From Macrocystis pyrifera (lineage: Eukaryota; Sar; Phaeophyceae; Laminariales; Laminariaceae), in contig JASSKH010000010.1 in the NCBI GenBank assembly GCA_031763025.1, forward strand, positions 14,780,085 to 14,844,084: 64,000 nucleotides of DNA, written 5' to 3'. The notes beneath the pieces were generated by a model, which saw only the letters and a list, made by a program, of their open reading frames with translations, did not search any database and was not told the origin of the DNA. The translations under genes were made by a program, and so were the position numbers. Below are positions 1 through 64,000 of this stretch, one piece after another. How positions within the stretch are numbered: the first letter of the stretch is position 1; each line of letters opens with the position of its first letter.

Positions 1-79
1 GATAGCAGGGTGAAGGTACGGGTTACGGGTAGCTTGTCACTAAAAACTATCGCAGCAGGACGTTTGAAACTGCTGCCAG

Positions 80-1110
80 CTTGTGTGCGTTGGTGGATGG
101 AGGACGGCATTTGCTCATGTATTGTCGTCCTCGGTGGAGGAAAAAAAACGCCGAGCCTACCGTAGGTTGTGGCTCTTTGGGTCGGAGTTTGCTTCAGGCA
201 CCTCGAGAGGGTTTCCTATGTAAGGGCACCGTCAAAATTAGAAACTCGCACTCGCTCGAAAACATTTACCAGGTACCTGGTGCCTACTTCATATTTTATA
301 AATTTTGAAATACGTCAGCTGTGAGTTCGACTGATTAAATAGTTGATACTCAACTTTACTTCATATTTGCGAAACTCGAGAGAACTTCGTGGCATATGGT
401 AACAATATCGCCGCTTGATCATTTTATGTTTTATGTTGCAACAGTGGTGTACCAGCACCAGTAACCATTTCAAAACTACCCCGTGACAAGCTTAAAAGGG
501 GCGGTCTTATCTCGAATATGGTATTATCTTCACTATTATACTGAAAAAAATATCCCATACTAATTTCGAGTATAAATTTCTTGCGAAAGGTTGATTTACC
601 TGGTCTTACCTCTACTATGGCCTTACATCGGATGGTCTTAGAATGGCTACACTACTGTATGTACGTATGTATGTATGTTGTCATAACGTGCCATACCTGT
701 GCTATCGCCGCGGTTGCCGCTTACAAGGGCTTTGAATTTACATCATACGTATATACATGATACATTGTACAGAATAAGCAACACTCTGTCTGACGACTCA
801 CGACTCACGACTATCACGAGGGACATGGCTGCATTAGTGCTGGTGCTCGCAGATCCGTTGAGTGCGAGCGATCGCTAAAATAGTATACAAAGATGTCGCC
901 AGCACCTCGAGGAGCAGGATATTTGTATCTGCCGTAAGACTTGTCGTAAACTTGAGTGCGTTGGTGGATGGTGGACGCTATAATAGTGACAGCAGTTCGG
1001 CGGTCGAAAGTTCCTTGAAAATCAAGCAATGTCGGCTGCATCCATCTCCAACTGGGTACCTCTTTTTTGGCGCCGTGTACAGTAGTTAGAAACAGGCATT
1101 CGCTCGATAC
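80..1110 (+). repeat. Diverged direct repeat pair
   Basis: A segment at 80-109 (GTGCGTTGGTGGATGG core) recurs at 951-980, with weaker similarity before and after each (both are followed about 150 bases on by a GAAAC..CATTCGCTCGA-like stretch). This looks like two old copies of one dispersed repeat; no coding capacity was recognised. Confidence 0.35.
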
Positions 1111-1293
1111 GACTAGCATAGCAACGGCAACAGCCCTTCAGACGCGCTTGTCGGTACATGTATTAATAGTAGTCACTATCAACATAGCAATACAGGACAC
1201 CTAACTACATTTCATTTTTCTTGTAGTTTTGTTACTATTTCGTTGCCTTCCTCTCCTTAACTCTATCTGGCTTGCTGACTTGGTATGTACGTT

Positions 1294-1398
1294 GTGTTTT
1301 TCGTGTCGAGTACGTCGGCATGGCATTGTATTGTCTGCAGTAGTCGCCTCGCGTGTTTTTCGTATCCAGTACGTTGGCATGGCATTGCATTGTCTCGT
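1294..1398 (+). repeat. Tandem repeat, 59-bp period, two copies
   Basis: The stretch beginning GTGTTTTTCGTGTCGAGTAC at 1294 recurs with few changes at 1353, so the period is 59 bases. It creates open frames on both strands but no recognisable protein. Confidence 0.6.
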
Positions 1399-1800
1399 CT
1401 CCTTGAATACTGTATTTGCGATGTATATATATACATATCTCTGTCTGGTAGTTTGTCCCCACAGAGTCATGGTGCATCTCCCTAGGATAAATAATCAACA
1501 CGGGCACTGGATGTGTTGGATGCTGACGAGTACATGCAGCAGTAGAAAGAACGGTTTAATGTGAAGAACACGCTAGATTTCCAGGGAAATGAGCTACTCG
1601 TACTCGTACGAGAAATGTGAGAATACAATCAAAATCAGGAAAGACACAGAAAAGCTGGGCCAGGCTGGACTTCAGAAAGTGGATGCGTTCTACTGTACTC
1701 GTATTATATTCGGTACAAATATAACGACGTCTCCCGAATTTAATATCTTCCTTTACATCTTAGCCCGCCTCTAGAGCTAATTTTCTCAACATATACCTGT

Positions 1801-2092
1801 ATAGGTGTCCTGAAATGCCCCTTACCCGTTATATACGTAGACACCCTTCGCTAGGAAGGAAAAACAAACGACAAAAGAGGAAGCCAGGCTCGCTACAGAC
1901 AGAAGTAAACAATCAATATCAATTTGTACCATAATACACAATGGTATAGGTGTCCTGAACTGCCCCTTACCCGTTATATACGTGGACACCCTTCGCTAGG
2001 AAGGAAAAGCAAACGACCAAAGAGGAAGCCAGGCTCGCTACAGACAGAAGTAAACAATGAGTATCAATTTGAACATACCATAATACACAATG
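1801..2092 (+). repeat. Tandem duplication, 145-bp period
   Basis: The unit starting ATAGGTGTCCTGAA at 1801 is repeated from 1946 with only scattered base changes over nearly the full 145 bases. It includes GCTAGGAAGG and CAGGCTCGCTACAGACAG stretches found in both copies. Non-coding as far as can be seen. Confidence 0.8.
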
Positions 2093-2150
2093 ATACCGGT
2101 AACCCTTACCCAGAAATATGTTGCGTGTACATTAAATACAACTTCTGTCA

Positions 2151-2411
2151 GAAATGGTATCATGTCTTATCAACCGTCCAGTGGCACCACGCGGCGTGCG
2201 GCGTGCGTATCGGAGGTATCCTTGCATGTGTAGTTCGCGTACACCCCCTACACATACTTCAGCAACACATACCGATACCCTGAAATGGAATCGGGTCTCA
2301 TCAACCGTCCAGTGGTACCACGTAGCGCGCGGCGTGCGTATCGGAGGTATCCTTGCATGTGTAGTTCGCGTACACCCCTACACATACCTCAGCAACATAC
2401 CGGTACCCTGG
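2151..2411 (+). repeat. Tandem duplication, 131-bp period
   Basis: The unit that starts GAAATGG at 2151 is repeated from 2282 (shared ATCGGAGGTATCCTTGCATG). The copies differ by scattered substitutions and small indels and end in TACCGGTACCCTGG-type sequence. Confidence 0.8.
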
Positions 2412-2924
2412 TACCTGGTACCAGATATGGATACAGTAGATGAATAGGCTGCTTCATGTGACCGATGCTGTTACAGTCGGCACTTGCTTTTCGACACTCT
2501 TGTTACCCCTTGGAGGTCCCTACTTATGATGTTGACTCTACGACGCTTTGCGTGCATGGTGTCTGGAGCCTACATAGAACTTCACATATACAAGAAGTAC
2601 ATGGCCCGGGAATATGAAATAACATGTGGTACCGGCGCAATTTATTAGAACAAAACAGTCATTTTGGGGGGGGGGGCGCTAGCAAAATGGACGAAGAAGT
2701 CGTGCTCAGCGGCGAGCGCTACACTGAATAAAGCCTACAGAATGACCAATGCTCAAGGTTGCGGAAGGATGGTGTCACATGAAGGTTTTTAATGGTCGCT
2801 CAGAATATTACAGTACCAGGTAGGTGATTCTTGTCGGCGATCCCATACTGCTGTAATGAAGTAGTCTATACTTGTACGAGCATAAAATACTGTACGCACG
2901 ATCCTTCAAAGTTCGTCGGAGTAC

Positions 2925-3185
2925 CAGTGAGTACCAGTCATTTCAGCCCCTGGTACACTTCGGACTCGCGAGTACTCAGCCATTTCAGACCCCCGTACCC
3001 TATTTTGGACTCGCGAGGATTCGTTCATTGCAGCTCATAGTACTCTGGGGACTCGCGAGGACTCAGTCATTTCAGCTTTTGGTACCTGGCAACGACTCCG
3101 TCATTTCAGCTTCTGGTACCCTGAGGGCTCGCGAGTAGTCAGTCATTTCAGCTTCTCGTACCCTGGGCACTCGGTATGTTGTTGT
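2925..3185 (+). repeat. Minisatellite, unit about 40 bp
   Basis: Degenerate head-to-tail array of a unit of about 40 bases combining GACTCGCGAGGACTCAGTCA with a CATTTCAGCTTCTGGTACCC-type half. About six units can be followed. A second block of the same unit lies at 3975-4215. Confidence 0.8.
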
Positions 3186-3974
3186 CTTCACAGTAAATTG
3201 TCCTTTCTACCCAGCTTCATCAGTACACCCAATGTCCGTCGTGATTCATTACCCTAGAGAGATACTGATTCTATGGTCACAGACCGTGAGACAGAGGAAG
3301 ACAAAAAAAAACAAAACAATAATCGCAAATTCAAGGGCCAAGCGAGTGAAGTGCCAGCGTACCGGGTACGAGAACACAACACAAGCAGGACTAAAAAATA
3401 AGAACAAGGAAGACAATAAAACAAAAATAAATTATGCAATGAAACAGAATACAAATGACGCAAGGAGTTCAGAAAAGCTGCTATTAATAGACGGAAAGCA
3501 TACGTACTCAGGAAGGATATATAGCTGCCGCGCGGACGAAGCAATACGAAGGAGAGGAAGATACCGGCATACGGACGGCGGGGCGGGGAAAGGAAAACCA
3601 AGGGAGAGACGAGGCAAAAAAGAGAACATCATACTCCAGACGGTGATAGTAACATGCGAGTCCGTCTGACCTAAAAAATCGATTCGGGAACCTAGCCACA
3701 CCCTTTGCCGTCTCCTTCCTACTCTTGTCAATAGCGGTGCCGAGTGTCCGTACTGTCGCTATCGAGCCCCCCCCCCATTGAACAACTCAACAAGAAACAA
3801 GCAAAACCTGCTAGACGTCAAGAGCTAGTCGGTGTGTACTTCAAAATGACTCCCACTCGCAAGTCAATGACCTGAGTCCCGATGACTGGTACTGGTACTC
3901 TGACGACCTTATGCAGTTTTTTTCAAGGGCGGTAACAAAAAAAAAAAAAAAAACGTGTGTTCTTTAGATTTGAC

Positions 3975-4215
3975 ACTTTGGCTTGGTACTCGCGAGGACT
4001 CAATCATTTCAGCTTTTGGTAACCTTGCGACTCGAGAGGACTCAGTTATATTCACCTTCTGGTAGCCTGCGGACTCGCAACGACCCAGTCATTTCAACTT
4101 TTGGTATCCTGGGGACGACGGACTGAGTCATTTCAGCTTCTGGTACCCTGGGGACTCAGTACTTCAATATGACTCGGACTCGCGAGTCAATGACTGAGTC
4201 CCAATGAGTGCTGCT
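3975..4215 (+). repeat. Minisatellite, second block of the 40-bp unit
   Basis: Same GACTCGCGAGGACTCA / TTTCAGCTTTTGGTA unit as at 2925-3185, again about five to six degenerate units. The two blocks are separated by about 800 bases of unrelated sequence. Confidence 0.75.
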
Positions 4216-4977
4216 GGTACTCTAAGGACCTTTGCAATACTCTGTACTTGTTTTACTCGTAGAGCTGTCAAAATATCTGAAAATCGTCGCATATAAACAT
4301 TCGATTTGACCTTGACTTCGAGAGTTTCTAGACGCTAGACTCTACGCGCTTGACAGCTGCTGTGACTCTAGGGCCTCTCTGGGCAGAGACGACAGTCATA
4401 AAGTCATACGAACTGTAATGCCAAAAAAATAGACCCTCAGCCGCCGAAAAGCGCCAGTATATGGAAAAAAGACAAATAAATATCGGTACAGCTTGAGAAA
4501 CGGACGAAAACAGTACAAAACTTACTCACCTCTGCGTCCCCGACCTCATGTAATATGTTTGCCTACTATTAATAATATGCTCGTATTGATACAAACAAAT
4601 ACCATAACATGTCTGGACATACAGAGAGCAGTACTCGCATTGGTACTGGTACGATATACCAGGTATGTACGGTGTTGTCAGGGGAGACAGCAAAAGCAGC
4701 GGTGTTGATATATATCCGTACTATTAATAGTACGTACTTACTCTACAGTAGTACTACGAATACTCGTACAAATAAAGAGGTATGAACATCAGGTACCCGG
4801 TATGCTATAAGTACTGACGTTAAACTACAGACAGCTGTACTCTACGTCAATGTACTGCAATAGTTTGTACGTGTAGTTTGGGAGTTGCACCTAATGTTGT
4901 TGTACCTGGTTTACGAGAAAACATCACCGTCTCCGGGCCTACTGTAAAAAATAGGGATGTTCACGGGTCGGATCAAA

Positions 4978-5046
4978 CTACGCTGGTCAGGTCAGGTCGG
5001 GTCAGGTCGGGTCGAGTTGGGCAAGCGTGACCCGACCCGACCCGTT
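4978..5046 (+). repeat. GGGTC pentamer array with inverted end
   Basis: A run of GTCAGGTCGGGTCAGGTCGG-type repeats followed, after a short spacer, by the reverse-complement form GACCCGACCCGACCCG, so the segment can fold into a GC-rich hairpin. Confidence 0.6.
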
Positions 5047-5187
5047 ACATTTTGCGGATAAAGCCCTGATTAATAGTATATGATATTGTACCAGTATCAC
5101 TAATGTACCAAGTTGACACTTTTCCGGAATACGTCTATTTTTCTCCTCCGGTCGCGGGTCTTTTCTCGCGCTCTCGGCTGCGGGACA

Positions 5188-5640
5188 CGCAAGCGGTTCG
5201 CGTGTACACCACGGCGTAAGTGTGGGTCCCGGCCGGGCTCCCTGGCGCATGGTCTCAGCGTTCAAAGTCGCGGTTTCTAGCTAATAACCACGGGGAGCTG
5301 TTCCGACCTGCTAGAGCCAAGCAGGCCCATGGAAACTCCACAGCGACCCTCCGAGTACAGCTGTACACCTCGCACCAGGCACGCAGCACAACCAACACCG
5401 GGCACGTAGCTTAGCCTCGCCATGACCATATATCGCACAGAGCACGTGCGTAGCATGGGCGGGCACGAAGCGGGCTTGCGTGTATACCACGGCGCAAGTA
5501 TGGCTACCGACTGGGCTCCGTGGCACATACGCTGGGCGGTCAAGGTTCATGCAAGGTAGTCGCGAAATCTGGCGAGTAATTGCGGGGAGACGTTCCGCCC
5601 ACGCGCAGCCAAGCAGGACATTGGAAACCCCACAATTCAC
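5188..5640 (+). repeat. Diverged direct repeat pair, about 175 bp each
   Basis: 5188-5365 and 5463-5640 align along their length (shared CGTGTA.ACCACGGCG.AAGT, GGGCTCC.TGGC, GCCAAGCAGG blocks) but differ at many sites. Old duplication or two copies of a dispersed repeat. Confidence 0.55.
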
Positions 5641-6674
5641 GATGAGTAGGGAGAAGTATGACAAAAAATGCTACGGAATAAACACAGAATTCAAGGCTTG
5701 TAAACTCGATTTCCGCCAGTCTCTCCCACTAAACCTGACCTGTCTCTTCTTCGAGTAAGTCAGGAACCCCGATGAGACTCTTGAGTATCCAAGATTTGCC
5801 TCCGACTTTCACGGTACCGAACTCAGTATGCAATGGTCGCATTGCTCTCATCGTTCCTTCCTGGGTGTTTTATAAGTGAGCGAGTTTTACCGGTTCTTGA
5901 AAATGAGAATTCCCTTTTTTTTCCTTTTTGTAGGGGGGTGAAGGTGATGGTCGAACCACGGACCTCGCTCTTGATAATCTCAAGTCCTGCCTGCGACGCC
6001 ATTGTAGGGAAAATTAGACTGAAAAAGTAACGCAAGCTGCTGCTGTATTATGTCCGATCACACTGTCCCTGAAGCTCTATACTATGTGGCACCCACGGAC
6101 AACAGCAGTCGTTCATCAAGCTCTTCCTTTTGTGGCAGCCGCGGACGGTGTGTGCCTGTGTGCGACGTGCGAACACACGTATCCTTAGGTCCAATATATT
6201 GCATGATGGGGGGCAGGACGACGATACGATTGCACCCTTCCTCGGGATTTCAAAAATAACCGCGCAGCCATGGTACACACAACACTAGCAGCACCGGTAC
6301 AACAAAAGCACAGCAGCACCAACGCTTCACACATTGGTCTTTGTGACAGCCACGTTGGTGCCTTATTCTGTGTTACTATGTGTGTGCAATGTACACCAGG
6401 AGATACCTCATGTTCGCAATAAGCAAATGTCATCAAACCACAGCAGTACAGTTAGTATCACTAGTGAATAGGGACGCCTGGTTATGATGATGCTCCCCCC
6501 TTTTCAACTCGCCACACCCTTGGGATTTCAAGACACCTACTGCTGCTGTACATCCCGAAGGGGAATCTTGTATACGTAGATGTACCAGTCGTACCAATCT
6601 GAAATATTAATACTCTGTTTTGGATAACCAAGGGCGGGAGAATATTATTCCAATTCGGCTTACCAACAATACAA

Positions 6675-6770
6675 ATCAACACCAGCAACATCAACAACAC
6701 AACAACGACAACACAGCGACAACGGCAACAACAGCAGCACCAGCACCAGCAACGACAACACCCTGCCAAG
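6675..6770 (+). repeat. CAA/CAG-rich microsatellite-like tract
   Basis: Impure run of CAACAC, CAACAA and CAGCAC triplets. It encodes Gln/Asn/Thr-rich peptide in short frames only, so it is read here as a simple-sequence repeat. Confidence 0.6.
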
Positions 6771-7468
6771 AGCCAGTGGCACGGCCCTTTTATATACTGG
6801 TAGGAAACAAAGAAAGTGGGAAATGTTGATACTGCTGCTGTAATATACCGGTACAAGACAAGACTAGCGGTTCACCCGCGCTTGCACGTCATGCACACGC
6901 TTGCGATGCACTCAATGCAATGCTGCAATGCTTCAATCTTTCCCACCAGGTATGCGGTTGCTGCCAGCAAACAACACGTTGGCTAGTCGCCCTGTTTGGG
7001 CTGCCCCGTTTCAAAAGGCTTCACGAAGACTAAAAAAGGACAAAACAAAAACAAAAATGCAGAGTCGCTGTTAATATGTACGAACAATTGTGCTGCTTCT
7101 GGCTTCTGATTCGTTCAGCAGGCGTACGAAACGTACCCATTGCTGATACAGATTGATGCGCTGCCGCTGTGTCCACAACTACTGCTTGTGTAGTAGACAA
7201 GAGAGCACAGAGACACCGCATGGCAGCAGCCGTAGCAATTCAGTGGCTCGGCCGTAATGAAAACACAACAACACCAGCACAACAGGACAGGGAGAGAAGG
7301 GTGTTGCGTGTGTATGATATCAATGCCTCGCCCTCAGGACTCTATACACCCCACTCAACTCAGCTAAACTCTATACACCCCACTCAACACAGAGGCCTGC
7401 GAAGTGTCCGCGTGCCTGCTCGTCGGCTCTTCGACAACATACGAAGACAAGCAACTTCAAAAACTCAC

Positions 7469-8455
7469 ATTCCGACCCGTAGAGTCAGCGCTCGGCGTCC
7501 TCAACGCCCGGGGCTGCGGCGCGGGAACCTCCGAGTCGGTCGGGCTGTCGTTCATTTCTTCCACGATATCTTCCCAGGGCCTCGCAGTCCTCGACGCCGA
7601 ACCTCCCCCTGTCCTCACCGAGCCGGAAAAGTGTTTGCTGTCCACTTTCTCTTCCCTGCTACGCCTGCTAAGCTTTGGCTCCACCCGCTCCCCTCTAGAC
7701 CCTCCTCCGCTCCCTCCTCCGCTCCCCCTCCTCCTCCTCCTCCTCCTCCTCCTGATCCTGCTCCGCTTCCACCGCCTCCTCCGCCTCCTCCTGTCCGCGA
7801 GCTCGAGCTTTGCTGTGGCCTGGCCGGCTCGGTGTGCGAGCCTCTCCTCGTGCGGCCAGTCTCCTGCCTCGGCTTCCGACTGGCGGAGGGTCTCCCGTCT
7901 TCCCTGCCGCGCACGGAAGATCGGTTACTGTACTCGCTGTTGCCGTCGCCTCTCTGATCCCTGCGATGATGTCTGCTGCGGGAGGAGGACGATGCGCCTG
8001 TTGCTGCTACTGCCGCTGCCGATACTGCTGCTGACTCGGCAGGGTTTGCTGACCTATTGCCAGAGGAGGAACCAGCGAACGCAGAGCCGTGATGTCGCGA
8101 GATCGATGGCGCAGCCGAGGGCGCAGGCTTGGAGGCCTCACGCGTCGTCGGCTTCGTGGCGGAGTAGTGCACGCTCGTCGACACCACCGTCACCGGGATG
8201 CGGCGGCGCGGGGCATTTTCTTCCTTGGCGATGCGCACCAAGGCGGCGGCTCTCTGGGACGCAGGAGAGTGCGGAGCCGGCGACGGGGACTTGTGCGATG
8301 CTGTAGGTTGGGTCAGACCGAACCCATCCGTCCAATCTTCCGTTCCCGCATGGGGATCGGCGGAAACGCCGATCACGGAGTGTGTCTTGCTGCTCGTCGT
8401 GCGCGGTCCTATGCCGCGAGACGTGCGCTGTCGCCCGCTATCTCCATGTGAGTGC
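7469..8455 (-). CDS. Exon of an unrecognised disordered Ser/Arg/Gly-rich protein
   Basis: A long open stretch on the minus strand with a plausible acceptor at its upper end (TATGCAG just before CACTCACATGG) and a strong GTGAGT donor at its lower end (after ...GGTCGGAAT). The peptide is Ser/Arg/Ala/Pro-rich with SRHHRRDQRGD- and RKPRQETGRTRRG-like basic clusters, then two poly-Gly runs with acidic AEEGAEEG, then an acidic end (PWEDIVEEMNDSPTDSE) that sits in another frame; the frame change falls in the GGA-repeat tract near 7690-7770, so it may be a repeat-length error, or the tract may contain an unseen intron. No domain was recognised. Other exons of this gene were not found; the call rests on composition and splice signals only. 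Confidence 0.35.
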
Positions 8456-9542
8456 TGCATACCTCCCTTTTCGTCTCTGTCTCGTGATTTAGTCCGCGCC
8501 TTTTGTAAGCGCGGTATGTTACGGTGTGTTCTTGGGGGCTGGTTGAACGCGTCGAAGGGCAGTAGCGTCGCAGAGCCGTTATCCCGAGCCCCTTGCAAGA
8601 GGGATCAGCCAGGAACCATTCCCAGCGACGCGTGAGCCCAGTTGTTCTTTCCCCTCCCGTGGAGCCCGTGGTGTATTCCATTTCTCGGCACGATACCACC
8701 GTGGATGGCATATTTCTATTTCTCTGAAACAGGGGAGAGGGGTTTCCACAGTCCACATGATCGCCTCCCATGTCCCAGCATCTACCAAGCAACTCAGTCG
8801 ACGTTCTCTGGTTTTTCTGTCTTGCTTTGGAGATGGCCATGCGCTCGTGCTCGAGTTCACCTACGCGGTGGAAGGGCGCGTCGTACGAAACACCTCCTCA
8901 GCAAGCCCATGCTGTCTTGGACGAGGTGAGTCGCGAGGGTCATAAGCGGCAATGATGCCTACCAGAGGGAGATAAATCATGCCCGTGGTTTTGCTTGTAC
9001 TCGATCACATCTCCCAGAAAACGCATTGCTTTGCCACCCATCCTCTAACCAAAGCAGCGCTCACGCACCACGGCCCATGCAGCACACCCCAATATGGGTT
9101 GTTGCTGGTGGTGCTTCATCTCCATGTAGGTGGTGTTCCTGCCGTTCGTGGCAGGCGCCGTCTTGGCGCGTGCGAATATATCGTCCTTATCGCGTTTGGA
9201 GACACTCCCCCGTAGATCGCCGTTGAGGATTTGCGGCGCGACACGCTCATCCTTGCATTACTACCTTGCATGGCCGCCGCCGGCATTTCGACGGACAGAA
9301 CGTGGTGGATTATGTACGAGTAGCAACGTCACAGAACTGGCTGAGCTCATATCGTGACTTTGAGGGTTTGTACTGTTGGGACCATCGGGTACGCCTTGTT
9401 TCGGGCACGATTTTGCTCCCTCGGACCCGAAGCCTAGATAAGCAAGCCGCCCACGGGCGCTGCTTCTTGTTTGCAGAGATTTCTGGCGCCGTTTGCTCTT
9501 TCGCTTTTTTCTTTCTTTGGCTCTTGCTTGGCAACTGCTGTA

Positions 9543-9674
9543 CTATTACGGGGGACCATACATAGTGAATAGGACTTACAGTGTGAACAAAAACCTATAT
9601 ACAGCAGTATATTTCTCTATTTCTACTATTAATAATAATATTTGGTCCTATTTACTATGGGCCCCCCGTAATAG
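9543..9674. mobile_element. MITE, family M1, copy 1
   Basis: Begins CTATTACGGGGGACCATA and ends with the inverted form (GGTCCTATTTACTATGG...CCCCCCGTAATAG). About 130 bases, AT-rich core with AAAAACCTATATA. No coding capacity; one of five copies in the window (also 15380, 19783, 34797, 39213). Confidence 0.85.
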
Positions 9675-10350
9675 GTGATTTATACCAGCATACGAGTTTC
9701 ATACATACCTTTACCAGTAGGCTCTACTAATGACTGCTGTAAAAGGAAAACATAAACATACGAAGTACGAAGTACGGTACCAGGTATATAAGAGTTCGTA
9801 GGGCTCTGGAGGAGGATTTCATCAACGAACAAGTGACAACAAGTCGATCCCAGACTCGAGTCTAGAGTCAATGAAGTCGAGAGTCAAGGTGCTATTTGTA
9901 GCACCTCCATCATCGCATCACATCTACAGCAGTACATGCCTAATCGTATGGGGGCATCCTTTCACAGGATTGCAGGACCTGGTGCTGCCTCCGGACACAC
10001 TGCTGGATACCAGGTACCATTATAGTACCTGGCATATACCAGGGTATGCTCGTATACTGCTGTAAGCAAGACTCGATTTCCCGACGTGCGTATATATTTG
10101 ACGGGATGTCGTGTTATCTTCCCCCGCCGCGCGGAGCCGCCGTCGCCCTTTCGCCTCACTTCGCGCACGTCCGCCTAATCATCAACTGGTAACAACATTG
10201 TATACGTACCAGGTATCATACTATATTATACACCTTCCTGAATCCTTGTTTCGCGATATCACTCCTTCCGGGATTACTATTTATGCCTGGTATTATTAAT
10301 AGATGTTATTATTAATACTATTTAATACTATCAATATTAATATATTAATA

Positions 10351-10812
10351 GCTTCTGAGGCGCGCAAGCGCAGTCACTACGCTCGTCCGGGACAGGTGTC
10401 CTTCGACGAAAGCAGCTACAAGCTCGCCACCCTCGCGGTGGAAAGCTTTGAGCGACTCGGAAAGGAAGACAGCGATCTAATTGATCAATTGTTGGCGACA
10501 AGTATAGTCGGAGGGACGGACGGATCGTCCCTGGCGCAGAAAGGCGTCTGCAAAGAACGCCTCTTCCAGATCATCTCGGTGACCAAACACAGGTCGCGAT
10601 TTCGCGCTGAGTACATGCGTATAAACTAGCCCTGAGGGACCGCCAGGCCGCTAGGGGAAGGGTGGAAGAAGCCGGGGGAATGCGACCAATGACCGGGGGA
10701 TTGAACGTTGATGAGGAATAAGATATATTATACGCCGGTAGCTAAAATGAAATGATAAGGGGAATGGAAATTGGGAAACGACTGGCAGAGAAATGTATGA
10801 GGGATACTACTG
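10351..10812 (+). mobile_element. LINE-like element relic: C-terminal coding end and 3' region
   Basis: An open stretch at 10351-10629 encodes a peptide with SSYKLATLAVESFERLGKE and KERLFQIISVTKH; after one frame slip near 10595 the sequence continues as a basic LALRDRQAARGR-type end, a style I associate with the C-termini of reverse transcriptases of algal non-LTR elements (family memory, not a search result). The last 225 bases (10588-10812), ending GAGGGATACTACTG, recur at 56911-57134, which fixes the 3' end of the element. Truncated at its 5' side. Confidence 0.45.
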
Positions 10813-11624
10813 ATTTTTAGTACCAACACTGCTTGTACCGGTACTGCTGTCCTGGGTCCTGGCACAGCAGAGAGTAGTAATAAGTACAATATCGAGTTTG
10901 AGAGTGGTCTTCCTCTAACCAACCCTACAGTCTTTATATTAATACTGGTATACTTGTACTTTTGTACATACTAATAGGATGAAGAATCAAGACGGGCAAC
11001 TGCTGCCATGGATGGGTGTGCGCGTCGTTGGGTAGAAAGGACGATTCGATGTCAAAAACCAAAAACATCACAGCTGCGAGGATTATTTCACAACAGTACT
11101 TGAAGTATACTGGAACTTGATGCGGGCGAGCACAGCGGAGCAATCTCGGTGATCTCTTTGTCTTCTACCTGGTACGTGTCAATGCCTGTGATTGTAAAAC
11201 AGAAGAAAGATGTAGACCGTAGGCAAGTGCAAGCTGCAAGCCATGATCATGTAGATTTTCAGGACGTGGCGATGCATCGCATTCGATGCGTGCGTCGCGT
11301 GTGCGTTGTACTACTGTAGTAGCTGGCAGTTATTTTGTTATTTTCGATGTTGCGTACTCCGCCCTTTGCGACCCACGTATATGAAGGTTGTCTCCCAGAC
11401 AGAGCCAGGTATTCATACGAATCATACAACGTCAGTACCAGCTTGCCACCCGTGTTCGTAATGCACCCATCCTCGTACTATACATTCGATTATGTACTTG
11501 ATACCTGGTACCTGCCTGGTAACACCATACCAGGGAGTCACCATCGTTGGTGAACAAACAATCAGCAGGTCAGAACCCTCTGGCCAAGTTCCACAACAAA
11601 CGGTCGTTTCCCGCTTCCCCATTT

Positions 11625-11755
11625 CACCCTCCTCCCCCCCTCATTCCCCTTCTCCCTCCATCCTTATCTGTCCTCCCTCCCCCCAACTCCCTTCTCCTCC
11701 CTCCTCCTCTCCTCGCTGCCCCCTCCTCCCTCCCCGTTCATCCCTTCTCGGCCGT
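11625..11755 (+). repeat. C/T-rich simple-sequence tract
   Basis: Polypyrimidine stretch made of CTCCTCC, CCCCC and TCCCT words. Open frames through it are Pro/Ser-rich by composition only. Confidence 0.6.
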
Positions 11756-12624
11756 AACTAACCTGCATGCCCGTACCGCCCAGCAGGGTGCCAAACCGGC
11801 GGCGTTGACGGATAGGTTTAGGGAATGGGGGACGCTGACGAAGCAGAAAGCACCAGCAGGGATGAGAGGGTGAGAGACACTGACCGTCCGTCGCCTCGTC
11901 GTGTTTGTCCTTGCCACTAATACTAATATTATGTTAACGCTCTAACCCCGCCACTAAAACAATATTAATAGCAATTCCTCAACCTCTTTTCAACTGCACC
12001 CCACTGCTGTACTATAATTGTATACGCAGTATCAGTAGTAGTTTGAGTACGAAGTACACGTACGTACAGCAGCAGTATTATAGTTGGATTCGGATTGTTG
12101 TTGTAGCATGATGGGTATTGAAAATATTCACTTACCTGGTGACCTTAGACCTCGCACGTGGTACCTCTGGTAATATACTCCTGCCATCTACTTTACTACG
12201 GTTTGGTTGTTATGATAGCATTCATTTGGCGGTTGGCTTTGCAGCAGTAGTAGTACCAGTACCAGCACTTGTATCCGTGATGTCATACGAATTATTAATA
12301 TTATTAGTATCATACTAAAATGCAGATGTACGAAGACCAAAGATATTGTTTGAATGATGTGTGTCTTGAATGTGCCGGTCTGCATACGTATTTTATCTGG
12401 GATAGTACTTGATATTAATAGCTGGTATTATAAGTTATAATATTGATGGCAAAGCGCCTACGTATCGGATCGACACCGGTCGCACAGCTTCTCCAGCTTC
12501 CGAAACCGTTGCAGGTGCCATGTCATATACCAGGTATACGTGTAGTCTTACCCTTTTGGACCCAGATATATCGTACGTAGCGACAAAACTAATGTCGACT
12601 ACTGCTGTACGTACTGCATGTGCG

Positions 12625-12680
12625 CGTCGGACAGATCATTTACAGATAGATCATGTGCTGATAGATCATCTAAAGGCCTG
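12625..12680 (-). repeat. GATAGATCAT repeat, copy 1
   Basis: Contains ACAGATAGATCATG and GATAGATCATCT. On the minus strand it matches the GATGATCTATCTGTCC...GTGTG core seen at 20057-20294, 33557-33600, 33784-33850 and 52855-52915, so a short dispersed repeat family is present. Confidence 0.4.
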
Positions 12681-13144
12681 ACCTGCCGATATGAGATATA
12701 GTAGTAGTGCGGGATCAGCATAGTACAGATCCAACACAGGAAACTTGCCCTAGATCATGCAGATAATACAGCGCCCGCGCGGCAGCATGAGGTACTGTAC
12801 ATGGTACACATGGGGAATGAATGTATCTGTCGTGAAGGATCTAAGAGCAGTAGATGAAGTGTCTGTGAGAATCGATTTTCTGTCCGAGGTGTGCAAGTAG
12901 GCATGGTATTACTATTACTACACTACTACTACTGCAGTGCTGTCCGTCAAGTTATGTTCATTCCTGCTCCGCTGCTGTTCGTGCCTCGCTCGCTGGCCCT
13001 ACCCGCGCGTGCAGCCCCTTACTTCCGGGCGACTGCAGGAGGTCTTCTTCTGCGTCCCCCCCGCGTTCCGAGCACGCATCCGGGATCCGCAGACCGCGCC
13101 ATCGGACGGCGGCACAGCAGACTCCGCCTGGCAGCGCGGGCTCG

Positions 13145-13705
13145 ATGGGCCGCATGCCGGCACCCACACCCACGTGCACGCCGACGCAAACGCCCACCGC
13201 GACACCGCTGCAAACCCCGAACAGCACCCCTTCCAGGACCCCCGCTTGTCTCGCCGTACGTCTCTCTTCTCCGATCTCTCCGGCTTGGATGCACGGCGGT
13301 GATGCGCTGCCACCGGTTCCGTCGTTTGCGTCGCGACTTTCGCCCTCTCCTGCTACCGCGGCGGCTGGTGCTGCTGGTGCTGCGGGCGCGAGTGCGGGTG
13401 CGGTAGCCGGTCCGACTCTAGGAGGACTGGGCGTCAATCTTAGAAGTAGTCTGGGAAAGAAAGGGAGCAACAGCGACCGCATGTTTGACGGCCGAGCTGG
13501 GCCGTTTGCCGGGCAGTGTGGGCCTTTCGGGAAGGGCGGTACGGGCGCATCGCGTGGTGATCAGGCAGCGGCAGGGAGGAGGGCGAGGGGGGGCTTTGAG
13601 GGGAGAGGGAATGGAGGGGCGCAAGATGGGGTCCCTTCGAGACGGCCGGAGCCGGGGGGGGGGCAGGATAGGGCGGTGCGCGTGATGCCCTCTATTGACA
13701 CAGAG
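13145..13705 (+). CDS. Proposed first exon: Thr/Pro-, Ala/Gly-rich N-terminus
   Basis: From the ATG at 13145 it encodes a Thr-Pro repeat (TPTQTPTATP), then Ala/Gly-rich sequence with LGGLGVNLRSSLGKKGSNSD, ending ...MPSIDTE before a GTGGGA donor in phase 0, which fits the phase-0 start of the exon at 14560. The minus strand is open as well, so strand and coding status are inferred mainly from the fit to the downstream exons. Its last bases and donor lie inside a 165-base tandem duplication. Confidence 0.35.
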
Positions 13706-16700
13706 GTGGGAGGCGTTTGTCTCGTGTTGCACTGCTAGTGTGCTGCTATTGTTGCTGTAATTGTTGCTGCAGTACGGTTTACCTGGTGGGGGATTGAATC
13801 GGTCAGCTTGTTTGTGGAAGATGCTGCGTGCCTGATAGTGCTTCACGTGATGCCCTCTATTGACACAGAGGTGGGAGGCGTTCGTCTCGTGTTGTACTGC
13901 TAGTGTGCTGCTATTGCTGCTGTAGTTGTTGCTGCAGTACGGTTTACCTGGTGGGGGATTGAATCGGTCAGCTTGCTTGTGGAAGATGCTGCGTGCCTGA
14001 TAGTGCTTCATGTACCTTGCATCCATTTTTCTGGCACAATCGCTTGGACGCGTCTACGGTGGACGCCTGCGTCCTTTTTTGTTTTGCCGATGCGAGGGCA
14101 AGACTCCCTCTCGCAGTCTAAGAAACGCCGTTTGACTCCATTTGACTGGTCAGTTGGTTGTCGGTTGCACGACGTTGGATGCTGGACATTGGATGCGCCG
14201 ATTCAAAAGATGAGGCATACCCGGAGCACTCTCGCCGTAATACCCTACCATACGGCCTAATCCTACTTCCTGGTGTACTCCCTCGTTTTCACCCCCAATA
14301 ACGTAATGAGTGCCCAATTGTTGGAGGTATCTCTATTAGGAGTAGGAACGGTGCTCCGTCTCGAAAGGGATGCGTGATCAATGGTCAAATGACTAAGGCA
14401 AGCAACAAACGAGTACGCCCCCCCCCCCCCCCCCCCCCCCCGTTCCGTCTCGAAAGGGATGCGTAGTCAATAGTCAAATGACTAAGCCAAGCAGCAAATG
14501 AGTACGCGCCCCCCCCCCCCCCCCCCCCGCCCCCGGCTGCCTTAACAATCAACTGACAGGTCGAGGGTATGCTTGACAAGTCTAAGGGAACGCTTAGGCT
14601 GCTCCGCGACACTCTTGGCGACGAGCGAGTGCCTTCCCTCTCCCTCCGGCGTCTGAAGGACGCGTACCGGGCGGGCCGTGGCAGCGTTCGCTCTTGGACC
14701 ACTGCGGGCCTGTTCCGAACAGGTGAGAGCTGTATAGACGTATAGATTGCTGTGTAGACGTGTAGGCTATAGACCTTGCCCCGGCTTCTTCGACAAAATG
14801 ATTGGAAAGTTGAAGGCTGAAGTTGATTTTCAACGTGAACCCTAACCCTTACCGTCTGGGAAATTTCCCGGAATGAAGATGTGATGTAAAGAGAGTGTGG
14901 ACTACAGCAACGGGTACCCTTTTCAACAGCCCCTCGAAACGGGCCGGCCATACCGCCCTGATCTCCGAGCCGCTGGTATCCCCATTTAAGAGCGATTTGA
15001 TGTTTTCCCGGGAAAAGAGCACAAAAATCTCTCTGATATCCTATTTTTCGCTTGAAGTGCGCAAAAGCTCGCAAAGCGGGAAAAGTCCGGCGAAGCCTGG
15101 TTATCAAAGTTTTCGGGCCAAGCCGAATTTTCTGCCCTTCCTTAAGTCAGTTTTCTCTTGTTATGGGCGCTCTTAAATCGGGTACCGGTATGTATCCCAC
15201 TGCTGTATAATCGAGTTAGTCGGAGCGGGCCCTAGCCGTAAGCAGTTGAGGAGCAGGTGATGGCTGGTCACGCGTGGGTGTGTGACGGGGAGTTGGAAAC
15301 TCAAGTATGCCGGTGACGTGGGTCTCTGCTGATGCTAAACCAGTAGCCATACCGGACGGACCACTGTTGTTGTTTCGCACTATTACGGGGGACCATAGTA
15401 AATAGGATCTACGGTACACACAAAAACCTATGTATTCAACTAATTTTACAATAAATATATATGGTCCTATTTACTAGGGTCCCCGGTAATAACGCGTTTG
15501 TGTCGGGTGTAAACCAAAGCAACCTTGAGGTGGCGTCGCCACGACCAACTCGCTGCTGCTGCTCGCTCTTCCGCGGCGGGGGGCGGGCGACAGGACTGGT
15601 ACCTCCTGATCAAACTTGGTATACGAAACGTACGTCACGCCCAACTCACTTCTGTTAGTTTTTTTTGGGGGGATGTACTCAGTGTCATGCGTGGCGGTAG
15701 TTGTATGACCGCGCAGAGGGTGTGTGCTCATTGACATGCATGGCCGTACGTAGTCGTATTACCATAGACCCTGGCATCGCTACAATATGCCGAGACAGAG
15801 CACATCGGGTTTTCACGGACCAGGCGGGGGGCAGAAATGAAATGATACCTCTTGACCAAACAGTCCAGTACGGAAACCTAAACACACACTCCGAGAGCGC
15901 CCCCTTGTCCGGCCTCGCCCCGCCCCCCTATGATAATCTATGATATTCGCTTACTGCCGCACTTTCTGAACGATATTTCTTGCCGATCTGGTGCCTAGCA
16001 TGCAATATGGAAACGTAAACATACACTCCGCGAGCACCCCCCTGCCCCCCCCCCCCCCCCCCCCCCGCCGCCCCACCTCTTATGACATTCGCTTACGGCC
16101 ACATGTTCTGAGTTCTGAACGGTACGTATTATTCCTTATACCGTAATTGTTGCTCCCGGCGCGCGCAGGCCATGTCGCGGCTGAATCAGGCGCTCCTCTG
16201 ATCGAGGTCGGGCAAGATCGCTTGGGCGTCTTGTCTTCCACGGAAGCCTACCTCTTCCACTTCCAGATGAAACCGACGCCAGAGGATGGTGCGCAAATAG
16301 CCGGCGGGGTAGGCAACATGGACAGTCCTAAGGGGGGGAAGAAGGAGGAGGATTTGCATTTGATGTACCTGTGGCTGGGACGGGAGGCCGGCGCTGAAGC
16401 ACGAACAGCAGCGCGAGCGCAGGTGCGTGGGGTGCGGGGTCTTGGCCTAGCGGAATTGGTCGTTAGACTGGCGGAATCTGCCGTGGAATAATTTGTCATC
16501 GCGCTGTTGTATCTCTCCTGCGCCGTGCTGGAGTGTCCTATGTACGAATAGCAAAATAAATATTTGTTTTAGAAAGCGAAAACGTAACATTTGCTCGATG
16601 TGCCATGGTAGCGTCCGGACGCGCTTTTCTCCTCTGCGCTGTGCGGTCAAAACAAATTACTCTTCGGTGTGTGTTCAAGAATGTCTTACCTCTTGCCTAC

Positions 16701-17207
16701 CTCTGTGGACGTTACCCTAGCCTCCTCTTCGGTGTTTGTTCGTGGCGTGTACAAACCTGCATGTTGTAGCTCGTTGCATGTTCCTCTCGCTTGACGTGCA
16801 CCGGTGCGATACTTGTGACATTCCGTGGTCGCAAACTTTTTGCGCACAACCCGGTACGTGGAGCTATTGTTAATAGCCCGTTTTACGGCGCACGTATGAC
16901 CTTTTTCGGCAACGCCACTGTCCTCGGCCGCTGTTACTGGCAGGGCGCAACGCTATTGGGATGCCACTCGTCCTCGCCGTCGCAGCTGCCGCTTCTCGAC
17001 GTGGAGCAGGGATGCGAGCCGGCGCTATTCCTGGCTCTCTTCTCGTATATGGTCCCTCCCTTGGCTGCCGTGGTACTGCAGGGTCGAGAACAGACGCCGG
17101 ACCTAAGGCGAGTGCAAAGTCGTTGCGCATGTTCGGTGTGTAGCTATGTATAGCTAAACGGACCCTCGAACATTGGATAGCGAAAACGGTGTACGTGGAC
17201 ACCGCGG

Positions 17208-17239
<32 letters not shown>

Positions 17240-19565
17240 TGTACTCATGTCATGCATGGCCGTACAGCGGTAGTCGTATGACTATAGACCCAAGCACGCT
17301 TACAATGCCGGGATGGGGCACGTCGGGTTTTCGCCGACCAGGCAGGCGTTCCTTGTACCAAGCGCGAAGCGCCGTGAGGTGTTGGGCAAGTCGCATGAAG
17401 AGTGAGCTGCATCTTACCTAGAACCGCTTGTAAGGCGGGCTTGCGGGGAGGGAGAGGGGGGGGTGTTGTAGATGTAGGGTTAGCATCTTAAAGGATACGC
17501 GCGCAACTAGAAGAGGGTACAGCAGCAGGAAGGGTTGCGGTGGGCGCACTGCAAGGCAAAGTGCGGGTAGGGTGTGTGACAGGCTATGTAGAGGGTGTGG
17601 TATCGGTTTGTGTTGTTCAGGGACAAACTTGAGTAGAATTGGTCTTCCGCGTAAGTCTAAAACCGAGTTGTGAGCTGCCAATGTGGCTTGTGCGAATATT
17701 GTGCCGGAGAACACAATTGCAATTAATATCGATGCCGTTGACTCTCCCCGATCACGCCACATATGTGGCAGGGTCGCATCGCCTTCGCGATAAGACAAGT
17801 ACCTTGGTAGGTGTTTGGGCTCCCTGTCCTCGGGCACTACTTGTTCTTGAAGTGACCGGTGACTAACCGACCTACGGACAACGCACTTGTTGAAGCGAGA
17901 CTGTTGCAACGAGAGAGGTACATGTCCAATCACGAAGAAGGATGGTTGTTATCATGGTATAGGAGAGCGCCTTTTTTTTTACGCGTCTAAACCGTCAAGG
18001 TATCCAGGTCTCATTTTACTGGTTTTTATTTTAGTGTTGGGGGCGGTGAGACTAACGGTCCATCCACGGTCTCATTAAATCCCGCAAAACCCCCTGGTGT
18101 CTGTTGTTGCCGAATCTCACTAGAAACCCGTCCTCCCACACAACACACCCTCCATCCATGGCCTATCGCCCCGCTCCACCCCGCGCAGGGTGCTCGAATT
18201 GCAGGAAAGCCCCTGTCTGCACGGATCGGGTATAGCGCTCGCTGTAGAGGGGGATGCTTCCCTGTTGGCAAAGCACGGACCTTTGCCGGGCCGCAGCTAC
18301 GTTATTCTCGTGCGCCCTCGTCGGCGCCGGGTGGGAAGCGGCGGAAGCAGCACCCCCAGTGGTAGCGGTAGCAGCGAAGGAGGAAGGAGTGCGGGGGGGG
18401 GTGGAGGCGGTGGCGGTGGTGAAGCTGGGAGGAGGGCGGGTGTTTGTGCTTTCGACGAGGGGTACTACTGGCACGGTGTGGGAGAAACGCCTGCTGTTGA
18501 AGAGGTAAGTTTTTGCCTTGGGAATATCGGGATTTTTCTTTGGGGGGGGGGGGGGGGGGGGGGGATTGGACGAAAGGAAGGGCGTCGGGTTTTGTACTGT
18601 ATTGTTCGCGACGAATGCAGGATTTGTTCGTATATGTAAGCACTGAACGAAGGCTTTTGTCAGTCGTTTCGTGCTCGGGTTATATTGATGTTGTCTTCCC
18701 GTATATCGCTTGGGTTCGAGAAGTCGTGGTCGGATGTTTGCACGACCATGCCACTATCTCGGCAGCGGGTTGATCAGTGCTCTACGTAGCGTATTGTACT
18801 CGGCGTCGGTTGGCAACAACGCCACAGCAGTACGTGCTAGATCACGTAATGGGCAGATCAAATCAAAGGCGAAGTTGACCAAACACGGAGTACCAGGTAT
18901 TAAAAATTGGTATAGCTCTCGTCGGTATATGGTGGTGTATACCAATATTTGTGTGCAACTGTCGTCAATTTGTGTGCATTATTGATATTAATAGTAGAAG
19001 GGAATAATTCCGGTTTGGATTGTAATGCGTAGGTTTTGTCGTGATTGGCAAAAAAAAAGGAACAAATCGTAAGAAGGGAATGTTTGCGGTCGGAAGACGC
19101 GGAGACGGTCATAAGGCTTCAAATCCCCGCCCTCATTCACCCCGCTCCAAAGTAAGGCATGCCCTATATACTCTGTTACCCCGCTTTAGGACCGGACTCC
19201 CGTTTCGGGAGAAATTACTTGAAATTTTGCCTAGATATCAGTTTGTTTACACTACCGCAGTGCACTTCCAAAAAAGGCTCTTGAGTGACCGTGCAAACCA
19301 GCAACTCGGTTCGCTTGTAGCATCAGATATTACACTACGAATAACAGAATGCTATTGCGCGCCTTCCCACATGTCATGCCATCCAATGCCCACATTGATT
19401 TGCATCGGTCAGGTGGGGATCCTTCTCTGCCAGCAGGTAGACCGCATGTTCCCCTCCCCGCTGACCATCGAGTGCGCGAAGCGGAGGAGGAGAGGGACTG
19501 GGAAGAGGCGGCGCATCGACGTAGCGGGGCTAGGCTGCGGGATGATGAGAGGGTGAGAAGCAGAA

Positions 19566-19596
<31 letters not shown>

Positions 19597-22500
19597 CTAT
19601 GCTGGCGGTAGCGACTCTTGATATGGAAATAGAAAGTTTGAGATCTCTGGATGGGCTGGAAAATATATATATGTATCGCGACAGACGTCGCGAGTGAGTC
19701 ATCATACGGCAGGATCAGTGTTGGACCTTGGACAACTCATGGCTTCCCACTCCATGATCTAGATCGTCCGAGGTGCCATGTTCTGTTACGGGAGACCACA
19801 GTAAATAGGACCAAATATTGTTAGTAAAAATAGGTAAATACATAGGTTTTTGTGTGTACCGCGGGTCCTATTTACTATGGTCCCCCGTAATAGATTGATA
19901 TCTGATCTGCAGGATCTACTCAGCCCGTTTGTGCCGGGTGGGAGCCATATATCCGGCTTGATCTACAGTAGTAGAGCAGGTTTCCTGGGTTGCACTTGTG
20001 CTACGGTACACGGATCCTGTACAGCGTATGGTATCGGCAGGTTAGGATAAAGATGACCTACTGTACCTGTAGATGATGTATATGCAGCTGGTAGACCATC
20101 TATCTGTCCAACGTGTGAAAGCGTGGGACCTCGATGGACTACTGTACGTAGAAAAATGTTGGTCGACAGACACTGCCTACTGTACCTGTAGATGATGTAT
20201 ATGCAGCTGGTAGACCATCTATCTGTCCAACGTGTGAAAGCGTGGGACCTCGATGGACTACTGTACGTAGAAAAATGTTGGTCGACAGACACTGCAAGTG
20301 TTACGGTACCAAAGCTGAAAGATCTTGATGGACTGGACAAATGATCGTCTCGATTGAGACACAGCGAGCGTGCGGAATCTTGGGTTTTGATCGCCGCAAG
20401 GTCGCACTTGATCGATAGCCGTGGTCTCCGTCCTTGTTGGTGCTGTTGGTGCTGTTCGTTCTTGAAGTGAGTCTTCGGTCATTGTTATGGTTTTGGTTGT
20501 TATTTTTTTTTGTATTTGAGGTGGATTTTTGGACAGAAGCGTGCGAACCGGGGCGCGCGCTCGGCGCTGGAGTGTTCCATCACCTCGCCGCGCCAAGCCA
20601 GTGATGCACTCACTGAACGGCGATCGCGGTAGCGCGGCTGTTTTTTTTTTTTTTTTTCCTAGTTTTTCGCCGTTTCGGAAAGTCAAGGAAGATGTCAAGG
20701 TTGTCATGGTATAGAGCGTACGGCACAGCAGTGTAGTGTGCGTTGCAGTGAAGAGAGGGCTGTGTTTTAAGAGAGAGATGTGCTTGACTTGATCCCTCTT
20801 CAACCCGCACTCATGTAAATAACCCTTCGAGGGCCACACTCCCATTTTTTGCGACAATTGGGGAATGGTTACTTGGAATTAGAGTTTGAGATATGTTTAT
20901 GTGCAGCAACAAAACAGTTAAAATCGGAATAGGTACGCATGGTATATGTTTTGTATAACCGTCCCAAGCCATTGCCATCTCTCAAGGTAATATTTCTCCT
21001 AAACCGATAGCTCTTTATCCGTGGCCCCCTTTGTATGCCTTACTGCTACTACTGACGTATGCTGTACTGTTTGTGTCGGTGGGCGGTCTACAGCAGTAGT
21101 GAAGTCAGCATGTCACTGCTAACAACGTCGGCTGTTTTGTCTCCTCTTTCTTTAAGGTACGTAAAGGGCATTTTTTTTTTTCATTTCTTATTTATTTAGT
21201 GTTTGTTTTGTTTTGCCGCTGTTTCTCTATTCTACTTCCTCGAAAAGATACGTGGCGGACGTGAAGCTCGGCTTGCCCGTGCCGGACGGTTTTTGGGCCT
21301 GCATCTTCCCGCAAACGTCGGCTTCGACTGGGATTCGGGCTGACGACCGGAAGCTGCTTTCGCAAGATTTGAGCCCGGGATTCCGCTCGCGCCCAGTGCG
21401 GGTGTTCGGAGTATGCGCGGAGAGCAGGAAGGCGCGGCAAAGCTTCGTGTGGGAGGTGAGCACCGAAGAAAGCGTGCGAGCCTAAAGATGGATGCCAGGA
21501 GGCCGGTCTTTGGCTTCAACGTCAAGGCTTCTTGTGGTCGTAATATTTACCGGGTACCTGGGACTAGACTTTCGTGTAAGAGTGGTCATTCAAGGTGACA
21601 AATTTCCATTGATAGCATCTTCGCATGCAAGGCGCGGGGGGGGCGTGGAGGCAGAACTCAAAACGGTAGGGCTGGGTACTGGCGATACACCTCGCCTGGA
21701 TATCGCCTGGGGATACATGTCTCCTGCCTGGGGGAGCTGCCAGGATGCCAGTGAACAGTGACCACATACGCACGCCCCTCTAAAATGTCTCGAAAACCGA
21801 ACGAAATACCGGTAAAAAATGAGCCCTGCTCCTACAGTAGAGGGGACATGACATGACCATACACTTTCGCGACATTTTTGCTTGTTTTTTTTTATTTGGT
21901 CACCCCTGAGCCGATCACTCATGGCCGAAATCAACGTACTTTTTAGCTCTAGTGAAGCGTAATCGCGTAAGACCGTGCCTCTGCCGGGGGCCCCGTCACC
22001 AGCCGGTCGGGGGTTGCGGGCGGTCGCGTTTTCGTTGCGACCAGCTTCCTGTTCGGATCTACTGTAGTTTGCCGGCTGCTGGTGCAGCCAGGATTCTCGT
22101 GTCCTCACCAGTACCCACCCAGCCTCACCCAATGTGCTCGTATTTTAGCTGCCCGAAAAGCACAACAAATATGGTACTCTGTACCAGGTATGTATGATGC
22201 CAGTATAGACGTGGTGTAACTACTGTTTGAAAAACATGTCCAATTACCAATTACGCTGAATGATACGCCAGCCCAATGGATAGGATGACCCGCACGGGAG
22301 GAGACACGAGCCAATTTTTCCTGTCAATCTGCCCCTCTCGGTTCATGCTGCCGCTCTCTTGTCCTAACACCTCTCAGGTCACTTGTGGCGGTATGCCGTC
22401 CCAGATGAGGCTGTCGCCTTCCCTTTCTCACGTTGTTGATGCTGGTGGACCCCTGGTGTACGTTTGGCACGGGGCCGGCAGTCATGGAGACGGTCGCAGG

Positions 22501-24398
22501 TATGTACCGAGCTCGAGCTTTGAAAATATGCAAATGCATCATGTGCCGTGTTGCGCGTTTTGTTTGCCCAACGGAAAGCTAGCGGTCCGTGCCATTGCGC
22601 CTAAACTCACCACACTTCCACGCTACCAAGTCGCTACGTAGCACGCGTTTGACCAGAGAAAATACCTACGGTACAACACACCAGTATATATATATACCTT
22701 GGTGAACGATCAGCGTTTGATTGAAAAAAAATAGGAAAAAATATTTACATACCTGGTACGTATATATATCGTGCTAAAAAAACGACGGGCGATCGTTTTG
22801 CTAACCTCTTCCCTCCGTGCTCGTATTTGCGTCGACCGAACCGCGCAGGCTTGCGTTGCGCGTTGCTCGTACCTACGCGACAAGCGTGGAGGGCGGGACC
22901 ACCGTGGAAGAGGCAGACGCAGGGTCCGAGCCAGTCCGTCTCCTCGACTGCTTCATAGGTTCGTGCCGCGCAAGGGCGCTTCGTAATAATGTACGGGTAG
23001 TGTATACCTACCATGGTGTCTCTTTTCTTCTTGTTTTCATCTCATACCTGGTCCTTCCCTATTGTAGTCGCACCTCAGATCCGGGGTCACCTAGTAGGCT
23101 CTTTGCCCCCCCCTCCTCCACAGAAGGCACTAGGATACACTAGCAAATGGAGGGTGACGGCGAACGTCAAGAAATGCGCAGTAGTTGTTTGTAACGAAGG
23201 CAATGTGAACCCTGTAAATTTCAGTTGGAAGCGGGGAGAAGATGAATTGCCAATCGTAGACCAGTATACATACCTTGGCGTAGAGATCTTGGGGTACACA
23301 TATAGCAAGAGTATCAGCAAAGGGTAAAGCACACGTAGGCAAGATGGATGCGATGCTGACAGACTCGCACCTTGATACTAGGGTTAAGATATGTATCCTG
23401 ATGAATGTGATAGTATCAAAGCTAGAATATGCAGGAGAAGTATGGGAAGGGAACGCGAAACTCGTAAAACAGTTGGAAACAGTACAGATGACGGCAGCTA
23501 AAAAATATTAATACGCTTAAGTACGACTAGTAATAGTAATATAGTATTAAGAGCAGAACTGGAAATGCACACACTCAAGACAAATAGAGACATGAGAAAG
23601 TTGAAATGGCAATACCAAGTAAGGAACATGCCAAAAAAGAGGTTGCCAGCCATAGTTGATAGAGCTGTATGGGAGAAAAAAATAAAAGTGTGAGCTGGAA
23701 TAAGGTGGGATGGCGTAGTTGAGAGAGTATGGAAGGATATAGGGGTAAACCAAGAAGAGGTGATGTCCGCCGGGAAGTTTGAGAGACACAAGGCAGAAGT
23801 AGAAGAAACGATATAAAGAAGGGAAAGGCTAGCGCTAAGAAACAAGGTGAAATCGGGAAAACACTCAGAGATATGCCGGGGATTGAGCGAAGGAATAGGA
23901 CTGAAAACGTATTTGCACGGCCCAATAGACTTCGCGAAAACGCTGAAACTGCGCTTTCGTGTAGGGTACCTGGACCTGCCAGAAAGAAAAAAGAGGTATA
24001 CCAGTCGGGAGGAGGAGGAAGTAGACGCACAGATGTGCCCGTGTGGCAAAGCAATAGAGAGTAAAACTTACATGTTAGGAGAATGTGAAATATACAAGGA
24101 GGAACGGGATCTGTTAGAAGAGGAGATGAGGAAAATAAACGAATGTAACATGAAGAAGTTTGGTACACTACAGTAGATAGCAGCGAGAAGACTATCGCTA
24201 TCCTAGAAGATAGATAGTGGCCACAGGCGGTCAAACGGGAAGGGGATAAGATTAGCGAAACGTTTCCATGCAATATATGGAACAACGTAATGGGCGCCCA
24301 ACTGTTGAAGGTGTCCCTATCAGGAGAACAAACGGTGCTTCGTCTCGAAAGGGATGCATGGTCAATGGTCAAATGACTAAGGCAAGCAACAAATGAGT

Positions 24399-24439
<41 letters not shown>

Positions 24440-27400
24440 ACACAATCAATTCATCGATTAATCTGTCGTATGTACTCTCTTTCTCTCTTTCTCTCCACCC
24501 CCCCCTCTCCCCCACCCATCAACTCATCGATTAATCCATCGTATGGATTGTCGTTCCTCTCTTTCTCCCCCCCCCCCCCCCCCCTTTCCCCGACCCATCA
24601 ATTCATCGATTAATCCATCGTGTTGATCGTTTCCTTCCCCCCTTCCCTCCTGACCGATCGATCCAAAGGTTGGAACCAGGCTCTTGTGGAGCCGCCGCCT
24701 ATGCTGGCCTTCTCTCCGCAGAGGATTGGCGCACGTCCGGGAAGTGCCGCGGGTGTGTCGCCCCTGACTACACCCACCACGGCCGCGTCCCGCGAGGTGT
24801 CCTGGTCGACGACGGACGGGAGGCGGTCGAGGCCTGGGTGTGAGGAAGATCAGAGGCTCCGCATGTCTGGCAGCAGGGCGTCTTCTGGCAGCAACTCGTC
24901 TGCGTCGAGACTGACACCCCCTGGACAGCGCACGCCTCCCGTTCGCGTGAACTCACCGGGAACACCTCCTCTTCGCGTGAACTCCCCGGGCACGCCTCCT
25001 CTTCGCGTGAACTCCCCGCCGTCGCTGAAGAGTTTTGTTCGCGGAGCAGCGTCTCCGGCTCGTTGCCACGTGACTGCTGCTGCTGCTGATGCCGAAGTTT
25101 TCCCTGCTAAATCGGAGTTGTTTTTGGCTAAGACTACGACTACCCCGCGACGAAGACGATCTGCTGCATTCGATTCGCTCCTCGCGAGGTATGATGGCTC
25201 TATCGGGCGCGAGGATGGAGGGATTCTTTCGCCGTTGTCGCCACCGACGCTTGCGCCGCCGCACGCTCGCGTGCTGAACCACCGAAGGAACTCAAATGTG
25301 GCGCCGGGGTCTACGCTGCCGTTCCACGCTGACCGCAATAAAAGCGCCGGTAGTGAAAAGCACGCTTTATGTGGTGAGCCGTCCCACAGCAGCGGTGACG
25401 GTGCTGACTGCCACCGGCGGGAAGGTGGTGGTGGCGAACGATCACAGTCCAGCGCCGGACAGGACGGCTACCGCCGCGACGCCGAGATCAATGTAGGCGG
25501 GGGCCACTCTAAAAGCGACGCTTTTAACCACGGCACCATCAAGGGAGGAGGGGGATACTCTTTTGGCGATGCTGCGAAGCTCTGCACCAGCGACACGCGC
25601 GACAGCGTTACGGGCGGCAGAGACCGGAGCCAAATTGACCAACACGACCTTCTTGCCGCTGATCGTGGACCCAGCGACAGCGGTCGGAGCGAAGGCGTTG
25701 ACCGAGGCAAACCTTCCTGCCGCTGATCGTGGGCCCGACGACAGCGGTCCGAGCGAAGGCGTTGACCGAGGCAACCTTCCTGAGGATGACCGTGAACCGG
25801 GAAGAGACGACGATCTGGACCGCGGTGAGAAGAAGGACTGTCCCCGAGATGGAGACGAGGAGAGCAGTGGTGACGCCGGTGAGGTGGCCAGTGGTGCAGG
25901 TAACGGTGGCGGCGGCGGCGGCGGCGGCGGCGGTAGCAGCAATAGTGGTGGCGATGGTAGCGGTAGCGGTAGCAGTGGCGGTAAGGATGGCAGCGACAGC
26001 GGTGACACGCAAGATGGCGAGGGTGGTGGGGAGGAGGAGGAAGAAGATGAGGACGAGGAGGGGGGGGGGGGGGGCACATTTTTTGCGCCTATCGGAGGTA
26101 GAATTCTGTGAGGGGACCGGTGCGCTGCATAGAGCAGTGAGCGTCGTCGCGCGGCAGCCGCCGCCGCTGCCGGAGACAACGACGAGCAGCGACGGGGCCC
26201 GGCCGAGTTGTGGCCGTAGAAGTAGCGGGGGCGGGGACGGGGGTCGTGTCCCTCTGTCGCGACACTTGAGCGACTTTTTTAGGTCCCCGCTTTCTCTGGA
26301 CTCGACGACCTCGCCGACCCCGAAGCTTCGTCTCTCTCCGGGGAAGTCGCTTGCGGACGTGCAGTCCGGGGTACGCCTGTTCGACAGCGTGAAGAGCGCG
26401 ACTTCCGATTGCAGCGGTGCGCATAGAGACAGCAGCAAAGACGCGCAGACCAGGCTTGGGCTGTTTGACAGCATGAAGAGCGCCGCTTCAAATGGTAGAG
26501 GTGCGCATGCTAGGGACAGCAGCAAGGACTCGCGGGCTGGGCTTGGGCTGTTTGATAGCATGAAGAGCGCCGCTTCCGATTATAGCGGTGCGCATGCTAG
26601 GGGCAGCAGCATCCTCGTCGATGCGGAGAACTTCGGTCCTGAATGTGGCGGCAGAATTGCCAACAGTATTGCTAACGCTAACCCTGGGGATGATATCGGG
26701 GACGCCCGCCCCCCCCGGTACTCGGCCTTATTTAAGGAAACTGTAGCCGACGAAGATGCTTCTGCTTCCCTTGCTCCGCCCCCAGCGGAGACTGCCGAAG
26801 CAGCGCTGAATACAGGAAATGTGGAGCCTGAGCCTAGCCCAAAGGTGTTTCTGAAGGGGGGGAAGGCGGTGCCTGATGATGTGTCCATGGAGACGTTGCT
26901 TGATGCGGCCTCGGGGGCGGTGAAGCGGTTATCGATCGAGCCGGCGGCGGTAGAGTCGGGTAGATCTGCTTTCAGCGGCGAAGGGGGTGGGGGCGGGTCG
27001 ATCGATGGCAGAGAGAGCGAAGAGGAGTGGTTGTCGCACCCGAGGAATGGAGCCGTCGTCCCTATCGAGGGTGGAGAAAGCTGGGTGGACGGCGGGCACG
27101 GCAGCAGCAGCAACAACAACAACAACAACAACAAGGCTTTATCCCAGGCAGAAGAGGGTCCTTCGTCGAGCAGCAGCAGCAACAACACTTGCTCGCAGGA
27201 AGAGGAGCGTGCCGGTGCGTCGAGATGCGGTAGCGGTGGCGGCGAGCACGTCCCCCCTAGCGAGAAAAGTCCCTCTGTATCATCGGAACGCCCGGAGGAG
27301 GAAGGACAGCCAAGGGCAAGCAGCAAGGGCGGTAGGGGTGGGGCATTGAGAAGCCTTGGCTGGGCAGGCCTAGATGAGGATGGGATGTGGCGAAGCGAGG

Positions 27401-30400
27401 TCGCTAGGCGGGCGGCTGGACAAGCTGGGGCGGTGGAGGCGAATCGACGTCGCCTGGCCAAGATTAGCAGGGACGAGTCGTGGAGATCAGATGCGGCGGC
27501 GGTGGGCGATGGGGAGGCCGCGACGACGGTGGGAGGAGGGGCGAAAGGCACGCGGGATATACGACGGGATAGCACGAGCTTCATCCGGATGCAGAGCGGC
27601 AACGTTAGGTAGGCCTGGAGAATGCCCTTTGACCTTTAATCGAGGGAGGAGAAGCGGGTTTGGAGGGGAGGGGAGAGGCGGGCAGGGGGGGGGGGGGGGG
27701 GGGGGTCGTCATGTTTGCATTGTGCCTTTATCTTGTTCCTGGTACATAAATCCGATAACAAAAACAGTGCCAGTATTACACGGAAACCAAAACAAAATGA
27801 CGATCCACAGAAAAGTTCTAAGGCCTACCGTAGATAGAGACGGGGGGGTATTCTCAACCCCAAGATATAAAACAATGTCACGTTTTTCGTTTCGCGCTGA
27901 AATCCCGCCCGGGTTGGCGGGGGGGGGGGGGGGTTCGTCACGTTTGCAGGATGTGGCCTTTTCTTGCACTTTCGGCGACCCTTTCATTCGTGCAAAAATT
28001 ATCCCACATCGCTCCCAAATAGTTTGTCACCAAAAAGTAGTTGCAAGTACCTGGTAATTCTTAAGGATTTAACTCCGACTGTCCATATATACAAGGTACA
28101 TAAATATAGATGTGATGAGGATAGAGGTGGTTGTTCTAACAAGGCGCTGCATGACAGACCGTACGCTTGTACGATACATGAATGAACCACTACAAGCATT
28201 AGACTACTGTATATATCGCATAAGTGTATCTGATGAATACCTCGTAGCTGGTTGTAGTCTAACTCCGGAGTCTGATGTGGAGGACGATTCGACTATCGCG
28301 TGTTGCATTAGCTCCGCGTCAAAGAGGTAGGATTTCTTTTTTACTGTACCAAGCACGCGTTTCTACACTACGCTACACTAGCCTACCGGCAGAGGCCGTC
28401 GTCCGACAAGGCTTCAGAAACGTTTTACGAAGAACGACAGCATCCTGATTTCGCTTCCTCCTGTCCTGCCGCTCTGTTTTTATGGATGGCTCTGTTAGGG
28501 ACAAGCTCAGCATGTTTGAAGGTGGTTCCGGGGCGTCGACAGGCAAGGATAAATGCGACAATATGTCAAGGTCAAGCATCGGGGCCCTTAACGGAAGGGG
28601 GCTTGTTAGTAGCTGGAGCAAGGTGAACAATAATTCACATATGATCACACGTGCCGTTTGAAAATTGAAGAGGGGGGGGGGGGGGGGGGGGGGTACTCAT
28701 GTCATGCATAGCCGTACGTAGTCGTGTGAACATAGACCCGCGCATCTCTACAATGCCGGGACGGAGCACGTCGGATTTCACCGACTAGGCAGACTTTGCT
28801 TGCACCGAGCGCGAAACGCGTTGAAGTTTTCGGCGAGTCACAGGAACAGGGGAGTGAAGCTTCGGTTCGTCCGTCCACCTGCACCTACAGTAGTTGCCAG
28901 CTTTTTCGGGGACGAGCTACTTGGAAATAGTGTCGCGCCCAGTTCGGATAGAACGAGCGGAACGAAGCAGCATTGAGCAGGCGTCCGCCGCGGGGGCGGG
29001 CCGTGTGCAGATGGATGGATGACTGCGTGGATCGCTCTGTCAAATGGAGTAGATATATAGGTGTATGTGCGTACTGAGTATGCTTACATTGTAGTTGGGG
29101 CCGGGCTCTGTCGCATCGCAGCGGGTGGCCGCTTTCGGACTGATCGTTTTGTTGGTTCCTGGCGCGTGCCGTTGCCACTGCCGTTGCCGTTGCCACTGGC
29201 ATCGCCATTCATACTACCGTTGAGGTTGCCGGTACCGTGTACATCAATCATTATGGCCGTTACTGGTACCGTTGACATTGCCGTCGCCGCTAGCGTTACC
29301 GTTGCGCCCCGTTATCATTACCGTCGCGTGTCGTTGCCGTTACCGTTTAGCGTTGACAACACCGTTGCTTGTACCGTTGCGCTCCGTTACTGTTGTGTGC
29401 CCGTTGCCGGTTACCTTTGCCGATTCTTCAGAGAAAAATGATTGCCGTCGAAGAACAAAGCAATGCCAGCAGCGCTCGCAGCGGTGGTAGCGGCGGCGGC
29501 GGCTCGTGCCCCCCCTGGCGCGACGAGGGGCTGAAGCTTCGCGGCCCGCGCCACGACCAAAATAACGCTGAGGAAGAGCAAGAAGTCGATTTCTTTGGAA
29601 GCAGGGACCATCGCCTCCGCCTTTGAAGGGGAGGCCGAGCCTCGGGCTTATCCGCACCGGGCAGGTCCGTATTTTGTCGAAGCAACTGGTGATGCTGTGT
29701 CCGGACGGTGTCAAGCGAGGGATTGCCAGAGCTGATCAAGCCAGAGCTCGCGAAGAGGTGAGCTTTTAGATGGATGGGGAGGCGGGGTAGCTCCTGTCGT
29801 TTTTTTAGGCTCCTCGCCTGAGCTCTCTGTCTCAGTGACTAAAAGAAATAAGCGAAATAAACAATGCCATGTCCTCTATATAGGTATGCAACACATAATA
29901 TTTTTAAACGTGGATGACATTCAAAAAGATAAGGCATGCCTTGCCTTCTTGGGTACCAGGTGGTTGGTTAGTTCCTCAGTGCTGTCCGTGCCCTTAAGGA
30001 CCCCCCCCCGTCAGTCAGAAATATTGCCAAAGAGGCCAAAAAAGAACTGCCTCTTTCGTATCACGGGTCGGCAAGGGGAGTGTGTGTGGCTGGGATGTAT
30101 TCCAGAGGAGGCGTTTATGGCCTAGCTTTGCTGAGGTATGATCGTCGGCCGGCGTGTTTTTTTCGCCGTCGCTTGAGTGTAGCTTGCTTGCTCGTGTCGT
30201 TGATGAAAAGCCGGCGATGAAGGGGCGAATATTGCTGTACCTGTATATAATGTCCCGAGTGGCTATACTCGTACAAGCTAATCGTATGCGCGCTCTAAAA
30301 GTCTTAGGCCACCTTGTCGCCGCTGCTCTCCTGTTCCTTTTTTAGGGCGCCGCGGTGAGCATGGAGCAAGACCTCGAAGGAGCTTGCAGAGCCCAAGGCG

Positions 30401-30891
30401 GGTCCTCGGCGGAGGGCCACGACGCGCAAGACCCACTCCTGCCTGTAAGCCCCCCACCGGAGCCGCCTGTTGTAGCCGTCACACCCCCCCCTCTCCCTAC
30501 GAGACTACTCCGAGGCGGTGGCGCCGGCGCCGCCGGTAGCAGCCCAAAAGGCCGTCTTGCAACTCAAGGCAACTTTTGGTGGGCCAAGGGAAGTTGGGCC
30601 AAGGCCGGACTGGCTATAGCGGGTAGCCGGAAAAAAATGGAGGCATCAGCAGCTGCAGCAGCAGCAGCAGCTACCCCATCGTCTGCTCCGGTTTCGCCGG
30701 CTCGGGGTTTGCGTTCGGCGTGGTCGAAGGGTGGGGGGGCGCGGACGCCGCCGCCCTCGTACGGGTCTGTTACGGCCGGCCGGGCTCCAGGAGCGGGGGG
30801 AGGGGGGGGTGGAACGGCCGCGGCGGGCGAAGCGACTCCGACTCGCGGGGGGCGTTATAGACGACTGCCCACATGGGGATCCGGCAAATAA
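13145..30891 (+). CDS. Gelsolin-type protein with three gelsolin-like domains and a long disordered tail
   Basis: Proposed exons: 13145-13705, 14560-14722, 16169-16422, 16986-17107, 18189-18504, about 19487-19552, 21248-21455, 22378-22499, 22849-22958, 24669-27608, 28499-28622, 29432-29757, 30346-30891 (TAA stop); about 1,950 residues. Gelsolin domain 1 (SSTEAYLFHFQ, MYLWLGREA, CEPALFLALF), domain 2 (SYVILVR, YYWHGVGETPAVEE, LRDDER, GFWACIF) and domain 3 (RPVRVFGV, VVDAGGPLVYVWHGAG, LALRVARTYA, DCFIGWN) follow the family order; proteins of this family cap or sever actin filaments. The rest is Ser/Gly/Pro-rich with SP/TP motifs, a VRDKLSMFEG motif and a repeated LFDSMKSAAS unit. Most junctions are in phase; the 19552/21248 junction is not. 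Frame changes near 25710, 26060 and in exon 12 lie in low-complexity sequence. Exon 1 and the start are the least certain. Confidence 0.7.
13681..14010 (+). repeat. Tandem duplication, 165-bp period, over a splice donor
   Basis: The unit beginning CGTGATGCCCTCTATTGACA at 13681 is repeated from 13846 with very few changes. If exon 1 of the gelsolin-type gene is right, each copy carries the exon's last codons and its GTGGGA donor. Confidence 0.8.
14295..14442 (+). mobile_element. LINE 3'-end relic with poly-C tail
   Basis: Matches the last 150 bases of the LINE at 23132-24438 (shared TCTCGAAAGGGATGC and GTCAAATGACTAAGGCAAGC) and ends, like it, in GAGTAC followed by a long run of C (14418-14442). 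5'-truncated copy in an intron of the gelsolin-type gene. Confidence 0.8.
14443..14529 (+). mobile_element. Second LINE 3'-end relic joined to the first by poly-C
   Basis: Starts directly after the poly-C tail of the previous relic with the same TCTCGAAAGGGATGC...CAAATGAGTACG end, and has its own poly-C tail up to 14529. Either a new truncated insertion at the tail or a tandem duplication. Its tail ends 30 bases before the acceptor of the exon at 14560. Confidence 0.75.
15380..15491. mobile_element. MITE, family M1, copy 2
   Basis: CTATTACGGGGGACCATAG at the left, inverted form GGTCCTATTTACTAGGGTCC...GGTAAT at the right; about 112 bases. Lies in the 14723-16168 intron of the gelsolin-type gene. 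Confidence 0.85.
15665..15845 (-). mobile_element. LINE-related 3'-end relics, minus strand
   Basis: After a short G run the segment carries GTACTCAGTGTCATGCGTGG and then, again, GCTCATTGACATGCATGGCC...GTCGTATTACCATAGACCC, followed by GAGCACATCGGGTTTTCACGG. These are the 3'-end words of the subfamily also seen at 17206 and 28673; two ends seem to be stacked here. Confidence 0.55.
15866..16125 (+). repeat. Diverged tandem pair with a poly-C insert
   Basis: GGAAACCTAAACACACACTCC at about 15872 and GGAAACGTAAACATACACTC at about 16008 start two copies that also share ATTCGCTTAC.G.C and TTCTGAACG. The second copy carries a long C run (16048-16066). Confidence 0.6.
17206..17405 (-). mobile_element. 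LINE-related 3'-end relic with poly-C tail, minus strand
   Basis: A G run of about 30 (the poly-C tail read on the other strand) is followed by GTACTCATGTCATGCATGGC, GTCGTATGACTATAGACCC and GGGCACGTCGGGTTTTCGCC. On the minus strand the end aligns with the LINE at 23132-24438 (common GATGCG/TATGGTCA/GACTA words and ATGAGTAC before the C run). Lies in an intron of the gelsolin-type gene. Confidence 0.65.
18541..18564. repeat. Poly-G tract just after a splice donor
   Basis: About 23 G residues starting 36 bases downstream of the GTAAGT donor at 18505. It does not carry the GTACTCAT words of the LINE ends, so its origin is unclear. Confidence 0.6.
19783..19893. mobile_element. MITE, family M1, copy 3 (reversed)
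   Basis: CTGTTACGGGAGACCACAG at the left and GGTCCTATTTACTATGGTCC...CGTAATAG at the right; the core reads in the opposite direction to copies 1 and 2. Lies between proposed exons 6 and 7 of the gelsolin-type gene. Confidence 0.85.
20057..20294 (+). repeat. Perfect tandem duplication, 119-bp period
   Basis: CCTACTGTACCTGTAGATGA starts both copies (20057 and 20176); by eye the 119-base units are identical, so the duplication is recent. The unit contains CCATCTATCTGTCCAACGTG, the core of the GATAGATCAT repeat family. Confidence 0.85.
23132..24438 (+). mobile_element. 5'-truncated LINE (non-LTR retrotransposon) with poly-C tail
   Basis: The plus strand carries the C-terminal part of a LINE reverse-transcriptase polyprotein: a KWRVTANVKKCAVVV segment, DQYTYLGVEI (the conserved YLGV block), KLEYAGEVWEGNAK, AELEMHTLKTNRDMRKLKWQ, and a C-terminal cysteine motif (CPCGKAIESKTYMLGECEIY) as in many LINE ORF2 ends. 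It is interrupted by several stops and frame changes, hence inactive, and nothing of the endonuclease or the catalytic RT motifs is present. The 3' end (GTCAAATGACTAAGGCAAGC ... ATGAGTA) runs into about 37 C residues. Inserted in the 22959-24668 intron of the gelsolin-type gene. The start is approximate. Confidence 0.8.
24439..24630 (+). repeat. Three copies of a 75-bp repeat next to the LINE tail
   Basis: CATCGATTAATC recurs at about 24453, 24526 and 24606, each with ATCAA.TCAT before it and pyrimidine runs (TCTCTCTTTCTC, C runs) between. It forms the long polypyrimidine region upstream of the acceptor at 24668. Confidence 0.7.
24669..27608 (+). CDS. Large exon: disordered, repeat-bearing tail of the gelsolin-type protein
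   Basis: Starts in phase after the DCFIG exon (joined as FIGWNQAL). It encodes SP/TP-rich sequence with RVNSPGTPPL repeated, a 21-residue near-duplicate (AADRGPSDSGRSEGVDRG / AADRGPDDSGPSEGVDRG), poly-Gly, poly-acidic and poly-Asn/Ser runs, and three copies of a 28-29-residue unit centred on LFDS(M/V)KSA(A/T)S at 26377, 26461 and 26548. The end is basic (RRDSTSFIRMQSGNV) with a GTAGGC donor. Two frame changes are visible: one at an extra A near 25710 (GGCAAACC against GGCAACC in the sister repeat) and one at the G run near 26060; both look like single-base length differences in runs, either sequence errors or real variants. Confidence 0.6.
27685..28045 (-). mobile_element. LINE-related poly-C-tailed relics, minus strand
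   Basis: Two G runs (about 27686 and 27921) are each followed by similar words (TCGTCATGTTTGCATTGTG and TCGTCACGTTTGCAGGATG), and the second continues to GTTTGTCACCAAAAAGTAG. Related wording near 28906 and 32245 (GACAAGCTACTTGG-type, other strand) suggests pieces of the same element type. Lies in the intron after the large tail exon. Confidence 0.4.
28673..28935 (-). mobile_element. LINE-related 3'-end relic with poly-C tail, minus strand
   Basis: G run (28673-28693) then GTACTCATGTCATGCATAGC, TAGTCGTGTGAACATAGACC, CGGGACGGAGCACGTCGGAT, the same order as at 17206-17405. In the 28623-29431 intron of the gelsolin-type gene. Confidence 0.65.
29165..29420 (+). repeat. Degenerate CCGTT(G/A) hexamer array
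   Basis: Repeated CCGTTGCCACTGCCGTTGCC-type hexamers with gradual decay across about 250 bases, directly upstream of the acceptor at 29431. It probably serves as the pyrimidine-rich region of that intron. Confidence 0.7.
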
Positions 30892-31180
30892 TTGTCATAC
30901 TTCAGTAGGTGAGGAGACCGAGGAGGAGGGAACGGGGGGAGTGGTGTTCGAGAGGTGTTGAGTAGATAGAGAGCCGCCATAGCGTTATAGTGTTGGCTAC
31001 CCACATGGAGATCGGGGCGAATAATTGTCATGTGTGCAGGTGAGGACGACAAGGAGAGAAAGATGGAACAAAATGTCTGATATGTTCAAAGTAGAGCCGA
31101 CATGGCGTTATTTATATAGACTAACTCCATTAGGGATCGGCTAAGTTGTTGTCATAGGTGCTGAGGAGGTGGATGAGGAA
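30850..31180 (+). repeat. Three diverged copies of a 125-bp unit across the end of the tail exon
   Basis: GCGTTATAGACGACTGCCCACATGG at about 30852 (inside the last codons), GCGTTATAGTGTTGGCTACCCACATGG at about 30980 and GCGTTATTTATATAGAC near 31103 start three copies that also share AATAATTGTCAT (third copy TTGTTGTCAT) and GGTG(A/C)..GAGGA. The first copy supplies the stop codon region of the gelsolin-type gene. Confidence 0.6.
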
Positions 31181-33302
31181 ATGGGGTAGGCGTAACATGA
31201 GGAGGAAGAGGGGAAGGAGGAAGGTGCCCGAGTAGCCCAGAGCAAGAGGTACGTCAAAGCTTCCCCCGTGCTTCTCTCCAACCACTGTCGCGGCAGGTTA
31301 AAATATGACGGCAACAGCCTGGGCGACAGATGGGGGCACACCCTCATGCAAGCAGTGGGTGGAGAGAGTCAGTTGCTGGAAGCCCATTAGCGGCGTCATC
31401 GCATTCGCGAGACGGCGGGCTTGCGAGGCCGTAGAAAGGACGCTGCTGTACCTCAGTTATTTCGGTCGTTGTCCTCCGGTGAGCATGGAGCCAACTGCCA
31501 ACAACCTACAAGTCTCGGTTGGTGACTACTGTAGAGTCACGCGTCACGGGTTTCCACGAAAGAAAATGCGTTTACGTAGTTTCTGTGCACGAGTAGTGGA
31601 ACATGAACCAAACAGTTTTGTTTACGTGGTTTTCAGGCCATGTCAGAAGCGTGCTCATCTGGCATGCACCTGGAATGGGGTGTTGGGGTAATAGCCTGGC
31701 TAGGTGAGCTATATGAGAGCGCACGCTGGGCTACCCACCAGTTTACCGTATACCAGGTACCTGGCAACACGCAAGAAAACATACCCCCTGGGACTAATTT
31801 CCGATCACCCCACTGCTATCTCCAAAACACGGGGAGCACTGGCACGCACACACGCAGAACGATATGGTCAATCTTTGGAAAACGTATCGTCGTGCTTGGA
31901 AATATCTCGTCGGGGTCTTTCTGCGTATAATAGACGCATCGCTCGTCGTGTTTTGCACTGTCTCTCCCTCCGTATGAGAGGAAATCAACCTTGAGGTTCG
32001 CCCGAGGGTGCGCGCTATCCTCTCTTGAGTGTTATTGTACGGTAGTTATCCGAGAGCGCAGGCTGTTTAGGGGGTGGCTCATGTCGAGCATGGCAGGGGG
32101 GGGGGGGGGGGTGCTCGCATTATTGGCCTGACGAGGGTTAGTTTCGCCTTGTTTCGTGTTTTGTTTTTTTTGTGAGGTAGTCGGGTGACAGGCGTCCAAG
32201 CTTTACTTTACTCCCTTTCGAATTGCTGCACCCTCGTTTTTGGCGACAAGCTACTTGGGATTGGTGCAGGATTTTTTCTTGCAGTAGTCGAAGTGTTGAC
32301 GGTGTTTTCGGGTTCTACCACATTACCCCCCGCCCCCGCGCCCGCGCCTTGTGAGGAGCTAGAATAGCGCGGTTGCTCGGCCAGTCGGTCACCTGGTAAT
32401 TATGAACTCCTTGCTTAACAAGCGGCAACACACGTTGCTGCCGCGAGCGTATGAACGAATGCCTTGACAAGCTGCAGCAGCGGTGGCACACACCAGTTTT
32501 GCTGCCGCGCGTCGATTTCTGTAACCATTGTTGTTTTTTTTGTTTTTGTTGCCGTGGTGGGTGGTGTGTAGGTTGGCGGGTGAACAGCACACGGCAACGG
32601 CGTTGATTGGGTTAGCAAATGGTGCAGACCTTGGGCTATAGGGGAGGGCGGGGTGGGGTGAATTGAGTTGGGCGTGTTGATACATTCTCTGTTTTGCGGA
32701 TCCACATTTTTGACTGATGTGTTCAACGGAGCGTGCAGTAGTTTAGGTCGTGTGGTGCCGTGTCACGTACTATACTTCGATGGTTATTTGTGTGTATACT
32801 ATTTTTGTTAATTGAGCCCGCTGAAAAAAAAAATGCTGAGGGAATTACGGTAGTAGCACGTTGTGCGAGCGATACTTGGAATTCCGGGATAGATACGTTT
32901 GTCGACTGATTAACTTGCGAGGCGGGTAGGAATAAATCATGAGCTTTTCTTCGGACAACGCCTCATTTTCGCAGTCAAAAGGCGCCCAACCTGGATATCG
33001 TGAATCTTTGCAATTGCCGTGCGTGGATTCATCCGTTCATCCGTACAGCGCTCGCCTCGTCAGCCTTCCTTCGGCCATCAGCGTCAATAGCATCTTCACC
33101 GAATTAATTGTGAGGTGTTGATATGGCGTATTTACAAGTTCGCGAGTAAATCTACTATGCTAACTGTAAGTGCATGCGTCTTGATGAAACAAAGAACATG
33201 GGAGAAGAGCACAACGCGATATACAAGTATAGCTATGTTTCGTGTAAGTCACGGCAGCAACCAAACACCCTCGAACCTAGAATAGCTATTCAACGGAGGG
33301 AG
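30892..33302. other. Spacer between convergent genes
   Basis: Besides the triplicated unit, a G run at 32097-32110 (possible LINE-tail relic continuing to about 32280, with GACAAGCTACTTGGGATTGG) is visible. No exon was recognised; open frames are short. Confidence 0.5.
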
Positions 33303-36300
33303 CTATTTGGCGAGAACGGACTGTAAGCCGCAATTGTGGCCGTAGTAGCCAGTGTAGCAATCACACAGCCCTGTGTCGTAGTCGCACGAGCCTCGGTTGG
33401 AACAGTCCACTTGACACAAGTTGCCCGAACGCCCCTGTTTCGCACCGACGCGGGAAGCATGCGGTTACGATGGGAACCGTGTTAGGTGTATATCATGCCA
33501 GGTATCTATTTCTTGCAGTCAGTTTCATCGTACCATATTAGGTATTAATTTGCGCACCTTGGACAGATAGATCAGATGATCAGATAGATCATTCCCATCT
33601 GATGTTGTACAGTACATGTTTCAGGGAGAATAGATTCCCGGTCTGTGTAATCTAACTCACGTTGCCGGCCGGGTGGGACCCGCATAGTCTGCACGATTTC
33701 CAGTAGCACATGTTACCTGGATTGGATGATCTGCCCTATAAGGCAGATCCTGCACAACCTCTCACAACGGCAGGTGAGGAACTAAATCATCTATCTGTAG
33801 ACAGATCAGATAGATCATGAACTGTCCGACCGAGGTGTGGAATCTTGTCGCTGCAACTACTCAAAGTGGCAAGAGAGCATTGAGCTTTGAAATTGGTCAA
33901 GTCACTGGCTCATACTGCAGTGCACATGCAAACGTTGTGGCAACCGGGGAGGGGGGGCGGTGCTTCAACGAGGCGGGCGAGCTCCGATGCAGTCGCCTCC
34001 ACACATGCTATTATTTATTTAGGAACTCCCCTGTGCCAACGGGGGTCTCTGGTTGGTTATTGAACTCTACCGTGGAACTGTGCTTGTCTCTTTGTATGAA
34101 TAGATCAAAGATATCTGGGCGCTGCTTGTTATTGCCTGCCATGGCACCCTTTTGTTTCTGCCGAGTTTCCAAGCATGGCGTGCCCTCCCACTTTGTCGAG
34201 TCGAGACAAATTCGCGCTTTCAAAAATACAAGACGCCCCCCAGTAACACCTTCTGTCCTGTCGCGCGATTGTTGTTGTTGTCGCTGTTGACCTCACATTA
34301 TTACGGTAATTCATCCCCAAAATCGAGTTGGTGGTCAGACAAGCTCCAAGAACTCTGTGTGGTGAAAGAATACCTCAGCTATTTATTTTTTTTAATGGCC
34401 CCTTGAACCCCCCTACCCAGTTGCACTATCCGCTATATACGCTTACCGCGGTGCCACTGTAGACGGATGTGGACGTTACATTTGAACAGTCCGTCTCGTC
34501 GTCGAGCGTAACCGGGTCGTCACCGCTGGGACAGTGTCTCAAAGAGCAGTCCGGCCCGAACCACTCCGGCTCTTGTGTCTGCCCCGCGTCGAGCCCTACT
34601 TCCCACGCGGAATCGCAAACACAACCGTAGATCATCTCTTCGTCCCATGTCACACTGTCCTCTTCCCCTGAACATAGTTACAGTAAATTCATCATTGCAT
34701 ATGATACTGGTACGTTAGAGCGAGGACGGGGTGTGAAAAGATGAAATAAATGACGAAACGAGAACCAATACTATTAATAATAATCGTGTGCAGTATTATT
34801 ACTGGGGTCCATAGTTAATAGGACCTATGGTATACATAAAAAACTATATATTTACCTATTTTTACTAACAAAATTTGGTCCCATTAACTATGGACCCCCG
34901 TAATAATATAAATAGTACTTAACTACAACAGACACACTCTCAAACCGGTATTAATAATTGTTTGTGTTGCCATTGAGATTGCGTGGAGGTCTATCTGATA
35001 TGTGATATGTGGTGGTTGGCGCACTTCGAAAAGGGTTGTAACCCTTTCGCTACTGTAAACTTGATCTAACACTAAATCTAAGTACTTAGTTTAGCAAAAA
35101 AAGTGTGCGCGCTCCTCACGGGGTTTAGGTTGATCATTCTCCACTCGTGTACCAGGTATATTCTACTCACAATTCGTACATATAATACTGGAATTTACTG
35201 CAATACCTGGTACGTGAGTACCTGATACCAGGTATCAATGGTATTTTTGGATTCTTCGTGCTTGGCCCACCACATGCCAGGTGCGTTACACGAGTTATAA
35301 TATTCCGCATCTCACCTGTGTAAGTGGTGACATTGGAGAGAGGGAGGGCATCTGAGGTCGTTGCTAAGGCCCTCATGTTCACGCAGCGCCCGTGATCTGA
35401 GCAGTCGTTCGGGCAGCCAGATCGTTCACAGGCCGCCCCCGAAAATCCGTCGAAACAGAGGCATTCCCCAGTTATACGGTCGCAGAGCCCCCTGACAGCA
35501 TCACACCATCCCCACCACCGCCGTTGACAGCACAATAATGCATCGTCGTCGAGAAAAATGAACAGCAGACATTTCGTTTAGTGAGTTAATAATGCCGTGC
35601 AGTTACAGTAATTGTAACTTGCAATCGGGCCATGTTTTCTCTCGAGAGAGCGCTTTTGGCGCAAGCCTTACACCACTACGAGTGGACATAAACGTAAGGA
35701 TTTCTTATACATTAATATTTTCACTAAATGCTCCTTATACTTTCGTCCATACCTGGTATGTACTAAAATACCGGTAGATGTTAAGATCAAGCATGCGGGA
35801 CACTTTGTATCCCTGGACAGGTCTGCCTATTAAGTCGGTACTCGTTGGTACTCACGTGTGTAGTTCGCTTTTAGAGATAGAAGAAGAGCACCTTTATTCC
35901 TTTCGTGCACGGGAAGACTTAGACCAAGCTCGTGCCCCTCTGGAAAACGCCTGGTTTTCCACCTAGGATACGCCTTTCAAGTATTACAAATACGTTTTCC
36001 CAGTGCCTGAACCCAGGTAATTACCGGGCTTTCAACCTCATACAAAGCAGTATCATAACACTAGCCCATTCTGATGAGCCGTATATGCAGAATTATGGGA
36101 AATTCATGGAAACCCCGATTCCACGAACTAGAACATGAGTCGAAGATGCGGCTCCTCAAATCCCACTCCCACACCTCTGAACGGCAAGGCAACGAAGCCG
36201 GCGAAGTACGTGAAAAAAAAGGAGAGGAAGACCTAGCCTTAAGGGGCTGGAAGAACTGGCATGAGAAGCGTCTCCCCGTGGGCGGTATACGTAGACGACT

Positions 36301-38150
36301 GCACAACTTCAAGCAGTACTGCTGCAGTACTTTCAAGCTGCATCCACACACGCTTTGGGCACAAACTATCCGAACTAAGAGTTGGCCTATTTTCGCAGTA
36401 TTAGCCTGTGCCAGGTACAGACCGATCTTGATCTTAACAGCTGCAGTATCACACTCATACTCTAAATACGTTTAGAACTGATGCACCCACGTTTCTGAAA
36501 AATTGTTATGCAGTACTAACATACGATTTCCTCTTACTCCGTTGAGGCGAGACAGGTGTGCCGAGCAATTGTGGCTCTCTTAAATCCATTATGATACCTA
36601 GTATTAATAGTTCTTTTCGTAGTGTACTGCACTGTAAACCGATCTAGCCCCGACTTGTACACAGCTCAGCTGATGTACAGTATCAGGTACCAGGTATATT
36701 TTATTCAATTACATCCCATTCATTATCTCCGCCTTGCTTGCTCCTGCTCCCTCCTAACAGTAGTCGCAACTCAGATCAGGGGTCATTAAGAAGGCTCTTT
36801 CGCCCCATCCCCCTCCCCACTATTACAAGGTTCGTGCCTTGCACTTTTATCGCGAGAAGAGTTCAGCACTTTCTTCCCTCGCCGATTCGCGTCGGATGGT
36901 GGCTACCCACGCGCTGAGGATAATTGGTGTCCTTATAATTAAAAAAGACTTAGTATGGAGACATAGAACCCCCGACCTCAACCTCAATAGTATTCGAGGT
37001 TAACAACTAGATCACCGGGGCGACCAGTACCTCACCTACTGGAGCATTCGTGTTCTTCGTGGGCAGTCACAGACCCCGAAGGAAGGTCTCCCCACGCCTT
37101 GCCAGCAGGACAAACACGCGCAGAACAATCTGCAGCGCGGTAGAGGGTAAGATCGGTGTCTGCCCCCCACCCTTCGTAGCACGTGCATCTGAACCAAAAC
37201 AACAACAGCAAAAGAGCCGGCGTCAACTAACGTTGTCACGTGCACTTACGTGTACATCAGTGCATATATGCGTCTCCAACTCTTATCTCCGAGTAAGTGT
37301 GTCCCCAAAACTCACCCCGCTTTGTCGCATTGTTCGTAAATGTAAGGACTGCTTGAGTGTTCAGCACCTGGTATGAAGGACCAGACAGTGCTTACATTTC
37401 CGAAGGGAGGAATATACTCGTATACTCTTACAGTATGTTCACGTCCAGTATCGGACACCTATTAATATACCCTAGGTACCAGGTATCTAACGGGAAAGCT
37501 GTTGTTCTAGGCTACAGTAGATTTCCTACAGTATCTGAGAATGGACGCGTTCTACTGTACTACCGCAATTTCAGTCGTACAATTAATAAAACGACTCCAG
37601 AATTTCTTGATTTCCTGACTTTCTTATTGCTCGAGGCCTGTGCTACGCAGTTGAGTTGTATACGACTGGTGCTTGGTAGCCGTTTGGATTGAAGGGAAGA
37701 TGACCCACGTCGGTCGCACATGTGCATACTAGAGACGATATTTTCATCGGCGTCTACGACTACGGGGCTGGCTAAGGCCACGCCAAGGGAATGCGCCGCT
37801 CTACCCTTCTTGCGTGTATTGCTCGTGTGTGTATTACGTGTGCTTCGTACAAAAGCTTGCCTGCTGTACGTAATCGTACCGGACGGAGTGAGGAAGCCGC
37901 TACAAAAGCGGAAGACAAACACTGGTAAACCCGAGCAACACACATCAGATCATCAGTTTCGCTGGTGATGCTATCACGACAAGCGCCACAGGGAGCGGTG
38001 AGATTCTTACGTGCCAGTTCCCGTGTTGCATGTGCCGTGCCCGTTGCACCAGTTGAAGAGAGAGCACCCAGCGTTGCCTCGAACACGATGACAACTCAGG
38101 ATGACGAACAACGTCAGGAGGGGCAGCACGAGAACGGGCGTGTACATCAT
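33303..38150 (-). CDS. Secreted EGF/tenascin-like repeat protein, complete five-exon gene
   Basis: Exons on the minus strand: 38150-38011, 37188-37036, 35491-35316, 34667-34447, 33434-33303 (TAG). All four introns have GT..AG ends (donors GTAAGA, GTGAGG, GTGAGA, GTAAGC) and every junction keeps frame, giving 273 residues. Residues 1-25 form a clear signal peptide (MMYTP then a Leu/Val/Ile core). The mature part is a run of Cys-rich EGF-like modules: [110 protein letters not shown] and CP.G.AW blocks are typical of EGF/tenascin-like proteins of stramenopiles. NVT sites could be N-glycosylated. No transmembrane segment or GPI signal is visible, so it is probably secreted to the wall or medium; partner unknown. 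Confidence 0.85.
33557..33850 (+). repeat. GATAGATCAT repeat, two copies
   Basis: GGACAGATAGATCAGATGATC at about 33561 and CATCTATCTGTAGACAGATC at about 33788, the latter followed by GTCCGACCGAGGTGTGGAATC, resembling wording at 20057-20400 and 12860. Dispersed repeat; no coding capacity. Confidence 0.45.
34797..34916. mobile_element. MITE, family M1, copy 4
   Basis: TATTACTGGGGTCCATAGTT at the left, GGTCCCATTAACTATGGACC...CCGTAATA at the right; core with AAAAAACTATATATTTACC. Lies in the third intron of the EGF-protein gene. Closest to copy 5. Confidence 0.85.
35779..36060 (-). mobile_element. Solo LTR of the Ty3/gypsy family at 60488
   Basis: 282 bases, TG...CA ends (TGTTAAGATCAAG ... ATCATAACA). 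It is the reverse complement of the LTR at 60488-60765 over most of its length. No clear target-site duplication, so it is probably old. In the second intron of the EGF-protein gene. Confidence 0.75.
36761..36832 (+). repeat. Dispersed repeat shared with 23065-23130
   Basis: TAGTCGCAACTCAGATCAGGGGTCA then AAGGCTCTTTCGCCCC, matching TAGTCGCACCTCAGATCCGG.. and AGGCTCTTTGCCCC at 23065-23120. About 70 bases; could be part of a SINE with the tRNA-like segment 120 bases further on. Confidence 0.5.
36955..37026 (-). repeat. tRNA-like relic (possible SINE head)
   Basis: Read on the minus strand, CCCCGGTGATCTAGTTGTTA resembles a tRNA acceptor/A-box region and GGTCGGGGGTTCTATGTC the T-arm/B-box; an arm AACCTC...GAGGTT lies where the anticodon stem would be. 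Too imperfect for a working tRNA. It ends about 10 bases from the donor of the second exon of the EGF-protein gene. Confidence 0.4.
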
Positions 38151-39212
38151 ATCCTTCCAGCCCAGTTACGAATACTTTATATCTGTGTTCCAATTACCCT
38201 TTTCCTGGGAGTCCCGTGGACGTCATGTCCTTGAGTCGGACACTAAACTCCGTAGGGTTAGCCCTAGGTCCACTTCGCCCTCTTCCAGAGAATGCCGCGG
38301 TGTGCAGCACGTGTATTTTTCTTGTCTACGAGTTGTATGATACTCGTAGGATTGTGACTGGATCTAGTGTCAGTTGTACAGCAGTAACGATACCCAGCCG
38401 AGAACATCCGGTGTTTTGATTGGCTGGTTCATGACGGTTTCATGTTTTCTGTACACATCGAAGAGTGAAATGGTGGACACGTCAAAAACGAGTACGAGTA
38501 CATGCCAAAACATACCACAGGCACGATGGATAGATAGATGTAGGTCAGCCGTCGACGCTATTACAGCAGTATCAGGTAAGATCAATTTCGTAGGGACTGA
38601 TGATAGTCGCTACTACGTAGTCGAGATTTAAATCACTACTACGGGGACATTTAAGCTCCATCCCCAGGTTTTCGGCCTTGCGTTTCTCATATGCAAACCC
38701 GCCGCATCCACGATCAACGCGTGTAGTCTCCGTCCTCTCCAGCACCCCAGACGGCTCCCAGGGACCAGTAGGTGACGACAGCGAAGCCCTTCAGCGTCCC
38801 TTCACGCCATAGAACCATCAAATTCCGTTGCTGCAGCCCTCGCAGCCCTCAACACCGACACAAAGCGCGCGCTCCAGGAAGAAGACAGCACACAGCAGTC
38901 TGCGAGTATGTATCATCAAATTTCCCAGGTAACATGATACCAGTAGATTTTGAACCCGACGCCTCCGCAGAATAGCCAGCTCCCAGCGATCAGCGCACGA
39001 CCACAGAGAAGCTCTCCACCGTCTCTCGAAGTGGGTATCACGCCATAGACCCGTCAAATATCGTCGCTGCAGCTGTCACATCTCCCGAGACACTGAGCGC
39101 TCGCTTTTCTCCGGGTCGAACGAGACAGCAGCAGTGCAATTTCAAATAGCTCCCGGTATAATGGTACTGCTGTACCGGTAGTCTCAACGACTAGTAAAGT
39201 GTACGCACGGTT

Positions 39213-39321
39213 GGTACGGGGGTCCATAGTTAATAGGACCCATGGTATACATAAAAACCTATATATTTACAATTTTTTACTGACAATATTTGGTCCTACT
39301 TACTATGGACCCCCGTAATAG
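39213..39321. mobile_element. MITE, family M1, copy 5
   Basis: TACGGGGGTCCATAGTTAAT at the left, GGTCCTACTTACTATGGACC...CGTAATAG at the right, core ACATAAAAACCTATATATTT. About 108 bases. Confidence 0.85.
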
Positions 39322-39845
39322 TACGATCGCACTCTCTACAGACTTGGGCAGTACCAGCGCTCTAATAAGAAACGTTTTTGTCGGCCAAAGGTCCTACACC
39401 TTGTTATGCTGTTGTGTGCTGTTCGAAAACAGCAGTGTTTTCCTACCAGCAGCCAGGTGGTATTTTTTGTACCTTCTTACGTCAATTACGCCTGTGGTAT
39501 ATCCCGGGAATCGATGTAAATGTTCTTATTTCTTACTTCGGGAAAACCAGCGGTAGGATCGCGCGTCTTTAACGGGGTACATACCGGTATTTACACACAT
39601 TTACGCTTGTCAGCAACAGCTTAGTACAGCATTCCGCTTGTCTTGTATGGCTGGGAGTATGTGCTGAAAGCTTTTTTTGTGTCGAACGTTGGAAGGCAGC
39701 TCCCTTCCTCTTTCTTATTTTACTGTGACGTTCAGCCTTTATCAATTTGTAATTGTTTGGCTGAGCAGTATGCTGGAAGCTTGTTGTGTCTAACTTTCGA
39801 CTGAAGCGCCTGTCCGGGCCTGCTGATCCCCGACGAACAGCAGCC

Positions 39846-40135
39846 ACCCTGTTTCTTCACTGATGCTTGACGGCACGTGTTTCTTATTCCGCCGTTTCTT
39901 GTCTCTATGGAGCATTTAGGCACCGTTCCTTATGCCCAATTCTTCTAGTGTCTTAAGGAATAAGCCTTCTGTATTTCTTATTTACGGCGGACCCTGTTTC
40001 TTCACTGATGCTTGACGGCACGTGTTTCTTATTCCGCCGTTTCTTGTCTCTATGGAGCATTTAGGCACCGTTCCCTACGCCCAATTCTTCTAATGTCCTA
40101 AGGAATGAGCCTTCAGTATTTCTTTTTTACGGCGG
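39846..40135 (+). repeat. Tandem duplication, 145-bp period
   Basis: ACCCTGTTTCTTCACTGATG starts copies at 39846 and 39991; the units differ by a handful of bases. Each contains TTACGGCGG near its end. Directly upstream of the OTU/SWIM transposon-like gene. Confidence 0.85.
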
Positions 40136-40215
40136 GCCCGTACTTGGGGCCGCGCTGGCACACGATGACGAGGTACTACGCCTGCTGGCTGCAAGCATTC
40201 TCTCGTGCCGCTTTT

Positions 40216-42688
40216 CGTTTTTTTAACAGGGTCGCAGTCGCGTTATTGCTGACGATGTGGCGGACACGCTGCCGCACGAGCTCCGCAACAAACTCAAGGT
40301 CATTTATGATCCGGACTCATCAACTTCGACGTCCCTCCACAACCCTAAGAGGACCCCGGAGCAGGCACTACTTAGGTGGTACCCGGACCACTGCACTCTC
40401 ATGAGGGTGTTCGGCTTTTCTGGTCTGGAAGTGCCCCCCGTCTCGGAAGTTTCCGAGATGAACGACAAGGTGCGGCCTTGTCGAATGCAGTGGCAGTGGT
40501 AGCGTGAGTCGATTTCTAATGTTATTTGATTATGGGATGCGTTAGGACCCAGCTTCTGGGAGCTACGTGAGCAATCCTAACAATCCACGATTAATGCTCG
40601 ATTAATGCGATATGTGCGAGTCCCTTCGAACTTCGTCAACATCGCACTCAATGACAAGGTCTTACTGTTAGTGGGGCACGCTGCGAGGTACATTATCGTA
40701 GCTTAAATGTGTGCAAACACCGCGGCGTGTTGGGAATCTTGAATTACACTCCCGACAAGCAGACATTCCTTTATGGTGCAGTTGTATTGTACCTGGGACA
40801 CGTCATAACGCGGCACCTGCATGAATGGTTCCCACATTTGCTGCACGAGCAGAGGTACGACCGTTTCGCGACTTCGATTCTCACGGCGGAGTTGCGCAAG
40901 ACATACGTGGTGTATTGGGTGGCTGGTGATGGGAACTGCTTCTGGCGTGCAATTGCGAATGCTCTATGGAGATCAGACCAGTACTGGCGCCAGGTGAAGC
41001 TAGTGGTGCTCGGGTAGACCAAAGTGTACGGTAAAGGTCTGCTCGACGATGCCGAGGTGAAATACGTCTCGAACGAAATTTACAGCAAGCACTCAGTTTT
41101 TGACGACAAAGGTAACTGCTCTACCGATGCCGGCAGCTGCGACAAGATGCTCTTGGAATCTATTGGAAAACTTTGCAAATTTGGGGCATGGGGTGGAGAT
41201 ATTACCGCCCTAATGGTCTCTAAGGCATTCAGAATCGCGGTTTAGGTGGTGGTCCCGACCGACAAGAAGGCTCGCACGAAAAACGACGTGGAGGGGAAAA
41301 CTCCACCCCACGGGACGAAAGGGACGGCTCGAAGATCGAGGATTGTCGCCACTCTCGGAGCTTTGAGCCGTACAACTCACGTTGTGCATGGCAGTTTCCT
41401 GCCATGGATGGCAAGGGTGTTGTCGTTCGCGAGGAGGTCGTGGTCGCCATGACGCCCATCATAAAAGGTAGCCACGCGACCGTCCTCGAAGCCGAACTCA
41501 CCGCGGTCCCTGAGGTAGACCAGAATACCACCTACTCCACGTCATGCACAACGCGGAACATTTCTTCAAGGAGCTAACTTCGCACAAAGCTAGCAGATAC
41601 GCCGAAGATGTGAGTTCAACAACTATGTTTTACCCTACTGTCTACCATCATTCGTTTTGGCGCTTGTATGTCCTGATATTTATTAATACAGGGGCGTCGT
41701 GATTGCCGCTTGCCGCTCCTTGACCGTCCTCACATGTGGGAATTGTTCTTTTCGGGATGCCTCGTGCCTGACGTTGCGCAGGAGATGCGCGCCGAGGCGT
41801 GCGCGACTTCGGCCTACTCCGCGACAGCCTTGAAAGAAAGAGTTGACGCAGGGAAATTCCTGATGAATTTGGCTTTCGGGCTGGAGGACGGCCAACCCAG
41901 AGATGTGTATATGTGACGTGCCAGAGGAAGCCTTTGGTGGCGATGCAGGCGACAAAAAAGTAGTGGATCTCTCCATGTTCGGCACGACGTCCTTGCTTTG
42001 TTTCGCTAAGCTTGTTGAGGATGTCGAAATCGGCACGGTCGTTAAGGTATTGCACATGCAGAAGGATCCACCGGTTGGTCACATTGTTGTTTTCGGGCCT
42101 CACAACTTCTAGCTGTGCACGTGTCCGCAGATACTAAGAACTGGGTTGCCATGTAGCCACGTGGTGGCCGTTCTCATTCAACTAAAGTGCACCAAAGAGT
42201 TCAGTGGGGCGTGCCTTCACCCCCTTTGGCGACACAGCTCACAGGAATGGAGTACCGAGAATGCGGGGCTGCGCGCGTTTGACGGGCAAGGTTCGGGACC
42301 GTCTCGTGATGTGTTCACCGACGATAAGCAGGATATAGAGTTTGGGGACGTTCAGGACGATGTTGCACCCAAAGCTGCACTATCTGTACTTCGTGGGAAG
42401 GCCTTCGCGAACTTGACGGAACAGTGCACAAGGGCCGTCAAGTTGTGTATAGATAGTATGCAAGCGGATGATTCGTTTATGCTTAGGCGAGGCCAAGAGA
42501 TCGTTAAGAGGATGCACCGCGACATGGTCGCCTTGGTAGAGGCGGGTGCTGGCCCTGCCGACCCACACCACAATGCGGAGAGGGTTTTCGATCCGCCCAT
42601 TAGGCCTTCGAATAACAGAAAGGAAAGTAGGACTAAGGACTGTTTAGAGGGTGGATCAAAAAAGAAAGGGGAATATGCCCCGGAGTAA
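40216..42688 (+). pseudogene. Transposon-like gene with OTU protease domain and SWIM zinc finger
   Basis: Consecutive plus-strand segments encode ADTLPHELRNKLKVIYDPD (about 40250-40500), then an OTU-type cysteine protease domain: AGDGNCFWRAIANALW (catalytic Asp-Gly-Asn-Cys block, about 40920) and WGGDITALMVSKAFRIAV (about 41190-41245, the usual WGG block). Further on come VVVREEVVVAMTPIIKGSHA, an intron candidate (GTGAGT at 41612, AATACAG before 41693), and a SWIM motif CTCPQILRTGLPCSHVV (CxC..CxH, about 42115-42165) followed by HPLWRH. SWIM fingers of this kind are typical of Mutator-like (MULE) transposases, and OTU domains occur in some transposons. The frame is broken by about four stops or shifts, most stops being TAG, so it is probably a decayed DNA transposon gene. 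No terminal inverted repeats were found; a diverged host gene is the alternative. Confidence 0.5.
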
Positions 42689-42699
42689 TGTAGCGGGTA

Positions 42700-44645
42700 G
42701 TCTATACAGTTGTTTATATTTCGTGTTCAGGCCGCTGGTTGCATGCGGTTCCCAGCTTTGTAAAGGTCACCTGCCAAAGAGCCAACCGATAGATACAAGT
42801 TCATGCACGAGAGAGCTTGGAGGACAAACATTTCTATCACTCAGTAAGCTGACCGCTCGAGAGTCGCGCTACTATAGAGAGTGTGCGCTGGGAGTCAATC
42901 GTTATGTTTATGGCGGATGGTGCTCAACTGAAGAACTGCCCAGAAAACAGCGGTAGTATTGGCAATCCCCGTCCTTTGCTTACAATTTTTTTAATGTTTT
43001 CGCGAAGTGCCTTCATCAGTTCACGGGATAATAATTGGGGACATCGTGGTGCGCGTGCACAGTTTTTTTTTTTTGTTTCAAGCCGTTTTTTGAACACGTG
43101 CCAGGCACCAGGTATTTTGTTGGAAACCTCCCTGACATTGGCTCTAGGAGAAAGGTACCATATCTACAGCCAAGCAGTTGCGGTTTCATCAGAATTAATC
43201 AAACCACCTGCAACCCTACGCCATGCGATGTCAAATTCGTATTCAACTAATGCCTCTCTCGTAGTACCGGGGATCGTACGTAGCACCCGGGAAACTTGTA
43301 TGTGCGACACCCGTTGCGGTCGATGCACATACGGTACAGCACACACCATTAATGAAATGGGTTTGCTTTCGTAATTTCACGCTACAAGGCAGGCTGAGAT
43401 CTCCCAGAACATTTGAAATATTCTAGGCTGTGGCCCCCCGTTGCAAAATATGAAAGGCCCTTTACCGCTACTGGGGCGAAGCCCCAACAGCTGCGGTCGC
43501 CCAGCTTCTTGTTCGGAGCCGTCGAGCATACGGTAGCGGTAACATATTCCAGTTTTATCGGCTCGAGTTTTGCCCGGTGAAAGCAAGAACGAGGTCAATA
43601 AGACAGAAGGTCGCCAAAAGGAACAAAAAAATAATCAACCAAGATTCAGCCTGAACGCTCGGACTGCTTTTTCTTATTATCAACTCTTTTCGAGCCTGAA
43701 CGCTCGAATTCCGTGTTCATTGTATTGACCCTTTCGAGCCTATGTATCGCGACGAAAAAATTGCATGTGTGGTCCTACAGTACCAACAGCCCACTATTAG
43801 GAACAGCGTGCAGAACTCCGAGTACGTTCATGCTGCGCGGTGGTTCACTCCAATTTCTTCTGCTGTACCACGACTACTGCTGTTGTAGTATTGCTGTGCT
43901 ATACGTACTGCTGTACGGCGGCGGGACGGAGGCGGAGGCGGCACGAGGAGCAAGCAGGACGAGCATCACATCATACTCGTACTGGCAGCTTTGTTTGCTG
44001 CTGCAGTACCTGTAACCATGTTGACTTGCCACTGCTACAGATACCATAGTACAATACTATTAATTATACCAATATCTATCTGCTGGTGTAAGATACAGCC
44101 CGTACTTTGGTACTTTGTGTCCGTCTTGAGAGCTGTGAGGGCTGCAGCAACGGGGCTTGATGGTTCTATATACACCAAAAGGAACGCTGAGGGGCTTCGC
44201 TGTCGTCACGTACTAGTCCCTGGGCGCCGTCTGGGGTGCTGGAGGGGACGGATACTACACGCGTTGATCGTGGATGCGGCGGGTTTGAATATGAGAAACG
44301 CAAGACCGGAAACCCGGGGATGGAGATTAAATGTCCCCGTAGTAGTGAGTTAAATCTGGCTACGCACGCAGCAGTAGCGACTATCACAGACTATCAGTCC
44401 CCCCCCTCTACCCTCTACGAGCTACGAGTCAAGGAAGATGTTGTAAACATTTGAAGGCTTTATTGCTTCAACTTTCCCATCCCCCTACTATCACTAGAAG
44501 ACTACAACAGTTGTTGGGGCTAGCCGTAGCTGCCTGAGCCACAACAACGACTGTTGATAGTGTACTGCAACGCAAGACGCAGTACTTGCGAGGGTGCCTT
44601 GCAGAACTGGTAGAAGACTCCAACCTGCAAGCGTAAGATTTTTTT
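42700..44645. other. Spacer
   Basis: No exon recognised. A short direct repeat GCCTGAACGCTCG at about 43650 and 43696 and several TACTGCTGTA-type words are the only structures seen. The promoter of the glyoxalase gene should lie in its right part. Confidence 0.45.
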
Positions 44646-47600
44646 ATGTTCGCAAAGAGCGTCACTACCTCGTTTCTAGCAGGAAATCTCCCTCTTTGGG
44701 GGTTCAAGAACACGGCACTCCGAGGTACCACCACCATGACGAAGACGCTCTCGACTAACCAGAATACGCACGGCTTCAAGTGGCATCGATCGATGCTCCG
44801 CTGTAAGGTATGTCGTAGTTGCACTTTGCACAGATCACAATCTATCTCTGTTGTTCCTGTATAACAAGATCATCTACAGTTTTACGTACGTCAGCGTGTA
44901 GATGCTACAGCAGCAGTAGACTTGATGTTACCAGGTACCGGGTATGAAATACCAAGTACTGCTGTGCGATAGCTGTAACATACAGATACATACGCAGATC
45001 CCACCCGGCAAGCATATGCGCAAGAGACCACCCGACAAACATTATTTTAGATCGTGTACAGGCGTAGATCGTCATGTCACTGCTGTAACTTGCTGTAACC
45101 CCCTTGGGACTTCAGAGGGGTAAAATGACGGTAGGAAGCTAGAAACTGCTGTGACGATTTCAGCAACAACCTTTCCGTGATGACTGATGGAGGGAATGAA
45201 TACAAAATTGTTGTCCGAGTTGCAACTAAAGGACTCGTACGGTATGTACGGATTGTTGAGTAGCCCCTGTGCTCCGGGCGCCCTTGTTGTTGTTGCCGAG
45301 GGGGATAGCCCGATGCTCGGCGGAAAAGAAAGACGAAATAAACCCTATAAACAACCCGTACCCTTGTCGTGGCTGAGGAGCCCTGTTGATGATATGAAAT
45401 GTATTGAAGCTGGACTTGATAGCAGCGGTGGCGGTGGCGTGTTAGCCCCTGGGTGGACGGACCCCCTTTTGTACGGTAGCTGATTAACCCCGGTTTAGTA
45501 GTTTGGATTGAAGGACGCGGAGTCCTGGACACGGAGTCCTCGACACGGAGTCGTCGACACGGAGTCGGGAAAGGAAGTAGATTACAAGAAGAAGTAGCAA
45601 GCCACAGCGTACGTCACAGACACATGCGGCCTAAAACACAATTCAGGGGTAAAGATGGTATCCCGATCGTAGATCCACTCAGACACGAAACCCCCCCGAA
45701 TCTCCGCAATACCTCACGGGATATTTCCTCTCAAGATAATCTGACAATGCTGTGAGTATACTTTTCAGCCCCCCTGCTCGCGACATTGTCATGATTTCGA
45801 CCCGAATCTTCAACTCTTCGTCAAATTGTCATACCGGAAATCATACTTGTACTCATTCAATACAGAAAACAACGTTCTCACTATCATTCAAATCATTCCT
45901 CAATCAATACCAAAAATAAATTCCAAGAAAATCAAACCATCCTCGCATCCTGGAATTCAAAAATATTTCGAACAGAGAAAATAACTCCAACGATTCAAAC
46001 ATTGTTTTCGAAACCTACCCAAATCGTCAATGTAAAACGGCAATTCTGCGAGGTTTCATCAATCCTAAAATGTAGTCCCTTTTCAAAATCGCCAGGGTAA
46101 AACGGCAATTCTTCATTTCTTCAAATATCCAATTTCGTGAAATCGCATGGTAAAACGCCAATTTCACGTCAAGGTATCAAAACTAAAAAATATAGATTGC
46201 GCAGTGGAAACCACCCTTGTAAAACGGTAATTTCATGTTATCCTCCACAAACTGCGCTCCAACAGAACCAGAAAAAAACATGCGGTGTCACCAAGTGAAA
46301 ACGGTGAACCCGACAAACTCCATAAAATCACGAACACTTAATCCTCCATCTGAAAACAAAAACTGTCATCCGAAAAATCACCTCAAATTCATCACAAAAT
46401 TCCGGTGGAACTCAAACTCTCTCTCAGGCAACGGCTTCGTGAGAAAGTCTGCGTGCTGGTACCTCGAAGCTACGTGAATAATTTCCAATTCCTTCCTCTC
46501 CACTAGCTCCCTCAGAAAGTGGTGCCGCACGTCAATGTGCTTCGAGTTCGAATTCGAAATCGGATGCTTCGCGATCTGAATCGCCCCCCTCGTTATCCTC
46601 AAACAAAGGAATGCACGGCATACCAGCCTTCGGCAACATGAACCGCCATACCTGCCTCAGAAACAAAATATCGTGCGCAACCATAGCCATGCTCACATAC
46701 TCTGCCTGCGTCGTAGATGTTGTCACACAATTCTGCGTCTTCGAGATACAGCTGACCGGCCCCCCCGCACACAGAATCACTCCTCCTGACACCGACCTCC
46801 TGTCTGCTGCCTTGCTTGCGTAGTCAGCGTCTGCAAATGCAACCAAGTTCAGCCCCTCGACAGTACCTCTCTGAAATGAAATACCAAAATGGCTCGTCCT
46901 CACTGCATACCCCAGGATATTGAGCGCCGCATTCCAGTGAATCAGTTTCGGCGAACTGCAATACCTCGCTACTGCCCGTACTGCGTTCAAAAGATCGGGT
47001 CTGGTCAACCGAGCGACCCACAGAAGCGATCCGACCAATTGTCGAAAAGGTTCGTTCACCTCCGGCTCATCTACATCAAACTCCCAAAGTCTGTACGTCG
47101 TGCTCAACGGCGTACTTTTCCCCCACGTAACACCGTATTCTCCTGCCAGGTTGTCGACGTATGTCTTCTGGGAAATCGTCAATCTTCCTGCCTCCCTGTC
47201 TCTCTCGTAATAGCACCCGGAATACCACGTCAAATCCCCCAAGTTCTTCACTGGAACCAATTTGTTCAGGTCTTCCTTGAACTGATCACACCTTGCCTGT
47301 TCTCCCACTGCAAAAATGTCGTCGACGTGAACCACCAAGAGCAAAACGACTTTTCCTTCCTCAATCAGACGAAACACACATGGATCTGCCAGGCACTGTT
47401 CGAAACTCAGACGCAAAAGACATTTCTTCAACTTCGCAAACCACTGCCTGGATGCCTGCCTCAACCCGTAAAGACTCTTGCCCAAATTCACGATCTTCCC
47501 CGACAACGCACCACATCCCTGCGGTAAACGCATGAACACCTCTTCCTCGAGTTCCGCTCGGACGAAAGCCTGATCAACATCCAGGTGAAACAACCCCAAG

Positions 47601-50600
47601 TCAAGCTCACACGCCAAGGCTGCCAGCAAACGAACACACGACACATCTACAGTAGGTGCATACAGTTCCCCAAAATCCAAGAATTCTCTCTGCATATCAC
47701 CTCTGGCAACAAGTCTCGCCTTCGCTTTCACAGGCCAACCGAACGCATCAACCTTCCAGTCAAACACCCATTTCGACCCGATACAATTGTCTATCTGCTG
47801 TTGCTCCGGCACAGGCTCGAAAACCTGTCCTTCAGCCAACCCGTGAATTTCTCTCTGCATGGCATCTGAAAACTGCACCGAATGATCACCCTGCACGGCA
47901 TCCCTGTAACTTTTCGGCACGTGAAGGTCACTCGCGTGTCAAGTGGGCATTTCGGGACGCTGAAGAGGCGGAACCTCGTCACGAATGACCGCATCGATAT
48001 GCTCCCTCGTCGCACAGGCAGTCCTCTCCCACGCCGCCATCACGTTCGGCCCGACCTGAGGAGCAAGACCCAAACGGTGCCCATCTCCCGGCGAAGACTC
48101 CGGCAGCGGCGAGTTTACGGCCCCATCCACCATCGGGGAAAGCATCCTCTGCTCCGCGATCGCCCGTGCTTGCAGCCGAGTGCGCCCTTGAATCCGACGA
48201 TCCCCTTCACCCCCGACCTGTCTCATAGCATGCGGAGTGAGAGGCGGAAATCTCGCGGCAGCTGCCGGCGGCGGGCGCTGTTGCCGCGACGACGCCGCCG
48301 GCGTCGGCTCAGATGATGATGAACCACCAAGCGAAGAAGCTCCATGGATCGGGGACGGAGACCATGCCGGAAGCGGGTGCGAGCCGGACGACGGCGCTCC
48401 CGATGCTTGCTGCGGCGACGGCGCCGGCGATGACGCGGCCGGCGCAGAAGACGGCGAAGCTCCTCTGGGCAGCGGCATGGCTCCGAACCTGGGCGGCTCC
48501 ACGGACAACGGCGACGGCGCGGCGGCCCTGAACGGCGGCGGAGCGGCAGGCCCTTGCGGCGGCACGAACTGGATCTGGAAACCTGGGTGCGGGGGCGGCG
48601 CAGGCGCGGAAGGGGAGAGAGGGACACCGACTCCACGTGAATTCCCCCCCCCCCCGACGACGGCAGCGACGCCCACGATACGTTGCTCGTGTAGCAAACA
48701 TGCCCCGTGCGCGCCTTCACGACCTTGACGCAGCAGTCCGCGTGGTTGTCGCCTCCGTTCAGGTAGTGGCAGACGACGGCCTGGTCCTCCATCTTGTTCC
48801 GCCGCTCGACGCGCATGTATCCTCGCTGGAAAAACGGCAGGACACGGAAAGGCCCCTTCTTCCCGGTGAACAGCTCCTGCGGCGACCGGCGGCCCTCGTT
48901 TGCGGTCGTCCCCGACTGGTTGAACGCCTCCGTCGCCCATTTTGCAGACTCGGCCCACAGCTTGTCGCCGCGCTCGTCGAGGCCGGGGATGTTCGAGAAA
49001 CCCCCAGGCCCGACGAGCGCGGCGACAAGCTGTGGGCCGAGTCTGCAAAATGGGCGACGGAGGCGTTCAACCAGTCGGGGACGACCGCAAACGAGGGCCG
49101 CCGGTCGCCGCAGGAGCTGTTCACCGGGAAGAAGGGGCCTTTCCGTGTCCTGCCGTTTTTCCAGCGAGGATACATGCGCGTCGAGCGGCGGAACAAGATG
49201 GAGGACCAGGCCGTCGTCTGCCACTACCTGAACGGAGGCGACAACCACGCGGACTGCTGCGTCAAGGTCGTGAAGGCGCGCACGGGGCATGTTTGCTACA
49301 CGAGCAACGTATCGTGGGCGTCGCTGCCGTCGTCGGGGGGGGGGAATTCACGTGGAGTCGGTGTCCCTCTCTCCCCTTCCGCGCCTGCGCCGCCCCCGCA
49401 CCCAGGTTTCCAGATCCAGTTCGTGCCGCCGCAAGGGCCTGCCGCTCCGCCGCCGTTCAGGGCCGCCGCGCCGTCGCCGTTGTCCGTGGAGCCGCCCAGG
49501 TTCGGAGCCATGCCGCTGCCCAGAGGAGCTTCGCCGTCTTCTGCGCCGGCCGCGTCATCGCCGGCGCCGTCGCCGCAGCAAGCATCGGGAGCGCCGTCGT
49601 CCGGCTCGCACCCGCTTCCGGCATGGTCTCCGTCCCCGATCCATGGAGCTTCTTCGCTTGGTGGTTCATCATCATCTGAGCCGACGCCGGCGGCGTCGTC
49701 GCGGCTGGGAGCCCTCAGCAAGGATGGAGGATTTTTGTGTCACAGTACAGAGAAGGATATGACATGGAGGGAGAGCGTTTAGAGAGGGAATGGAACGAGT
49801 TGTGGCAGGGCGATGGTGAAGATGTCTTGGAATACCTTATAGCGTGTTGAGTAGCCCCTGTGCTCCGGGCGCCCTTGTTGTTGTTGCCGAGGGGGATAGC
49901 CCGATGCTCGGCGGAAAAGAAAGACGAAATAAACCCTATAAACAACCCGTACCCTTGTCGTGGCTGAGGAGCCCTGTTGATGATATGAAATGTATTGAAG
50001 CTGGACTTGATAGCAGCGGTGGCGGTGGCGTGTTAGCCCCTGGGTGGACGGACCCCCTTTTGTACGGTAGCTGATTAACCCCGGTTTAGTAGTTTGGATT
50101 GAAGGACGCGGAGTCCTGGACACGGAGTCCTCGACACGGAGTCGTCGACACGGAGTCGGGAAAGGAAGTAGATTACAAGAAGAAGTAGCAAGCCACAGCG
50201 TACGTCACAGACACATGCGGCCTAAAACACAATTCAGGGGTAAAGATGGTATCCCGATCGTAGATCCACTCAGACACGAAACCCCCCCGAATCTCCGCAA
50301 TACCTCACGGGATATTTCCTCTCAAGATAATCTGACAATGCTGTGAGTATACTTTTCACGGATGCAACACGATCCTACCCGTACTGCTGGGTGCTGACGC
50401 TGCTCTATAGCTCCTGGACAGTTCATACACCGACGCTTTCATTGACTTGGTCGCTATCGCAGGGTGCGGTCTCCTCCTGCCCCGAAAGGTCATTATTAAT
50501 GGTCAATACCGATACGTATTCATTACCTGGGATATTGGGATTTGCCTCGATTCAAGTTGACTTCAGGACTGGATAATGTTACAGGCCAACCAATGATTTT

Positions 50601-53600
50601 CTTTTTTTTCGACCAATCGGATTTGGCAAACGGTGACCAATAGGATAACCTTCCACAGCTAGAGCAGGGTCTACTGCTGCGGCAGCCGCCTTTGCTTTGA
50701 TCTGCTTATTTTTAGTTGTTGGCAGTACTCGTAAGATCATGTAGAGCCGATGGTAGTCGCTTTGCTTTGAATACACACTGCCGCTTTGGGCTGCGCAGAC
50801 TCGACTGGACCGATGCTTGGTCCCGACAAGTATTTCATTATCACACCATTGCCGGTAACGAACGCTAGATGTCGAGTTGCGCGCATCCTTTAAGCATTTA
50901 CCCTTGCGCTCCTCCGGCGTCCGTTTGTTTGTCCAGGATCCCACTGCCAGCGTCAAGTACTACGAGGAACGATTCGGAATGAAGCTAGTGGACGTGTACC
51001 ACAGCCCCACCCTAGGGAAAAGCACCTACTACCTTGCCTCCGTCAGAAAGGGGGAGGAGTGGCCTGAGCCCGGCACAGTGCAGGCGAGTATTCTCGCAAC
51101 AAAGGTCCGAGAACGATTCATTCAACCGATTGACTCCGTCTGTGTGAAGCGCGAAACGCATGAACGTCGGGATCTTATTCACGGCCGCACACCACCAGGG
51201 AAACTCTTTCTGACGAATATCTTATCCTGTTTAACCTCTCATCGTGGTTGTTGAGGACTGGGTGTACTTTTCACCTGGGGGGTTGTAGATCCGGAGCTCT
51301 CAGAACTTCTCGTGCTGCCAATGTCTAGGAGTCCTCCTTGTGTCTTTAGAGTCTGAGGCCCCAGAATCGCAACCGTTTTGTCTGTTACACAGGTGACCTT
51401 TGAGACGGCCACACGCCGTAAGACCGGTTGAAACTTTGCCACGCCACTCCCTGAAGGCGGCATGCGGTGCACGTTTTTACTCTTTTGGAACCCAGAGACA
51501 ACTACAGTATGTACCAAACAAATGAGATGTTTGGTCTTATCAACCGCCTAATGTATAGTTTGTTGTGCCAGCGCGCAACATTACAAGTGGCGCCATGATA
51601 CACCCGTGTCGTATGGTTCTAGCTCTTTCCCTTGTAGTTCGGTTTCTGAATACCATGGTATATCGCTTCCCAGCCAATCGGCGGGCGATGCTGCTGTAGG
51701 CGTCACTTTTCGTATTTCCCCTTTATATTATAATCAAGTCCCTAAAGGGCTAGTTGCGGACAAGACGCCAACAAGTAGAACTGCTGTAGTCGATGCTCGC
51801 GTTTCCTCCGCCTCAAGCAGGACGAAGACGTCATAACACAAACACGTGTTTTCGTGAAATAATACCTGACAGATCAGGCCCACGAGAGGTTGTTCGACAT
51901 GGATTACTCCTGTGTTGAGCTTGAGCACGAGCACGGCGCGGAGAACAATCCCGACCTGCAGTACTCTAGCGGAAACGACGAGCCGCACCGAGGGTTTGGG
52001 CACCTGGCTCTCCTTACCGACGATGTGTACAAAGCCAGCGAGGAACTTGAGAAGGCTGGAGTATCTTTCAAGAAAAAGCCAGGTGACGGGATAGCCCCAT
52101 GCATGTGATGTGTACCTGAAGCTGCCGCGTTTAATCGTTTTACTACTGCCAAATTCATCCCGCAATAATTCCAACCACCTGGTACGTGGTTTGCCCCCAA
52201 CAACGCGCGTACATTTTGAAAAGGATTGACCTTTACATGGGGAGGGAGTGCTGTGCGGATGGTAGATGTTGACTTGCTTTAGGGTTGGTTCATTCTACTA
52301 CTCGCACTGCTGTGATGTCGCCCTTCGCGTGTACGCTTGCAGTTTCTATGCGTACTGTTGCTTACTTACAGTCCTTCGCGTGCAGATTATTACTGGTACA
52401 CCTTATTCGCTTGCAGTTTCTTGCTTAAATACGCAAGCTAGTGTCTTGGCCGTCTTACGTGTGTTGTGCAGATGAGGGACGGATGAAAGGCTTAGCATTC
52501 GCGTACGACCCCGACGGATACTGGATCGAGCTGGTGTCGAGGAACAAAGAAGCTGGACACCCCGAGACATACAACCTGGGTCAAACAATGCTTCGCATTA
52601 AAGACGTCGAGAAGTCTTTGGACTTTTACACCGGCGAAGGCGGGATGGGAATGACCAAGGTAAGCAAGCGACTCTAGCTCCTACGAACCGATACCCCCGA
52701 GGGTACATGTCGTATACGATACTGCCGCTTTTCATCGCGGGCTCGATCGTCGGAAGTCCTTGGTAGCACTTGGTTCCTGCATGTTTAAAATCGCGAACAT
52801 TCCACACATTTGGCATACGACGTATGAGATATATGATCGCCATTTCATGATATATATGGACGATCTAACCTATGACTAAATCGTCATCTGTCCAATGTGT
52901 GGAACATTCAAACGCCTCAGAAACTAGAGGTGGAGGCGTTTCTCGCTAGAGTGTCTCCCATTGTATCAATAAGCACGGGATATATCACTGTCCCCGGTGC
53001 TGCAACCCATGTGAACCAAAAAGTAATACCCTCATTTTTTCGTGGTGATGCCTCGTGCTGTAGGTGTGTGAGCTCCACTTCGAAAGCTTCAGCCTGTACT
53101 TCCTGCAGTCCTTGTCTTCTGAAGAAATTTCTTCGTTGCCTGCCCCTGACTCACCCTCGGCGTACGAGAGAATGGGCCGATCGTGGGCTCCAGTGTTGGA
53201 GCTGACGCACAACCACGGGACGGAGAGCGATGCGGCGTTTTCGTACCACGATGGAAACACGGAGCCGAAGGTGCGTATGGCAACCGCCCTCGCGAACTGT
53301 TGGCGGCCTTCGCTCGGATTCTTGGATTCAGCCCAAAATTGGGAAGGGATAGTTTGTGCCGTTTGTGACCACGGGCTGGTTTCAGGGGAATGCACCATTG
53401 GGAAAACATGATCATCATGCCGTTGTGGGGAGTTATGTTTACACCTTTACGATGCTGTCATTGGCGCAAAGCCGTCAATGAACGAATGCCTCAGCAACTG
53501 TGAGAACATCATGATCATTATCATCATGCCGTTGTGTGGAGTTATGTTTTACGATGCTGACAATGCTGGAAACGCGTGAAGTGAAAGAGCGCCACTTTTG

Positions 53601-54071
53601 GATAAAAAGAGCGCCACTTTTGGATAATTCCGGCATTTTCACAGAGACTGTGCAACCCCGTTCAAGTTCGGAGGCATTTGCATTGTGTGCGAACATGACG
53701 AACCCTCTGAAATAACCACCCGTGCACGGGACACCTCTCGCCTATCTCCAACACCTGTTTTCCCTTTTTTTTTCTTTTTTTTTTATCCTACAGCGGATCT
53801 GTAAAAATAAAGCTTAAGCTCACCACACTTCCACGTTCCAATTTCGTGTCGTGTGTCAATTTAGCCCTTTTCCCTCGCACGCACACAATGCCAGGGTTTC
53901 GGGTTTTTGGGGTTCATCGTTGACGACTTCGATGGAGCGTCCAAGTGCCTTAGAGCTAGGGGGGCTAAGCAGATCCCGGAGCCGACGATCTACGAGGGGA
54001 AGTTGGCTCGCTTTGTGGACCCGGACGGCTACCACGTGCAGCTGGCACTCCGTAAAGCTGTGCTCGAGTAG
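44646..54071 (+). CDS. Two-domain glyoxalase I (lactoylglutathione lyase), complete six-exon gene
   Basis: Exons 44646-44807, 50937-51083, 51878-52082, 52472-52659, 53064-53270, 53895-54071 (TAG); all junctions in phase, 361 residues. Intron 2 starts with GC (CAG|GCGAGT). The enzyme isomerises the methylglyoxal-glutathione hemithioacetal to S-lactoylglutathione. Two glyoxalase folds: about residues 43-200 ([20 protein letters not shown] ... VELEHEHG ... RGFGHLAL ... [10 protein letters not shown]) and 205-356 ([18 protein letters not shown] ... [11 protein letters not shown] ... DPDGYHVQL). Ligands for one metal site are present (Gln209, Glu280, His145, Glu191); at the other only Glu117 remains, with Arg48, Phe307 and Gln352 at the remaining positions, so a single active site is predicted, as known for some plant enzymes. 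Residues 1-30 look like an organelle-targeting peptide; a second ATG at 44736 could start a cytosolic form. Intron 1 holds a copia element. Confidence 0.9.
45254..45767 (-). repeat. LTR of the copia element (3' LTR in element orientation)
   Basis: 514 bases starting TGTTGAGTAG and ending ACTTTTCA on the plus strand, preceded by CGGAT. Contains a short internal array of GACACGGAGTC units (45517-45570). Confidence 0.9.
46025..46240 (-). repeat. Four-fold short repeat next to the copia 3' LTR
   Basis: GTAAAACGGCAATT-type words occur at about 46032, 46091, 46149 and 46218, each with a TC(A/G)..AATCG-like stretch before it. They sit between the RNase H end and the 3' LTR, where a regulatory or structural role in the element is possible but not shown. 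Confidence 0.6.
49845..50358 (-). repeat. LTR of the copia element (5' LTR in element orientation)
   Basis: Same 514 bases as 45254-45767, followed by the target-site copy CGGAT at 50359-50363. Confidence 0.9.
52855..52915 (+). repeat. GATAGATCAT repeat, diverged copy
   Basis: GATCTAACCTATGACTAAAT then CATCTGTCCAATGTGTGGAA, similar to the CCATCTATCTGTCCAACGTG core at 20057-20294. In intron 4 of the glyoxalase gene. Confidence 0.35.
53395..53630 (+). repeat. Direct repeats in the last glyoxalase intron
   Basis: GAAAACATGATCATCATGCCGTTGTG (about 53400) recurs as GAGAACATCATGATC..ATCATGCCGTTGTG (about 53502), and AAAGAGCGCCACTTTTGGAT occurs twice in tandem (53584 and 53606). Confidence 0.65.
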
Positions 54072-55363
54072 TTTGAGGCTTGAGTCGAAGCCATGTCCTT
54101 TACTTATGATACAGTATCAGCATTTTGTGGTAATATTGTTGGTTGCTTTATCGGGCGCGGCCCTAAACGTGAGGGTCATGCGCTACATGAGGGGCGGTCG
54201 ACCATGGTCGTGACTGGGTTTCGACCTATTCCAGACTTGAATGCCAGACGTTTTTTCGATTGCCGCTGCCGAAAAAAACGGAACTGTGGCTCTCATGCAC
54301 CACCAGGAATGTGTCCGAGACCTTGCACTACCCGGACAATGTTTTTCTGGTATCGTTTTGCAAGTGAAACGTCCCAGGCACGCACTGCTATATCTCAGGG
54401 CCTGTTGGTTTTGGTACTGTTGTCAACAGGACAAGCAAAGCGCCGGCCTCGATGTCAAAAGAAACCAAGCACCGTTAATCGCCTCAAACGGCCGAACCGT
54501 GCACACTCACCGTCAAATCTAGTTAGTTGCCGAATTGACTCGCAGAAGACATTGTCGCGAATCGAATGATATTTGGGTTATCATACTTTACCTGATGCTT
54601 GCTTTGTCGTGGCACGCAGCGCTGCTACAACATCGACACAAGTCACAAGGCGTGGTGGACACCACGGATATATTCTATGCACGGCGAGGAATTCGCGAGG
54701 AAACAAGCCATCGCTCGGAGGGTCAATGAAACCACTGAACGTAGCATTCAAGTATTGACAATAGCTGTCCTCTACCCAGCAATTGCAACGTCAAACATGT
54801 GTATTTTTTAAGGGTTTATACTGGTATCGTCACACCCCGGTGGGCCAGCTCACAAAATGGTTATCAACGATGTTTCGATACTAATCGACGAACGCAGAAA
54901 CTGTCAAACTTTCAAAACCGTACATGGTGAGTAGTCTTGAAATTGGCAGACACCACAGATGCGGAATTGTGGTGAGCCTACCTTTTACTGGGGTCTGGTA
55001 TGTACGTACCAGGTACACCCGCCCGCCACAAAACAAAAAAAGCACACACTCAGTCGTCAGGGTACCTGCCAACTACAGCGATCAATAAATTCCACACACG
55101 CCACGATTCGCCCCGCATGTGCAACCGATGCATGGGTGGTACCATGACCATGCCACGAAAAAAAATAATAGTGTAGAACCCTGCCGAGTGCGCACGCAAC
55201 GTGGCATCAATCGCGTTTTTTTTTATCGGTCGAAGGGTCGGTTTCCTTGTCGCATGCATCGGTTTGCATCGCCAAGGGCAACATCAAAAATCTCCCCCTC
55301 CTCGATGAAATTCATCCACCGCACACGTTCCCCGTAGATGCCTGTCAGTGAAAAGCACGGTCG

Positions 55364-55461
55364 ATGCGAAGGGTGGTGTGTGGATGGGGGGTTGTTTCAG
55401 GATGGTGTGATCGATGTGGAGGGCGGTGTGTAGATGGGTGGTTGTTTCAAGACGGTGCCCA
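55364..55461 (+). repeat. Tandem repeat, 50-bp period, two copies
   Basis: GATG.GAAGGGTGGTGTGTGG and GATGTGGAGGGCGGTGTGTA start two copies that both run to GGTTGTTTCA(A/G)GA.GGTG. Confidence 0.65.
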
Positions 55462-55985
55462 TCCCGAAGTCCCTTGTTTACGTATGACACGAAACGACCG
55501 CCCCCTACAAGTGAAGGAAGGGTGACTATTCGCATGAATCTCAAGTCCCATAAGAGCGAACACTGCGATGAGACGTGTGCTTTCGGCGCGCGGCATTCGC
55601 TGGGATGCTGTGCTCATGTCGGCGAAAACTCTGATGCTTTCCTATTAACAGTATTAGTCAACATCCGTTGCTGGGGAGAGTGGGGTATATATAAGCGGTG
55701 CGGTGTTGTTTCTTGGAACCGACATGTCGTGAGATAGACCCTGAGACCTGCAGACTAAACGGTTCTTCTGGTCGATGCGCACACATGGATACCACTGGCC
55801 CCATACATCACCGTCGTACTCCGCCGCTTCCCGCAATGTTAATATGCGTATTTTCAGCCCGCGGCATCGCTGGGATGCAATGTTCAACTTAAAAGTAAAA
55901 CTCTGATGCTATCACGTCGACAACTCACCACAGCTCTTCTGAATGGAAAATTAAGAAAGCGGTGTATAGACTAAGCGGTGCGTCT

Positions 55986-56068
55986 GTTCGAATATAGAGG
56001 ATAAACCACTGAGCTACTAAGTCAGCGCTGACTTGGTAGCTCAGAGGTATAACCTAAATATTTCGAAC
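55986..56068. repeat. Palindrome with tRNA-like arms
   Basis: Two arms of about 40 bases meet at AGCGCT (56024-56029). Each arm reads, in opposite directions, GACTTGGTAGCTCAGAGGT-like (tRNA A-box) and ends near GTTCGAA (B-box-like). Not a working tRNA; more likely a head-to-head pair of tRNA-derived repeats. Confidence 0.5.
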
Positions 56069-56307
56069 AAATATATTATATATATATAGAAGTACATTTT
56101 GGGCTCGATACGTCCTCCCGCCGATAACATCCTCCGGGGTTGATCAAGTCCCTGATCAGCGCCTGGTTTTTCCTTCATATTTCCCCCCCTCTCTAGTCGT
56201 GTGCTCTTCTACTGAAGCAGTGGTTCACTCCACTTTCGATTCTCTGGTCGAGTGTTTTTTATCGTGGTTCTCTCCATCCTCGAGAGAAAAAGCGGAAACA
56301 CGACGTC

Positions 56308-56392
56308 TGGCGGGACCTGAACCCCGGACTTCTTTTGCTCGTTTTTAAAGGTCAAACCACTGAGATATTCAGTCAACGCTGACTTGTGTTCC
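56308..56392 (-). repeat. tRNA-like relic
   Basis: On the minus strand TATCTCAGTGGTTTGACC (A-box-like), then after about 20 bases CCGGGGTTCAGGTCCCG (T-arm with a four-base stem). The other half (CAGTCAACGCTGACTTG) repeats the centre of the palindrome at 55986-56068. Probably a SINE-type relic. Confidence 0.45.
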
Positions 56393-56910
56393 GAACAACG
56401 TCATGTTCTTGTCACCAGCACATGGCGAGATAGACCACCAAGCGTTCGTTCTTCTGGTCGATGCGCAAAAACGGACAACATGGGCCCCTGACACCACCGT
56501 TGCACTCCGCCGCTACCTGACAGCAGTTCAGTTTTGTAAAAAACATTCACCCACTCACCGCGAACACCGGGTATACACGTGAGGAGCAGATTACCAAGCG
56601 GAGGTCATGAGGTACTGGTTAATCGCGAGGGCGATTCCAACCCTGGCCCGTGTATCACGCCCGTCAGAGTCACCGCCAGCAAGTTGTATGTACGCTCATA
56701 CGATTGGTGCAATAGTGGAGACCGGAACTGCCTGCACGCGGTCAACAGATAAAACAAAATCGGGCAGTCGGTGGGGCCGGCTGTATGACCACAATAAAAA
56801 TCGTGCAATCATGCCTGATGGGCTGTCACGCGAACTTCGGAAATATTGTATACGAGCCTCATTATTAGGGCCCATCTTATCGAGGACTTTTGGTTCGTTC
56901 AATCGTGACT

Positions 56911-57134
56911 ACACAGGTCGCAATTTCACGTAGAGTACATAGATATAAACTTGCCCTGAGGGACCGCCAGGCCGCTAGGGGAAGGGAGGAAGAAGCCGGA
57001 GGAATGCGGCCAATGACATGGGGATGGAACGTCGATGAGGAATATAATATAGTGTACTGGTAGATAAAATGAAATGTTGTGGGGAATGGGAATTTGGAAA
57101 CGACAGGAAGAGAAGTGTATGAGGGATACTACTG
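56911..57134 (+). mobile_element. LINE-like 3' relic, second copy
   Basis: Matches 10588-10812 throughout (TTGCCCTGAGGGACCGCCAG, AGAAGCCGGAGGAATGCGGC) and ends at the same GAGGGATACTACTG. It encodes only the last basic residues of the element's protein. Confidence 0.7.
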
Positions 57135-58038
57135 TTAAGGAAGGATATTTGGTTTATATAGGAACGGCATCTACGCTATTTTGTCAGAAGGCAAGAATAA
57201 TAATAATAATTTGATTTGATTATTTTTTTTCTAATTTAATTCGCATCTGATTGGCCCAAGAGTGAATGACCAGGCAGGATTCGAAGGGGCAAATTAGAAA
57301 AAAACAATTTGAGGGAAAAGTCTTTTGGGACTTTTTTCGTGTGATTTTTTTAATTTCAATTTCGAACTTGGGAATTGATCAGCCTTGATGTAGCATGTTC
57401 ATGGTGGATCGACACCCCCGCTGGAGTCTGGAGTAATTCTTGGCGGCTTTGGTGACCACGGTCGAGGCGATAAAACCCGAACCTCAACGGCAGGCGACCG
57501 GAGCAATAGCTGCGCCCACGGCCACAGACCATAGCAATTTACCCTGGCGGTGGCGCCTCAAAAGAAATCATGGCGGCCGCAAGCCCAATTTTTCGGCCTG
57601 CTCGATCTGCCAATCATCACGAAAACCGAGCAAACGAGCAAAAAAACAGAGGATACGCTCGAGACCTCGATAGCTGCACCACCGTTGCTGTTCCGCACGT
57701 GGCGCTTGAGGGCTCCCTCCGCCCACCCAAGACACCCTGAGAGTGATAGCTTCCTATCCTGAGCCACCAAAAAGAACAAAAAGCTGGCGGTGGCGCGCAC
57801 GCGACAACGCAAACCTTCGCTCTCGTCTACTCTCGTCGCTGTTTGTCGGCTGAGCGTTGTGTGACGCGCTGCATTATTCCAGGTTGTTTCGATTTCTTTT
57901 TTGTTTGACAATGAATGCGCCGTTTCCCGATACAGGATACAAACACGTTTTTTTTCGAAATCAAATTAAAATTCATTGGAATTGAAACTTTATTTCCAAA
58001 TAACGAAATTTAGTGTTTCCCGTTAAGATGGGCTCTTA

Positions 58039-58587
58039 GGCCATCTCTTACGGCAAACCGGTTATGATTTCTGGAAATCGAGGTTTCAGCACCTTCGCAG
58101 GCGTGTTTGACCAGGGAAACGGGCGAATCGGGCACGCTTTTCTTGGAGTCCCACCAGCCATTTTGCGAGAAGCATGCAACGCCGTTTGCCGTTTCTTCAG
58201 GATAGCAGTTTGAAAATATGTGGATACACTCCAGTTTCCTCTATTCAGTTTCGGACGCGATTTATCTGAAAAAGAGGCCATTTTTCGGCTGAAACGTCGA
58301 TATATATCTGAAAATGCCTTGTTGATTTTTGAGCAGTTAGTCTGAAAAACGGGTCTATTAATAGATATAGATATACCTCTCCCCAAAAGACTGCAAGTAT
58401 TCCGAGAAGAGTGAGCCTGATTCGGTCGGATTCCGGGTGTAAAGTACGTGAAAGTACGTATAAAACACAGTTTCGGGTAAGTTTTTCGGTTTTCAAAACC
58501 CTCCCATAAGAGATGGTGTTAAGATCAAGGGTTCCAGGTAGTTACCGGGCTTTCAATCTCATACAAGACAATATCTTAACAATGGCC
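58039..58587. mobile_element. Harbinger-like MITE with TTA target duplication
   Basis: Left end GGCCATCTCTTACGG (58039), right end inverted: CCCATAAGAGATGG...CC (to 58587, split by a later insertion), flanked by TTA at 58036-58038 and 58588-58590. A 3-base TTA duplication with GGCC-starting inverted repeats fits PIF/Harbinger-type elements. No coding capacity; AT-rich inside. The interior contains the LTR-derived relic described next. Confidence 0.65.
58517..58581 (-). mobile_element. Short LTR-derived relic inserted in the MITE
   Basis: 65 bases from TGTTAAGATCAAGG to AATATCTTAACA, both ends matching those of the gypsy LTR at 60488-60765 and the solo LTR at 35779-36060 (shared AGTTACCGGGCTTTCAA). 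Flanked by ATGG on both sides (58513-58516 and 58582-58585), a good target-site duplication. Confidence 0.7.
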
Positions 58588-58832
58588 TTACTGTAAATCG
58601 TGTGTGGTGTGTTTTTGCCGGAATCTTGGGCCTGGAAAGAAAAGGTAAGAATACGACAGGGGGCAACGGACGAAAATGGGTCGATTGTCACTACGAGTTC
58701 AGCTACAGTAATAGGTTGACATTCGATTCTGAGTAACAATCACAGCAATGTGCGAGAAGTGGCGGGATAGCCACGCAAGCCCCGAGCCCCCGACATACGC
58801 ACTCACCCGCTGCTGCTGTATCTGCCAACATG

Positions 58833-58864
58833 TGTCAGGAGTCAGGAGTCAGGAGTCAGGAGAA
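58833..58864 (+). repeat. CAGGAGT array
   Basis: Four tandem copies of the heptamer (TCAGGAGTCAGGAGTCAGGA). Confidence 0.8.
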
Positions 58865-59352
58865 ACGGGTCCAAGTTGAAAACGCCTCACGTCCATATGT
58901 AGTCCTTGTTGCACGATGTTTAGGTGTGCCACCGAGAACAAGATCCGTGGTCGTTATGCTGGCGAGACGGTGCGCGAGCACCACCCGCAGCAGCTCCATA
59001 TCATCCCAACAGCAGTACGTGGCACTCCTGATCCATACGTGAGCATCTCGAAATGTTGAAAAATTTAAATATTGAACAATTTAAATATTCAAAAGTTTTC
59101 AGTTTGTTTCAGTTCATTTTCGGGGGGGAGGGGACAGGGGTGCAGGTTGAATATCGGTTTCGTGTTGAAGAAGAGGCTTTCTTAACGTTTCGCTGACCGA
59201 TCATCGTAGATCCTGACGTCCTAATGTTTTGGCTCAGTTTGACTCCCTCGGAGCTGGGATGAGCTCTGCTGGCTCTCCAGGGTGGGGGATCCCATTGCCA
59301 CATTGTAGAAGCTACATTGATTGAGTACAGGGTTTCGTGTTGTATCACCAGA

Positions 59353-60312
59353 ATGGATCACCAATTTGCCTCGTCGGCGAAGCGCCGTCCCCGGTCGTCA
59401 GTGAAGACTGCCTCTCGATTGGCAAAGTCGCTAACCGATGCAGGGAGCGTCTCCGATGGCTCCCAAACGATATTTTACCGTCAAGAACGACAGCCTTCAG
59501 AATCAAGCATGTCTTCGCGGGCAGAGAGTCTGGTAGACTCGCAGGTGAGACTGGTGCCGTGGCTGTTTCCGACTTGTCTACTGCTGTTGTACGGCTGTCA
59601 CCTACGACACCTGGTACCCTATTTTTGTATCATATCATGCCCGTGGTGAGGTATCGTAGCATGATTTGTATGAAAAGAGTTCAAGAACAGAGATCCATTT
59701 TGTTTCAAGATAGGCAAACCACCCGTCAATCACAATGCGGTAGGTGCGTGTTGATGGTGGACACAGCAGCACAGCAGTATCGCTCAACTATGTTCACGCT
59801 TCTTATGAGGTGCCTAAAACAATTGAACCACCACCCTGTGCACACGAATATGTTGCATACAGTATACCAGATACAGTATACCAGGTATCAGGTATTGCGT
59901 TGGCTGTGTATGAGCGCATAAGTATCAATTTCGAGAGCAGCAAACCGCCCGTTAATGAAAGCCATTACCTTCATGTGTGTGTTGGCATATTTACCGCTGC
60001 TGTTAATCCACTAAAACGGCTACTACTACTTACTGTAGTTCACGTTAATGGGGTACCAATAAACGAAAACACGACCACGCCTGGTTTATGCGTAGTCTAC
60101 GTGCGTCATACTCCTGCGTGGTACAGGTGTTGAAAGCTACCACAAGTATGCTCACGACGGGTCTACAAACAGTTGGTCTTGGCGGGAAGGTAGGGACCAC
60201 GATGGCTAAGCCTACAGGAAACGAAGATCGCGCTCCAGCCGGTATGAAGAAAAAATGGCAGCAGCACTACCAGCATGGGAAATGGATTCAATTGGGCAAA
60301 ACCTTGTGCCAG
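59353..60312 (+). CDS. First two exons of an unrecognised gene
   Basis: Exon 59353-59544 starts with ATG and ends at a CAG|GTGAGA donor; exon 60127-60312 follows a GTGGTACAG acceptor and ends at CAG|GTACGC. Both are in phase 0, giving 126 residues so far. The first part is basic and Ser-rich (SSAKRRPRSSVKTASRLAKS, then SESSMSSRAESLVDSQ); the second has LKATTSMLTTGLQTVGLGGK and MKKKWQQHYQHGKWIQLGK. A shorter second exon ending at a GTAGGG donor at 60190 is possible. No family was recognised. The gypsy element starts 175 bases further on, probably inside the next intron, and the remaining exons would lie beyond the window. Confidence 0.45.
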
Positions 60313-60487
60313 GTACGCTAATAACGGGTTCCCTTCGCTACTGTCCGTACGAGCATAACTTCATGTTCGCAATGTACACGAGCGGTCGCGCGAGCGTTGT
60401 AAGTCTACTGCCACCCCATTGTCGTGAGACTAGCGCGATCGAAGCAGAAAGCAAGATGGACATCCTTGTGTTTCCGTCTTGAGCAAG

Positions 60488-60765
60488 TGTTAAGATATTG
60501 TCTTGTATGATATTGAAAGCCCGGTAACTACCTGGGTTCAGTCACTGGGAACGTATTTGTAGTACTTGGAAGGCGTATCTTAGATGGAAAACCAGGGGTT
60601 TTCCAGAGGAGCACGAGCTTGGTCTCAGTCTCCGCGTGCACGAAAGGAATAAAACTGCTCTTCTTCTATAGCTAAGCAAACAACACATGTGAGTACAATG
60701 TTTACCGACTTAAAAGGCAGACCTGTCCAGGGATACAAAGTGTCCCGAAACCCTTGATATTAACA
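60488..60765 (+). repeat. LTR of the gypsy element
   Basis: 278 bases, TG...CA with a nine-base terminal inverted repeat (TGTTAAGAT / ATATTAACA type). Reverse complement of the solo LTR at 35779-36060. Confidence 0.8.
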
Positions 60766-61442
60766 AGTGGCGTCATCGGCAGGACACGAACCTGCGCGTG
60801 AAATCACAATGGGTTTCGATTCCGAAAGGCACTGGACACCGTTGGACCTGGAAGCTGGCAGCATTGTCTGGACTATCAAACGACTCCGAGGTTACCTGTG
60901 GGGTACGAAGTTTCGAATATTTTCGGATCACAAAGCACTTGAGAGTATCGCCAAAGTAGGGGACCACAACGCGCGAGTCCAGCGGTGGCTCGAGTTCCTC
61001 ACCGCGTTCGACTACACCCGCGAGTACCGCAAGGGCAGCGCCAACGGAAATGCTGACTTTCTCTCCCGCTTGCCAGAGCCCGCCACAGAACACGACCGTA
61101 GTGGGTCTAGCTGCCTCAACCCCGTCGAGGACGGTGGTATCTTCCTCATCCGAGCCTGCGGGCTTCGCACTCGCTCTTCGCCGACCCCTGGTGTCGGTGT
61201 GGGTGGACTGGTGTCCCGCAGTGAAAGTGCCGTCTTGGGTGGGCTACCTCTCGCCTCTTCGGATTGTCGCGATTTTCGCACACACGGGCCACGTATGAGG
61301 ATTGACGACCTCTCTGCTCCTTCGGGGAGATTCGTCGCTCATGTATCTGCCTCCGTCGCCACCGTCGACCGCCGTCCTGGCTTGGGGGATTTTTCACCCC
61401 CCGCCAACGCCGCTTTCGCTTCGGTTTTTGTCGTACCCTCCG

Positions 61443-62070
61443 GAGGCGACCAGGGCTCTGCAGAAGCCCCCACTGCAGCGACGTTTGTCGCCCAGCGTGC
61501 TCCTCCCCCGACGAGCACTCTACAGGTCGAAGATTCCGTCGTGAGCACTGCTCCGGCCGCGTCTTCCCTCTCAGGCCAGGGCTCTGCCGAAGCCCCCGCT
61601 GCAGCGACGATTGTCGCCCAGCGCGCTCCTCCCTCGATGAGCACTTTACAGGTCGAAGATTCCGTCGTGAGCACTGCTCCGGCCGCGTCTTCCCTCTCAG
61701 GCCAGGGCTCTGCCAGAGCCCCCGCTGCAGCGACGATTGTTGCCCAGCGCGCTCCTCCCCCGACGAGCACTTTACAGGTCGAAGATTCCGTCGTGAGCAC
61801 TGCTCCGGCCGCGTCTTCCCTCTCAGGCCAGGGCTCTGCAGAAGCCCCCGCTGCAGCGATGTTTGTCGCCCAGCGCACTCCTCCCCCGACGAGCACTTTA
61901 CAGGTCGAAGATTCCGTCGTGAGCACTGCTCCGGCCGCGTCTTCCCTTTCATGCCAGGGCTCTGCAGAAGCCCCCGCTGCAGCGACGATTGTCGCCCAGC
62001 GCACTCCTCCCCCGACGAGCACTTTACAGGGAAAAGATTCCGCCGTGATCACTGATCCGGCCGGGTCTAC
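61443..62070 (+). repeat. Five 126-bp repeats in the gypsy element
   Basis: GGGCTCTGC(A/C)GAAGCCCCC-type starts at about 61453, 61579, 61705, 61831 and 61957 mark five units of 126 bases (42 codons) encoding a Ser/Ala/Pro/Thr-rich linker with TSTLQVEDSVVSTAPAASS. Units differ at few positions. Confidence 0.85.
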
Positions 62071-64000
62071 CCCATCGCCGCCTGGCAACCCGGCGCCTCC
62101 GAACGTTTTGCCGTCTTCAGGCCGCATATCATCGCGGACGCGCCGACGAACAGCCGCCGCCGCTGGCACCGTGCCGCCTGCTGTTGATTATGGCTTCGGG
62201 CCCGGCGGGACCCCTAGACCATCAGCCCGGCGTGCTACCACACCGCTGCGAGCCCCACGGCCGCGACCGCCCACACCCGTCGTTTTGGCCCCGACTCCTG
62301 CCGCCTCGCCCGTCCCGACGGTACCCATCCCGTCCGGCCGCGACCGCACCGAGCCCGTGGGAACTCCTCTTTTACGACTTCCGCCGCTAACTGACGCACC
62401 TCCCGTCACCTCGACCGCCTTGGACGCCCTCGGCGCAGCTGCCGAGTTTCAGTTCGGTGATTCCGCAGCGCGCTATTCGCACGCCGACTGGGCTCGGGAA
62501 CAACAGGCTGAGCCCGCGTGGAATGCCGCCATGCGCTACATAGCCCTTGGCCGACCGGAAGTTTTGCCAGACGACTTTTTATCAGGTTTCCTTTCCCACC
62601 AGCGCCCTCCCTTTTCGGAAGTTCAAGAGCTGGCCACCAAAGGCCGCTTGCACACCACTGACGCGGGCATCGTTCTACTTGTCCGACAGCCGTCTCCCCC
62701 CCCTGCGTTGGATACGCCACGCCCGGTGGGTCGTACGGCCTGCTTATTGAACGACGAGCCTATTCGCATTTATGTTCCGCTGCTCATGCGCCCCTGGGTC
62801 ATGCAGGCTTGCCATTCTACGGCTTCCCGCCACCTAGGAACCGCGCGCACCCTACGTATGCTCGAACGTTTCTACTGGTGGATCGGCATGAGCATCTGCA
62901 CCCGGTGGTGGCTACGCAACTGCTTAAAGTGCCAGGCATGGAAAACGTCGCGGCAGACGGTCAGGTGGCCCTCCATCACGTTGCCCTTGCCAGAAGGGCC
63001 CGGCATCGCCGTCAGCATCGACTATTTCGGCCCCCTCCCGGTGACGCCTCGAGGTAATACCTACATCTTGCTTTTCACTGATCGTTTCAGCCGCCGAGCC
63101 GACATGTACGCCGTCACAGCGGCCGAGTTCACCGCTGAGGGCACGGCTAACATTCTCATCAACTGGTATATCCCTCTTTGGGGGTGCCCGCGCAGTATCC
63201 TCTCGGACAACGGCCTCCAGTTCTGCTCCAAGCTTTCGCACGCCGTATATCAGCTTCTCGGGGTTCGAAAAATTGCCACCAGCTCCTACCACCCAAACGG
63301 TAACGGGTGGGGTGGAACGTGTAAACCACACGATGGCCCAGATGTTGGCGATGGTCGTCAACGAGCTCCAAAACAACTGGGATGAACAGCTCCCTCACAT
63401 CGAATTTGCGTACAACAATTCCGTCAGTGCGCCACGGGTCTGGCTCCCAACGAGGTACATATGGGTCGGCTCCCACGCCTCCCACTCACGATTTTCGAAC
63501 GTGCAGGAGTCGCCGGCCACCTGAGCTTGGCCCGCGACCACCTCGCCTACTGCGACTTGGCGACGGACCGCCAGCAGCGCGCGTACGACATCGTTCGAGA
63601 ACACCACGCCCTCACTGTCGCTCGCGTGAACCGCCGCAACTCCGCCCTCTCCGACGCTCTGCGTCCGGTCCCCAAATTTGACGTTGGTGGTTGGGTGTGG
63701 GTGTACAATACGGCGGCCACCATCCGCCAGGGCGCGAAACCAGGCACGGACGCCAAGGTCCTCAAGGTCAAACTCTCAGTCAACTGGACGGGCCCCTACA
63801 AAGTTCTCGCAGTTGGCCCCTGCTCCTCAGCGGACACCCCGGATGGATCTCCTCTCGGAGCAAAGCTCCTGTATTTGGATCTTCCTTCCGATATGCCCGG
63901 CGCCGAGGCTCGCCGGCGCGTATCTGTTCAACGCTGCTAGCCCTGTGCCAACCCCCACGACCGTGGCGACATGCCGAAGTATTTGCCGGCGGGGTTGACG

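Follow-up and report, generated by a model that had tools for sequence, protein, structure and literature searches.

The F1 element and its surroundings

The window, the whole stretch of 64,000 nt analysed here, carries a decayed LINE-like element (F1a) followed by a run of 39 C, and two shorter copies of its 3' end (F1b and F1c) that are also followed by long C runs. The features at these places are as follows:

23122-24399, + strand: F1a, a 5'-truncated, decayed LINE-like element; its 5' limit is a judgement, give or take some 15 nt
23001-23324, 23284-23508, 23502-23690, 23694-23813, 23817-24173 and 24256-24393, + strand: open pieces within F1a
24367-24378, + strand: a small possible hairpin in F1a, GGTC-AAAT-GACT, about 21 nt upstream of the C run
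24394-24396, + strand: TGA stop of F1a (frame ...QMTKASNK*), followed by GTA (3 nt) and then the C run
24400-24438, + strand: C39 following F1a, its first C being part of the common GAGTAC
24439-24660, + strand: 3' flank of F1a with tandem Y units (cores at 24445, 24518 and 24597), two sister units having a C-rich tract where C39 sits
14297-14441, + strand: F1b, the 3'-terminal ~119 nt of F1 with G and C24 after GAGTAC; its 5' junction lies directly after CACCCCC
14442-14528, + strand: F1c, the 3'-terminal ~62 nt of F1 with GCG and C20 after GAGTAC; it begins where the C24 of F1b stops

F1a corresponds to the C-terminal part of an ORF, split across several frames, of which about 350 aa are left; its 5' limit was put where the frame turns LINE-like. 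The frame ...SRKGCMVNGQMTKASNK closes with the TGA at 24394-24396. In F1b it is open across the last 36 codons and the stop position reads CGA, and in F1c it is open across the last 18 codons and the stop is kept. Since the stop of F1a lies 3 nt from the C's, F1 seems to have practically no 3' UTR besides GTA and the C's themselves. The product of F1a gave nothing above the cut-off against Pfam (one sub-threshold match to DUF2441, E 0.056) and no relevant match against PDB, and no RT or endonuclease domain was detected in F1, the 5' part being missing from the copies found. F1 looks like a LINE by motifs rather than by a domain match: F1a contains a YLG stretch, like that which follows the RT palm, and a Cys motif, CPCGK...GEC, both of which we take to be LINE resemblances.

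The original prediction of a LINE 3' end followed by about 37 C was borne out at F1a, where the 39 uninterrupted C at 24400-24438 are flush with ...AAGGCAAGCAACAAATGAGTA. The same end with a long C run had been placed at 14295-14442 and 14443-14529, and both copies exist (14297-14441 and 14442-14528), but there the runs are not flush: G or GCG stands between, and the C run joins the 3' end within 2-4 nt. As to the independent insertions claimed there, long C runs do recur at separate copies with unrelated 3' flanks. Tandem Repeats Finder (TRF) calls the F1b/F1c pair an 89-nt repeat (2.0 copies, 91% matches); the distances do not favour an origin of F1c by tandem duplication of F1b. Over 58 nt, F1a and F1b differ at 3 positions, F1a and F1c at 5, and F1b and F1c at 6, and F1c is therefore no nearer to F1b than to F1a.

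Several other repeats were observed in the window. Two 300-nt direct repeats (45254-45553 and 49845-50144), 100% identical, lie around a Copia-type RVT_2 ORF (46532-47938, minus strand), and the segment 45254-50144 has the appearance of an LTR retrotransposon that inserted recently. Between these direct repeats there are inverted repeats at 48283-48653 and 49335-49705 (371 nt, 100%) and, adjacent to them, at 48646-48988 and 49002-49344 (343 nt, 99%). An 873-aa ORF at 60764-63385, which we take to be Gypsy-like, has RNase H and integrase zinc-binding matches, with an integrase-core match just under the cut-off, and contains a 126-nt tandem array (~61324-62205). A 179-nt inverted repeat, 93% complementary (38624-38802 and 44179-44357), surrounds a SWIM zinc finger ORF (42113-42688), so that 38624-44357 is a possible MuDR-type DNA transposon. 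A perfect tandem duplication of 119 nt is found at 20057-20294.

A further family that shares the 3' end

The listing of all G/C runs of at least 9 nt in the window, with their flanks, brought to light a minus-strand family, F2, which goes beyond the original prediction. F2 shares the terminal ATGAGTAC with F1, and its best copy shares the last ~50 nt. Two of its runs, C22 (28672-28693) and C29 (17211-17239), are preceded on the minus strand by ...GCATGACATGAGTA and ...GCATGACATGAGTACA, respectively. The copies in the window are:

28672-28850, - strand: F2a, 3' part of F2, with C22 at 28672-28693
17211-17402, - strand: F2b, an F2 copy, with A and C29, the run lying at 17211-17239
15718-15825, - strand: F2c, 5'-truncated; its 5' junction lies after GCCCCCC, its end is GAGCACACACCC, and F2d adjoins directly
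15659-15717, - strand: F2d, short and 5'-truncated; it starts at the end of F2c and has its own end, GAGTAC with AT, C6 and A8

An eighth copy comes from a public contig, JALZUP010000133.1 (1-4349), filed under a Robiginitomaculum MAG. It is one of six stretches matching AMATGAGTACNNNCCCCCCC in genome contigs, and the sole one of the six with a BLAST match to the window. The contig carries the F2 end followed by A and C11. Against F1a, this copy scored 57 over 53 columns, the largest of 1000 shuffles giving 26; against F1b and F1c, it scored 47 and 43 (shuffle maxima 27 and 25). A 3' end common to a LINE, as is typical of a SINE, was thus found in the last 53 columns of this copy and F1a. In the same test against F1a, F2a alone scored 23 (shuffle maximum 36) and F2b alone 20 (shuffle maximum 24), so that both failed; F2c passed by a small margin (25, shuffle maximum 23). 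The link between F1 and F2 runs through the copy in JALZUP010000133.1 and a profile of the eight 3' ends. The profile found the seven window copies and the one in JALZUP010000133.1, the next match having an E of 3.9, and a covariance model agreed, with the same copies and nothing further above noise; both models were built from these copies, which they match by construction.

One further stretch (42 nt, 86%) is common to JALZUP010000133.1 and the window, and the contig has CCCTAA-type repeats; four of its ORFs had no match in Pfam. Because of the two repeats in common with the window and the CCCTAA-type repeats, we infer that it is a contaminating contig from a genome related to that of the window. 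Robiginitomaculum-type bacteria live on algae. In the same MAG, the only other contig with at least 11 consecutive C (C116, a run of 12) had no F1/F2 end before the run. Among 137 genomes searched with F2 DNA and 398 and 385 searched with the 3'-end model R1 (overlapping sets), copies were found in that MAG only. No relatives were found in viral contigs, where three candidates (L001, L002 and L009) had no BLAST match to the window and the flank in a fourth contig (L011) looks unrelated by eye, and phages and plasmids gave no F1/F2 match.

After GAGTA (GAGCA in F2c), the seven window copies, from F1a to F2d, continue with C39, CG+C24, CGCG+C20, C22, CA+C29, CACACCC and CAT+C6, and the copy in JALZUP010000133.1 continues with CA+C11. 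Runs of at least 11 C are therefore present at six of the eight copies, and the remaining two, the nested pair F2c and F2d, have ACACCC and ATC6A8. A plain A-rich tail, as in poly-A-tailed LINEs of the L1 or Jockey type, was found at none of the eight (in F2d, A8 stands behind C6). Within the window, five of the seven copies have 11 or more consecutive C beginning 0-4 nt downstream of the end, as compared to 203 of the 128,000 positions of both strands. The sequence past each run differs between the seven window copies and the one in JALZUP010000133.1, and the C run is therefore not conserved sequence. Two outcomes had been named as counting against the original prediction. C runs lying within a longer conserved sequence were not found, as the differing flanks indicate; a majority of copies with other tails was not seen either, six of the eight having at least 11 C in a survey that covers one window and one contig.

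As to its nature, we propose F2 as a putative partner family of F1, either SINE-like or a sister LINE, with the same 3' recognition end. The start points of F1b, F1c, F2c and F2d differ while the end is common, a pattern of 5' truncation with a fixed 3' end that is typical of LINEs; the start of F1a was judged. As regards an RNA-polymerase-III-type head for F2, whose copies found here do not extend to the 5' end, ARAGORN (bacterial code) found no tRNA in the window, and no Rfam family matched the window. A conserved stem-loop at the common 3' end was a weak candidate and was rejected: the hairpin has five consensus pairs, none with a compensatory change, and is broken in some F2 copies, and only one of six single-sequence folds, that of F1c (z -3.97), clearly beat its shuffles, the z values of the other five lying between -1.39 and +0.59.

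Landing sites and the origin of the C runs

The 5' junctions could be placed for five of the eight copies, and all five abut C-rich sequence, two of them being the tails of older copies. F1b starts after CACCCCC, F2c after GCCCCCC, F1c after C24 and F2d after CACACCC, and the start of F1a, which was judged, lies near 23122 behind C8TCCTCCAC. The junctions of F1b and F2c were set by alignment to other copies; F2a, F2b and the JALZUP010000133.1 copy had no placeable junction and were left out of this count. Window positions directly after at least 5 C amount to 0.38%, and those after at least 6 C to 0.25%. A repeat at 36743-36819, likewise C-rich in that place, is similar to the 5' flank of F1a, and in the 3' flank one of the sister Y units carries C18 at the place of C39. 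These Y-unit C tracts may be the old target or, with lower probability in our view, tail copies that arose by tandem duplication. F1 and F2 seem to choose C-tracts for insertion, judging by these contexts. As C-rich sequence adjoins the placed 5' junctions, the target may have contributed to each run, and the anomaly lies in the tail together with the target choice. No target-site duplication outside the C runs, the check proposed in the original prediction, was seen by eye, and C-only duplications would look the same as tail.

Long G/C runs occur in the window beyond these elements. Runs of at least 15 nt comprise 12 of G/C versus 3 of A/T, and 20 mononucleotide shuffles of the window gave G/C runs of up to 11. 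Five of the 12 stand behind F1/F2 ends and seven elsewhere, which means that long G/C runs are common in the window anyway. Two of the latter, at 27685-27705 and 27919-27933 (minus strand, 21 and 15 C), both follow GCAAACRTGACGA; they were not counted as members (score 31 versus a maximum of 29 in 200 shuffles). A motif search with up to two mismatches gave 6 matches versus 3.1 expected, and the two runs are possibly, though marginally, another C-tailed family. Long C runs also follow GCGAGCAC, which resembles the GAGTAC end, at 16032-16066 (+) and 32096-32121 (-). The runs themselves (16045-16066 and 32096-32111, after GAGCAC) were not counted, the F1/F2 profile finding neither above noise; the sequence before 16045 matches F1 weakly (26, shuffle maximum 23). 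At 19573-19596 there is A24 after GCAGAATAAATTT, a possible poly-A retrocopy end.

Our main reading, to which we assign a probability of about 0.5, is that F1 represents what is left of a LINE-type non-LTR retrotransposon with F2 as its partner, and that target-primed reverse transcription with C:G in place of A:T pairing would give the C tails and the C-tract sites together. That F1 and F2 retrotranspose is inferred from the features described above. The RNA of F1 and F2 would end in ...AUGAGUAC plus C's, and the endonuclease of the element would nick a target with a C-tract, for which it presumably has a preference. The G-run of the bottom strand would then pair as primer with the terminal C's of the RNA, reverse transcription would start there, and the long C tail may come from reiteration on the C template, from a C-tailed RNA or from both. 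Every insertion would leave behind a fresh C-tract, usable as the next landing site, and this would explain the two nested pairs. In favour, by our reasoning, is that if the reverse transcriptase had added extra C's to the end of the cDNA, the 5' junction would show G's rather than C's on this strand. Against it, the junction of F1a was judged, three of the eight 5' junctions are unplaced, and by eye no non-C target-site duplication was seen. With two of the eight copies nested in others, the independent events are also few. The RT and endonuclease domains that went undetected, the low scores of F2a and F2b alone against F1a, the seven G/C runs away from F1/F2 ends, the later slippage at C39 and the weak stem-loop likewise weigh against this reading.

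Insertion into existing genomic C-tracts, in the manner of simple-sequence-specific LINEs, by an element with no C tail of its own, each run being the rest of the target, would account for the C-rich 5' junctions, for the position of F1a at the C-tract place of a tandem unit whose sister has C18, and for the seven of 12 G/C runs of at least 15 nt that are not at F1/F2 elements. If a long tract were cut at random, however, equal sides would be expected, and two of the three non-nested junctions are lopsided, with C5 (F1b) and an interrupted C8 (F1a) on the 5' side versus C24 and C39 on the 3' side. The number is small, and the third, F2c, lacks this lopsidedness (5' C6, 3' CCC); we consider this explanation rather unlikely. 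The terminal sequence common to F1 and F2, together with 11 C or more at six of the eight copies, would agree with a C-tailed RNA, either encoded as such or made by a C-adding enzyme, that is reverse-transcribed unchanged and inserted without a bias towards C targets. The C's on the 5' side would then be due to chance or to microhomology joining, yet all five placed 5' junctions are C-rich and two are the ends of older copies, and we regard such an origin as improbable.

Expansion after insertion, in which a few terminal C's (GTACCC) were lengthened later by replication slippage, is in our opinion very unlikely as the whole explanation: it needs separate lengthening beside six of the eight copies, plus an initial C end. 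The excess of G/C over A/T runs (12 versus 3 of at least 15 nt) is in its favour, as this DNA may tolerate or favour long G/C runs, and so is the purity of C39 next to a frame that is broken several times. As F1a is decayed while C39 is pure, the present run length stems partly from later slippage, which has very probably shaped C39. Each C run may mix tail, target and later slippage. Of the unusual priming or templating step originally suggested for one LINE family, the recurrence of long C runs stands; the runs are also found in F2, target choice seems to be involved, and slippage very probably contributes.

Relation to known elements

Non-A tails are known in LINEs and SINEs: TAA repeats in the I element, TGTAA repeats in UnaL2 and (TTG)n in plant RTE are given in the sections consulted of PMC3747384, and a non-A tail alone is therefore not unusual. 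The contrast with A-rich LINE tails that was originally drawn narrows accordingly to the pure C homopolymer. The same sections describe SINE/LINE pairs with a common 3' end and a proposal of template slippage for the tail repeats (PMC3747384). F1 and F2 are like these pairs in the common 3' end and the simple-sequence tail, and differ from them in the C homopolymer and the C-rich sites. No account of a C-tailed LINE was found in the literature searched, which leaves aside the spelling poly(C), Repbase and figures, and the pure C homopolymer tail is the part for which no precedent was found there.

L1 combines a poly-A tail with an A-rich target, and some R1-clade LINEs target simple repeats. 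F1 and F2 seem to be like the latter in inserting into simple sequence, their apparent target being a C homopolymer. With L1, for which homopolymer stretches are described as potential targets of later insertions (PMC2837659, in the part consulted), they would share the pairing of the tail with the nicked target and the homopolymer landing sites, whereas they would use C/G and a specific common 3' end.

Among brown algae, to which the host of the window probably belongs, Ectocarpus sp. 7 has RTE-X LINEs and an abundant non-autonomous element of ~600 bp, RTEX-N1_Ec32, with the same 3' end (PMC12477816, in the part consulted). A LINE and a non-autonomous partner with a common 3' end fit F1 and F2, and F1 perhaps has an affinity to RTE-X. 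The text consulted of PMC12477816, with the terminal motifs of its Figure 1C and its supplements aside, makes no mention of tail composition, the tail passage among those consulted being about Harbinger genes.

The tail of a LINE preserves a trace of how target-primed reverse transcription was started. If poly-A is absent, one may ask how an RNA whose stop lies 3 nt from the C run is terminated, and how it is protected and translated. The proposed pair, if true, could help explain why the window holds 12 G/C versus 3 A/T homopolymers of at least 15 nt. Tentatively, and with some doubt, we suggest that a LINE lineage may have replaced the A/T logic of L1 by C/G, a C-ended RNA pairing with a G-run at the nick, so that tail chemistry and target choice would be one property, each insertion would create a new landing pad and partners would exploit the same end. 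A C-tailed LINE with such a partner, if true, would be a natural test of whether the pairing of tail and target drives the choice of site.
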